NCBI GenBank assembly: GCA_932294295.1
Contig: OW028573.1
Span: 70,223,829 to 70,287,828, forward strand
Source: Alitta virens
Taxonomy: Eukaryota > Annelida > Polychaeta > Phyllodocida > Nereididae
DNA length: 64,000 nt
Reading direction: 5' to 3'
Below the pieces are notes generated by a model that worked only from the letters and a program-made list of their open reading frames with translations, was not told where the DNA came from and searched no databases. The position numbers and the translations under genes were made by a program. How positions within the stretch are numbered: the first letter of the stretch is position 1; each line of letters opens with the position of its first letter. Shown here piece after piece: positions 1-64,000 of the stretch.

Positions 1-119
1 GCAAGTGTATAAGCAGCAATGCTTAAATTATTGTATTTTTCTTGAAATTGTTGGGTCAAATAATGCATTTCTAAAACGTCCTGATTTTTTTTCTGCTTAA
101 ATGAAGTTACACACGAGTT

Positions 120-1655
120 TACAACTCTACTACCTTAATGGCAAATATTGATAAACTACCAAGTTCAACCAGCTTTATTATTCAGCTACCAACTTGATGA
201 AATACTCGAAATTTGTAGACATGAAAGCAGTAAACAGAGTGGTAATTATTATGTATCACCCCCCCCCCCCCCCCCCAACTCAATCAAATATGTGTAGCCT
301 GCTATATCTAACAGATAAATAAATCCAGAAGCATTTACTTTTGCCTGATGAAACATTCCACTGATCTAAGGAACTTTCTGGTATTAAATATATTTTTTCT
401 TGTAAATCGATTTCAAGGTCAGCCGTAAACAAGGTTATAATTTTTTTTTAAGTGAGGAGACACATATTTCTGGTCATTAAAAATTGCATTTGTCTTATGT
501 TTATAGGGAATATAATTTATGTGGGAATATTTACTGCCGTACGTTAATTGAAATACTGTGAGAGTTGTATCTATTCCATTCCTCAAGGTGTATCCCCAGA
601 CAATTGTAAAGGAATTGAAAATTTATTTTGACCTAGCAATTGGAAGATCTACATAAAATAAAAGATTATGTCCCAGTGTGATATTTAATAACAAATTTTA
701 TTCTATATTTGCATCTGAGCTTTCAAAGGTGTAGCTATTTGCATTTTCGGGAGACCATAGATGGTTGTTACTCTAGTTCGATAGAACTTCTGGTGAAACA
801 TTGTCGAGTGCAATTGAGAAGGCAAATAGAAAAAAAAAAAAAAAACTTGACATTGTATTTGGAGAGTTCTAACTATAATATTGTAAATGATCTGTGTTTT
901 TTTTTTTCTTTTTTAGTTAAACTCACATGTTGCTAATAAAATCAAGAGCTGTAGCCCAGATCTGAATCAATCCGAATGTAGGAATTTAGCCGTCTTGATC
1001 TTAGATAGCATTATATATTATATATATATCACCATGCTATTTACTCTAATAGCAATTACGTAACAGTCTAGAAAAATTGCGATCGTTCCGGTTGAGCGAA
1101 CACCACGTTTTTTGTACGTGTTTGCCTTGCAGTGGTGCGGCGCCAAGGCCATTTTCTTAATGTCATCAATAAAAGTTAATTGTGAAGTTTTGGCCTTTTT
1201 GTCAGCGCGCATCATGACGGCGCATTGAATCCTAAAACCTAAGTGCCACGGCATATCACAGAGTTTGTTAAAGCTTGTTACCTAGCAAATGGCCTAGTAA
1301 TTAAATAAGCTCTGCTCTGATTGGTCGAACGTTCATTTAGTTGGCTAGCTTTGTGGAAAAATCACGGCAATGGACATCGCTCCCATGGAATATTCAAAAC
1401 CATACTTCTGCTGCTTGTCCAGTCTTGAATCACATAGAAATGATCATTAACAGTGTTTTAATGTGAGTTTCTTCAAATTTGTCTGTTAGATCTTAAGTTA
1501 ATAATGATTTTTGTGTAAGTAGGTCATTATAAGTTTGTGCGCATCATGGCCGTGCAGATTAATTAGGACAACAAAGTTCCGATCCGGTCATTTGAGAATA
1601 GCATGACAGTAGATTTCATTCTGGCCAATCTCTAAACATAAAAGCCCTATGGGAT
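120..1655 (+). repeat. ~1.5 kb dispersed repeat, copy 1
   Basis: This stretch recurs in inverted orientation at 55545-58450 and as a shorter, more diverged copy at about 6080-6870. Shared landmarks, in order, are a block ending in AGATAAATAAATCC, the phrase GAAACATTCCACTGATC, a poly-A/T tract near 830, a GAGCGAACAC block near 1095 and a block ending ACATAAAAGCCCTA near 1650. This copy contains a C homopolymer at about 260-276. No open frame is conserved, so I read it as non-autonomous. The GC-rich terminus seen in the other copies is replaced here by unrelated sequence after about 1650. Confidence 0.75.
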
Positions 1656-1660
1656 CCGTC

Positions 1661-1740
1661 ATATACAGGTGCCCAAACAGTGCACAACTATAGCAACATT
1701 AAATAGCTGTAATACATTTTAGCTGAAATAGAATATACGA
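1661..1740 (+). repeat. 75-bp direct repeat, copy 1 (second at 2965-3042)
   Basis: About 75 bases beginning with a CAGGTGCCCAAACAGTGC phrase are nearly identical at 1665-1738 and 2967-3040. The second copy lies inside intron 2 of the Shisa-like gene. I see no coding potential. It may be a fragment of the same dispersed repeat family as the preceding 1.5 kb. Confidence 0.75.
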
Positions 1741-2437
1741 CTATAATGGGAGGGTCTATTATGTAGTTCGGCAAGAATAATATGCAGACTGACTGTCAGT
1801 AGTTGATTCACAGTTAATTTGTGCAGATTTAGTAATTTTGCATTTATAATGCAGTTTACAATGCTGCACTATGCAGTTACATGGCTGGAAATGAGCTATG
1901 CTCACTTCAAAGGCCAGAGATTGACTGTTCAATTTCGCGTGATGCGGTTCTTTTTATAGACTTATGGACTCGCCCGGCCGAGTCCACTTCCGCCATATTC
2001 CTAGTATGCTGATAGCTGCCAAAACAAGGCAAATTTTGCAATTTCGAGAGGGATTGGATACCGTTTCTGTTAAGAATCGAATTCTTTGACGTTCTAGCTT
2101 TTATTTGATGTATAGTTTGTGAAAATTGATCAACTTTTGCCAAAGTTATGCAGTCCGGTCGTCGTGGATAGAGAGCACTCGCTTTGTTCATGTCAAATGT
2201 CAATTGTCAACGAACAACATTAACGCTTGTTTGTCACAATATAGGATGTCTAGTAGCTGAACTACATAATATTATATTTGGTAAAGGGATTTTGAACAGT
2301 GTTATTGGCGCTTGTGTACTATGTGGCCATTTGCTGAGGGTTTGCTGCGGCACAGCCTATGTTTGTTAAATTTAGCTGCTGACACGAAACAATACAAAGA
2401 TATTAAAACAACACATAATATTAAAATCTATACATAC

Positions 2438-5400
2438 TTGAAATGACACGTCCATGTTGTCTTCGTTTATAGAGTGGACATGCGGCACAGCAACAGCAGG
2501 AGATGAGAACTATGAAGAATATGAGGCCTCCGACCACAACGATTATGCCAATAATGGTTCTCCTGTCAAAACCATGCATTCTCAAATGAAATTATAAGTC
2601 CCAAACAATCTTCTGGAAGTTAATATCTTAAGAGATTTGTTAAATTATTATTTTCTTTACACCACAAGTAGGCCTATGGGAAGATATGTTCCTGTTTTGC
2701 CAAATAGATATGAACCTATTTTCAGTTCTCTGAAATCATCGCCTTTCGGCTTAGATACCATAGTAGAGCGTACCTTTCAAGCCAACATTGATTTATTTTG
2801 GATGTAGTCCAATCAGATATTAAAAACTTATAAATTTAATGAATACCATTTCATTTCTAATATGATCTCGTCTACATTAAAGAACAATACCCAATGTTAA
2901 CAGAATTTGGCAAGTTTTGCTAATTGGATCATTTCAGCGCTGTTGCCATGAAGGGGCTTACATATATACAGGTGCCCAAACAGTGCACAACTATAGCAAC
3001 ATTAAATAGCTGTAATACATTTTAGCTGAAATAGAATATTCGGCTGTAAATTTTATCTTTAGACCACACTTCAACAAGGAAGTTAAAGACAATAACAATA
3101 ATCCAACAACCACATTGCTATCATATTTGGCCCTATCAACTTCCTGAATATTCATCTGGGATTGGGCAGAATTCGTGAAATATTTATGTATCATACATAG
3201 AGAAAAATAATATAATATATATGACCAAATATTTATATAAGTGAATGCACTTACGAAATCCAATAACTATCGTTGCTATAGTAACCATTATAACTGCAGC
3301 AATATTTTAGGGTGGAAGTGCCACAGCAATATACGTCTTTGTAGCTGTCAGAAAACCTAGGGCAGGAAAACCCTGACATAGATTGTCCATATGACTTGTA
3401 GTAACTGGTACAGTAGCCTGCTGCTGCAGCTCCTAAAACTGAAAAAAAAAAAAAAAAAAAAATTATCTTTTGGTATATCAGTAATTAGGAAAGTCTGGCT
3501 GTCCATGTCTTAGCTGTGTCTATGCTGAGGCAAGAATATACCCCACCCATGGGGTAAATGTGTAATATGGCGTGGACTCAAGCCGTATCATCTCATCATT
3601 ACATCTGGCTCTGGGAGCTGGTCATATACGATTCACATGTGTACATCATTAAACATTGGTGTACAATCATGATCAACTTGAGATAATAATAACATCCAGT
3701 GGATCAAACTGATATATATATATATAAAAAAAACAATTACTCAAATATCAGAAAATATTAGCTGAGATCATTTGGCAATTATTATCAAAAGTTTGTCTGT
3801 TCCTGGGTAATATTTTTATTGGAGTGATAATGTACCTATATATGCATCAATTGATTTTATATATAAATTTTGACTTCAGGTAACCAAAAGGTGTACGATT
3901 CAGTAAAGCTGATTGCATTCATTATATTATATACAGCAGATTTCAGAGTTGGAAACTTGACTCCAGAAAAGGCATGTGAATCCAGGACAACCAGAAGATA
4001 GTCACTCCTCTGGAGTTAATGTTTTAAAGTCTTTCAGTAATGCTACAGGTACACAAAAAGTGCTGCTAACAAATCTGTTATTGCTCTGCCATTGCCTGTG
4101 GGTGTGGGCCTAATTAGACAATTTGAGTTGAAGTTTTTGTTAAAGATTTAACGTTGAATAAAACCTAATCGCTTATTAATTTCAGTATTTAATAACTACA
4201 CCATTCATTGTGTCCTTTTAATAATTTTGTATGTTGATATCTTACGAAATAAAAGACCTTTACCGCTCATTAATCTATACTAGCATGTTAATTAAAATAT
4301 GACCAGGGAGTCCACAATCCTGCACATTGCCCCTGCATTTCGTCTCCTAGTTCAGTCAGAGTTAAAAAAGGTCACTTAATCTATGAGGTCATGACCTGCC
4401 ATTCAGCCTCATTCTGAGTTGCATTCAATGGCTCCTAGCAACGCTGGTGTGAATGGTTGCTGTGGATGGCCCATAGTAGTAAGCATAATATGCTTACTAC
4501 TATGGGCCATATTATGGTTAATAAAGGACCTACAGGACCTGTTACCATGGTGCCATTCAGACTCTTTCTGGTGTGCAATTTTTCAATGGAGCAGTCCAGT
4601 CCATTTTGTGGACAATAATGGTTGATTTTATATGCTTTAAGGGGAAGGAAAAACAGACAATTAGTGTCATCATCTGCAGAATTTTTATAAGTATGTCCAT
4701 GCGAGATTTGAAGCACGTCAGTCACGTGGCATTGACCGGAGTGCCTTCACAAACTCTCAAAAACAGGCACAGTTACAAAAGGCATCCCGTAGCAACATAT
4801 TTACATGCACGTATCACTGAGCAAAGGCACAGCGATTTGGTATTAGTCCGTTTACATGCGACGATTGTGTGTATTACAATAAATATAAACAGGTCAAATG
4901 GGCAAAACACGCTGCAATGATTGTAGAAGGACCCTATTCAGTCAAACTGCGAAAAAAAAAATAGTGCTGGTAATACATAGAGTAGATTCTCTTGTCTAAA
5001 TGAGCACTTCTATCATACATAGCCACTTGGCCAGAGCTCTTACCACCTGCCTACATTTTATTGTACGTGAAGATACACAATTTATTATATCAATATTATA
5101 AACAGTACTAGCTGTTCCTGTCTATTTGAGGTCGAGTACTGCATGACTTAGAGCAGGATGAGCAGACAATATTGAGCAAAGCTAAATAGCTTAAATATTT
5201 AATTGCTAGCTTCCTGATCGCACGCCGCGGTCGGCTGACATTTAATCAACAAGATCAAAGGTACATCCTGGTAACATCCATCCTAAGTTTCTAACTAACT
5301 GTGCGGTACATAATCAAAATTACTATTCTAGCACTCACAAAAAAAAAGAAGAGCTAAGTGAACATCAGATCTCTCAGTGGATCCTTCTATATTCTAATAT

Positions 5401-5795
5401 TGCCCGCTAAAAGTGCACAGTCATCTGCGATCTATTTTTTGAAGGAATGCATTATTGCGTAGCCCTTAAATGCAGTGACGCTGCTTCTTGATGCCAAATT
5501 ATCAAAGCTTAACACTTACTCATTACAATTAATCTGTATTATCAATGCCACATGTTTCTATTTACCTGTGTACATGTTATATATGCTACATAATGATTTG
5601 CGAGTGTCTATATTATACAATATGCTGAACAACACTTAAACGTACGTATATTGCTCCGAATGTGCAGTGAAGCCAATCTTGGTCAATACTATTTTAACTT
5701 AAATTTAAGGCTAAAAATAGTAAAATGCCGACTTGAATATTAAAGATGGTAATTAACTCACCACTGAGGAATATGACCAAGTGTAAATTATCCAT
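2438..5795 (-). CDS. Shisa-like single-pass membrane protein, exons 1-3 (3' end not found)
   Basis: Three minus-strand exons join in phase: 5795-5762 (start ATG, MDNLHLVIFLS), 3438-3255 and 2562-2438, with donors GTGAGT, GTAAGT and GTATGT and pyrimidine-rich AG acceptors. The 114 residues give a signal peptide, then a cysteine-rich ectodomain with the Shisa pattern (GFSCP, YCCGT, KYCC). A transmembrane helix (TIIGIIVVVGGLIFFIVLI) follows, then the juxtamembrane CCCCAACP. Shisa-family proteins are type I adaptors that act in the ER, at synapses or in endosomes on receptors such as Frizzled, FGFR or AMPA receptors; which role applies here cannot be told. The proline-rich tail expected in the family must lie further left, possibly outside the window. 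Intron 1 is 2.3 kb. Confidence 0.82.
4383..4580. repeat. Dispersed repeat with CATTCAGCCTC / CTTTCTGG ends
   Basis: This roughly 200-bp unit is bounded by GCCATTCAGCCTCATTCTG on the left and a related GCCATTCAGACTCTTTCTGG on the right, in the same orientation. Related units occur at about 7222-7395 and, reversed, at 10027-10262 and inside 9230-9320 and 10676-10790. They share the GGTCAC/ATGACCT motif and a 'tggttgct' block. There is no ORF. It is probably a short non-autonomous element; the class is unknown. Confidence 0.55.
4466..4510. repeat. 45-bp near-perfect palindrome (22-bp arms, 1-nt centre)
   Basis: Bases 4466-4487 are the exact reverse complement of 4489-4510, with a single A between them at 4488. 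The arm begins ATGGCCCATAGTAGTAAG. With essentially no loop this is not a microRNA hairpin. It could extrude as a cruciform, be the relic of an inverted duplication inside the dispersed repeat, or in principle be a sequencing or assembly fold-back. Related copies at 7222 and 10027 lack it. Confidence 0.9.
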
Positions 5796-6079
5796 GTTGC
5801 TTAGATCTCTCACACCATTTCCTCGTGAGCATTCGTCACAATATATAATCTGTGCCGTCAAGGTTTATTGGTTTTGTTGCCATAGTGCGTGACTACCACT
5901 TGAGCGCCATCTGCAGGTAGCCAGCGACGCTTTTGTTAATATGATAATGCAGTGTGCATGAGAGGCCGCAGGAGGTGTGATTTACCTTTGATGCCATTTT
6001 CATACATGTGGGTAATTTGTCACGTACTTAATTGGGCTAACTTAAAATGTTTAATTACAACTCGGTTTATAATTGCATG

Positions 6080-6870
6080 GAAAACAGATTTGTAAACTAT
6101 GGAGAACTTTTCTATTGCCAATCAATGAAGCAGATGAGAAATTGATAAAACTACCAACATTTTCTTTATTTTTTTCAATTGAGCTAGCTGGGATCGAGAC
6201 ACATGTATTTTCTTGTCTTCAAAAATTGCATTTGTCATAATAAATGCAATTCCTAGGCCTGTAGGAATGAGCCAAGAAGTGTCAGATTTAAAGTGAAATT
6301 AACCAAAAGCAATTATCACAAATGACTAATTAATAGCAATTTGTTACATAACAGTCCCGGCAACCAAAATTGCGATCATTACGCTTGAGCGAACACGCTG
6401 TTTTTGCCGTTGACAAGGCATGCTCGCCCAGCGCCAAAGGCATTCTGTGACGTCATCAATACAAGTTTGTTGTGACGTTTTGGCCTATTTTCATCGTAGC
6501 TCATCATGACCTCATTATGGCGCATTGATTTAACGTTCAGTTGGCTAGTTTTGTGGAAAATCACGGCAATGGACATCGCTCACATGTAACATTCAAACCA
6601 TAGTCCTACTGCTTGTCCAATCTTGAATCACATAAAAATGATGTTCTAACGTGAGTTTCTTCAAATTTGTCGGGTAGATCGTTAGTTAAGAGCAATTTTT
6701 GTGTAAGTAGGTCAAGTTTGTGCGCATCATGGCCGCGCAGATTAATTAGGACAACATAGTTCCGATCCGGTCATCTGAGAATAGCATGACAGTAGATTTT
6801 GTTTTTGGCCAATCTCTAAACATAAAAGCCCTACGGGCGGCCCCTACGGGGCCGCTCCTGCGGCCTATTA
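6080..6870 (+). repeat. ~1.5 kb dispersed repeat, copy 2 (diverged), with GC hairpin terminus
   Basis: This copy matches copy 1 from the ACTACCAA block near 6148 through the GAGCGAACAC block near 6387 to ACATAAAAGCCCTACGG near 6830. It ends with two overlapping GC-rich hairpins: GCGGCCCC-TAC-GGGGCCGC, and GGCCGC-TCCT-GCGGCC, followed by TATTAG. The corresponding end of copy 3 reads CTAG. A terminal hairpin plus CTAG resembles a Helitron 3' end, but I could not define the 5' end. Confidence 0.65.
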
Positions 6871-9050
6871 GCGATTAGCTTCAACTGCGCTGTTGTGCAC
6901 TGTAGTCCAGGATTAAATATGACCCTGTGTTTTCATATTTTTGCCGATATTTCGAAATCGTACAGGATATGGGTAATCCCATATTGTATCTGAAAATATT
7001 TTTTGCTGGTGTACCACTGTGGAACTTAAATTTTGCCAAAATATTTCAGAGGGGGCCAGCAATTTAGGCAACCCAATCCCCCCCGGCCCACCCCCCTAAT
7101 GTGCAGATTTTTTTCAATATGTCAGTCACAATAGGCCTGGTCTCTTTTGGGCCTAGGCATGTCCCCGTGGACCTATTTCATATGATGATTATGCAATGTT
7201 CAAAGTTAAAATGTTATACATTATGAGGTCATGTGACCTGCCATTCAGCCTCACTCTGAGTTGCATTCATGGGCCCTAGCTGGCAATGCGGGTGTGAATG
7301 GTTGCTGAGTTGCAAGCACAGTAACTGTTGTTAGGGGGAGTCAGTTGGTGCCACGTACAGGACCTACTTCCATTGAGCCTCTTTCTGGTTTTGAATTTTC
7401 CAATTATTGGATTTAAACTTTGTGTTATTAAATTTCAAATTAATGGTTAAAATCAGATAAAAAATTATTGAAAACTTAGCAGGTGTCACGTTCCAGAGTT
7501 TTGGTGTACTTGTATAATAAATTTATTTTCATATATATTAGGTTATTAGGTGTGTAGAGGAAATGGGTTTACTTGGTGTTTTTTTATTTCCTAGTAGTAT
7601 TTTATTGGTATTAGTTGTCTACAGAGTGAGTTGCTGCATTAATCCTTTTGTGGTGCTGTTAATGCTCACGAACAAGCATCTTAAGTTCAAAGTGCTTTGC
7701 TGTTTTGAAGGAGTGGAGTGAAGAGCTCCATCTGTTTGCTTCTTGAAGCATTACACTCAACCACCACGTGCATCTTTTCTAATTTATAATAAGAAAATAA
7801 TAGCACATGTTGAGGTTACAGTGGCTAGTAAAAGTGTTTCAATTTTAACTTATATTTTTGCTTTAACCTTCTGAAGGTCAAATGGAACATGTGGTCAGGT
7901 GACACATGTAATTGATATATATATAAGAATTTCACATGCGTTATGGTAATAGGTATTACTTATATGCATTCAAATATGTATATTATTCAGAGTTGTGAAG
8001 GTATTTTGTATTACAAATGGTTAATGTTTTGGGTAATTGCCCACATGACACATGTTATGTAATATTAATAGTCAAGGATAATAGTGTGGTACTTCACTAT
8101 GGTATATCATCACCGGTGTATACATATATATATAGCCATATTTTTTTGTTAGCTTACAGACATCATCTTACGAGTCCAAGTTATGGATTCCATATAGGTT
8201 GGGTGTTAAATTCCAAAGAGGATTGGACAGACATTCATTAGATATCTGGAACTGTACTGTGATACTAATCACCCGATGCTTGTGCAGAGGTGCAAACAGG
8301 ACTGTTTTTCTTTTAGTGAAATTTAACGGAAGCATGCAGTAGCATCCCTCACACTGTCTGAGAGGTCTGTGCATGCAGGCATTCCTCTTCCATCCATGGG
8401 GGCCACTTGATAACGACAAAGTCTTGTCCTAAAGTGGTCCCCAGTCCTTTCAAATATTCATCCATTACTTTTTTTTTATACAAAATGTTAATAACTTGTG
8501 ATTCTGATTCTGATTCATCCTCCATAGAGAAGAGCAAGACTGTGGTAATATCTTCCAAACCACAGTAATAGGACTGTTCCACCCACACACATGGCGTGGA
8601 CTGTTCCATCCAACACAGGACTGTTCCATCCAACACATACGGTTGATCATTTTGTGTGCCATGTGTATATAGTCAAATTAATAAACTATTGTTTATATCT
8701 ACATTACTCTGTTGTCTCCTTTTGAGCCTCAGGGCACATATTCCGTAACAGCGGGCAATCTACCACCAGGGGCGCTAGCGTGGCATTGTAACCATAGTGC
8801 AATGGTGGAGTTTTAGTGATATAGGCAAGGGCTATGTCTTTACTACAATCCAGTATCAAATTGCATGCAACGCACGCCAAACATGACTTTATTTTTTGCA
8901 AAACTCAGAACAGCTGCATAACTGGCCCGGCGTATCTTGTATCCCCACTCACGTATTAATTACATAGAGATGTATAGGTGCATATGTCTGTCATGAAGAA
9001 GTTCCGCTAATATCATCATCATTATCATCAATAATTAATGCCGGCAGCCA
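6871..9050. other. Intergenic, no gene recognised; dispersed repeat and small minisatellite
   Basis: This stretch holds one copy of the CATTCAGCCTC-type repeat (about 7222-7395) and, near 8571-8640, a short tandem repeat of the phrase GGACTGTTCCATCCAACACA and shorter variants. TA runs occur near 7915 and 8125. The short frames have no recognisable domain and look like chance ORFs. Confidence 0.5.
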
Positions 9051-9530
9051 TTTTGGTTCTGTTCTATTTAAAACGCTATCTCCTCCTTGGATAATCCTTT
9101 TATATCCTTCCCGCTTAGCCAGGACCTTCTACGCGTATTTCTCAAGGGAGCTAAGGTCCGGTTTCCTTCCTAAACCTAAATTTGTTGTTTTATTTACTGT
9201 TATAAATTAAATTAAAAACCAGAAAGAGGCTGAGCCCCCTAACGACTATGCTTGCAAGTAGAATTAAGGTTCTTGAATGAAACTCACAATGAGGCTGAAT
9301 GGCAAGGTCACATGACCTCACAGAGAAAAAGTGATCTTATTGAACTCTGACTAAATAGGGGCAATGCCAACATTTGGTTTTTATACAAATGCATGTATTG
9401 AAGGATCCCTCAAATCAAATTAAAAAAATTCTGGACAAAGGGGGCAGAGCTTACAGGGTTGGATCCATGCATCGGCTACTGGTCATTGAACCATTTACCT
9501 CTCAGGCTAATCATTCTGCTCCAGACGATC
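9051..9530 (+). repeat. ~0.5 kb intergenic duplication, copy 1
   Basis: The stretch from GCCGGCAGCCAT through ACCTTCTACGCG, the ACCAGAAAGAGGCTGA motif and TTGGATCCATGCATCGGC to CATTCTGCTCCAGACGA is repeated in the same orientation at about 10509-10988 with modest divergence and indels. The two copies are about 1.46 kb apart. No ORF is conserved between them. It is best read as a segmental duplication or two insertions of one repeat. Confidence 0.8.
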
Positions 9531-9639
9531 AAATCATTTATACTTTGTCCTGTCCACCAAGCAAGCATTGTCTCAGACCACTCAGAGCTGGTACATTAAC
9601 AATTTACCTTCATGTTGTTGCACTTTTAAGTTAAATGCG

Positions 9640-10508
9640 ACTTGACAATTACATTACTAAAGCCTTTGATAGTTATTTTAATTTTTCATCCTATTTTCAA
9701 AATCTAGTTTTTCCAGACAGCTAGGGGCATTACATTACTGCTCATTGCTCTGCCCAATAAGTTACCAAAAATAAATAAATATAAATTAGGTCCAATTGTA
9801 ATGGTAGTATGCAAAATCATTTATTGTGTAACAGTGTATTAAAGATTTACCCTTGGTCCTGTCTGGTTCCCTGAGTGAATATCACTCAGGTTGGGTCTGG
9901 CGAGTTCTGTGATCTGATTGGCTGATATCTAGCATCCAAACATTGTGACGTCACTTTCCGATTGACAGACCCGACCTGTCTCCTTACTTGAGACGGGAAC
10001 AAGTCAGAGCTTGGTCAGTCCCCAATAACTTCAAACCAGAAAGAGGCTGAATGGATGTAGCAACTGCCTGTGGGTCACATGACTTCCCTAACAACCATGA
10101 TTGCAAGTCAAAGCTCCTTAGCAACCACACCATTGCCAGGGCCTTTTATAAATAAAACTCAGAACGAGGCTGAATGGCAGGTCACATGACCTCACCAACC
10201 TTGGTTGCTAAGTGACGTCACCATTTTCCTGCCATTTCCAGTTCCAGAAAGAGGCTGAATTGCTGTTTTATGGACTGGGAAAGGCCAAAATTACATGCTT
10301 TAGAACCTGTGGAATTCGGGAGTTCGGCAACAAAAGACTAAAAAGTGACAAAAATCGGACATTGGTTCAGAAAATCCTTGTTCAGTTCCTTACTTGCCTG
10401 ATTTGCACAACATTTTAGAAGCCCTCCCCCCCCCCCCCTAAATTAATTGTTTTGACCCAAAGGAATTTTTTTTATATAGATTTAATTCGACAAGGACATT
10501 ATCTAGCC
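9640..10508. other. Intergenic, no gene; reversed copy of the AGAAAGAGGCTGA repeat
   Basis: The region 10027-10262 carries two to three reversed copies of the ACCAGAAAGAGGCTGAATGG module with GGTCACATGACCT between them. A stretch near 9858-9990 contains an imperfect inverted repeat around TGAGTGAATATCACTCA. No coding exon was recognised. Confidence 0.45.
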
Positions 10509-10988
10509 GGCAGCCATCTTGGTTCTGTTCTATTTAAAACGCTATCTCCTTCCTAGATAATCCTTCTATATCCTTCCCGTTTAGCCAGGACCTTCTACAC
10601 GTATTTCTCAAGGGAGCTAAGGTTCGGTTTCCTTCCTAAACCTAATTATTTTTTTTCCATTATAAATTAAATTAAAAACCAGAAAGAGGCTGACACCCCC
10701 CCCCCCCCCCTAACGACCATGCATGCAAGTAGAATTAAGACTCTTGAATGAAACTCACAATGAGGCTGAATGGCAGGTCACATGACCTCACAGAGCAAAA
10801 GCGATCTTTTTGAACTCTTGACTGAATAGGGGCAGTGGCAACATTCGGTTTTTATAAATGCATGTAGGATCCCTCAAATCAAATTAAAAAGTACTGGACA
10901 AAGGGGGCAGAGCTTACAGGGTTGGATCCATGCATCGGCTACTGGTCATTGAACCAGTTACCTCCCAGGCTAATCATTCGGCTCCAGA
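10509..10988 (+). repeat. ~0.5 kb intergenic duplication, copy 2
   Basis: This is the second copy of the 9051-9530 block. It contains a C homopolymer (about 10696-10709) absent from copy 1. It ends where the tail of a SINE-A element (TG-rich then GATTAGGGC) begins at about 10991, while copy 1 continues with different sequence, so the SINE insertion post-dates or bounds the duplication. Confidence 0.8.
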
Positions 10989-10990
10989 CA

Positions 10991-11181
10991 ATGTGTGTGT
11001 GTGTGTGATTAGGGCTTTACGTCCTGTGTTTCTGCACCAGTTGGGCTAATTAGGACAGGCAGAGACCATGGCAATGAGACGAAGGAGGAAACAGCCATCC
11101 AACTTAGGCTCGACCGGGAATCAAACCTGGTACCCAGCAGTTGGAAGCCCAGAGCGCTACCTCTGAGCTAGGCCTCCGCCC
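10991..11181 (-). mobile_element. SINE-A (tRNA-derived) copy
   Basis: Read on the minus strand, the element starts with a tRNA-like head: A box TAGCTCAGAGGTAGCGC, a stem-loop with TTCC in the anticodon position, and a degenerate B box (GGTTTGATTCC here). A 100-base body follows, containing CATGGTCTCTGCCTGTCC, with the end GGACGTAAAGCCCTAATCAC. In this copy the tail is (CA)n instead of the (CCCA)n seen in most copies. A full-length copy is about 190 bp. Confidence 0.85.
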
Positions 11182-11182
11182 T

Positions 11183-11850
11183 TCATTTCAGAGGTCAAGA
11201 CCCTCCATGATAGGTTATAACATTGATAACTTTTCTTCCACACGCTTGACAAAGTACTGCACAACCAAAACTAGACTGATTTTTTTTTCCTTTTCCAGCA
11301 ACGTCAGTCTCACCATGGAGAAGGCAGGCCTTCTTAAAGATATTGCCTCACTGAAAGACGGTAAATATTCAATTTATTGTTGAGGTCATACTCAAATCCC
11401 TGGCTGTCCTGCCCATAAATCATTGCTCTGATTGTTTTGCAGTGTCAAGGACTTGGAACTTGAGGAAAGTGCTATCGAGGTAGCCTCCCAGCAGTGGCCT
11501 CTACTTCAGGAGACCAAGCAGTCCGGCAGCCCAGAGGACAAGGAAGACATGTAATTCTTGCCCCAACCATGATTTTTGGTTATATACATTTTATTTCCTT
11601 CACAAGTACTTATACATCAGGCAATGGCTTTATCTTGCAGGGCTCAGCAGTTGTCTGTGGAAGAGTCGCCACATCTCCTTAAGTGATACCTTCTTATATT
11701 TTTACCTTCTTCTGATATTAATACAATTTTTGTGACTGATTGTCCTGTGCTACTGTGCTTCTCCTTTCACTTTGATAATTCGGAGCTGCTATTCTGAACG
11801 TTACAGACAAGTACCAATTCTTTTTTATATACAAATTAACGCTTAATGGT
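11183..11850. other. Between two SINEs; exon-like ORFs but no recognisable gene
   Basis: Candidate splice sites (pyrimidine tract plus CAG near 11297, 11443 and 11640) flank short frames such as MEKAGLLKDIASLKD and VKDLELEESAIEVASQQWP, suggestive of a coiled coil. The phases of the obvious donor and acceptor do not join, and I recognise no family. It could be a decayed gene or a chance arrangement. Confidence 0.3.
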
Positions 11851-11851
11851 G

Positions 11852-12371
11852 GGTGGGTGGTGGTTGATTAGGGCTTTACGTCCTGGATTTCGGCACCAGT
11901 TGGGCTAATTAGGACAGGTAGAGACCATGGCAATGAAACGAAGGATGAAACAGCCATCCAACCAGGATATAAAATAAAAAAAAGTGATCACTGCACATTT
12001 CACGAAATATCTGCGTGTAAAGGAAAACACCTCAGCGCCATCGGTTACACAGAATCGTGCGAGTTACGAAATAGAAAGTTATTAACAATGTTGTGAAAAG
12101 TGTGATGTCAAAAATATCAATATGCCAGTTCACATATATATGTTAAGTATGAGAGAAATATAACTAGAGACGAGAATCAAAGTATCAAATGCATGCATGT
12201 CACTGCACAAAATCAGGATGATCACTGCACATTTCACATTGATCACTGCACATTTTGGGATCATTACACGCTTATTTTATACCCTGCATCCAACTTAGGC
12301 TCGACCGGGAATCCACCCCGGGACCCAGCGGTTGGAAGCCCAGAGCACTACCTCTGAGCTAAGCCCCACCC
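11852..12371 (-). mobile_element. SINE-A copy with exact TSD, split by a hAT-type MITE
   Basis: The SINE is bounded by a 16-bp target-site duplication, TTAACGCTTAATGGTG, at 11836-11851 and 12372-12387. The SINE has the usual tRNA-like head on the right and a GGTGGGTGG tail on the left, so its sense strand is minus. The body is interrupted at CATCCAAC by a 324-bp insertion (separate entry). The B-box region is mutated (ATTCCACCCC on the plus strand). Confidence 0.9.
11963..12286. mobile_element. Non-autonomous hAT-type element (MITE), 324 bp
   Basis: The insert sits inside a SINE-A copy and is flanked by an 8-bp duplication CATCCAAC (11955-11962 and 12287-12294). Its ends are inverted repeats: CAGGATATAAAATAA on the left and the complement of CAGGGTATAAAATAA on the right. 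Internal GATCACTGCACATTT motifs also recur in both halves. An 8-bp TSD with CAGGG-type termini fits the hAT superfamily. There is no ORF. Confidence 0.85.
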
Positions 12372-12690
12372 TTAACGCTTAATGGTGTAAACCATCGGTA
12401 TATGTCATCAAATAAATGCCTGCATTGTACACCACATTTCTTTGTTTTCACTGCACTTTTTTCTTCCTTGCTGGAGCTCTACATGGTAAAGATAGATAGA
12501 TAGATATGGGAATTGCAGCCCTCTAAGGCAAGTTCTTGCTGCTATCGAGTGTTGATTGATGAGGTGAGAGAGTCCACCCATGCTACACATTTACCACATG
12601 GTTCTTGCCTCAGCATAGACACTGAGTACTAGGGACTGCCAATTTAACGTCTCATCCGAATGACATCCAGCTGGGATAATGCTCATGGAC

Positions 12691-12831
12691 GGCTGGGTCC
12701 TGGGTTCGATTCCCGGTCGAGCCTAAGTTGGATGGCTGTTTCATCCTTCGTCTCATTGCCATGGTCTCTGCCTGTCCTAATTAGCCCAATTGGTGCAGAA
12801 ATACAGGACGTAAAGCCCTAATCACCCACCC
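12691..12831 (+). mobile_element. SINE-A, 5'-truncated plus-strand copy
   Basis: This is one of few SINE-A copies in plus orientation. It begins inside the tRNA-like head just before the B box (GGTTCGATTCC) and runs through the body to GGACGTAAAGCCCTAATCACCCACCCC. The A box is missing. No clear target-site duplication was seen. Confidence 0.8.
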
Positions 12832-13340
12832 CATCTGTAAAAGTATTAAAAATGTGTATTACTGATCTCGAAAAAGGTCTCCTACCACATTGAGATTCAT
12901 TGACCTGCACACTTGGTTGTTCATGATGAGATTCTTCTTGGCCTGGTGGAGGGACTGGTTCATCATCATCTAAATGGCCAGCAGTGTGGTTAATTTGAAG
13001 TTAATAATAATGACAATATTTATGTATAATAAGACTGCCTTGGTAGTCTCGACGTTACTTTTTTGGCATCTTAGGTATTTACCAACAAATGCCATGATGA
13101 CTGTAAAGGTAAAATTTGAAATTTTGAAATCAGTTTAATGGGTGGAACACCAGTGCAACAGGCTGAAGGCTAACGGAGGAATGGGAGCATTGCATTGCTT
13201 GAAAGGGAAAGGAGACATAGCAGTTAAGATATAATATTGGGTACTTACGCAGAAGGTGCAGCTGAGTGGTCTAGACTGAAGGACCCGGGTTCAATCCCAG
13301 GCCTGGGCAACCTTTACAGCCACAGAAGACATTTCGCAGC
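12832..13340. other. Helitron flank; tRNA-like relic
   Basis: No gene is recognised. At about 13257-13312 a tRNA-like piece carries GAGTGGTCTAGACTG and a B-box-like GGTTCAATCCC separated by only about 15 bases, resembling a shortened Ser/Leu-type tRNA head. It is too short for a functional tRNA and is probably the head of another SINE family. Confidence 0.4.
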
Positions 13341-14165
13341 ACGCAGTCATCAGCTGGATATACAGTGCCTTCATGTTGGCGCTATGTCATCTAAATGTGA
13401 AGATTGCCAAGCACTACACTTCAGATTGGAAGACCAGAGATGTTGTCATTATGGTAAAGTCTCTCTTTAACCATTATCTCCATACCCCCAGTCTCTGCGA
13501 CGGCTGTTTGACACAAATGATGCCCAGGGACGAATTTTTAGAGAAAACATATGTCAATACAATAGTGCTTTTGCTTTCGCATCCCTGGGTGCTCAGTTAG
13601 TTCAACGAGCATCTCATGGTCCTGTTACAAAATTCATGGCCAGTTGTATCACCGCTCAGGCACATTGCACCCAGTAACTGGCCAACCAAGAATGTATGGA
13701 AAACTTTGTATCCTTGAGGCAAACCAGGCAATTGATGCCAGACTTGCTGATGCCCGAAACGCCAGCTGTTGCAGGGACACAATGGCCCTTATACATGAAA
13801 TAATTAATACATGCAATCCATATGCCGCGGCATATCGCCACATGTATGAGATTGAACAGGAGACTGATGCTGCCCTAAAAGTTAACATGCATTTCAAGAG
13901 AGGTCCAGATCAACGACGATACAATACACCAAGCTATGATGAAGTTGCAGCTGTGTATATTGGCCAAGTTGAAGCTCAACCAAGTGACATTGACATCACT
14001 GTTTATCCCCGGGACCATGCTCACACAAACATCCTCTATATGTCATCTAACTGTGACCCCATGATATACCCACTGTTGTTTCCAAGGGGTGAACTTGGCT
14101 GGGTCCATGGACAGTCTCATGTGGAAGGGAAAAGAACACTGCAGAAACAAAGTGACCAACGTACA
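13340..14165 (+). pseudogene. Helitron Rep/helicase gene, N-terminal part (frameshifted)
   Basis: The plus strand encodes pieces typical of the Helitron-like N-terminal region: CxxC near 13400 (SKCEDCQALHF), a CCHYGKV motif, then in another frame FRENICQYNSAFAFASLG. After a frameshift near 13630 comes an ORF with FKRGPDQRRYNTPSYDEVA and DPMIYPLLFPRGELGW. Autonomous Helitrons encode a Rep (HUH) nuclease fused to a SF1 helicase and move by rolling-circle replication. Here the frame is shifted and the gene breaks off at a SINE-A copy (14180), so this is a dead fragment. Confidence 0.85.
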
Positions 14166-14179
14166 GTTCTATTGTTACC

Positions 14180-14332
14180 GACTGCACCAGTTGGGCTAAT
14201 TAGAACAGGCAGAGACCATGGCAATGAGATGAAGGATGAAACAGCTATCCAACTTAGGCTCGACTGGGAATCGAACCCGGGACCCAGCGGTTGGAAGCCC
14301 AGAGCACTACCTCTGAGCTAGGCCCCCGCCCT
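14180..14332 (-). mobile_element. SINE-A copy lacking its 3' tail
   Basis: It contains the full tRNA-like head (plus-strand right end CTAGGCCCCCGCCCT) and body, but its left end stops at TGCACCAGTTGGGC without the GGACGTAAAG tail. It lies exactly at the boundary of a 0.8 kb tandem duplication, so the missing part is probably a recombination breakpoint between SINE copies. Confidence 0.8.
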
Positions 14333-14665
14333 GATAATTACTCAAAAACTGAGGCTTCACGGTTGGACTATATATGAAAGAACCAATCCCAATTACGTGT
14401 TGACAGATACATAGGATTATTGGATTTTGTTCCCAATCAAACTTACCACCTAGTCGCAGTTTCAGAAGAAAGGCTTGCAACATTGCCATTTGCTGGTCAT
14501 CCTGGATGACGAAAGCAAACTGAAAGATGGAAATGATGTTGACACAGCAATTTCAGCTGAAATTCCCAATCCACGAGAGGATCCTGTACTATTTCATGGT
14601 TCATGAGCCATGTGGTTTGTTGAACCAACATGCACCATGCATGCAAGAGGGGAGATGTACAAAGG
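14333..14665 (+). pseudogene. Helitron Rep fragment, middle part
   Basis: The frames read YSKTEASRLDYI, then LRVDRYIGLLDFV, then AISAEIPNPREDPVLFHG, EPCGLLNQHAPCM and GRCTKG. These match, in order, the Helitron Rep region just before its catalytic HUH part (family pattern AEiPdp ... HGPCG ... C...g.C.K). A stop codon and small indels interrupt it. It is duplicated at 15130-15473. Confidence 0.8.
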
Positions 14666-14737
14666 GGTGTGTGTGTGTGTGATTAGGGCTTTACGTCCTG
14701 TATTTCTGCACCAGTTGGGCTAATTAGGACAGGCAGA
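14665..14737 (-). mobile_element. SINE-A tail fragment
   Basis: Only the 3' end is present: (TG)n then GATTAGGGCTTTACGTCC through GGACAGGCAGAG on the plus strand. It abuts a LINE 3' end with a TG-rich tail. A second copy lies at 15474-15543 in the duplication. Confidence 0.75.
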
Positions 14738-14940
14738 GTGTGTGTATGTGAGTTATTGTTTAACGCCTCATCAGCACCTGAGTGGGCTATGTAGAGGCTC
14801 TCTAGGTTAAGATTGATTATCTATATTTGGTAGTAGAAACCAGAAGCATATAAAAAATCAATAATTGTCTGGGTTCAATATCTGGTAAAGAGATGTTGTG
14901 TAAGGTATTAGCTTGAAACAAAGGTCTTCTAAAGCGTTGT
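14738..14940 (-). mobile_element. LINE 3' end, 5'-truncated (ORF2 C-terminus plus 3' UTR)
   Basis: On the minus strand this reads the last codons of a non-LTR retrotransposon ORF2, ending IDFLYASGFYYQI and stop. A short 3' UTR ending GGTGCTGATGAGGCGTTAA and a simple tail follow. The truncation point is at the ACAACGC block. This LINE family is the probable partner of SINE-B, which shares its 3' end. Confidence 0.75.
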
Positions 14941-15127
14941 GGGTGGGTGGGTGATTAGGGCTTTACGTCCTGTATTTCTGCACCTGATGGGCTAATTAGG
15001 ACAGGCAGGGACCATGGCAATGAGACGAAGGATGAAACAGCCATCCAACTTAGGCTCGACCGGGAATCGAACCCGGGACCCAGCGGTTGGAAGCCCAGAG
15101 CACTACCTCTGAGCTAGGCCCCCGCCC
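14941..15127 (-). mobile_element. SINE-A full-length copy
   Basis: The whole element is present, with a perfect B box (GGTTCGATTCC) and A box on the minus strand and a GGGTGGGTGGGTG tail on the left. It carries the variant TGCACCTGATGGGC shared with the copies at 15744 and 16384, which defines a subfamily. Confidence 0.9.
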
Positions 15128-15129
15128 TG

Positions 15130-15473
15130 ATAATTACTCAAAAACTGAGGCTTCACGGTTGGACTATATATGAAAGAACCAATCCCAATTACGTGTTGAC
15201 AGATACATAGGATTATTGGATTTTGTTCCCAATCAAACTAAGGCAAATGACTTACCACCTAGTCGCAGTTTCAGAAGAAAGGCTTGCAACATTGCCATTT
15301 GCTGGTCATCCTGGATGACGAAAGCAAACTGAAAGATGGAAATGATGTTGACACAGCAATTTCAGCTGAAATTCCCAATCCACGAGAGGATCCTGTACTA
15401 TTTCATGGTTCATGAGCCATGTGGTTTGTTGAACCAACATGCCCCATGCATGCAAGAGGGGAGATGTACAAAG
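15130..15473 (+). pseudogene. Helitron Rep fragment, duplicated middle part
   Basis: This is the second unit of the tandem duplication. The frame from 15336 reads into EPCGLLNQHAPCM and CTKG before it runs into the SINE-A tail, as in unit 1. Confidence 0.8.
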
Positions 15474-15745
15474 GGGTGTGTGTGTGTGATTAGGGCTTTA
15501 CGTCCTGTATTTCTGCACCAGTTGGGCTAATTAGGACAGGCAGAGTGTGTATGTGAGTTATTGTTTAACGCCTCATCAGCACCTGAGTGGGCTATGTAGA
15601 GGCTCTCTAGGTTAAGATTGATTATCTATATTTGGTAGTAGAAACCAGAAGCATATAAAAAATCATTAATTGTCTGGGTTCGATATCTGGTAAAGAGATG
15701 TTGTGTAAGGTATTAGCTTGAAACAAAGGTCTTCTAAAGCGTTGT
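15474..15745 (-). mobile_element. SINE-A tail plus LINE 3' end (duplicated unit 2)
   Basis: This is the same arrangement as 14665-14940: a SINE-A tail fragment (15474-15543) followed by the truncated LINE 3' end (15544-15745). Confidence 0.8.
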
Positions 15746-15931
15746 GGGTGGGTGGGTGATTAGAGCTTTACGTCCTGTATTTCTGCACCTGATGGGCTAA
15801 TTAGGACAGGCAGGGACCATGGCAATGAGACGAAGGATGAAACAGCCATCCAACTTAGGCTCGACCGGGAATCGAACCCGGGACCCAGCGGTTGGAAGCC
15901 CAGAGCGCTACCACTGAGCTAGGCCCCCGCC
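15744..15931 (-). mobile_element. SINE-A full-length copy
   Basis: Complete head, body and GGGTGGGTGGGTG tail. Its right end, CCCCCGCCCCTATGG, was the target of the SINE-B insertion that follows. Confidence 0.9.
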
Positions 15932-15938
15932 CCTATGG

Positions 15939-16196
15939 TAATAGTAGTAGTAGTGTTATTGTTTAACGCCTCATCAGCACCTGAGTGGGCTATGTAGAGG
16001 CTCTCTAGGGTAAGATTGATTATCTATAGTTGAAAGTAGAAACCAGAAGCATGTAAAAAATCAATAAAGTGTCCGCGTTGGATAGCTGGAGCAGCTTGTG
16101 CAATGCGCACTGTCCTGTTTTAGCCACTAGGGATAGAGGACTTCACCCCAAGTGTTTCCACCCTCGCCGCATGGAGGCCCAGGACCTTCAAGGGCC
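15939..16196 (-). mobile_element. SINE-B (LINE-tailed short element) with TSD
   Basis: It is flanked by CCCCGCCCCTATGG at 15925-15938 and 16197-16210. On the minus strand it begins GGCCCTTGAAGGTCCTGGGC and runs through a ~130-base head. It then enters a segment identical in layout to the LINE ORF2 end (IDFLHASGFYYQL in other copies) and 3' UTR, finishing in a TAC/TAG-rich simple tail. Other copies in the window start at the same 5' base, so this is a defined element and not a random truncation. Confidence 0.85.
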
Positions 16197-16210
16197 CCCC
16201 GCCCCTATGG

Positions 16211-16360
16211 CTGCAATCTAATAAAATATGTTTGATTGTTAGGGGGCACCGACAACTCTGGCATACCGGTGCCGGTTCATTGACTAAAAGGTGTAAATGT
16301 GTAAGTCTTGAATGACCCATAAGGCATCTGTGATATATTCCTTGATCTTTGCGAGTATTG
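16211..16360 (-). mobile_element. LINE ORF2 C-terminal fragment (zinc-binding/RNase H-side)
   Basis: The minus strand encodes SRLTHLHLLVNEPAPVCQSC followed by RCPLTIKHILLDCS, the conserved Cys/His segment near the end of many APE-type LINE ORF2 proteins. It joins in sequence to the C-terminus seen in the 46176 copy. It is about 150 bp long. Confidence 0.75.
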
Positions 16361-16361
16361 A

Positions 16362-16576
16362 ATAGGACAGGCAGAGACCATGGCGTGGGTGGGTGGGTGA
16401 TTAGGGCTTTACGTCCTGTATTTCTGCACCTGATGGGCTAATTAGGACAGGCAGGGACCATGGCAATGAGATGAAGGATGAAACAGCCATCAAACATAGG
16501 CTCGATCGAGAATCGAACCCGGGACCCAGCAGTTGGAAGCCTAGAGAGCTACCTCTGAGCTAGGCACCCGCCCTGG
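16362..16576 (-). mobile_element. SINE-A full-length copy preceded by a SINE-A scrap
   Basis: A 22-base SINE-A body fragment (16362-16383) is followed directly by a full-length copy with a GGGTGGGTGGGTG tail at 16384 and a head ending near 16575. The B box is intact. The head has several substitutions (AGAGAGCTACC, CACCCGCCC). Confidence 0.85.
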
Positions 16577-16997
16577 TAAAAAGGGTATCCAAAACCGTTT
16601 AGAGCTACAACCACACTGCCTGCTGATGGATATCCCCAATATTGAAGGCAGGACAATGGGAGGTTTATTCAAGTTGGCAGCTATGAAGTTGATAACAGGT
16701 ATGTAGTTCAACCACACTTCTTTTGCTAGAATATGTATTCACATTCATCTGAATTTGTGAAGTTTTCGTTTTCCTTATTTTCTTCTTTATCTTTTACAGA
16801 TACATTGTCCCATACAACCCATGGCTCAGTCTGAAGTACAATGTACACATAAATGTAGAAGTATGGAAGTATGCTGCTCGGTCAATTCACTGAAATACCT
16901 GTTCAAATACATCTACAAGGGTCATGACTGTGCTTCCCTTGAAGTTATTGCTGTTGATGAGATCCAGCAAAATCTGGATGCAAGGTACACAAATCAG
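16577..16997 (+). pseudogene. Helitron Rep fragment, HUH-adjacent part, with an intron
   Basis: The frames continue the Rep protein after CTKG: KGYPKPFRATTTLPADGYP, then a candidate intron (donor GTATGTAG at about 16699, acceptor TTTTACAG at about 16800). After it come YIVPYNPWLSLKYNVHINVE and LKYLFKYIYKGHDCA, ending EIQQNLDAR. These match Helitron Rep (VPYNP ... HiNVE ... KYLFKYI.KG.D). The helicase half is absent. Confidence 0.8.
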
Positions 16998-17043
16998 ACG
17001 GTTAGAAGCCAAGAGCGCTACCTCTGAGCTAGGCCCCCTGCCC
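16998..17043 (-). mobile_element. SINE-A head fragment
   Basis: Only the first ~45 bases of the tRNA-like head remain (plus-strand GAGCGCTACCTCTGAGCTAGG). It terminates the Helitron remnant. Confidence 0.75.
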
Positions 17044-17331
17044 CAGTTTAGGTCACAATAATTAATATACATTCGGCAATATCATTTTCATTAAATAGTA
17101 ATTAAATTTACAGCATATAATTTTTTAATAATGAGAGTATTACAATTTTACGGTTTATCATTCTTTAATACCTTATTTTTTAAGCTTTGTTAAGTCTATC
17201 TTTTGATACCACTTCTCTGTCCAACAACTGTTAACGAGGAGAGCAACAACTGTTGCCGAGGAGAGGTACAACAGAGCATACAAGCACACAAGATCTAGCA
17301 AAGAGTTAAGCGAGTTGCGTCAATTGCAAAT

Positions 17332-18765
17332 TTCATTTAATAAAGCAACATCTTAAATATGTACAATTTAAATACAATGCAATACTCATAATGAACTATA
17401 ATTTTATTATAAAGCCAGTGTTGAACTGCTATTAAATTAAATGTCAATCTACAATTTAAATTAATTAAAACCTTTTTATATAGCAGTTATCCCTTGAGGA
17501 CCATGTCTCTTGGTGCATTTCGACTAACAGGCAATGTAGCAATACAATACTAACGTATTGATGGACCAAGAAAGTGATTGCTATTATATATCAATCACAT
17601 ATTCAAGACGTTTTAAAAAAAAATGGTCATACACATGTGTTAGTAAGGGAGAGGTAGACAGGCATAACTTGTGTGAAGTACAATATTATATTTTTTAAGT
17701 TCAATCTCATTAAATTACAAAAAAAACCTACAATTACTTAGGTACATGTACAAAATTAAAGTGCTACAATGGGCTACTATTCACCAATAGAGGGAGCTCT
17801 CAGTAACTGTGCCCAAACAATTGAGGACGTAATCAAACAATGGGGTCATTGAGTGCAGTTAATGTCATACTTAGATGATGTTATTTTATTAAACAATGAT
17901 TTGAGCTCCCTCTATTGGTAAATTGTAGCCCATTTAGTAAAAGAAAAATATTACACAACACAGCAGGTATAATTTGAGGACCATGTCTCTTGGTGCATTT
18001 CGAATAACAGGCAAAGTACCATTACAATATTGTGAGTTTCACATTAATGCTACTTCACAGTTTGTTACCACATGGCTCATTGATGCCATGCATTTCCTTA
18101 CTTCCACATAGTCGTCTGTACTGACAACATCTATTTGTTAGCAGAGCAAACAATATGTTTAGTAATGTTTAATGTTTAACTTAATATCATATTTTATGGT
18201 CTATATTATCATAGCTTAGTTTGAGTGACATATCGTACAACAGCATTTTGCTTTATATTGCAGTGTCACGGTTTATATGGTTTATACAATTTATGAGAGA
18301 AAGACAATAAATCGGTGAACGTTACATCTTGTTCTGTCTGCAATAAGATTCCAACTCTATACAGCTACAGCTGGTATAACTTTCATTAAAGTAGAATATC
18401 AAAAGAATAATTTATTTCTGTATGATGTTATACTACAAGTTAAAGTACATTAAAACTGTCCCTCTAGGTGGTTCTGAGAAAGAGGTTTGTAGTTACGCTG
18501 TAATTCAAGTGAAGTTTAATTAAAGAAACAAAAACCCCAATTTAAATTTCATCCAGGTGCAAATTCAAACTACAAGCAAAATTTTAAACCCACAATTAAT
18601 TTTAAAAACAAATTTGTTATGCATTTGTCTGTTTGTAGTTTAAGGCACAGTCCAAGAAATTGAGGATCCATCAACATATTTCTAAAACATTCTACCAAGT
18701 GGAAAGTAGATTCTTTCTGGATATTGTAGACATTCCGTGAGCCAGCACTAGAGAGTCACCAAGCT
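17332..18765 (+). repeat. ~1.4 kb direct repeat, copy 1
   Basis: This block, from ATTTAATAAAGCAACATC to GACATTCCGTGAGCCAGCAC, is repeated at 19928-21340 at high identity. It contains two ~60-bp sub-repeats beginning TGAGGACCATGTCTCTTGG (about 17496 and 17979) and a 163-bp inverted-repeat element (17770-17932). No ORF is conserved. The ends lack TG...CA, so I do not call them LTRs. Confidence 0.85.
17770..17932. mobile_element. MITE-like inverted-repeat element, copy 1
   Basis: Terminal inverted repeats TGGGCTACTATTCACCAATA and the complement of TGGGCTACAATTTACCAATA extend inward through GAGGGAGCTC, about 30 bp in all. In the second copy (20361-20539) the pairing extends further, through CAGTAACTGCGCCCAAA. 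There is no ORF, and the flanking TSD is not clear. Confidence 0.7.
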
Positions 18766-19927
18766 TTGAACACAGGTTTTAGCAAGTGGACTCCCTTTTT
18801 GCCTTGGATCTTGGCATTCACATGCTCCATAGTGTCACAATCATCTTTCTCATTTTGACAGGTGAGAAAATTGTTTAAATCAAGAAAGTAAGGACACTAA
18901 AGTTCATTACAAACATCATTTAATTGTATTTGCAAAAAGAGAACACATTATACCTGAAACTGGTATTGAACTATATTTCTATCAAGAAGAGAATAAAACC
19001 TACTATGTTGCAGTTTACATGTACTTATATTACACGAAATGAAATTAATAAATTATTAAGCTGTTGAAAATTAGAGAATATTGATAGCTTATCTCTTGGA
19101 GACTACAGCCAAAAAAATTATTATAGGCCAAATGTTTCCCTACAATGTGCCAGGCGTACTGACAATGAGGATGCCCAAGTGGCTCTCAACAAGATTTTGG
19201 AGGGTAGATGTAGACCAACCAATCAGTTTCTGGCATCATTGGGGTTTTTGAACTAATGACAATGTATTTTGTGGCGATGGCCACCTTAGCAACCTAGGGC
19301 AACAACTTTTTGCAAGAAGTGTCCCTGGTGCTCTGTCAAAACTTCTTCAAGTTTGGCATTTGAAGGAGTTTTTGTTGGGGGAAAGTTTCCCCAGTGAAAT
19401 AGGGTAGGGGTGGGGGTCAAATTGTTCCCGGGGCATATTTCATTTGAGGAAGATTAGGTCCCTTCAGTCCAATGTTGTTGTTTTTTGCAGACTGGCTAGA
19501 ATGATATTGACCTATGCCATGTAGATCCAACCACGTTAGTCACTTTTGGCTTGTAGAACATTTTTCTATAGTAGTAGTAGTAGGTAGAGATTAAAGTGTT
19601 AACCACCATGGGTCATTTACGTCAGGATTGGTAAGTGGAAAGGATGGTAAGAAAATAACCATATAAGGCACCAGCAAGGTAATTTCGCAACTATAGAGAG
19701 ATATCTCAATATATGCTAGGTGCATAAAACGGAAACTTGTGAAAGATCTTGTGGATCAGGGACTGATGTGCAGTTATTCAATTCAAGGAGCAAAATTCAA
19801 ATGAATTTAGAGGAACACTGGTTCAGCCAACAACACTGCTTGCCAGTTATAAGGGTACCCAAGGCAAATTATAGTAGGGACTGTTTGAGGAGCCTGCATT
19901 TTACATAACAGGTGAAGTAGCAGCACA
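18766..19927. other. Spacer between the 1.4 kb repeats, no gene
   Basis: This holds AT-rich sequence and a block at about 19400-19500 (CAAATTGTTCCC ... TTTTTTGCAGACTGGCTAGA) that recurs at 21730-21820 after the second repeat. The duplicated unit may therefore be longer than 1.4 kb, with an unequal internal part. No recognisable coding exon. Confidence 0.5.
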
Positions 19928-21340
19928 ATTTAATTTAATAAAGCAACATCTTAAATATTTACAATTTAAATACAATGCAATACCAATAATAAACTATAAT
20001 TTTATTACTATAACGGACCAGTTAAATTAAATTTCAATCTACAATTTAAATTAATTAAAACCTTTTTATATAGCAGGTATCCCTTGAGGACCATGTCTCT
20101 TGGTGCATTTCGACTAACAGGCAATGTAGCAATACAATACTAACGTATTGATGGACCAAGAAAGTGATTGCTATTATATATCAATCACATATCTAAGACG
20201 TTTTCAAAAAAATGGTCATACACATCTTTGTTAGTAAGGGAGAGGTAGACAGGTATAACTAGTGTGAAGTACAATATTATATACTTTAAGTTCAATCTCA
20301 TTAAATTACAATAAAAACCTACAATTAATTAGGTACATGTACAAAATTAAAGTGCTACAATGGGCTACTATTCACCAATAGAGGAAGCTCTCAGTAACTG
20401 CGCCCAAACAGTTGTTGATGACGTAATCAAACAATGGGGTCATTGAGTGCAGTTAATGATGTCATACTTAGATGATGTCATTAAACAATGATTTGGGCGC
20501 AGTTACTGATACCTCCCTCTTTTGGTAAATTGTAGCCCATTTAGTAAAAAAAAAATATTACACAACACAGCAGGTATAATTTGAGGACCATGTCTCTTGG
20601 TGCATTTCGAATAACAGGCAAAGTAGCACTACAATATTGTGAGTTTCACATTAATGCTACTTCAGTTTCTGTTACTGTTACCACATGGCTCATCGATGCC
20701 ATGCATTTCCTTACTTCCACATAGTCATCTGTACTGACAACATCTATTTGTTAGCAGAGCAAACAATATGTTTAGTAATGTTTAATGTTTAACTTAATAT
20801 CATATTTTATGGTCTATATTATCATAGCTTAGTTTGAGTGACATATCGTACAACAGCATTTTGCTTTATATTGCAGTGTCACGGTTTATATGGTTTATAC
20901 AATTTATGAGAGAAAGACAATAAATCGGTGAACGTTACATCTTGTTCTGTCTGCAATAAGATTCCAACTCTATACAGCTACAGCTGGTATAACTTTCATT
21001 AAAGTAGAATATCAAAAGAATAATTTATTTCTGTATGATGTTAAAGTATATTAGAACTGTCTCTCTACATGTAGGTGCATTCTAAGAAAGAGGTTTGTAG
21101 TTAAAGTACGATGTAATTCAAGTGAAGTTTAATTAAAGAAACAAAAACCCCAATTTAAATTTAATCCAAGTGCAAATTCAAACTACAAATTTGTATTTAT
21201 TTGTCTGTTTGTAGTTTAAGGCACAGTCCAAGAAATTGAAGATCCATCAACGTATTTCTAAAAACATTCTACCAAGTGGAAAGTAGATTCTTTCTGGATA
21301 TTGTAGACATTCCGTGAGCCAGCACTAGAATGTCACCAAC
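19928..21340 (+). repeat. ~1.4 kb direct repeat, copy 2
   Basis: This is the second copy of 17332-18765, including its own MITE-like element (20361-20539) and both TGAGGACCATG sub-repeats (about 20089 and 20583). Differences are scattered substitutions and small indels, for example loss of about 50 bases near 21185. Confidence 0.85.
20361..20539. mobile_element. MITE-like inverted-repeat element, copy 2
   Basis: Better preserved than copy 1: the left arm TGGGCTACTATTCACCAATA and right arm extend through the paired CAGTAACTGCGCCCAAA and TTTGGGCGCAGTTACTG. Confidence 0.75.
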
Positions 21341-21870
21341 AGAATTCCCTGATGGATCCGTCAACTGATGGATTTTTAATGAAAACGACCAGACATGATT
21401 TATTGACTATTCTCTTTGGACCAGGAAAGGATTAGCTAGCTACTGTAGTGTTTTCATTGTAATCTAGATATGTTTCTATTCGATCTCTGCACCTTCGTTC
21501 TATCCTTCACATCATCGCAACGTCATTCATACGAAATCTCAGCTGTCAACACATCTCTCATTGGGCTACTTTTCCTATTTACATTTTCTAAAAGACTGTA
21601 CTCTTGTACAAAGTTTTACACACTAGACTTAAAGCTTTCTCAGGCATATTTTTTATAGTGTATTTTGGAAAATAATTGGGAAAACCTTTACCTCAAGACC
21701 ACAGAAACTTTTTCTGTGGAATGGGGAGGGTGGGTCAAATTGTTCCCAGTGCGTTTTCCTTTTGGGGAAATTAGGTCCCTTTAATCTGTTGTTTAATTTT
21801 TTGCAGACTGGCTAGATTAGTTAGTTAGTTAGTGTTATTGTTTAACGCCTCATCAGCACCTGAGTGGGAG
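21341..21870. other. Flank of the repeats ending in a 5'-truncated LINE tail
   Basis: No gene is recognised. At 21818-21870 a ~50-base LINE/SINE-B 3' tail is present on the minus strand (plus: TTAGTTAGTTAG then TTATTGTTTAACGCCTCATC). A 62-residue frame at 21470 has no recognisable domain. Confidence 0.5.
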
Positions 21871-21889
21871 AAGTAAGAGGGCTACTATA

Positions 21890-22330
21890 AAACGGTAGCT
21901 TCCCGTAGTCTACTACAGGCGGTGCTAGTGGTACTCATATGTATGGACGACGTACCTCCAAAACGTACCCCGAGGCCCTAACGGTGCCTCTCTGCATGAT
22001 CAATGAGTGTGTGGAACGCCAAGGGCTATAGTTTAATTACTATGGAGGAAGTGAGATATGGGGCATGGGGCTATTGTTTTGATTAACGATCTGACAGATC
22101 ACTGAGCACAAACTGGTAAGCATACAGTGGTATGTGATAGGTATGGACGTGGGATGTGTACCAAGGTTCGGAATTATTGTTTGATTAATGATCTAACAGA
22201 TCTTGAGCAAAACTGACGACAGGTGGTGCTAGTGGTGCAATGTAATGTAGTACGTGGCAGGTATAACAATGTGTAGAACCATTGTTTGCTGTGTATATAT
22301 AAAAGGTTGAAGAATGAACTATCCAACACC
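21890..22330 (+). promoter_or_regulatory. Upstream region of PolB gene: imperfect direct repeats and a TATA box
   Basis: Two imperfect repeats, ATTGTTTTGATTAACGATC and ATTGTTTGATTAATGATC, each followed by a short palindrome around GATCTNACAGATC (about 22073 and 22172), lie among repeated GGTGCTAGTGGT and GGTATGGACG phrases. A strong TATA-like sequence, TATATATAAAAGG, occurs at about 22293, roughly 90 bases before the PolB start. I infer an element-borne promoter; this is not proven. Confidence 0.5.
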
Positions 22331-22395
22331 TTATTTAAAGAATAATACTGCAAGAGCAGTATATAGATAGTTATTTCCAAACAGCTGACATATTA

Positions 22396-23546
22396 ATGGC
22401 TGACGTACAGTCAAAAAGGATCAGGACAGAGGGTGCTAGTAATGATGCAAAACCATACATTATTCATCCTGTGAGGGAAAGAATATCAAGAAAATTTGGT
22501 ATTGAAGAAGTAACATATAAAGCAAAATTCAACAACGGCTTACAAGGAGAACAGCTGATCGGTATGCAAGACGAACTTCACAACATGTTTACAGACATCA
22601 TGGACCTGGTTAAAGACAAACATCCAAATAAGGAAGATAAAGCACGTGTCACAATCAATCACTCAGGATTAGAGAGGGAGGTGTTCATACACTGCCAACC
22701 ACAGCATAACATCACAGCCAGTGTTATAATGGAAAGGTATGTACATAGCAAATCTATCATTTTAACATAAGTATTACTTATAGTACTATTAACAGTAGTG
22801 TGGACGTATAATGTTATAGCTTGACACACTGATATCACAGGTAGTAATAGTTATATTTATTATTTACAGAATAAACACGGTTCTCCAATCGAACAAATCC
22901 CTAAATATCGATGATACGTTTGAAGTTAATATCGGTATAATGAGCGCTGATGATCAAGGGGGCGGATGCAGTAGAGCCATCGTCGATACAGATCCTCTAT
23001 CTGCTAATTGCACAATAAAGAAAAAAAGCTCGATGGTATTCATTCCTGTAGTACGCAATGAGCATTTATGCGCTGCTAGAGCTATTGTCACATGCAAAGC
23101 TAAGTTAGATAACATACCGGCAGCCAGAAAAGATAGTGTTAAGTAAAGACTATGAATCACAAAGTAGCTGTGCCATCAGACTTCATAGACAGTCGAATGT
23201 ACCCACAACTAGGCCAGTTAAAGTTAAAGAGCTACATAAATTTGAGACAGTGTTAGATATCCAAATCGTAGTTATATCTGGTGATACAGGAAATGATGTG
23301 ACATATAAAGGCTTGATCTCAAGGCCCCGCAAGATTTTTATATATCTAAAAGATGAGCATTATCACAGTATTACTAGAATCAAAGGTTTTTATGTTAACA
23401 GGAAGATATGCATTCATTGTTTAGAAGTACACAGTAAGAATGGTAAACATGGGTGTGATGATGTGTGCAGTACATGCTGTTCAGAATATTGTATGTTTGA
23501 CAATAATTCGATAGATTGTCCAGATTGCAACTTAAAGGGGAACTAA
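22396..23546 (+). pseudogene. Polinton/Maverick-like type-B DNA polymerase, N-terminal part
   Basis: Exon 22396-22736 begins MADVQSKRIRTEG and joins through a 133-base intron (donor GTATGT, acceptor TTTACAG) to an exon at 22870. The frame shifts near 23140. Recognisable parts are RINTVLQSNKSLNIDD, HLCAARAIV, FETVLDIQIVV and IYLKDEHYHSI. A Cys/His block CIHCLEVH ... CSTCC ... CPDC follows. This order is typical of the N-terminal region of protein-primed PolB encoded by Polinton/Maverick and adintovirus-like elements. Such PolB replicates the element's linear DNA. The part before the exonuclease motifs is missing where the LINE lies. I see no integrase, capsid or ATPase gene of such an element nearby. 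Confidence 0.75.
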
Positions 23547-24901
23547 TGGAAGTTTGTATGGTAATTTCAAAAGTTCAATTAGATGTTAAATAATATATTG
23601 CAGTGAATGGAAATGTCTTAAACTCTGGTTTGATATGATTTCAAGCCAATTGAAAGTGCAATTTACACCAACCACCAACATGCTGGGGGCCGCCATTTTT
23701 GTACACGGCACGCAAGACAGTGACGTCACTTATGTACTATATCAAGGCCATATATGCATTGAGCCAATACAAATCAATTCATAATCCTGTTGATTACAAG
23801 CTGTTACATTGTTCATTGCAATTATAACCAGAACAGATAAAACAACAACATAAAGGGTGTTAATTGCAATGTTTTGGGAATACAGCATAATTATAGCTAA
23901 TTATTGCATTGATTGCAATGAGCAATTTGTATCTAAGAATAGGTATATAGGCATTAGTAGTATTATTTATAGGATAAATAGTTTTCGTAGTATCTATATT
24001 TAGTGTATATATAGGGTTAGTGGGGATGTTTTAAGGGCAGCATCTCCTTCTTTACCAAGAATAATATATATTAATTATCAATATAGGCCTACCAGTTTAA
24101 AATAAAATATAAATATCAAAAACTCATTTTCAACAAAACTTTGTCCAATACACTATTTTTTTAAAGCTTCACTAATAAACAGTGGACGAATGATAGATAG
24201 ATTTATTTGGCAACATAATACATTTTTTTGCATACAATGCTGAAATCTAATATAATGTAAACTGCTCTAAATTACTAAAAATTCTTTTAATTAGTACTCA
24301 GTTACCCAAACATTCAGTAGTTGTATTACATAGCAAGATAATTGATAGCTGTGTCTGTTTTATATCTGTGAGACCATCCAGTACCACCCAGTACATTCAT
24401 ACACAGAATATAGTTGATGTCACAATCACAATTAAGAACTGATCCCTGTTGTAAACTTTTTATTAAATGTGCAATTTGTTTGCCATACTTTCATTTAAAA
24501 GAGATTATATGTATTTACTGCTTATTGTTGTTCCTTGTAATTTGCTGCTTTTGTTTGTTTATTTAATTTGGTCTAATAAATTCTCTCTCACTAATTGCAT
24601 TGTCTCAAATAGTTCAATGGCAATAACTTGACACTCAGTAAGAACTGCACTGAAACGGCAATTAACACCTGTATCTGAAGCTAACAGTTGTTCTCACCAG
24701 AATTGCAATGTCGAGCCTCCAGAATACTTGGCTCTCATTGGCTAAGACCACTCTAGTGACTCCATGCTAAGACCTAGTACAACAGTGACGTATTTCCGGT
24801 CAGTGCAAAACACCACAAAAGTAAAAAATGGCGGCCTCCGTAGTTCACAACACGAGCTAATAAATGCAGGATATTTCATTACCAGTGCATATTAACAAAT
24901 T
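23547..24901 (+). mobile_element. 5' region of the NADAR LINE (putative 5' UTR)
   Basis: No ORF of note is seen. The region includes two CG-containing blocks, GGGGGCCGCCATTTTTGTAC with a following TGACGTCA near 23690-23730, and AAATGGCGGCCTCCG near 24828, upstream of ORF1. These could belong to an internal promoter. The exact LINE 5' boundary is not resolved; PolB-like sequence stops near 23546. Confidence 0.5.
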
Positions 24902-26158
24902 ATGCAAAGCGTGGATGTGGTAACAAAAATGGACAATTTATCAGGGGATATACATGCTATTAATGGGAAGATAAACACAATGCAGTCTAGCATTGACTCT
25001 ATGCAAAATAGCATTAAAGACTTCTCTAAAATCAATGAAAGATTAGACACTGTTGAAGAGATTTCCACCAATGCAAACTTTCTAGCTGAGAAAAACTCTG
25101 AATCGCTGGAGTCTTTAGAAGAGAGGATTAAATCCCTTGAGCTGAAACTTCAAACAGTGGTCATGAAATCTGATAAAACAGTGGAACTGTTAGAAACTCA
25201 ACAGTCAGCTCTTTCACAGCTAAAAAATGACCATGTCAAACTTGATACTTATATGAGAAGGGAAAATCTGCTATTTCTCAATGTTCCTGAAACAGCCATT
25301 GAAAATTGTGATCTCTTTCTAAGGAAAATTTTCAGTGATATGAAAGTTGAAAATCCAGAACAAATATCAATATCCAGGTGCCACAGGCTAAAGTTTGGCA
25401 AAGCCCCTAAGCCTATCATTTGCAGGTTCCAATATTTTGGTGACAGAATGTCAGTGTGGTACAAGCGCTCTAATCTGAAAGGCAAGCCAACGGTGATACA
25501 AGAGGACTACAATGCAGATATCGTCAAAACCAGGAAATACCTATATCCTGTACTCAAAGAAGCCAAATCGCAAAAATTAAGGGCATTCCTAGTTCAAGAT
25601 AAGCTGCAGATAAATGATATTCAATACACTGTTGCCTCCCTTGGACAAGTCCCAGACTCACTCAAGTCTGTGGCTACGGGCTGTAAGCAATCTGCTAACG
25701 TCACAGCATTTTTCACCGAGAAGAATCCTCTTTCAAATTTCTTTCCTGCTCCTTTCAAAGAAGGTCCCAATCAATTTAACTCTGTTGAACAATATTTCCA
25801 ACATTGCAAAGCCGTTATGTTTGTAGATGAAGTCACTGCTGTCAAAATCTTGTTTGCAACTAATCCAGCTACATGCAAGTACTTGGGTGGTCAAGTGAAA
25901 AATGTGAACATGGCACAGTGGCACTCCTCATCTGTAGAAAGAATGAAATGTGGGCTTGAATTAAAATTTTCTTCAAATGCTTACTGCAAGCAAGCGTTAT
26001 TCAAAACCGGAAGTACCACCCTAGCCGAGGCCTCTTCAGACAAGTTCTGGGGTACTGGTGTTGCCCTTGCCAATGCTGATTCGCTTGTCCAGTCAAAGTG
26101 GTCTGGCCAAAACACCCTTGGAAAACTTCTTGAGGTAATCAGAGAACAGTTGAAATAA
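24902..26158 (+). CDS. LINE ORF1: coiled coil, L1-type RNA-binding region and C-terminal NADAR (YbiA-like) domain
   Basis: This is an intact 418-residue ORF. Residues ~1-110 form a heptad-rich coiled coil. Residues ~115-245 look like an L1 ORF1 RRM/CTD (YMRRENLLFLNVPE, CHRLKFG, KPIICRF, QEDYNADIVKTRKYL). Residues ~267-416 match the NADAR/YbiA fold throughout: FFTEKNPLSNFFPAPF, SVEQYFQHCKA, LKFSSNAY, KTGSTTLAEAS, DKFWGTG and GQNTLGKLLEVIREQL. ORF1 proteins bind LINE RNA and act as chaperones. NADAR proteins are N-glycosidases on phosphoribosyl or ADP-ribose substrates, including ADP-ribosylated nucleobases. The fusion is in one uninterrupted frame, so it is not an assembly join at a splice site. 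The role of the domain here is inference. Confidence 0.88.
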   Translation: MQSVDVVTKMDNLSGDIHAINGKINTMQSSIDSMQNSIKDFSKINERLDTVEEISTNANFLAEKNSESLESLEERIKSLELKLQTVVMKSDKTVELLETQQSALSQLKNDHVKLDTYMRRENLLFLNVPETAIENCDLFLRKIFSDMKVENPEQISISRCHRLKFGKAPKPIICRFQYFGDRMSVWYKRSNLKGKPTVIQEDYNADIVKTRKYLYPVLKEAKSQKLRAFLVQDKLQINDIQYTVASLGQVPDSLKSVATGCKQSANVTAFFTEKNPLSNFFPAPFKEGPNQFNSVEQYFQHCKAVMFVDEVTAVKILFATNPATCKYLGGQVKNVNMAQWHSSSVERMKCGLELKFSSNAYCKQALFKTGSTTLAEASSDKFWGTGVALANADSLVQSKWSGQNTLGKLLEVIREQLK

Positions 26159-27175
26159 GAAAGTGACTCAATTCATATATTGTCTGATTATCATACCTAA
26201 CGAATTTGATTTTCTCAGGCAATATGTCTTAATTTAAAGTGACTTTCTCTCTTCTTTAATTTAATCTTAGCCATTTCTTATTTTTTGATGATCTTTTCTT
26301 GGTCTGTAAACAATTGTTTGATTTGTAGATATTATGTTGGTATAATGTTTGATATTGATTACCCTTTATTCCAATGTTTGTTTGTTGTACCAAGCCCATT
26401 CAACTTGTACTATGGATAGTAAATTCAATTATATTTCACAGTTTTGTTAATGTGTTAGGTATTTCTTGCTTAATGTTCTACAATGCTTTAATTTGCCTGG
26501 TATGTAAATGAACAATTATTATCAGCCAATTTGTATCTTACAACTTTCAATCAATGTGTCAAGCAAGAAACAGATATAAACTCACTAAGCTAAATGATTT
26601 TTGGTGTGATTATTCCCTTGTTTGGCTGATGGGCAATGTCTGTTCTTTGTGTGGTTAACGTGTTTCAAATTATATGCTGACCTATATTTAGTTTGCTCAA
26701 CTCATGGACTTTGTAGCATTGATTTGCAGGTTAATTCAACTCAAACTTTCAATGTCCTGTGAAGTACATCTACTAGACTTGTTAATTCTCAAGATGCATT
26801 ACTCCATTTTTCTTTTTTTGCTGTTAGCCTGAAACCTATTGTTGCTGATTCATCCACATTTAAACTATATATTGATATGGGCCCACTGCTGTGGTCAACT
26901 ACTGCTGACCCTCTTAGCTTCCATTTTATTTCCAATGTCTAATTATATGTCTTTCAAGTTTTTGTTATTGTTTCACCATTATAATGCCGCTTGTTGTAAT
27001 TTTGCAGATTATTCAAACAATGTGTTTACATATTTCATGATTACTGGTGCTCTAGAAGCTTCTACCTGGAAAGGATTTCACTCACATGTTAACAATAAGT
27101 ATAACTCGCATATACTAGCAATTATTTCCCTTACATAATTTTTATTTCAAATCTTTTACCCGTTAATATGTTATC
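26159..27175 (+). mobile_element. LINE inter-ORF region
   Basis: About 1.0 kb of AT-rich sequence separates ORF1 and the ORF2 remnants, longer than in most LINEs. A 99-residue frame at 26839-27138 has no recognisable domain. I infer that this is LINE sequence because no other element edge is visible. Confidence 0.5.
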
Positions 27176-30100
27176 ATGATAATTGAAGTTCCCTCCTGTA
27201 ATATACTGGACCAATCGCCAACTTTAGTTGATTTATTAGTAAATAAATCATTAGTATTTGAAGATGACAGTAATGAACCTAACGTTTATCAACAATCACC
27301 CTATTACTCAAGCTTTAATCTACCTGATATTCTATGTTCAAAAAGGAATTCATTGAACTTGCTCAGCCTTAACTGTCAATCTTTGCAAGCCAAATACGAG
27401 CCTTTAAAATGTTATATTAAGTTTCTAAAAGACAATAATTGTGTGATTTCAGCAATATGCCTACAGGAAACTTGGTTGGCTAGCGAGAGTGATCTGTCTC
27501 TTCTTCAACTTGAAGGTTACAATCTAATATCTAAAGGTAAATCATGCAGTGCACATGGTGGGGTATCTATTTACCTCCATGAGAGTTTTCAATATAAGAT
27601 CCTAACTCATCTTACTGAAACTGTATCTTGTGATGTTCAACTTCTTGAAATAATTCTCAATAGTGAATTAGTTTCTCCTGTCATTCAACATTTATAGGCC
27701 ACCCAGGCAATTAATCCAGGACTTACACAATTTTCAAGATGAATTAAATGTAATTATGGAAAATATACAAGGCTATAATCATGTTGTTATTACAGGTGAT
27801 TTCAATATAGATCTCCTCAAGTACAAAGATAATTTACATACCAATGACTTTCTCGATAACCTACTATCTCAAGGCTACCTCCCCAAAATCACTATGCCAA
27901 CGAGATTGACTCATCGTAAAGGGACTCTAATAGACAACTTCTTTGTCAAGCTTTCAGTGAGATATTCAAATACAACATCTGGAATCTTAATAAGCAATAT
28001 TTCGGACCACTTGCCGTATTTTCTGTCCTTAGGTTACCTATTCACAAAAGAGTCAACAAAAAAACGCATTAAAGTTTTCTGTGAGAGCAGGGATTCTATT
28101 ATGAATTTTAAAAATGCGCTAATGGAACCAAATATCTCTGATGCCAATACTAGCTACAATAAGTTTAATGATATCCTTCACTCGCTCATAAATAAACATT
28201 GCCCTATTAAATATAAAAGGTTCAATAAATACAAAAATAAAAATAATGATTGGATTACTACTGGAATCCTTCGCTCTATTGCTTTTAGAGACAAATTATA
28301 TCAGAAATTGAAGTTAACCACAGCGGACAACCCTAGATATTTAGTACTTAAAAAACAATCTGAATTCTTATAACAAAATCTTAAAACAATCCATTCGTTT
28401 AGCAAAGAAGTCCTTCTATGCTAAATATTTTGACAACTATAAAAACAATATAAAGAAAACCTGGAATATGATCAACGAAATAATAAACAAAAAGAAGGTA
28501 ACTAATGCATTCCCAAAGCAATTTTTGATAAATGACAACTTTGAAACTGACCCCAAGAATATAGCTCAACAATTTAACAAATATTTTGTGGAAATCGGAC
28601 CTAAACTTGCCTCTTCTATAAGTAACCATAGTCATGATACTTTTAGAAAGTTCTAGAAGAATCCGGCTCACCAAACGTTTCTTTTTAATCCTGCAACTGT
28701 ACCAGTAATAATTAAAACAATAGACAACTGAAAACCTAAGAGCAGCTGTGGCATTGACCGGTTATCTACTAAACTATTAAAACATTGCAAACTAGAATTA
28801 GCTCACCCAATAATGTTACTGTTCAATAAATGTATTCAAGCTGGCACTTTTCCGAATAAGCTCAAAATAGCTCAAGTTCTTCCAATATTCAAGAAAAATG
28901 AAAATTTGAAAATTATAGGCCGATCTCAATTCTTCTAAGTGTGTCAAAGGTCTTTGAAAAAATCATGCATGCTCAAATCTATGAATACTTTATGAAATCA
29001 AATCTTTTCTATCAAAGCCAGTATGGTTTCAGGACTTGCCACTCAACCGAATATGCAGTCCTTGAGGTAGTTGAAAGAATTATAACATCTATGGACAAAA
29101 AATTAACACCTTTAAATGTATATTTAGACTTATCGAAGGCCTTTGACACACTTAACCATGATATCCTATTATATAAATTGAAACATTATGGTTTTCGAAA
29201 TGAGTCTCTAGATTTTATGAAAAGTTATCTGTCAAATAGACTGCAGTATGTTAAGCTTGAAGATATATCCTCTGATCTAATGCCCTTAACAGTAGGAGTT
29301 CCTCGGGGGTCCATTCTAGGTCCCCTTCTTTTCATTATATATATTAATGATCTGGTCCATGCCACAGACCGGTTTTATCCAGTCATCTATGCCGATGATT
29401 CCACTCTGATGGCAACACTAAACTTCTTTGGTGAAACTGATTTAGAATCCAGTATAAATAATGAGCTAAGTAAAGTTAGCAATTGGTTAAACCTAAATAA
29501 ATTGTCTTTGAATACCACCAAAACTAAGGCTATGATTTTTCATACTGCCCAAAGGGAAGTTTGTAAACCCCACTTAAAAATGGAAAACCATACTATTGAG
29601 TTTGTCGAGAGCTTTAATCTCCTTGGCATAGTGATTGACTCTAAATTGAAATGGGGTCAGCACATAGATATCATTGGTAAAAAGATAAGTAGGACCTCGG
29701 GCATTATAAATAAATTGAAAAACTTTATCCCTATCAATGCAATTCTGAACATTTATAACTCACTAATACTATCCTATATTAACTATGGCTTATTAATTTG
29801 GGGTGTGAAAGGTAACAAAATTTCAAAATTACAAAAAAAAGCCATTAGACATATGACATGGAGCAAACATAATGCTCACACAAGTGGGCTTTTTAAAGCT
29901 TTAAATCTGCTCAAATTTGATGACCTATGTGCACTGCATGACTATAAATTTAGCTATAGAGCAGAAAATGGCAACCTTCCAGTTTATTTTATGACCCTCT
30001 TGCAGTCTCTCAAAATTACCAGTCAAAATTACCCCACTAGACAAAATCTTATGTATAGACCACCCCAGATTAGACATGAATTTGCTAAGTGCAGTATTAC

Positions 30101-30266
30101 ATACCGATACCCTCAACTTTTTAATAGCATGAGTTTAAATATAAGAGATAAAATGTTCACACATAGTTTTGATGGCTTTAAGAAATATATTAAGAAAATA
30201 ACCATCAATTCATATTCAGATCACTGCTCGCTACCAACCTGTTATGTCTGTGAAAGAAACTGTTAA
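27176..30266 (+). pseudogene. LINE ORF2 (endonuclease and reverse transcriptase), several frameshifts and stops
   Basis: Successive frames (27176-27697, 27756-28373, 28468-28656, 28941-30266) give one APE-RT protein. The apurinic endonuclease motifs are LLSLNCQSL, CLQETWL, VVITGDFNIDLL and ISDHLPYF. The RT carries FRTCHSTEYAVLEV, YLDLSKAFDTLNHDIL, GVPRGSILGPLLFIIYIND and YADDSTLM, then a thumb region. Frame breaks occur near 27690, 28373 and 28650, with further stops at 28730 and about 28920. The motifs fit the CR1/L2 side of the Jockey supergroup. The catalytic YADD is intact but the ORF is dead, although ORF1 of the same copy is open. Confidence 0.88.
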
Positions 30267-30545
30267 ATGTGTCCAACTAACTCCGACATAATATATTTGT
30301 ATTTTAACTAAGTCAAACTTTTATTTGCTGTATATGCCATGGAAAAGATCCACCTCTGTGTACTAAGTTGTACATTTTTAAATTTGTATTGCTAACATTT
30401 ACTTCAAGTTAACTTTAGGTGGTCCCTCGATAGCGGCACCTAAATGCCTTAGAGGGATCTCCTCCACTAAATAATTTTTATTATTATAATTTTTTTGTTT
30501 TGATTATGTATGATTGTTAAATATAGTGGTGAATAAAATGACGAT
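30267..30545 (+). mobile_element. LINE 3' UTR and end
   Basis: The 3' UTR follows the ORF2 stop, includes a GTGGTCCCTCGATAGCGGC block and an AATAAA at about 30533, and runs to about 30540. PolB-coding sequence resumes directly after. I could not define a target-site duplication for this LINE. Confidence 0.6.
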
Positions 30546-30631
30546 GATTGATAACACCACAACATAAAGGTGTAACAGTAATAGCTCATAATGCTAAGGC
30601 TTTTGATGCTCATTTTATACTTGGATACTGT
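30546..30631 (+). pseudogene. PolB fragment with exonuclease motif II, up to the P-element insertion
   Basis: This short piece encodes VTVIAHNAKAFDAHFIL, the Exo II region (HN..FD) of protein-primed PolB. It ends in GATACTGT, the target-site duplication of the adjacent P-type transposon, and the same gene resumes in frame after 35566. The Exo I motif (DxE) that should precede it is not found and was probably lost at the LINE junction. Confidence 0.8.
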
Positions 30632-31141
30632 CACAGACAACATACAGACGTTTCACTCCCATTGAAGCCTATAGTGCCACTGACCTAGATAGCGACATCT
30701 AGCGGTTGGTGTGGAGCAGGCTGAGGCAGAGTGTAAACAAAGGAGAAAAGAGGCTAACTTGACAGCTGCTGCATGTCATTCATGACCAATGATCAAGTAT
30801 TACAACAACCACTGTTTATCTAAACATCGTAAATATTTAATAACAACAAAATTACAACATATTCAAGTACATACATGGAAATTAACACTACAGCAATCAA
30901 TTGGTGGATACATTCACTGACATAATTATAAGTGTGTGAGTGTCAACATTTTCCTATTTATCTTTTAATGAGGTGCATTCATCATTCTGTTTTGCCCCTT
31001 GAGAAAATGATGTAGTCTTATTTTACAGAATAGAGTCACAATGTATTTTAAGGTTGTTTGACAACAGCTCAACTCACATATTATATCCTTGCATTTTTCA
31101 ATTGCCAGCAGTTTGTTTGTAAGCTTTTTGATAGCCAGAAC

Positions 31142-31608
31142 CGACCTACATTGCATTAGATGCGATGTAGGGTCGGAACGCCTGCTATAGGAATTCATGG
31201 ACGCTCAAAATTACGACACATTTTTCTCAATAAACATGTTAGCATACCTTATTTTGTTGTTATGTACAGGATTACTACTCCGTTTACTACTTTCACGCAG
31301 ATTTTACTGAAAAAGCCACTGGAAACATCCTTTTTAAGAGCATTTTCAAAATTCACGTTCGCTTGGTTCATACTTTCACAGGTAGCAGGTCGATTCGTCA
31401 TTGCCTGATTGAACCCAATGAAAACTGGTCCGTTCGTCACCCGAATTTGGTCGATTTGTCATCCGAAATTGGTTGATTTGGCCGGTACACAGTGTATGGT
31501 CACTGCTATTATATAAAATATGTTAACTGCCGGTGAAGAACCGACCTTTTTTTGAGTGATGAACCGTCCAGTTTTTACGAAGACGAATCGTGCTGTGACG
31601 AATCGACC
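31142..31608. promoter_or_regulatory. P-element subterminal hairpin and inverted motifs
   Basis: A hairpin at about 31142-31178 pairs CCGACCTACATTGCAT with ATGCGATGTAGGGTCGG. GGTCGATTCGTCA at 31388-31400 is the exact reverse complement of 31596-31608, and variants (GGTCCGTTCGTCA, GGTCGATTTGTCA) lie between them at about 31428 and 31450. The cluster is in the non-coding 3' side of the transposon. It may hold transposase-binding sites. Confidence 0.5.
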
Positions 31609-32025
31609 ATGTTATTGATGTCTACTTACACTAAAACTCACTAGAGGGCTCCGGCGACATCACAGCGCCACCCAGGTGCAATGGTGCAGATAAATATCTA
31701 ATAATTTAGCTTCCTTAGACTCATAGAACATTGGAATCGTGTGGAATATTTTATTAAAATATTTTAATTGTGAAATTGAGAAAACTACGAACTTTCCAGC
31801 GCTATTCTGTGTGCCACTAGGGGCGTTGAAACATCGCCAGAGCCCTCTTGTGAGTTTTTTGGAACTAGGCGGCCATGCTTCAAGCTTTGTTTACCGAAAT
31901 GTGAATTCAAAAATGGCACAGAAATCGATTAATATTGGAAGAAATCAACCATATCTGAGCGCGACACAATAGAAAAAAGGTATGTCTAACGCTACAGTGG
32001 GTGTATGTTGTGTGACAAACGTTTA

Positions 32026-35000
32026 CTAAAAGGCTAGTTCCCACTCAAGCAAAAAAGTCAATATTTTTTCATCCAGGACCTTGTAACCCTGTCCTATGGA
32101 CAGGGGACTTGTAGCTAGCTTTTTGAATACATTCTCTGACTGAATGATGAAGTTGCTGTTATCAACAAAACATTTTTCCAAATCTGCTACAAAATAAACC
32201 ATGGCTCTTTGAGGAAATATCAGACCGTGATCAGGAGATGTAAAACTATATTTCTTATGATTAAGAAATGTGTATTCAGGTGTGCTACCAGATAATGGTG
32301 AAATTTCCCAAGAAGTTGAACAATCATTGCATAAATCTGCCTTATGTTTCGACCTAGCTCTCTTGATGAGATAACCGGCTGAGTATGCTATGACATTTTG
32401 ATCCTGACAATCCTCAGGTACTTGAGGACAATTTCTTATTTCAGAGCTGATCATGATGGAGCTGTAGTCATCTGCTGTAATATCACTACCAGTGGCACCA
32501 TGACAGTCACTGGTCTCTTGCATGGAAGGCTGCAGGGGTGGATCTTCACTCACCTTTGATGTGAGACTTTCCACACCAAGAAGAAAATTGTCGATGTCAT
32601 CCTGACAGTTCTTTCCTTGGATTGGAACAAAAATATTGTCCATTGCAACCTGTCGGTAGGCAGCATTAAACTGCACACTGTCAGGATTAATACAGTGCCC
32701 ACCTCTGTAACGAATTTGTGAAAAGAAATTTTCTAACCTGTCTTGATTCAGTCTATTAGTATATAAAACTTCAAAAGCATGTTGTATTTTCAACTCATCC
32801 CAAAGCAATTTCAAACATATGATGTTATGTTGCCAACCTAATACTGATGGCAGTTGTTTACCCGATTTACCTATCTGTGTGAGATATGGCAGCCACTCCA
32901 TGCATTTGTCCAAAAATTCTAAGTGAGATGATGTTGGAGTTATGCCTCTTCTAAGAATGTGACTGTCATGCAGTGACCGACTGTTGAATACATTGAACAG
33001 AGAGTCCATATTTTCAATAAACTGTGCCGTTTCTGTTGCATCCTCTTCACCTGCCCATTTCCCAAGGTCATGCATGGCTCCTATGCTTGCTGCAACAGTG
33101 TGGCTCAGCACCTGAGTAGCAAGTTTCACTGACATGGTTTTGAAGGCAGGTACATTGATGTGTTTGGATGTAATCTTTGGAGCCATACGGATGTTCCTAG
33201 CATGATCAAATTTGAACATGTCCTCAACGTATTTCCACTTAATTGACCTGCCATTGAGGTTGAATCCATGCTTTTTCAAGTTGTTCCTGATATTCTTAAT
33301 AAGGTGAGTAGGATCATACAGTACAAATATTTTTTCTCCATCATGATCAGTAGAGTAAGGCTGGTCTTTGGTTACACCTAATTGTCGAAGCATAAGGCAG
33401 TTATTACTTCCTTGATCACAAATTAACACTTTGATATTCAGACCTGTCTGTCTGACTTTAGTAATGCAATCTAACAGTAAAGATTTCAATTTTTTTCCCT
33501 CGACTGGCCCACTGGATAGATAATAACTGACAGGCTGCTTCCATTTACCTGCAATACCTGCAACCATGAACACACCAGCATGATTGGCTATTTTGTGTGT
33601 TCTATGTGAGCCATAGTCTTCCAGGCCATCAATTAGGTCCTTTTGTCTGTTGAATTGTACGTACTCCTTGATGGCCATTTCGTCATACAGTATGGTGCAC
33701 AGTTTTGTTTCTGCATTCATGTGTGCAACCTTAGTTTTCAAAGCGTCAAGCAGACATTGGTTCACACCTGGTGACATTTGAATCTGTTGCATCACTCGAA
33801 TCAATGTTGACACAGAAGGCAGCACAAAAATTCTTCGCAACAGTCGATAGCATTTGGGGCTAGAATGATACAGCTGCAAAGCCAAGGTTTTGTCCCCATC
33901 AGTCCATCTGAGGCCCTGCTTCTTTATTCCTGCAAGTCTGATTTGGGCAGACACAAACTTTAATGCATTTCCTGACAAGTGCTGTCCAAGTTGATTAATA
34001 ACAGTTGATTTGGAACACTTGCGAACAGCTTTTGTGCTTGTGACTCTCCGCAATTTTTGGTCTTGAGCTTTGATCTTCAGATTCAACTGCTGTATTGTAG
34101 CTTTGAGGGTTGGGACATTGTCTTCCTCCTTGTCACTTGGCCCCCATGTCCATTTCTACATGCATGGATAGGTCCTCCTCTGATGCTGTAAAAAAAATAT
34201 ATTATTGATAATCTGGAGTTTATTTGTTTTGATATCATGAACTTATTACAAGTGTCTGAGTTCATGTACATGACTTACCTGCAGAAATCCTCTTCTTTTC
34301 CACATTGTGACGAACAGTTGGACCTTTCCGTTTAACTGTCAAACTTTTTGGTGGATTCGGAGCATCTATGAGTGTTGGAACAGCATTCCAGTTCAACCCC
34401 TTGTGGCTGAAAATGACACAATCAATTTTAAATAATGTGAAATCAAAAGAAAAAGGGGAAACAAATCAGTGGGAAATCAATTTTAAAAACTGCAAATACT
34501 TTTCATGTGGAATTTTGTCTAGGGAAGCATTTCTGAGATTTCTAATCCAGATCAGAAATCTATGAAAGAAAAATGGATGCTTTATAGTTATCATTCATAT
34601 GATATAGGCCTATAGTAGCCTAATGTGATCAAATGTTGGAAATGGAGTAATTACAATATACCTTGTATTTTTGCATGAGTTAGTTAGTTAGTTAGTGTTA
34701 TTGTTTAACGCCTCATCAGCACCTGAGTGGGCTATGTAGAGGCTCTCTAGGGTAAGATTGATTATCTATAGTTGGTAGTAGAAACCAGAAGCATGTAAAA
34801 AATCTATAATTGTCTGCGTTGGATAGCTGGAGCAGCTTGTGCAATGCGCACTGTCCTGTTTTAGCCACTGGGGATAGAGGACTTCACCCCAAGTGTTTCC
34901 ACCCTCGCCGCGGGGAGGCCCAGGACCTTCGAGGGCGTATTTTTGCATGAACCAAAATAAATAATATAAACTCACCTTTCTCTGTCTTTAACAGGATTTG

Positions 35001-35094
35001 GAAATCTATGGTATGCAACATCTTTATCCCTTGAACTGTAGTTATTACAGTGAATAGCACAACATTCATATCCTTTGGCAGAGGATTTAGACAT
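32026..35094 (-). CDS. THAP-domain P-element-type transposase (near-intact, THAP interrupted)
   Basis: Exon 1 (35094-34976) begins MSKSSAKGYECCAIHCNN and ends RDKDVAYHRFPNP, the first half of a C2CH THAP zinc finger. Exon 34406-34279 gives the end of the THAP domain (NWNAVPTLIDAPNPPKS). The large ORF 34086-32026 (686 residues) follows. It carries ILYDEMAIKE, LICDQGSNN, VLYDPTHLIKNIRNNLKK and NQDRLENFFSQIR, typical of P-element/THAP9 transposases. The THAP middle segment with its LCxxHF ligands was not found; a SINE-B lies in that intron. A one-base shift at a G run near 34144 separates the exon frame (SEEDLSMHVEMD) from the long ORF. The enzyme cuts and pastes the element; this copy probably lacks a full DNA-binding domain. 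Confidence 0.88.
34679..34936 (-). mobile_element. SINE-B copy inside the P element, with TSD
   Basis: It is flanked by GTATTTTTGCATGA at 34665-34678 and 34937-34950. The tail (plus-strand left) is GTTAGTTAGTTAGTTAG. The minus strand ends its ORF-like part with IDFLHASGFYYQL and stop, the shared LINE tail. It sits in the intron between the THAP exons of the transposase. Confidence 0.92.
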
Positions 35095-35566
35095 GTTTTC
35101 TATATATGTATACTTAATCCCAACATGTCCTTTCTTAAGCAAAGATCCTGACTGAATGAACTGCTGAGTTAAATTTGTAACTATCATTATAATGGATTAG
35201 GGTCTGGGGTTAACAGGGGTTGAATTAAATGTTAGGAGATGATAAACATTCACTACTCTAGCAGCTGTCAGTCGTTTGATCCTGGATCCCCTGCTCTCTG
35301 AATTATGCTTGACTTGACAGATTAATAGACCATTTGTAGCTGGAAACTGAATTTCCTTTTAAACATTAGACTCCAGTGGAGGGTAATTTGGGATATTCAG
35401 ATTTTTGGTCATATATTGTGTGACATGTAGTGTTAGTATGCTTGTTTATCACATGCAAGTGATACTACAGCCCTGCCTGCTCCACACCACCCTAGAGAGG
35501 GCAGCACCTGTCAGTTGAATGGCGGGAAATGGGAGTGAAACGTCTGTATGTTGTCTGTGATACTGT

Positions 35567-37560
35567 GTTGACAATGGCATCTTCCCAGAAATTATATTCT
35601 CTGGTACTAAGATCATGTTGATGAGTATAAACCAAGGTGTGAACATTTCTTCCTATGCGTTTAAAGAACTTACCTAAAGCATTAGGTTTACGTGGTGAAC
35701 TTAAAAAGGGTGACTTTCCGCACTTAGCAAACTCTCTAATCAATCAAACCTAAGTTGGGCCACTGTTTGCCCCATACTATTATGGTGTTGACTTTATGTC
35801 AACAGCAGATAGAACTGATTTCTTCATATGGTACAATGAACAAAGTGGCAAGACATTTAATTTTCAGCAAGAAATGTTAGACTACACACGCTCAGATGTT
35901 ACGATTCTGAGAGAGGCATGCACTAATTTTAGAGCACTTATACAATCTGTTACACATATAGCAGACTCAAGTGTTCCAGGTGTAGACCCATTTGCTCATG
36001 CAACCCTGGCATCCTGCGCTATGCAGGTGATCAGACAACTAATGTTGTACGAGGTTCATAATGTAACCTTAACAGATGACAGGTCAGGGGAAGCAGTGTT
36101 GAGACGTGATACATGGTATTTTGATGGTGACATCATTAATCCTGACATTATAGCTACATCAATGTTTATTAAATCACCAATACCTCAGATACCTGCACAA
36201 GGGTATGGTAAACATCATAATGCTAGCCAGAAGTCATCGTTATGGTTAGAGTGGGTAAGCCACTCAGAAAGTAGACATATACAACATGCTAGGAATGGTG
36301 GCGAGTTCCGTACCGTTGCAGATCCGCAACAGTTTTGCAGGGGGCAGGGTTGAACCCACAACTCTATATTATGATATATAGGATGGTGAGAGGATACGTT
36401 ATTATGACATAACTTCATTGTATCCTTATATCACGATGTCTGGAGTTTTCCCTACATGTCACGCTACAGTACTTAAAGATCCAGCTACCTTTGATTACAC
36501 ACTACAATCTTATTATGGTCTAGCCCAGGTGCGAATCCTACCACCGCCAGGTCTATACATACCTGTTCTACCAGTCCGATGTAAAGGTAAACTGAAGTTT
36601 CCTTTATGTGGTACAAGGACAACACCAGAGTTAAAGGAGGCTATTAAGCAGGGTTACATGCAAGTGAAGATATATGAAGTATATCATTTCCCTACCACAA
36701 CACAGGATGACGTTTTTGGTAGTATTTTCACAGATTATGTTAATATGTTTCTTAAACAGAAGCAACAAGCATCAGGCTATCCCTCATGGGTAACTACAGA
36801 TGCTGATAAAGATTGTTACATTGAGTATTACAATAAGGAACAAGGTATCATGCTTGATAAAGATTCCATTGCATACAACCCTTCTTTAAGGACAATCTGT
36901 AAGTTGTTTCTTAACAGTGTGTGGGGGAAATTTGTACAACGACAAAACTTACCTAAATCTATTTACATGAAGTCTGTTAAAGAGTACACGCAAATGAAGA
37001 ATGATCCAACAAAGTGTATAATGAATTTTCATTTAATCTCTGACGATTATGTTGTGGTAGATGTTACAAATACTGAAACCTTTGAAGAGGAATCAACCTT
37101 CACCAATGAAATTATTGGTATATTTACCACATCATTGGCTCGTCTACATTAACTGCAAGTGTTAAATAAAACAGGGCGCAACACTTTATATTATGACACT
37201 GACTCAGTCATATTTGTTGAACGCAATGGTGTAAAAGTTGTTGAGACGGGCGACTTGTTAGGAGACTTAACAGATGAATTACAATCAGGTACTTATATTA
37301 AAACGTTTCTATCAACAGGGCCTAAGAGCTACTCCTATAAATTAAACACAGATGTTACTGTGCGGAAAATCAAAGGAATCACATTTAACTAAACAAATGA
37401 CACAATTATAGATTTGAATGTATGAAACAAATGGTTTTTGGCCAGGTAACATCACTTAGGCTTCCACAGAGCAATCAAATATCCTGTGTTAAGCACAGAG
37501 GTATAGTGTACAATAGATCTGTAAGTAAAGTATTCAGAAAAGTGTTTGACAAACGAGTTA
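35567..37560 (+). pseudogene. PolB, catalytic part (palm motifs present, several breaks)
   Basis: Directly after the P-element TSD, the frame resumes with EIIFSGTKIML and, later, FPHLANSL, YYYGVDFMSTADRTDF, FDFQQ-like FNFQQEMLDYTRSDV and GGEF. Motif A is DITSLYPYI (36406-36432), motif B KLFLNSVWGKFVQR (about 36898) and motif C YYDTDS (about 37187). The C-terminal FDKRV is at about 37545. Breaks are a stop near 35752, lost sequence and a frameshift near 36352, a stop at 37150, and a stop and shift near 37392-37422. Missing are the final residues, replaced by an AT microsatellite. Confidence 0.82.
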
Positions 37561-37611
37561 TAGGTAGAGACACACACATCAGTAACCGTAAGGTAATGTA
37601 TTGTATAACTA

Positions 37612-37614
37612 ATT

Positions 37615-37693
<79 letters not shown>
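37612..37693. repeat. (TA)n microsatellite
   Basis: About 80 bases of uninterrupted TA repeat, ending in TACACACATA. It follows the PolB remnant. Confidence 0.97.
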
Positions 37694-37700
<7 letters not shown>

Positions 37701-37994
37701 GCTATGGCTCCTGCACCTAATAGTTAACATTATCATCATATGTATACAAGCATCAAATAAATATTAGTTACAACATACTGCAATGTTCTATATCATGACC
37801 TTGCTAAGTTCAGCTGTTTGCAATGTTCTATATGTTAACCTTCGGCACGTGACAGTTAATGTAACATACTGGGGATTAGCTCGAGCTTTTCGTGACATAT
37901 AGAATGCTGTTCTGTGCTGTAATTCTCTACATACCACTTATCGTTAGCGGTTTAATATATTGTGTGGATCTTATGCATCTTTGGATCGTTTTGG

Positions 37995-38205
37995 TGTATA
38001 TACATGTACAACATTGACTGATGGATCACACCTTCAAGCGGATTGTACCAAACATTCTTGGCTTCAACAACCCCCCTCGTTTTCAACGTAGATTCTACAG
38101 CTTATAACACTGATTGATATGTCTGGCACTGTGTTCTGTCATAGTACATCGTTAAAGACAACTGTACATAATAAAACAATCTTATGTCTGGACAGCACTA
38201 CAGGT
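37995..38205 (+). pseudogene. Receptor-like exon: weak Ig-like motifs (degenerate)
   Basis: One frame reads DRFGVYTCTTLTDGSHLQADC then TKHSWLQQPPSFS and stop. After a shift another frame reads LIDMSGTVFCHSTSLKTT and NKTILCLDSTT, ending at a GTAAGT donor (about 38203). The D..G.YxC and DMSGTxFC spacing resembles the F-strand of immunoglobulin-like domains, and the part ADCTK ... DMSGTVFCH parallels ADCTK ... DMTGTHYCH of the TM exon at 39750 and 41210. The Ig assignment is tentative. Confidence 0.35.
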
Positions 38206-38284
38206 AAGTAAGTCATATAAACACATTATACTATATATATATATATCATACATGTCCTTTATAATAATCATACATTTCAGAGAT

Positions 38285-38474
38285 GTGGGTGGGTAGGTGA
38301 TTAGGGCTTTACGTCCTGTAGTTCTGCACCAGTTGGGCTAATTAGGACAGGCAGAGACCATGCCAATGAGACGAAGGATGAAACAGCCATCCAACTTAGG
38401 CTCGACCAGGAATCGAACCCGGGACCCAGCGGTTGGAAGCCCAGAGCGCTACCTCTGAGCTAGGCCCCCGCCCT
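38285..38474 (-). mobile_element. SINE-A copy with TSD
   Basis: Flanked by ATACATTTCAGAGAT at 38270-38284 and 38475-38489. Full head and B box on the minus strand; the tail is GTGGGTGGGTAGG on the plus-strand left. Confidence 0.92.
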
Positions 38475-38490
38475 ATACATTTCAGAGATA

Positions 38491-38743
38491 GTAGGTAGTA
38501 GTGTTATTGTTTAACGCCTCATCAGCACCTGAGTGGGCTATGTAGAGGCTCTCTAGGGTAAGATTCATTATCTATAGTTGGTAGTAGAAACCAGAAGCAT
38601 GTAAAAAATCAATAAGTGTCTGTGTTGGATAGCTGGAGCAGCTTGTGCAATGCGCACTGTCCTGTTTTAGCCACTGGGGATAGAGGACTTCACCCCAAGT
38701 GTTTCCACCCTCGCCGCGTGGAGGCCCAGGACCTTCAAGGGCC
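38491..38743 (-). mobile_element. SINE-B copy with TSD, at the same site as the SINE-A
   Basis: Flanked by TACATTTCAGAGATA at 38476-38490 and 38744-38758, one base offset from the SINE-A duplication. The two elements used practically the same nick site, which is an exon acceptor (CATTTCAG) of the stalk exon that follows. Confidence 0.92.
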
Positions 38744-38751
38744 TACATTTC

Positions 38752-38887
38752 AGAGATACCTACCAGTCCTACCAGTAACATATCAGATGCACACACAAGT
38801 ACACAGAGTACTTCAGAGATTACAACATTTACGCAGGATGCTTACAATGTATCAATGGTGCACAACATAATGGTATATACATCTAGC

Positions 38888-38929
<42 letters not shown>

Positions 38930-39008
38930 TTATTGTTTAACGCCTCATCAGCACCTGAGTGGCATCTAGCACTGAACTTGATCAGCATAGTGACACACAC
39001 TACAGGTC
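38752..39008 (+). pseudogene. Ser/Thr-rich stalk exon, interrupted by a LINE tail
   Basis: After the CATTTCAG acceptor the open frame reads IPTSPTSNISDAHTSTQSTS, then EITTFTQDAYNVSMVHN. It is rich in Ser and Thr with N-glycosylation-like NIS and NVS, as in an extracellular mucin-like stalk. A (TG)n-tailed LINE 3' scrap (38892-38962) with TSD CATCTAGCACTG interrupts it. The frame resumes and ends near a GTCTAG site at about 39003. I do not recognise the gene. Confidence 0.45.
38892..38962 (-). mobile_element. LINE/SINE-B 3' tail fragment with TSD and (TG)n
   Basis: TSD CATCTAGCACTG at 38880-38891 and 38963-38974. The insert is (TG)n followed by GAGTTATTGTTTAACGCC and CACCTGAGTGG only, an extreme 5' truncation. 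Confidence 0.9.
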
Positions 39009-39178
39009 TAGTAAAACAATGAATGCCATTAATGTCTACCAGTTTAGTGTATCATGAATTGTTCTGGTATACATTATGTTCAAGGTACGTATGCACAATG
39101 TCCAACTAGTATGATTACTGTGTAACCATACCTTAGCATTAACCTTTAAAACTGTTCCCTTCCATTACAGATTGTTAT

Positions 39179-39275
39179 AATAATGGCTGCAATGATACGA
39201 CGTCTTAGGCGATTGATGCTGCAGATCAAGTTGGATACAGCTATGACCATCTCGCAAGAAGAACTGGTGTTAGTC
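39179..39275 (+). other. Exon-like piece with YxxL motif
   Basis: After a CTTCCATTACAG acceptor, one frame reads CYNNGCNDTTS, stop, AIDAADQVGYSYDHLARRTG. The YDHL motif could be a cytoplasmic tyrosine signal, in line with the receptor-like exons around it. The stop and the unclear phase make this weak. Confidence 0.25.
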
Positions 39276-39279
39276 AGCT

Positions 39280-39523
39280 AGTGTAATTGTTTAATGCCTC
39301 ATCAGCACCTGAGTGGGCTATGTAGAGGCTCTCTAGGGTAGGATTGATCATTCATAGTTGGTAGTAGAAACCAGAAGCATGCAAAAAATCAATAAGTGTC
39401 TGCGTTGGATAGCTGGAGCAGCTTGTGCAATGCACACTGTCCTGTTTTAGCCACTGGGGATAGAGGACTTCACCCCAAGTGTTTCCACCCTCGCCGCATG
39501 GAGGCCCAGGACCTTCGAGGGCC
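39280..39523 (-). mobile_element. SINE-B copy
   Basis: It starts on the minus strand at GGCCCTCGAAGGTCC and ends in the LINE-type tail at the left. A near-identical copy with the same right flank (GTCTATGTTTGTGCAAAG) lies at 41880-42140, showing that both belong to a local duplication. Confidence 0.88.
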
Positions 39524-39545
39524 GTCTATGTTTGTGCAAAGTGGT

Positions 39546-39736
39546 GGGTGGGTGGGTGGGTAATTAGGGCTTTACGTCCTGTATTTCTGCACCAGTTGGG
39601 CTAATTAGGACAGGCAGAGACCATGGCAATGAGACGAAGGATGAAACAGCCATCCAACTTAGGCTCGACCGAGAATCGAACCCGGGACCCAGCGGTTGGA
39701 AGCCCAGAGCGCTACCTCTGAGCTAGGCCCCCGCCC
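39546..39736 (-). mobile_element. SINE-A copy with TSD
   Basis: Flanked by TTGTGCAAAGTGGT at 39532-39545 and 39737-39750. Full length, intact A and B boxes. Confidence 0.92.
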
Positions 39737-40118
39737 TTGTGCAAAGTGGTAAATGATGGCAGGAGTATTAGAGCGGATTGCACTAAGTCTCCATCGCTGG
39801 ATCACGTACCGATCGAGGAATTCTCTTCTATGGAATACAGTCTGTTATCATTCGTAGATATGACTGGGACCCATTATTGTCATTTTCGCACTCCTCCTAC
39901 ACCCCGATGTATCGACGCAAGTTGTTTGCAGATGCACAATTATCAAGGAAATGCAGAATCCTGGTCTTGGCACCTACAACCTCAGATCTCACAATAGAGT
40001 AGTTAACAATCCTCATACGTTGGCGATTGTTATACCTACAGTCTCTACGGCTTTATTAGTGCTTATATTAGCTGGTGTTGGTATTTGGATCTATAAGGTA
40101 CGTCATTGTTACATATAG
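39737..40118 (+). pseudogene. Receptor-like transmembrane exon, copy 1 (frameshifted)
   Basis: It matches copy 2 at 41194-41574 over its whole length (about 380 bases). In copy 1 a CGCACTCCTCCTACACC change shifts the frame before the TM part. The TM-encoding part (AIVIPTVSTALLVLILAG-type) is still readable in another frame and ends at a GTACGTC donor near 40098. It lies between SINE-A copies on both sides. Confidence 0.6.
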
Positions 40119-40147
40119 TAATACAGTAAATATATTCCTTTACATAG

Positions 40148-40337
40148 GTGGGTGGGTTGGTTGATTAGGGCTTTACGTCCAGTATTTCTGCACCAGTTGG
40201 GCTAATTAGGACAGGCAGATACCATGGCAATGAGACGAAGGAGGAAACAGCCATCCAACTTAGGCACGACTGGGAATCGAACCCGGGACCCAGCGGTGGA
40301 AGCCCAGAGCGCTACCTCTGAGCTAGGCCCCCGCCCT
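40148..40337 (-). mobile_element. SINE-A copy
   Basis: Full-length. Its left flank (TATATTCCTTTACATA) is the same as that of the 41603 copy, so it was part of the duplicated unit. Confidence 0.9.
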
Positions 40338-40784
40338 TGTATACAATTGTAATATTATGTACACTGTATATATTATTCATACTATTGATAAGCTTACTTC
40401 ATGTATTCTATCTATATGTATAACAACAGATACATTGTATATTTATTCATACTATTGATGAGCTACTGTACATATTCTGTGCCATATTACTATCTATATG
40501 GATAACAGCAGCTATACAATGTAATACCATATGTTATTCACACTAGTGATGAGCTACTGCATATCTTCTATACCATATTACAATCTATATACGACGTTTG
40601 TTGTAGTTCATGTGACGACTCAACCCGTGTTGATACCACCGTTTCCGAACTTCAATGTACCCCTGACGCTCTTCAATGTACCCCCCCCCCCCCCGCTCAT
40701 GATGACACTGTTTGTGGTTCGAACAACACACCTGGAACTACACCTCTCACAAGCGCAACGACTGCTGGATCCGCCACTGATGTG
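40338..40784 (+). other. Spacer and Cys/Thr-rich exon-like frame
   Basis: 40338-40600 is AT-rich with repeated TATTCATACTATTGAT phrases. After a TTTGTTGTAG acceptor (about 40607) one frame encodes SCDDSTRVDTTVSELQCTPD, then AHDDTVCGSNN and TPGTTPLTSATTAGSATD, a Cys-containing then Thr-rich stalk-like stretch. It is cut by a SINE-A, after which VKVKLTYTNAQV follows. It contains a C run at 40680-40695 that may shift the frame. Confidence 0.35.
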
Positions 40785-40972
40785 GGTGGGGTGGGTGATT
40801 AGGGCTTTACGTCCTGTATTTCTGCACCAGTTGGGCTAATTAGGACAGGCAAAGACCATGGCAATGAGACGAAGGATGAAACAGCCATCCAACTTAGGCC
40901 CGACCGGGAATCGAACCCGGGACCCAGCGATTGGAAGTCCAGAGCGCTACCTCTGAGCTAGGCCCCCGCCCT
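40785..40972 (-). mobile_element. SINE-A copy with TSD, in the stalk-like exon
   Basis: Flanked by CCGCCACTGATGTG at 40771-40784 and 40973-40986. Intact promoter boxes in sense (minus) orientation. Confidence 0.92.
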
Positions 40973-41021
40973 CCGCCACTGATGTGAAAGTGAAACTGAC
41001 ATACACTAATGCCCAGGTGAT

Positions 41022-41193
41022 GGTGGTGATTAGGGTTTTACGTCCTGTATTTCTGTACCTGATGGGCTAATTAGGGACCATGGCAATGAGACGAAGGATG
41101 AAACAGCCATCCAACATAGGCTCGACCGGGAATTGAACCCGGGACCCAGCGGTTGGAAGCCCAGAGCGTTACCTCTGAGCTAGGCCCCCGCCC
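41022..41193 (-). mobile_element. SINE-A copy, slightly shortened body
   Basis: It carries the TGATGGGC subfamily variant and lacks about 14 bases of the body (GACAGGCAGG). The B box reads GGTTCAATTCC. Confidence 0.88.
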
Positions 41194-41574
41194 TTGTGCA
41201 AAATGGTAAATGATGGCAGGAGTATTAGAGCGGATTGCACTAAGTCTCCATCGCTGGATCACGTACCGATCGAGGAATTCTCTTCTATGGAATACAGTCT
41301 GTTATCATTCGTAGATATGACTGGGACCCATTATTGTCATTTACGCACTCCTCCTACCCACGATGTATCGGCACAAGTTGTTTGCAGATGCACAATTATC
41401 ACGGAAATGCAGAATCCTGGTCTTGGCACCTACAACCTCAGATCTCACAATAGAGTAGTTAACAATCCTAGTACGTTGGCGATTGTTATACCTACAGTCT
41501 CTACGGCTTTATTAGTGCTTATATTAGCTTGTGTTGGTATTTGGATCTATAAGGTACGTCATTGTTACATATAG
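41194..41574 (+). CDS. Receptor-like transmembrane exon, copy 2 (open frame)
   Basis: The open frame contains ADCTKSPSLDHVPIEEF, SFVDMTGTHYCH, VVCRCTII and, near its end, a clear hydrophobic helix AIVIPTVSTALLVLILACVG followed by IWIYK. It runs into a GTACGTCATTG donor at about 41554. So this is probably an exon ending just after the TM helix, of a type I membrane protein with a cysteine-containing ectodomain. The apparent start is inside SINE-derived sequence, so the true 5' edge is unknown. No named family is recognised; a weak Ig-like motif (DMTGTHYC) is present. Confidence 0.5.
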   Translation: MCKMVNDGRSIRADCTKSPSLDHVPIEEFSSMEYSLLSFVDMTGTHYCHLRTPPTHDVSAQVVCRCTIITEMQNPGLGTYNLRSHNRVVNNPSTLAIVIPTVSTALLVLILACVGIWIYKVRHCYI

Positions 41575-41602
41575 TAATACAGTAAATATATTCCTTTACA
41601 TA

Positions 41603-41793
41603 GGTGGGTGGGTGGGTGATTAGGGCTTTATGTCCTGTATTTCTGCACCAGTTGGGCTAATTAGGACAGGCAGAGACCATGGCAATGAGACGAAGGATGA
41701 AACAGCCATCCAACTTAGGCTCGACCGGGAATCGAACCCGGGACCCAGCGGTTGAAAGCCCAGAGCGCTACCTCTGAGCTAGGCCCCCGCCCT
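41603..41793 (-). mobile_element. SINE-A copy
   Basis: Full-length, at the same left flank as the 40148 copy (duplicated). Confidence 0.9.
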
Positions 41794-41876
41794 ACTTTTT
41801 ACCTTCTAATCGCAACCACGTTAATACTGTGTACAAATGGATACCGTTACATATGCGCAAACCTTGTATGTTTGTA

Positions 41877-42140
41877 GGTGTGTGTGTGTGTGTGTGTGAG
41901 TTATTGTTTAACGCCTCATCAGCACCTGAGTGGGCTATGTAGAGGATCTCTAGGGTAGGATTGATCATTCATAGTTGGTAGTAGAAACCAGAAGCATGCA
42001 AAAAATCAATAAGTGTCTGCGTTGGATAGCTGGAGCAGCTTGTGCAATGCACACTGTCCTGTTTTAGCCACTGGGGATAGAGGACTTCACCCCAAGTGTT
42101 TCCACCCTCGCCGCATGGAGGCCCAGGACCTTCGAGGGCC
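41877..42140 (-). mobile_element. SINE-B copy with (TG)n tail
   Basis: Nearly identical to 39280-39523 including its right flank, but with a (TG)n tail on the plus-strand left, where the other has TTAGTCAGCTAG. Confidence 0.88.
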
Positions 42141-42159
42141 GTCTATGTTTGTGCAAAGT

Positions 42160-42351
42160 GGTGGGTGGGTGGGTAATTAGGGCTTTACGTCCTGTATTTC
42201 TGCACCAGTTGGGCTAATTAGGACAGGCAGAGACCATGGCAATGAGACGAAGGATGAAACAGCCATCCAACTTAGGCTCGACCGGGAATCGAACCCAGGA
42301 CCCAGCGGTTGGAAGCCCAGCGCGCTACCACTGAGCTAGGCCCCCACCCTT
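42160..42351 (-). mobile_element. SINE-A copy
   Basis: Full length. The left flank TTTGTGCAAAGTGGT equals that of 39546, but the right flank (TGGACACTCAGC) is different, so the duplication breakpoint lies in or next to this SINE. Confidence 0.9.
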
Positions 42352-43423
42352 GGACACTCAGCAAAATTTGTGGTAGCTGCTGCAGCAGCACACCAAGTGT
42401 GTGGCATACGTGTACAGGGGGGTGAAGTCACCATGCAGAAATGGCCTTTAAGAGTATCTGTATTTCATTAGGTGCAAGAAATGGGTGATTAACACCAGAA
42501 GGGAGGACTTGCTAAATAAGACAACGGACCAGTTAAACAAGGGACATCACCTGTGTGCACTTCATTTTGAAAGATCACAATTCATGAATGATCTAAAAGA
42601 CAAGCTTGTTCATAATGCAGTACCTACTGCATTTGATGTCCCTAATCCTCGAGCTAAAGTTGAAAATGCAAGACCTCCACCACGTAAGAAAAAATCCAAC
42701 AAATGAAGAAAGTTTTAAGAAATTAAAACGTGAGTTTTGATGATTTACATACATTAGAATTTTTGGGTGGAGTGTATAAAAGTGAATTTGATGGGAATAT
42801 GAGCTAATTTGTGCCCAAGTATTCATTTCTTAATGGTGTCTTTTGCAGAGGATCCAGCACACCAGCAACATGTTGATCCACCTCTTCTGGAGTCACCTGC
42901 CCAGTCAACACCTGAGACACCTAGGAAGAAGAAACTTAAAAACCAGGTGAAGAGGCTCAAAGCCCTGATAAACGTTCTAAAGAGGCCAGGAGAAAAGACC
43001 ACAAACTGGTAACAGTGGAAGGTGCTTTGGCTGTTATTGGCACCATTCTTCCTGGATCCACAATGATTTTTATTCGGGCCCAGGTTCGAGCAGCACAGAA
43101 GAAGAAGAAAGGTTGTCGATGAACACTAGCAGATAAAAAGCTGGCCATATCAATATTTTTCCTCAGTAGACAGGCATATTCACTATTGCGTAGTATTTTC
43201 TTTTTGCCTTCAGAGGGCAGTTGAAAAAACCAATGTCTGTGCAGGTTTTTCTGAGAAAATTTTTGATGCTCTGTCTATTAAAGCCACCTCTCTGCCAGAG
43301 AGGGATCGGCTTTGTTCATTGATGTTTGATGAGATGTCCATCAAGGAGAGTTTAGTTTACAATACACGTAACGACTTGGTGGAGGGCTTCGAAGATTTTG
43401 GCAATGTCATTGGCAGTACCAAG

Positions 43424-43581
43424 TGTTGTATTATTTGATGCTTGGTTAAGGGCTTTAGTCCCACACGCAAGTTATGCTTTTTAGTCTGTCGCGCACATGC
43501 GCAGTTGTGGATCTCTAGAATAAAGATGTCAAATTTCATTGAAGTGATGTTGGATTATTGGACTTTGATGGAAATATAACA
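43424..43581 (+). repeat. LTR-A (5')
   Basis: 158 bp, TG...CA ends, AATAAAG near 43521. The 141-bp overlap with the 3' remnant (49116-49256) shows about two differences, so element A is young. Confidence 0.88.
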
Positions 43582-43785
43582 TGATGGCAGTGCAAAAACG
43601 ACTACACTCCATGATGGCACTACCCATGGAAGGGAAGGAACGTCTGATGGACGCAGGAAAACGCAAATTGTCTGCATGGGAGTGCTAAACAACGAGGCAT
43701 GATGATCGCGATGATAGTTAGCGCCAAAACACGTGATTTTTGTCAGTGAAACACGCTCGCTTGCAAAGGAAATTCAAGGAAAACG

Positions 43786-45150
43786 ATGGCTACAAACAAT
43801 AATATACCCCTACCAAAGCTGAACTGGGAGGCCCCAGACCAAAAGGCCGCATTCAAGGAATGGGAGACTCTGTTAAGTAGTTATTTCGTAATTTGCAAAG
43901 TTGAAGAAAAGGAACGCTGGCATTATATTATTTCATCATCAGGCACGAAAGGCCTCGAGTTATGGCTTTCGTGGCAACTCACAGATGAACAGAAAACCCC
44001 AAAACAGTATTCAAGAAGTACCAAGGGGTCCCCAACAGATGGGTGATGAGACTAGGGTTTGCCGAGATGAAGCAAAAAGAAGATGAATACATTGATGACT
44101 TTATATGTCGCCTACAGTCCAAGGCAGAAATGTGTTCGTTTGGTGCAGCTAAAGATGATATGATTACATTTCAATTGATTAAAGGCATCCAAGGTCATGA
44201 AGCCTGGAGAGCCCTCATTGCCAAAGGTAATGACTTGACATTTGTAGACGCAATCACATGCACCTGGTCTCATCAAGCAACCACGAAAAGCTCGAATTGC
44301 TTTGACAAGAAGGATCGTACAGCCTCAGTTAACGCCATGTCCAGAGGCAGAAAAAATGAGTGCAGTTTTTGTGGCACAAAACACCCAAGGAGAAAATGCC
44401 CGGCATATCGTACAGTATGCAAGAAATGCGGAAGAAAGAATCACTTTGCGGAAGAAAGAATCACTTTGCGAAAGTATGTCGGACTTCGTCCGAATCCAAG
44501 GAAAACTCAAAGACGACACCGCGAGACAATTCTACGAACAGATTAAGTTCGAGACGCAGGTTCTAGTCGAAGGGCCGTACTGACAGAAGAGACAAGAAGC
44601 AAGTGCACTATGTAGTGACTGATGATGTGTTAGACTGTGGGGAATTGACTATCAGCGGAGTCGAATCCCAAGAAAGACAGTCAATTATGGTTAAGCTACG
44701 AGTAAGACCACCCAGAATACAGAAACGTGCGACGTTGACAGTCAAGGCAGATACTGGAGCAAACGGCAACGTTCTGCCAATAAGATGCTTGAAACAGATG
44801 TACCCAGATGACCAAAATCGGGAAGATCGTCTCGAGAAGAGTGATGGGTGGGTGGGTGATTAGGGCTTTACGTCCTGTATTTCTGCACCAGTTTCGAGAA
44901 GCGTGATGTGATCCTGACCGCAGTGAATGGCACAAGAATTGAACATTGTGGAACTATAGACATTCCATTACAATTTGACAATTCTGATTGGCATTGTGCT
45001 AAATTCTTTGTGTGTGACACACCAGGTCCTGCTATTTTGTCATGTGATCTGAGTGAGAAATTGGGTATTATTACAATTGCTTGCAGTAAATATATCTCTG
45101 TTGTACAAAATGAAATCAAGAAAGGAAATGACTTGTCTTTGGATGACAGT
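43786..45150 (+). pseudogene. Ty3-type element A: gag, zinc knuckle and protease
   Basis: Gag starts MATNNNIPLPKLNWEAPD, shifts frame near 44005 and continues RWVMRLGFAEMKQKEDEYID to a zinc knuckle CSFCGTKHPRRKCPAYRTVC. A perfect 21-bp tandem duplication (about 44428-44470, TGCGGAAGAAAGAATCACTT) disrupts the second knuckle. The protease has KADTGANGN (DTGA active site) at about 44748. It is cut at 44847 by a SINE-A tail with TSD and resumes as DVILTAVNGT and GPAILSCDLSEKLG. Everything after the protease is missing in A. Confidence 0.82.
44847..44891 (-). mobile_element. SINE-A tail fragment in the protease, with TSD
   Basis: A 45-base 3' end of SINE-A (GGTGGGTGGGTGATTAGGGC on the plus strand) is flanked by CGAGAAGAGTGATG and CGAGAAGCGTGATG (one mismatch). 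It is the most severely 5'-truncated SINE-A in the window. Confidence 0.85.
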
Positions 45151-45169
45151 TAAGTCCATCACAAGTTAT

Positions 45170-48100
45170 CAGGCAACTATGGACAACACAAAGAGTTTTT
45201 CTAGTCCGAAAGATGCGAATATCAGCGCAATGAAAACTCAACATCGCGGACGGAGATTCACATGCAAGTTCTGCGGAGAAGAACATCCACCGCGAAAGTG
45301 TCCTGCGTACAGGACCACATGCACAGCATGCAGCTAAGGTGTGTCGCACAAAGACTAACCGAGACGGAGACTCGAAAGGACGTTCGAAATCAAGACGGAG
45401 GTCAAAATCTCGAGGACCCAAGGGACAGCACAAAGACAACAAACAAACAAGTCAACCATGTCACAACAGATGAAGTACTCGATTGTGGTGCACTCACTGT
45501 ACAAATTGACAATGTGAATAGTCGACAGTCAATTATGGCTAAACTGAATGTAAAGCCGCCAGACATTGTAAAACGTGTTACTTTGACTGTAAAGGCTGAT
45601 ACAGGGGCAAATGGCAATATTTTGCCTATGAGGTGTCTTAAACAGATGTATCCAGAGTATGAAACCCGCTGTAATCAATTGAAACCATGTAATGTGACTC
45701 TTACAGCAGTAAATGGCACAAATATTGATCAGTTTGGGTACATTGACTTCCCAGTCCAATTTGAGAAATCTAAATTCATGAGTGCCAGGTTCTATGTATG
45801 TGACACAGATGGGCCAGCCATCCTATCTTGTGACTTGTGTGAAAAACTTGAAATTGTCAAAGTATCTGACAGTAAAAACATCTCCATTGTAAACGGTGCA
45901 CAAAATGATGTTAACAAGTGTAAACGTGCCAAAAATGATGCAAAATGTGTTACCAAATATGCAAAATGTGTGAACAATGATGTCATGCTTAGAAGTACTG
46001 ATGATTTGAAGAAATTTTACCCTGAATGTTTTGAAGGCATTGGCAAATTTCCTGTGAAATATAAGATTGAGCTTAAGGATGATGCAATACCTGTTGTCAC
46101 ACCCCCAAGGAAATTCCCAATTCAGCTTAAGCAGGAAATATGTCAGAAATTGAGTGAAATGGAGAAATTGGGTGTGTGTGTGTGTGTGAGTTATTGTTTA
46201 ACGCCTCATCAGCACCTGAGTGGGCTATGTAGAGGCTCTCTAGGTTAAGATTGATTATCTATATTTGGTAGTAGAAACCAGAAGCATATAAAAAATCAAT
46301 AATTGTCTGGGTTGGATATCTAGTAAAGAGATGTTGTAAGGTAGTAGCTTGAAACAGAGGTCTTCTAATGCGTTGTAAGTGGATGCAATCTAATAAAATA
46401 TGTTTGATTGTGAGAAATTGGGTGTAATTGCCAAGTGTCCAGATGATATGCCATGTGATTGGGTCAACTCGCTAGCTTTTTCCAGAAAGGCATCAGGTGA
46501 TCTAAGAATCTGTTTAGATCCCAGAAACCTTAACAAGGCCATTAAGCGTACATATCACAAGATACCGACACTTGAGGATTTAGCCATGAATTCACAGGCT
46601 CAAGTGTATTTTCAAAATTAGATGCCAAACATGGCTACTGGTCTGTAGTTTTAGACACTGAGAGCAGTGAATTGTGCACTTTTAGCAGTCCTGCCGGAAA
46701 GTACAAATTCTGTAGGTTGCCTTTTGGCCTATGTGTCTCCCAAGATATCTTTCAGAAATTAATGGATGACATATTGTGCAAAGCAGGAAATGGTGTGGTA
46801 GGAATAGCTGATGATGTTGTGGTGCACGGTGCTACCGAGAAAGAGCACAACGAGGCACTATACAGACTAATGAGAGCTGCTCAAGAATACGGCTTAGTGT
46901 TCAGGTTTGAAAAGTGCGAAATACTCAAAAGCTCTGTAGAGTTCTATGGTATAATCTGGTCTGCCGACGGCATGCATCCAGATGGTAAGAAATGTGATGA
47001 CATTCGCAGTCGCCCACCACCTAGAAACAAAACTGAGTTACAAAGTTTCATAGGATTAATTCAGTACCTAGGTCCATTAATTCCCCACCTGTCCTCAAAG
47101 ACTAGCACACTTAGACAATTGTTAAAGAGTGATGTTGAATGGCATTGGGAAGCCGAACATGAACGAGCTTTTCAGTTAATCAAGGACACTGTTAGTGAGG
47201 ATATGCGACTACGTTATTTTGATCCAAATATTCCCACGGAAATTGAAGTTGACGCATCCTTATTAGGATTAGGGGCAGCACTGGTACAGAACGGAAAACC
47301 TGTTGCATTTGCATCAAAAGCACTCACTCCGGCAGAGTCCAATTATGCCAACATTGAAAGAGAATTATTGGCAGTTGTTTTCACCCTGGAGAAATTCCAC
47401 ACTTACATATTTGGCAAACCCGTAGTGGTATTCAGTGATCATAAGCCACTTGAGAATATTGTTCTGAAACCATTCAGTTCAACCCCTCCAAGGTTACAAA
47501 GAATGCTGTTACGCATACAACCATATAATATTACATTGACTTATAGGCCAGGAAAAGAGATGGTCTATGCAGACTACCTATCCAGAGTTAAGCCAACCCA
47601 AGGTTCAGCTGTTAAGCTAGAAAAAGCTATTCACACTGTCCAAATATCTGCTGGAGAATATCTTAGAGAAGTTGAGATTAGCAAGCCAACAAGATGAGGA
47701 GCTATTGCTCTTAAAGGACCAAGTAATCATTGGATGGCCTGATCAAGTTAAACTTGTTCCCAAATTGCTTCGACCCTTCTGGTCTCTAAGAGATTACATT
47801 AGTATAGAAAATGGTCTCTTGTTTGCTGGTCATGGTATTCCAAAAAGACTGTACTCAAGACAATGGCCCACAATACAGCTCATCCTCATTTCGCAACTTC
47901 GCGATGACATGGGAATTTGAACACATCACCAGCAGCCCCCACTATCCCCAAAGTAATGGAATGGCAGAGAAGTATGTAGGTGTAGTGAAAGATACACTTT
48001 TGAAGGCCAAGCAGTCAGGTGTAGACCCTCAGATGGCACTCCTGTGTCTTCGTAGCACCCCCAAAGACAACAGAACACCGAGTCCTGCAGAGCTGTTGTA

Positions 48101-48602
48101 TGGTAGAAAAATCAGATCAAACCTCCCAGTCAAACAAGAACTTAGCTTACATAGGATCAATGAACACGAGTCTCTGATGAGTAAGCAGAAAACTGCTGAA
48201 GAGTACTACAATAGAGGTACTGGTCCAGAACTCAGTGAGCTCAGACCAAGTGATAAGGTATTCGTGCAAGACCCAAATGACAAGAAATGGAGCCCTGGAA
48301 CAGTTAGGAGTAAAAGCCCTGAGCCCCGTTCCTATGTAGTGACTTTACCTAGTGGTACAGTAGCTAGGAGAAATCGCAGATTTCTAAAAGAAAGACCAGC
48401 ATCTGAGCTTGCTCAGAATAGTGAGACAGTGCAGAATGCACCTGAGATTCCCAATACAGATGAAGCTCAGAGTAGTGGTAAAGTTAAGAAGAAGGTTAGA
48501 TTTGAGAACGCTCCATGCGAGCAAACAATGGATAATACTATTGAGTCACGACACTCAAATAGAATAACTAATAAGCCAAACAGGCTAATTGAAGAATGTT
48601 AA
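45170..48602 (+). pseudogene. Ty3-type element B: zinc knuckle, protease, RT, RNase H, integrase remnant
   Basis: A second zinc knuckle (CKFCGEEHPPRKCPAYRTTC) is followed by a protease ORF (45262-46248, KADTGANGN). RT starts there, is interrupted by a LINE insertion (46176-46411) and continues with a frame break near 46620. RT motifs are FRLPFGL-like CRLPFGLCVSQDIFQ and GIADDVVVHG. RNase H gives EVDASLLGLGAALVQ. The integrase core has DNGPQYSS and SPHYPQSNGMAEK, but the HHCC zinc domain and first catalytic Asp are deleted near 47850. The Gag of B is missing. K02A2.6-type Ty3 pol proteins are close in layout. Confidence 0.85.
46176..46411 (-). mobile_element. LINE 3' end with ORF2 C-terminus, inserted in RT, with TSD
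   Basis: TSD GAGAAATTGGGTGT at 46162-46175 and 46412-46425. The minus strand encodes HLQRIRRPLFQATTLQ-like then IDFLYASGFYYQI and stop, followed by the 3' UTR ending AGGCGTTAAACAATAAC and a (CA)n tail. This is the copy that shows the family is a LINE and which 3' end SINE-B shares. Confidence 0.9.
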
Positions 48603-48953
48603 GAAAGTTGAGTTTAGCCAAGCTTAGTAGCTTGTTGCAGTTGATTGTAATCAAAGTAGTTGATTCACATGTTCACAAAATGTGTTAAAGTGAACATTCT
48701 GTTGGTGTTAACAGTTCTTGTTTGTAAATGACATGTAAACTGTGTTCGGAATACTTTTGAGACAATTAATAACATCACATCCCATGTAATTAACATTTAA
48801 TGTGAAAAGACAATTAATGTGAAAAGACACTTCATCAACTTTATTACAGATCAACATACAAGTGACAAAAGACACTCAAATACATTACGATGACAGTTAT
48901 TGATTATGAAACTTGTCATGGACAACTATGCTTTTCTAATGAAGAAAGAGGGA

Positions 48954-49256
48954 TGTTGTATAGTCCGCTTAACGGTACGGATCCGATTATCACGATCCGC
49001 ATTTTTACCAACTTAATGTATGCAGCACACACGCGCACTGAGGTGTTTCTAAAATAAACATGTCTGAACTAAATCCACGCTGGTGTCTTCATGTGATCAA
49101 ATCAGACATATAACACTTGGTTAAGGGCTTTAGTCCCGCACGCAAGTTATGCTTTTTAGTCTGTCGCGCACATGCGCAGTTGTGGATCTCTACAATAAAG
49201 ATGTCAAATTTCATTGAAGTGATGTTGGATTATTGGACTTTGATGGAAATATAACA
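48954..49256 (+). repeat. LTR-B joined to a 3' fragment of LTR-A
   Basis: A purine-rich tract GAAGAAAGAGGGA (48941-48953) precedes LTR-B (48954-49115). LTR-A bases 18-158 follow without a gap. Both LTR types share layout (CGCGCAC block, AATAAA-like signal, ATAACA end) but little sequence identity. Confidence 0.85.
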
Positions 49257-50339
49257 CCAAGTATATTGCAAATCATGCTTTGGCTTTTATGATTAGAGGT
49301 ATTAACAAGAAATGGAAGCAACCACTGGGATTATTTCTGACCTCTGGACCAGCAAAAGATTTGCAAGGTTCTGCATTTTTGTATTAGCAAGGTGCAGCAA
49401 GCTGGCTTCGTAGTAAAATCTCTCATTTGTGATCAAGAGTCAAACAACAAAAAAGTTAGAAGGTGCAACTTTTGAGAAGCCTTACATGACTATAAATAAT
49501 CAAAAGGTGTTTGTAATGTATGATCCTCCTCATCTATTGAAACATGTGAGGAACAATTTGAGGAAGCATGGGTTTCTTGCAAATGAGAGTGTTATATGTT
49601 GGGACCATATTCAAAATTTGTATCTCATTGATCAGAAAAACGACAGGCAGTTGGCTCCTAAGCTCTCAGATAATCATATATGACTTCCACCATTCAAACC
49701 AATGAGTCAATTTAGCAGCTCAAGTGTTGAGCCATTCAGTTGCTGCAGGTATCAAAACTCTTGTAGATCTTGGCCAGCTTGCTGTAAATGCTAATGACAC
49801 TGCAGATTTTGTGGAGTTTGACAAACTCTTCAACACATTTAACAGTAGTGGTCATCTAGTTTGTAAACCAATGCAGTCAGTACCTTTCACAACTGAAATC
49901 AGCTGGAAAATCGTCCAAAATCCAGCCTTGCATTACTGGCTGGTTGATGACTATAGAGTCCATGAAACAGCTGTGGCTTGATCTTTTTCATAACTATGAC
50001 CAAAAGTTCCTCCTGACAAGTAGATTCAATCAAGATGCAATGGAAAATTTGTTTGCAAGAATAAGAGGGAAAGGTGGTTTTAGGGACAATCCCAGTGCTA
50101 TGGAGTTTAGGATTGCTTTCAGACAAATTGTAGCATAGGAGCTGTTCGAAACCAAATCTAACAACACAAACTGTGAGGTGGATTTCAACAGTATCCAGCT
50201 GCAGGTGCAAAAACTTTCCGAGCAATCAGACCACAGCAATGAAACATCATCAAATGTTCATGTTCCTGAAGAATCTGTGGGCAATCCCAGTGCTAGAGAT
50301 TTGAATATAATCAATATCATTGCCTGGTCAACACTTTAG

Positions 50340-52029
50340 GATGCCTAGGTAGCTTGAACTTTTACTTCAAATGTGTATTAATATTAGTGTTGCAATTTAT
50401 TAATGGTGGGTACTCGTTTTATATTGGCTCTATCTCAGCCAAATACTTCGAGAAGAATCCCCATTTTTGTACCGATGATATATTTTATGATGATCATGAT
50501 GATGTGTTATGCAAAATATCTGGATTGTGTTATGCAACATGTATATATTACTTAACTGTACTTTTATTTCGTCTTACATGTATACACACAAATTAATTGT
50601 TTTTCATTGGAATTTTATCCATTGCATGTTTTCTTAAGTGTTTGTGAATAAAAATATGCAAGTTGTATGATAAACAATTAAGTGATTTCCTTTTAACGTG
50701 TGGATAATATCAGTAAAATAGCTGATTGGTTGCAACATACACAGTGAGAACCTTAATTATGTGATCAACCTTCTGATTGCCATTATGACCAGGATTTAAG
50801 GCAATTGTGTTCTGCTATTGATATTGGCAATTATAATTAGCCTCCAGTCCAGCTATTACAGCAATCCAAGAATTTTAGATGCCCATTTTGGGTAAACATA
50901 GCAGGACCAGCATAGCAGAAAGATGCTGCTGTGGGGCTGTGGGGCTGTGTAAATGTAGGACACTAGAGGCAGCACTGTGCCCACAGCCACATCAAGAATG
51001 TACTGTACTGTCCAGTCTTACTAGATATAAGGTATTTGTGACAGCCACAGACAAGTTACCTGCTGAGAACAAACCCCACACTAAGTCGAGTTACTTCCGC
51101 TTTGGTTAAACTGTGTGATGTCTTAGAAACAGACAATGACTCATGAGTAATTCAGTAAATGAAGAAAAACATCTATGTAAGCCGATAGAGAAATAAATTA
51201 CCTCCGACATAAAGCAACTTTCCGCGGAATATACGATTTTTAGGCTACCTGAAACTAAGGCAGCTGCCCGAAGTAGATGCAGCTGCATGCATAAATCTGT
51301 GGCAGCTGCTGAATTTGAGGACACTGTGGTCAATTTTTGACAGCAGCTGTCAAATCCAGACAGTGATCAGTAACATCATATATCAGGTAAAAACTAAATC
51401 AAAGATCATGACAAACATGTTGGTGGAGTGTCACCCACCCCACCCTAAGCATTGCTATGGCATTGACTTGGACATCCCCCAAACCTATATTTTGATGATA
51501 TTCACATACTGAGGTGACAAAGTATTTTCAAACTGTCCAGAGACTTAATTAAATAATTTGATGACATTCACATACTGCAAGACAAGTATTTTAACATACG
51601 ACCAAATAGGCTAATATCAAAACGCACATGGCATATAATAATAATAATATAAGGGTTTTATTCTATTAACTTTAGCATAGCATTATGTCACGAGACTAAT
51701 TTGAAAGTTTAACTTTTGATCTGGAATTCTGAGGATGAAAGAAGATTATCATGATGAGCACACAAATATATGAGTAATTAGAACAAACTCATAAGGATAC
51801 ATGCAATTCCTTCTAACAAAGCATTAAACATAATCACTTTGACAGAGGACCACAGCCTTTAAAGATATTTATAATACATCTGGGTGGAAATTTGCTAAGA
51901 TGCAATTAACTGGTAGCAATTCCAGGTTTTTCCATGGAAAAGAAATAAAAAGTAGGAACACTCACAATATCTCTGAATTGTAATGATCACACAACACAAA
52001 AAAATGTCCCCCAACAGTAATATATGTTT

Positions 52030-52107
<78 letters not shown>

Positions 52108-52751
52108 TTTGTAAAGTCAATATGTTAAGACTAGGGATACATATTAATGCAACTTTGCATATACGGGTCAATCCATATGAATTCACCGAAAGCTCCCCGG
52201 GTCAACATCTCAAAAAATTACAATGTGTAGGTCTATATAATTTAATGGAAAAATCCAAAATTTCAGGTCTCCAGTGTCAATGGTTTAGAAGATACAGAAA
52301 TTTGAAATTTATTAATTTTTTGCGGAAAAAGCCAAACAGCATTTCCAAGTTTAGACATCCATATCTATCTTATTTTTCATAATGTAGGCATGAAATTTTG
52401 TACCTAGGGTAAAAGAAGTTGAATTCATATGGATTGACCCATACATTGTAATCATATCACATAAATTAGGAGATCACAAATGATTAACAAAAGGCAAGTT
52501 CACCATTTTTTGCCTCTTTTTTTTTGCAAATCGACTGGCGAACCATATTACTAGCTGACCTAAACAAGAGACAAACTAATAACCAATCCAACATAAACTT
52601 GTTTTCGAGAACTAACTTACAATCACATCAATGATTTCTTCATTAAAAACGTTTACTCTCCATCCTCTTTCAAACCACCAGCAATAGACTTCACCAAAAA
52701 CAATGTGTATGATAGCACACAGACCTGACTAGATTAATAGCAAGAGCACCT
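50340..52751. other. Intergenic; no gene; long (TA)n tract
   Basis: No domain is recognised in the short frames (for example 50354-50596, 50879-51109). A TA microsatellite runs about 52029-52105. A pair of phrases near 52146 and 52428 (GGGTCAATCCATATGAATTC and its inverse) forms a widely spaced inverted repeat of about 20 bp around 52147-52442. The end of the second P element is probably within this region but I could not place it. Confidence 0.5.
52147..52442. repeat. ~300-bp element bounded by 20-bp inverted repeats
   Basis: CGGGTCAATCCATATGAATTC near 52162-52183 is mirrored by GAATTCATATGGATTGACCC near 52421-52441 (20 bases paired). It sits in AT-rich sequence with no ORF of known type. 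It looks like a small MITE or a fold-back; class unknown. Confidence 0.6.
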
Positions 52752-53659
52752 TCATGGGTCGCCATGCCTTATCCTGTCAATTATATCATTCCTTTCACCA
52801 GGTGGTGTATTGAAGTATTCTAACTGCTCATTGGAATATTTTTCAACTGGATCACCGACATCCCGGAATTTAGCATCCTTCCAGTCTCCATTGAAGTGTT
52901 CCAAAACTTCAACCTTTTGTTTATCACTAAGGAATTCTTGAAGCTCAGGGCGAGGGAGGTCAGCGCAACTAATCTGGGGTAGAATGAACACCCCACGCAG
53001 AGCGAACCAACCACCATACTTCGGGTGCACCGCTACTGGAAATATTTTCTGAAAATGACAAAAAACAATCTTCTTGTCCATTCCACTTAGGATCTCCTAA
53101 AAAATTATATTTGAGTGTCACAGTAAAATGACAACAAACCCGGTCCTGTGGCCATGGATCATTCTTCACATCACTTCTTTGGTAATATCTTACTGCGCCA
53201 GCAACATGGCCTGCTGTCTGAACCAGTACCTTTGGCCTGTGGCTGTGATGCAGTTCAAAATCATGTAAGGTGACCATGTCATTGGCTTCATCCCCTAAAG
53301 CCTAGAATAGAGATCAAAATCACAGACTTACATTTAAATAACTGCAAACATATCATTGACATCTAAGTGAATATATACATATTATTATAGAATCCAGAAT
53401 AAATATTATATATTGTAGATTAATATAGAATCCATAATAAATATTTAACGCCTTAAAATATTACCTCTTTAACCAAATGAAAGTAATGCTGCAAACATTC
53501 ATCAACTGGATCTCTCAGTAATGGACTATTTTTTGACCTCAGAAAAGGTTTGAAAGCTTTGTCAAACATTGAAGGTGTACTTATTATGATGAAAGCAAGT
53601 GTGTCATACGGATAGTCGAAGACAAATTTCTTCTGAACGATCTCATTGTACCACCCAAT
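52752..53659 (-). CDS. MMACHC: MMACHC (cobalamin-processing enzyme), exons after the first
   Basis: Three minus-strand exons, 53659-53465, 53301-53140 and 53048-52752, join in phase 0 with AG acceptors and GT donors and end at TGA. They encode 217 residues with hallmark stretches: [74 protein letters not shown] and [19 protein letters not shown] binds dietary cobalamins in the cytosol and removes the upper ligand by reductive decyanation or glutathione-dependent dealkylation, before handing over to MMADHC. The conserved HxxxRPK...QTA.HVAGA segment contains the base-off-cobalamin-facing His. Vertebrate proteins have a Pro/Ser-rich tail that is absent here. The first coding exon was not found upstream. 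Confidence 0.93.
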
Positions 53660-55544
53660 CTGAAAAAGGAGCATTATATATTAGAAATAAATTTGTACTA
53701 TGACAGTAAATGTGCAATGTGGACTCAGCAACTAGGGCTAATATATATAACTCTCACACATCATACACATTAGCCTAGCTGAGACTCACACATTTGGTGT
53801 CTATGTCACTCGATCTAGTATCAATTTAGGACTAAGGTATTAGGACTAATTAAGGTATTAAGTATGTGGAAAAGGATTCTTTTCAATGCGGCTAAAACTT
53901 TTTCTAGAGGATGAGGGCAGTATTGTCTAACCTGTATGCAACTGTCTCATCATTGTTTCGGAGGCTAGAATTCAGAAACGTATTAATCATGGAGCAGAAG
54001 TACAAAGTGTACCTGGAATTCCCAGGTAGTCCAGTAGCCACCTCCCTAAATTACAGTTTTTGTGCCCCCGGCTGTTATATAAACAATAGTGTGCTCATTT
54101 GAAAGCTTAGAACATGAACTTTTCATTTTTGTGGGGTGTCATGTTCAGATCAGTCGCCTAACATCACCATATAAGGTCAAAGGTGACAATGTCCATATTA
54201 GAAATTCATAACCAATAACTTGATATTTTGCCATCATTCAATGGGTTCTTGCCATATTTTCACCAAAGTTAGTACAGTTTTCCTCAGTAAGGTCTTTCTA
54301 TGGAATATGAAGAGAAATCAAAATTTTGGAAACTCGCATACCCATATTTGGTAAGGAATTTCTCAAAGCAACCAACATTTTTCAGCCCGAATTATGAATA
54401 CAATACACCTAACTGCAAACTAGAGAGCTAGAATGAATTATCTTATATTTTTAATGTACATGTAGCCTAAACTGGGCCAAATCTCACGCATTAACTCATT
54501 GCACCAGACTCGACCAGAGCCACCACTCAGCCTTACAATCTCATTCCGTCTGCCTCAGGCAACTAGTCATGCTACTTTGTAAGTTTCAGACATTAGCATT
54601 AATAATGTGACCAGGTGACAGACATCCAGAGGCAGAGAACATGAAGAACATGTGGTCATCTGTAACTTGTAAGACTATGGCTGCATTTGATTCGTACGTG
54701 CTCGATCTGGATTAGGAGTAGGAGATGCGCAAAGGGTTTCTACTCCATAAAGTTTACTCTGAATCGAATGTAGTTTCTTTTTAGAGGACTTTGCAGAGCA
54801 ATTTGAACATGGCTGCTTTGAAACTTCTGCTGTTAGAAGAAAATAAATACTAAGAAGAGGATTGCTTGGTTTTAGGCTGAGACTCAGGTTTTAGCCTCAG
54901 CCAGTCCAAAATGTTATTTTGATGGGCAAGTCTCATGTCATGTTTTTTTTTGCACCCAGGTCGGCTCGCCTTTTTCCTCGTTGACCAGAAAATGCAGATT
55001 GTTGTATTAGCCAAAATGCAACTATTTTACAATACTTTTTTTTTTTCTAAATGAACTATTTAAAGAAAACATAGGCATTCTGGCTACCTTGCAATGGTCC
55101 CTAATCAAAACGTTTTAATTGACTGTACACCATGAAAATCATGGGGGCCGTATTCACGTGACACTGGAAAAGAACTACAGCAGTTTTAGAGGGAGCATGG
55201 ACACTTAATTAATTGCTTCCTCAGAACGACTTTAACATTTGACAAGAAAGAAATAATCACCCCAACATCAGGGGAATAAACTTGTTTTCACCTCTTTTGA
55301 CCTAATTTACCCATTTTCTGTATAGTTGCAATGCCAGGGCTGAGAAAAAGTCTAGGGGGGAGGGGGGGGGGCAGTTAGGTCAAAAGCAAAAATCAGTTGC
55401 TACCATCTACTCTGGCTCACCCGTAGGACACTTTGAAGTTGCTCTTGCTCCAGAACAAGAACAAGCTACGAATCGAATATTTGGTGCACTCCAAAGAGGT
55501 TTAAACCTCTTTGGTAAGCATGACAGGCTGAATCTAATTACATA
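53660..55544. other. Between MMACHC and the inverted repeat; no gene recognised
   Basis: MMACHC exon 1 should lie in or beyond this stretch on the minus strand, but I could not recognise it. The sequence is AT-rich and unique-looking, with a G run near 55358. No TE was identified with confidence. Confidence 0.45.
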
Positions 55545-58450
55545 CTAGGCCGCAGGAGCGGCCCCGTAGGGCTTTTATGTTTAGAGATTGGCCAGAATGA
55601 AATCTACTGACATGTCTTTCTGAAATGACTGGATCGGAACTTTGTTGTCCTAATTAATCTGCACGGCCCTGATGCGCACAAACTTATAATGACCTACTTA
55701 CACAAAAAACATGCTTAACTTAAGATCTACCTGACAAATTTGAAGAAACTCACGTTAGAACACTGTTACATGATAATTTCTATGTGATTCAAGACTGGAC
55801 AAGCAGTAGAACTATGGTTTTGAATGTTCCATGGGAGCCATGTCCATTTCCGTGATTTTCAAAAGGCTAGCCAACTAAATGAATGTTCGACCAATCAGAG
55901 CAGAGCTTAATTGCTAGGCCATTTGCTAGGCAACGAGCTCTAACAAACTCTGTGATTGGCTGTGGTGCTTATAAATAGGTTTTAGAAATCAATGCCCGAT
56001 CATGATCATGATGCGCCGGGACGAAATAGGTCAAAACGTCACAAATAACTTTTGTCGATGACGTCACAGAGAACTGCCTTTGACGCACCACTGCAAGGCA
56101 ACCATGCACGTATGTAAGTTTAATTTATTACGCCGAAAAACGACGTGTTCGCTCAACCGGAACGATCGCAATTTTGGTTGCCTAGACTGTTACATAACTA
56201 ATTGCTATTAGACAAGAATACATGTACACAGATGAACAAAATAAATAGTAGAACAACTCCACTTCGGCCTATTAGTCAGGTACGTTAATGGAACCCTATT
56301 GAGCAATATATATAAAAAAAGCAGATCACTTATAATAATGTCAAGTGGCCGTGGTGAATGTTTTTTTTTTTTTTTTTTTATGTTTTGCCATTCTCAATTG
56401 CACTCTACAATGTTTCACCAGAAGTCAAATAGGCCTATAGATATTAATTACATTATTATTTACATGAAAATGTAAATAATAATTATATTATATGGCTTTT
56501 ATTGACATTGATTCATATCAGAAAAGATACATTTGTCACATATAACTACAGCTCTACTCACTAAATCTAACTAAAGCTACACCGGTCTACAGAAATATGC
56601 TATACAGGTTCTCATTATTTTATACATAAATCATAATATGCTAAATATAGCTAAAAATTCAAGGTAATAATATCCTTACAGTAGGATTTACATAAAACAT
56701 AGAGTAAGATTTACATAAAACATAAATCACATATCAACCAGTGAGACATTTAACAAAAATACTGATCACAACATAAAATAAGATTAAAATTTTCATAATT
56801 ATATACAAAATACTGATAATAATATCACAATACAAGTTAAAATTTGCAGTTTACATATAGGTTTCATATGAAATATGGGAGAGAAAAATACCAGGCAACA
56901 TTGCGCTGACCCTGGCATTTTGACTCATCTATTTTATGATGGCAGTTGTCAAGGAAGTGGCAAGTCAGAGGAGCCCAGTGGAAATTTAAGTCTACATTAC
57001 TTTATTTAGGAAATTACCAAGAGCATATATCATGTCAGGTTCTTTATTTGACATCAATGATTTAAATTGTTGTGTTTTATCTAAGTTATGGAAATTTGGT
57101 ATCAGGCTAGTTGCTTTTAGGATTAATTGATTTCTTGGTCCTGCATGATTGTTACAGATTAAGAGGCAATGTAGTTCATCTTCTACGTCATTACTATCAC
57201 ATTTATTACATTTTCTTTCTTCTAATGGTATTTTGGGGGTCTCGTGTCTTCCGGTTTCAATTTTGAGGTTATGTGAGCTAAGTTTAAATCTCGCTATGTT
57301 ATTATATGTTCTCTTGGGGAAGTTAAGATTTAGATAAGGTTCAAAGCAATAAGTAGTTTTAAATCATTTATATGTTCTTAGTTTTGGGTGCTTCTCAGAG
57401 TCATTAATCTCCCTAAGGATCCTTGATTGTTCAATTTCATACAGTTTAAGTTTGATTTCAGTGACCAGAGTTTCTGGCTCCTTTGATTCCCAACTATTTA
57501 TATTACATTCATTTATGATATGTATTGTTTTATTGTACCAGTTGCTCTGACCCTTCAGGTGTAGAAATTCTTGAATTTTGAGGCATTTATGTAGGGTGTC
57601 ATAGGATGGCAGTGTCATTAGTCTTCCCCAGTACTTAATCATGTTTATCTTTTGTCTAACCATAAGAGGAAACCTGCCTGTCTCAGCATACACAGCTAAG
57701 GTTGGGGTTTGTTTTCTTACACCTAACAAACTTTTAAGATATCTAATTTGTAATTTCTCCATGTCATTGTGTTGTTTACCCATACACCATAACATGCTAT
57801 TGTATTCAAGGATTGGCAGAATATAGCTATCAAACATCTTGATAGCAAGTGATGGGGGTATGTAGCCAAGGGATGGTTTTATTCTACTTTGGAGTGCAAA
57901 TAGTGCATTTTGCGCTTGGTTGACTAGATATTCAATAATAATTTGCAGGTTTGAATTGTGTTTAATATTCAAGAAATGTAGTTTATTGTGACAGTTCTGT
58001 AATAACTAAATTTTACCAATCTAATTATAGTCACATGAACTCCATAAATAGGCCTAATGCTTAGAGTTCTTAAATTATATTCCTATATATATGAACATGT
58101 GAGCAATTTTTGATGACCAGAAATATCTCTTGAAAAAAAATTATTTAAAACCTTGTTTATGGCTGACCTTGAAACCTCCTATAGTGGAGATATACAGGGA
58201 AAAAATAAATTGAATACCACAAAGTTCCTTAGATCAGTGGAATGTTTCATCTGGCTAACATTTCTGGATTTATTTATCTGTTAGATATAGCAGGCTCGTA
58301 GCAGCTACACATACATGTATGAGTGGTGGGGGGGGGGGGATAAATAATAATATACCACTCTGTTTACTACTTTCATGCTGGTTGAACCCTACAGTCTGTG
58401 GGTTGAACTTGGTAGTTTTATCAATATTTGCATTATCATATTATTAGTAA
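55545..58450 (-). repeat. ~1.5 kb dispersed repeat, copy 3 (inverted, split by a LINE fragment)
   Basis: Read on the minus strand it runs from the ACTACCAAGTTCAACC block (about 58415) through GAAACATTCCACTGATC (58240) and a long poly-T tract on the plus strand (56361-56379). It continues through the GAGCGAACAC block near 56150 to a terminal GGCCGC-TCCT-GCGGCC hairpin and CTAG at 55545-55548. A LINE fragment of about 1.55 kb (56440-58015) interrupts it. Together with copy 1 at the left edge, it forms a pair of inverted repeats about 55 kb apart. Confidence 0.8.
56460..58015 (-). mobile_element. LINE fragment: post-RT C-terminus of a second non-LTR family
   Basis: The minus-strand ORF 57972-57364 encodes AKMFDSYILP-like IKMFDSYILPILEYNSMLWC, LQIRYLKSLLGVRKQTP and ETGRFPLMVRQK. 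A stop codon after RTYK is followed in the same region by NIARFKLSSHNLKIETGRH and a CCHC-like RKCNKCDSNDVEDELHCLLI. This is the region between the RT thumb and C-terminus of an APE-type LINE distinct from the two other LINE families in the window. It is 5'-truncated and inserted in the dispersed repeat. Confidence 0.82.
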
Positions 58451-58776
58451 TGTAGCCAATAATTATTGAAATGCCTTTGATGGCAACGATAATTTCACCC
58501 ACAAAATCTCTGTCTTAAACTCTTATACCTTGAATGGATGACATTCGAACCCATGTTTCTCTAAAATGTCCAAAATATCGCAGTAAATTTCCTTCCAAGG
58601 CCGCAGCGGGCTTGACATTTTTACGCTGAGCTGCGAAGGACACGCACGTGGAGGGGAATCCTCATAACCCAGAACGAGGCTGCTAGGAAACCCCCGTCCC
58701 GGTGTTGGAAGATGGATAAGTTTATGTACACGTGAAAGAGTATTTCATCATTCCAAGGCTAGAACAACAGACAGAC
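58450..58776 (+). promoter_or_regulatory. POLR3B upstream region and 5' UTR
   Basis: This is relatively GC-rich compared to its neighbours, with CACGTG at about 58644, TTACGCTGAG and CCCGTCCCGG upstream of the first ATG. There is no TATA box in the last 150 bases. The in-frame stop at 58717 bounds the ORF. Confidence 0.4.
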
Positions 58777-63939
<5,163 letters not shown>

Positions 63940-64000
63940 GTATGACTTTTCTTGTTAGTGTAATGTTTTACGAAGTAATGTAGTGCTAAGGCCACAATTA

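Follow-up and report, generated by a model that had tools for sequence, protein, structure and literature searches.

LINE retrotransposons of the ragworm Alitta virens with a NADAR domain in an L1-type ORF1

ADP-ribosylation of nucleic acids is known best from bacteria. NADAR hydrolases undo this modification of guanine on DNA (PMC11543638, PMC11125620), and of the hydrolase families assayed only they were found to reverse ADP-ribosylation of the guanosine base on RNA (PMC11833690). Their roles across eukaryotes, animals included, have been called unclear (PMC11125620). The described enzymes (8bau from Phytophthora, E. coli YbiA and the DarT1-associated NADAR of E. coli C7) share a catalytic glutamate and lysine with the elements reported here, and the YbiA-type glutamate with one class of them, which we call class 1. 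They differ in lying outside retrotransposons, and in that class 1 lacks the R79 and R93 contacts of 8bau. NADAR domains have also been described in positive-strand RNA viruses of invertebrates, annelid and bivalve picornaviruses among them, often within the polymerase polyprotein (PMC9503650).

The presence of NADAR in a LINE ORF1 is already in print. In several families of Tx1-clade LINEs of Crassostrea gigas the ORF1s appear to have a YbiA-family NADAR, like class 1, and the authors, too, propose that the domain helps to process the RNA intermediate (PMC12477816, 2025). Those elements are called Tx1 whereas class 1 has an L1-type ORF1, and the comparison is with one passage of that paper, which gives neither ORF1 layout nor catalytic residues. 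The same source has a second retrotransposon with NADAR, an Ectocarpus Gypsy, but this is an LTR element of a brown alga with the domain in Pol rather than ORF1. Among the papers that our searches of the open literature listed, PMC12477816 is the only one in which we saw a NADAR reported in a LINE ORF1.

Two described types of LINE ORF1 are close in other respects. The type II (L1-type) ORF1 of L1, CR1, L2 and R1 LINEs has a coiled coil, a single RRM and a C-terminal domain (CTD), followed by an ORF2 with endonuclease and reverse transcriptase (EN-RT), as does class 1; the main text of that survey of Jockey-group ORF1s contains none of the terms NADAR, DUF1768 and YbiA (PMC4120745). The esterase ORF1 of zebrafish ZfL2-1 (PDB 4c1b, PMC3905857) resembles the C-terminal SGNH-like domain of a second class of elements described below, which differs from ZfL2-1 in having NADAR ahead of the esterase-like domain. 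Within the literature searched, what appears to be new here is the joining of an L1-type ORF1 layout to NADAR with family-wide catalytic conservation and recent copying, together with the occurrence in one genome of two classes of NADAR LINE with different active sites.

The ORF1 of the window and its source copy

The window, by which we mean the whole 64,000-nucleotide stretch that was analysed, holds an open frame (Table 1) that the earlier note had read as an uninterrupted LINE ORF1 protein of 418 residues, composed of a coiled coil, an L1-type RNA-binding region and a fused NADAR domain; the frame, Pfam and a family profile bear out all of this. The Pfam NADAR profile (PF08719; DUF1768 in that note's proposed check) matched residues 273-418 over profile positions 9-163 of 163 at E 1.1e-34, and the score of 120.5 bits, against a curated cut-off of 35.1, rules out a chance profile match. 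Used alone as phmmer query, the window sequence matched the NADAR structure 8bau (E 1.4e-15) and YbiA (2b3w, E 4.1e-5), and matched LINE-1 ORF1p weakly (E 0.11).

The RNA-binding part and the coil came out with a family profile of 46 rows, made from the window sequence and 45 database relatives. This profile matched the NADAR structures (8bau 6e-35; YbiA 2b3w 3.3e-27), the RRM and CTD of LINE-1 ORF1p (2yko/2ykp, E 2.3e-16 over profile positions 80-239; 2ldy, 7.3e-10) and the LINE-1 ORF1 coil (6fia, E 0.005); tropomyosins and many other coiled-coil proteins match it too. Since this one profile reaches LINE-1 ORF1p, the LINE-1 coil, 8bau and YbiA, the order coiled coil, RRM, CTD, NADAR is, on these matches, the real layout of the window ORF1. 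Pfam Transposase_22 (PF02994) was absent from the best 25 of 27 families for the window frame and from the best 25 of 58 for the 46 rows.

Table 1. Features of the LINE copies in the window (positions count from its first letter)
Feature	Position	Strand	Size or basis
Open ORF1 frame	24902..26158	+	418 codons
Coiled coil (residues ~8-112)	24923..25237	+	Weak sub-cut-off Pfam coil matches and family profile
RRM and C-terminal domain, L1-type ORF1 (residues ~113-262)	25238..25687	+	Family profile against 2yko/2ykp
NADAR domain (residues 273-418)	25718..26155	+	PF08719, 8bau, residue columns
5'-truncated LINE copy	24918..30434	+	Extent of homology to sister L031 on contig C3; real 3' end maybe ~100 bases further
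Broken ORF2 (endonuclease and reverse transcriptase)	27263..30251	+	tblastn with open ORF2 of L034; Pfam on pieces
ORF2 piece, frame 2	27263-27664
ORF2 piece, frame 3	27675-28319
ORF2 piece, frame 1	28351-28911
ORF2 piece, frame 3	28902-30251
3' ORF2 fragment of class 2, separate element	56995..57978	-	tblastn, 87% identical to L039

The copy that supplies this frame is itself damaged. It has a sister copy on contig C3 (L031), whose protein is 96% identical to the window ORF1 and whose nucleotide sequence aligns by blastn at 98.5% over 24918-26856 and at 94.4% over 26862-30434. Because the homology begins at 24918, inside the window ORF1, and the sister frame runs about 30 residues further at the N-terminus, the window start codon and approximately the first six residues (MQSVDV; 24902 to ~24918) are, by this alignment, flanking DNA, and the copy is 5'-truncated. 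Pfam found RVT_1 in the largest of its ORF2 pieces (E 1e-23), with the endonuclease pieces under cut-off.

Between the two copies there are 30 mismatches in 1939 bases of the ORF1 part; beyond it, 3666 aligned columns hold 78 mismatches and 126 gap positions. The dN/dS of the window frame against the sister is 0.025/0.037, about 0.7, a value slightly inflated by the flank-derived first codons. With so few changes the open ORF1 can be explained without selection, and in a truncated copy with a broken ORF2 it tells little about function. We therefore reject it as a sign of function: the earlier note was right that ORF1 is open and ORF2 broken in the same copy, but retained ORF1 function, which it had offered as one explanation, is unsupported in view of the truncation, the few changes and the dN/dS.

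A repeat of about 120-230 bases was seen in eight places of the window, at 14765-16195 and 34710-46321, and is also found immediately after the point at which LINE homology ends in the sister copy.

Family members, active site and ORF2

The Alitta virens genome searched has 671,116,069 bases in 23 contigs. With the window protein as query, 100 of 653 first-look candidates were scored, which yielded 103 listed matches, a lower bound; among these, 78 reach both RRM/CTD and NADAR, and 48 extend from residue 120 or before to residue 400 or beyond (37 of the 48 with no internal stop). When only the RRM/CTD was used as query (201 candidates, 150 scored, 146 matches), NADAR was found downstream on the same strand in 30 of the best 30 matches, the window copy and its sister included and the weakest being E ~8e-12 over 40 residues. 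Two lower-scoring, decayed matches that were read separately (L082, L083) both have NADAR as well, which brings the matches read to 32 of the 146.

Relatives were also found in a protein database of genomes and metagenomes, 45 of them at E <= 1e-3 and 28-53% identity, 33 being matched over at least 80% of the query. All except one of the 45 match the NADAR profile (44/45, or 45 of 46 rows with the window; E <= 0.01). Scans of viral contigs found no relatives. The 45 database relatives and the 78 of 103 listed genome matches that span RRM/CTD and NADAR rule out a one-off chimera.

Residues of the NADAR domain are numbered here as in the P. nicotianae enzyme (PMC11543638), mapped through the 8bau alignment. 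That paper names E43 and the YbiA-type glutamate, E125, as mechanistically relevant. The putative catalytic residues of the window protein are E296 (E43), K303 (K50) and E376 (E125), and the residues of its predicted ADP-ribose site are W340 (W89), D380 (D130) and W383 (W133). All 46 rows keep E43, 43 keep K50 and 45 keep E125, the remaining one having a gap there; of the ADP-ribose-site residues, W89 is kept in 45 rows, W133 in 42 and D130 in 39. R79 and R93, which are ADP-ribose contacts in the one structure 8bau and are not stated to be family-defining, are R in a single row each (1/46) and are G330 and S344 in the window. The genome copies give a similar picture. They comprise 29 frames (L001-L030, L001 being the window copy, minus L022, which has no open frame of 230 codons), in which E43 is kept in 29 and K50 in 26, its losses being two R and one Q; the 27 frames that reach W89 and E125 all keep both, and D130 and W133 are more variable.

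Mean pairwise identity is 37.7% for NADAR, 35.3% for RRM plus CTD and 14.7% for the coil (40 of the 46 rows, those of at least 380 residues), although these rows had been gathered by similarity to the full-length protein. With that reservation, NADAR appears to be under long-term constraint no weaker than that on the RNA-binding part. Copies within young groups have diverged too little for dN/dS to reveal selection on the domain.

Six class-1 loci were enlarged to 7.5 kb, and in all six EN-RT sequence matching the ORF2 of one of them, L034, sits 3' of ORF1 on the same strand. In L034 both frames are open, ORF1 having 421 codons and ORF2 1046, EN and RT motifs are in place, and profiles match NADAR (E 1.1e-37), RVT_1 (E 1.1e-30) and endonuclease (E 2.9e-7); the remaining five have ORF2 incomplete or in two to five pieces. 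An (ATTCTG)n stretch stands behind the L034 ORF2; this and the RT motifs are hints that the class-1 ORF2 may belong to the CR1/L2 side.

Three copies on three chromosomes, L009, L011 and L010 (at the L034 locus), share about 99% identity over a stretch that starts some 170 bases ahead of ORF1, and are dissimilar upstream of that stretch. Such near-identity behind distinct 5' flanks marks them as separate recent insertions, and by this sequence comparison the copies show recent activity of the family. In L027-L029, on the other hand, the flanks are common as well, and these are segmental duplicates.

The earlier note had suggested looking for the same ORF1 layout elsewhere and for a copy adjoining an intact ORF2; the former is widespread in the counts above, and the latter was found at one locus, L034. 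That note had also named three outcomes that would speak against its reading, namely no NADAR profile match, a one-off fusion and loss of the catalytic residues across the family, and none of these was found in the material examined.

A second class of LINE with NADAR

A query of NADAR alone against the genome gave 762 candidates, of which 150 were scored, all 150 above cut-off. Some of these matches sit in frames of 527-641 codons that belong to a different class of element. At four such class-2 loci (L037, at G000:C2:2391000-2398500, and L038, L039 and L040) ORF1 has NADAR placed in the middle (E 3e-25 to 6e-28) and an SGNH-like domain at the C-terminus, and is followed by EN-RT related to the ORF2 of L037, which is open there (1263 codons). 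Pfam GDSL was under cut-off in three of the four ORF1s and gave nothing in one. A class-2 profile of 21 rows matched YbiA (1.4e-20) and the zebrafish LINE ORF1 esterase 4c1b (2.2e-6), and 22 database relatives of class 2 were found, all with NADAR. The ORF2s of classes 1 and 2 are 26% identical over 372 residues of the RT region. On contig G000:C14, at 3894787-3989334, five NADAR matches lie about 21-27 kb apart, the first being L040; this looks like tandem amplification.

The active sites of the two classes differ. All 21 class-2 rows have E at the E43 position and H at the E125 position, and at the K50 position 13 rows have K and 8 have M; histidine at the E125 position has been described for phage NADARs (PMC11125620).

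The origin of the domain was approached with a quick tree of 71 of 99 NADAR rows, after removal of near-copies and roughly half the database rows. A protein search with NADAR alone gave one protein, and the outgroup consists of 11 hand-picked phage and plasmid records. This tree separates class 2 from almost the whole of class 1, each grouping with its own bacterial or phage NADARs. The tree is weak: six bacterial or phage rows fall inside class 1, one class-1 row on a long branch (P0046) is placed on the side of class 2, and a single clade holding both classes was not rejected by the AU test (p 0.346). Taken with the histidine in place of glutamate at E125 and the different ORF1 layout, this weak tree suggests that classes 1 and 2 may have acquired NADAR separately.

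Possible roles of the ORF1 NADAR

We favour, with about even confidence, the proposal that class-1 ORF1p carries a guanine-ADP-ribose hydrolase that would protect LINE RNA or cDNA. The earlier note had read the domain in much this way, as an ADP-ribose eraser that could counter a host PARP-type attack, and the sequences bear this reading out in part. ORF1p would assemble on the LINE RNA, multimerising and coating it in the manner of L1 ORF1p, and such a coat would line the RNA with NADAR domains. The NADAR so delivered would cleave the N-glycosidic bond and remove ADP-ribose from guanines of the LINE RNA or of single-stranded cDNA, the marks being cleared before or during reverse transcription, with the result that host or foreign ADP-ribosyltransferases would be unable to block translation or reverse transcription. 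The identity of the domain, its family-wide retention, the keeping of catalytic residues, the linkage to EN-RT and the recent copying have direct support from the sequences; from these and from the described enzymes we infer catalysis, a guanine-ADP-ribose substrate and an opponent. That recently active LINEs have a NADAR with conserved catalytic residues on their RNA-binding protein suggests the element's own RNA or cDNA as the substrate, and an enzyme of this sort would join the short list of extra LINE ORF1 domains, which holds an esterase and PHD (PMC4120745).

Several observations count against such an eraser. The lysine K50 is missing from 3 of 46 database rows and 3 of 29 genome frames, and the arginine contacts of 8bau are not conserved. 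Some NADARs act on riboflavin intermediates (PMC9303266), and some hydrolyse guanosine-ADPr in vitro and do poorly against DarT1 in cells (PMC11125620). The DarT family had no match in the whole Alitta virens genome in an exon-by-exon search whose control matched in Deinobacterium chartae, which counts against a DarT-like opponent and sets these LINEs apart from the DarT-NADAR toxin-antitoxin pair.

A wider version, which we hold to be possible but doubtful, is that two LINE lineages of one worm captured NADAR separately, like algal Gypsy elements and animal RNA viruses. If so, ADP-ribosylation of RNA or cDNA bases would be a general and largely unrecognised animal defence against retroelements, for which the LINE ORF1 would carry the counter-enzyme.

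PARPs are recruited at LINE-1 integration sites, and NADAR could be a reader: by binding ADP-ribose on proteins or nicked DNA it would direct the LINE particle to chromatin that is damaged or ADP-ribosylated and would aid integration there. Several residues of the ADP-ribose site are conserved, and NADAR forms the C-terminus of a protein that binds RNA, both of which agree with this. Binding alone, however, has no need of the catalytic glutamates and lysine, whose conservation is about equal to that of the binding residues, and the R79 and R93 contacts are lost; we consider a reader unlikely. The losses of K50 just cited, and the M at this position in 8 of the 21 class-2 rows, would suit instead a passenger or a purely structural domain that serves particle stability or RNA binding with catalysis lost, and fused domains can persist for structure. 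Near-invariance of E43 and E125 across sequences mostly 30-40% identical to that of the window argues the other way, and makes a non-catalytic domain slightly harder still to credit.

The other two alternatives keep the enzyme and change its substrate. The domain could destroy soluble immune signals of the host that derive from NAD or ADP-ribose, in place of nucleic-acid marks, as has been suggested for NADARs of viruses and above all of phages (PMC9503650), and the histidine that all 21 class-2 rows have at the E125 position is the residue assigned to phage NADARs (PMC11125620). Fusion to an RNA-binding protein points rather to a nucleic-acid target, and for NADARs of eukaryotic RNA viruses the former paper favours macromolecular targets (PMC9503650), so that destruction of soluble signals seems improbable, a shade more so than a structural role. 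Least probable of all in our estimate is a role without any arms race, in another RNA-processing step or on metabolites such as riboflavin intermediates or other ribosylated compounds. It has precedents in E. coli YbiA, an N-glycosidase on riboflavin intermediates, and in nematode SNA-3, which requires its NADAR domains in spliced-leader trans-splicing (PMC9303266). A damage-control enzyme for metabolites would nevertheless bring a retrotransposon no evident benefit, yet two classes of LINE carry NADAR.

Apart from the LINE copies the window contains an open frame of 686 codons at 32026-34086 on the minus strand that is DNA-transposase-like, presumably of the THAP/P-element type. On the plus strand, at 44043-48602, there are frames that by eye resemble pieces of a Gypsy-type LTR element.
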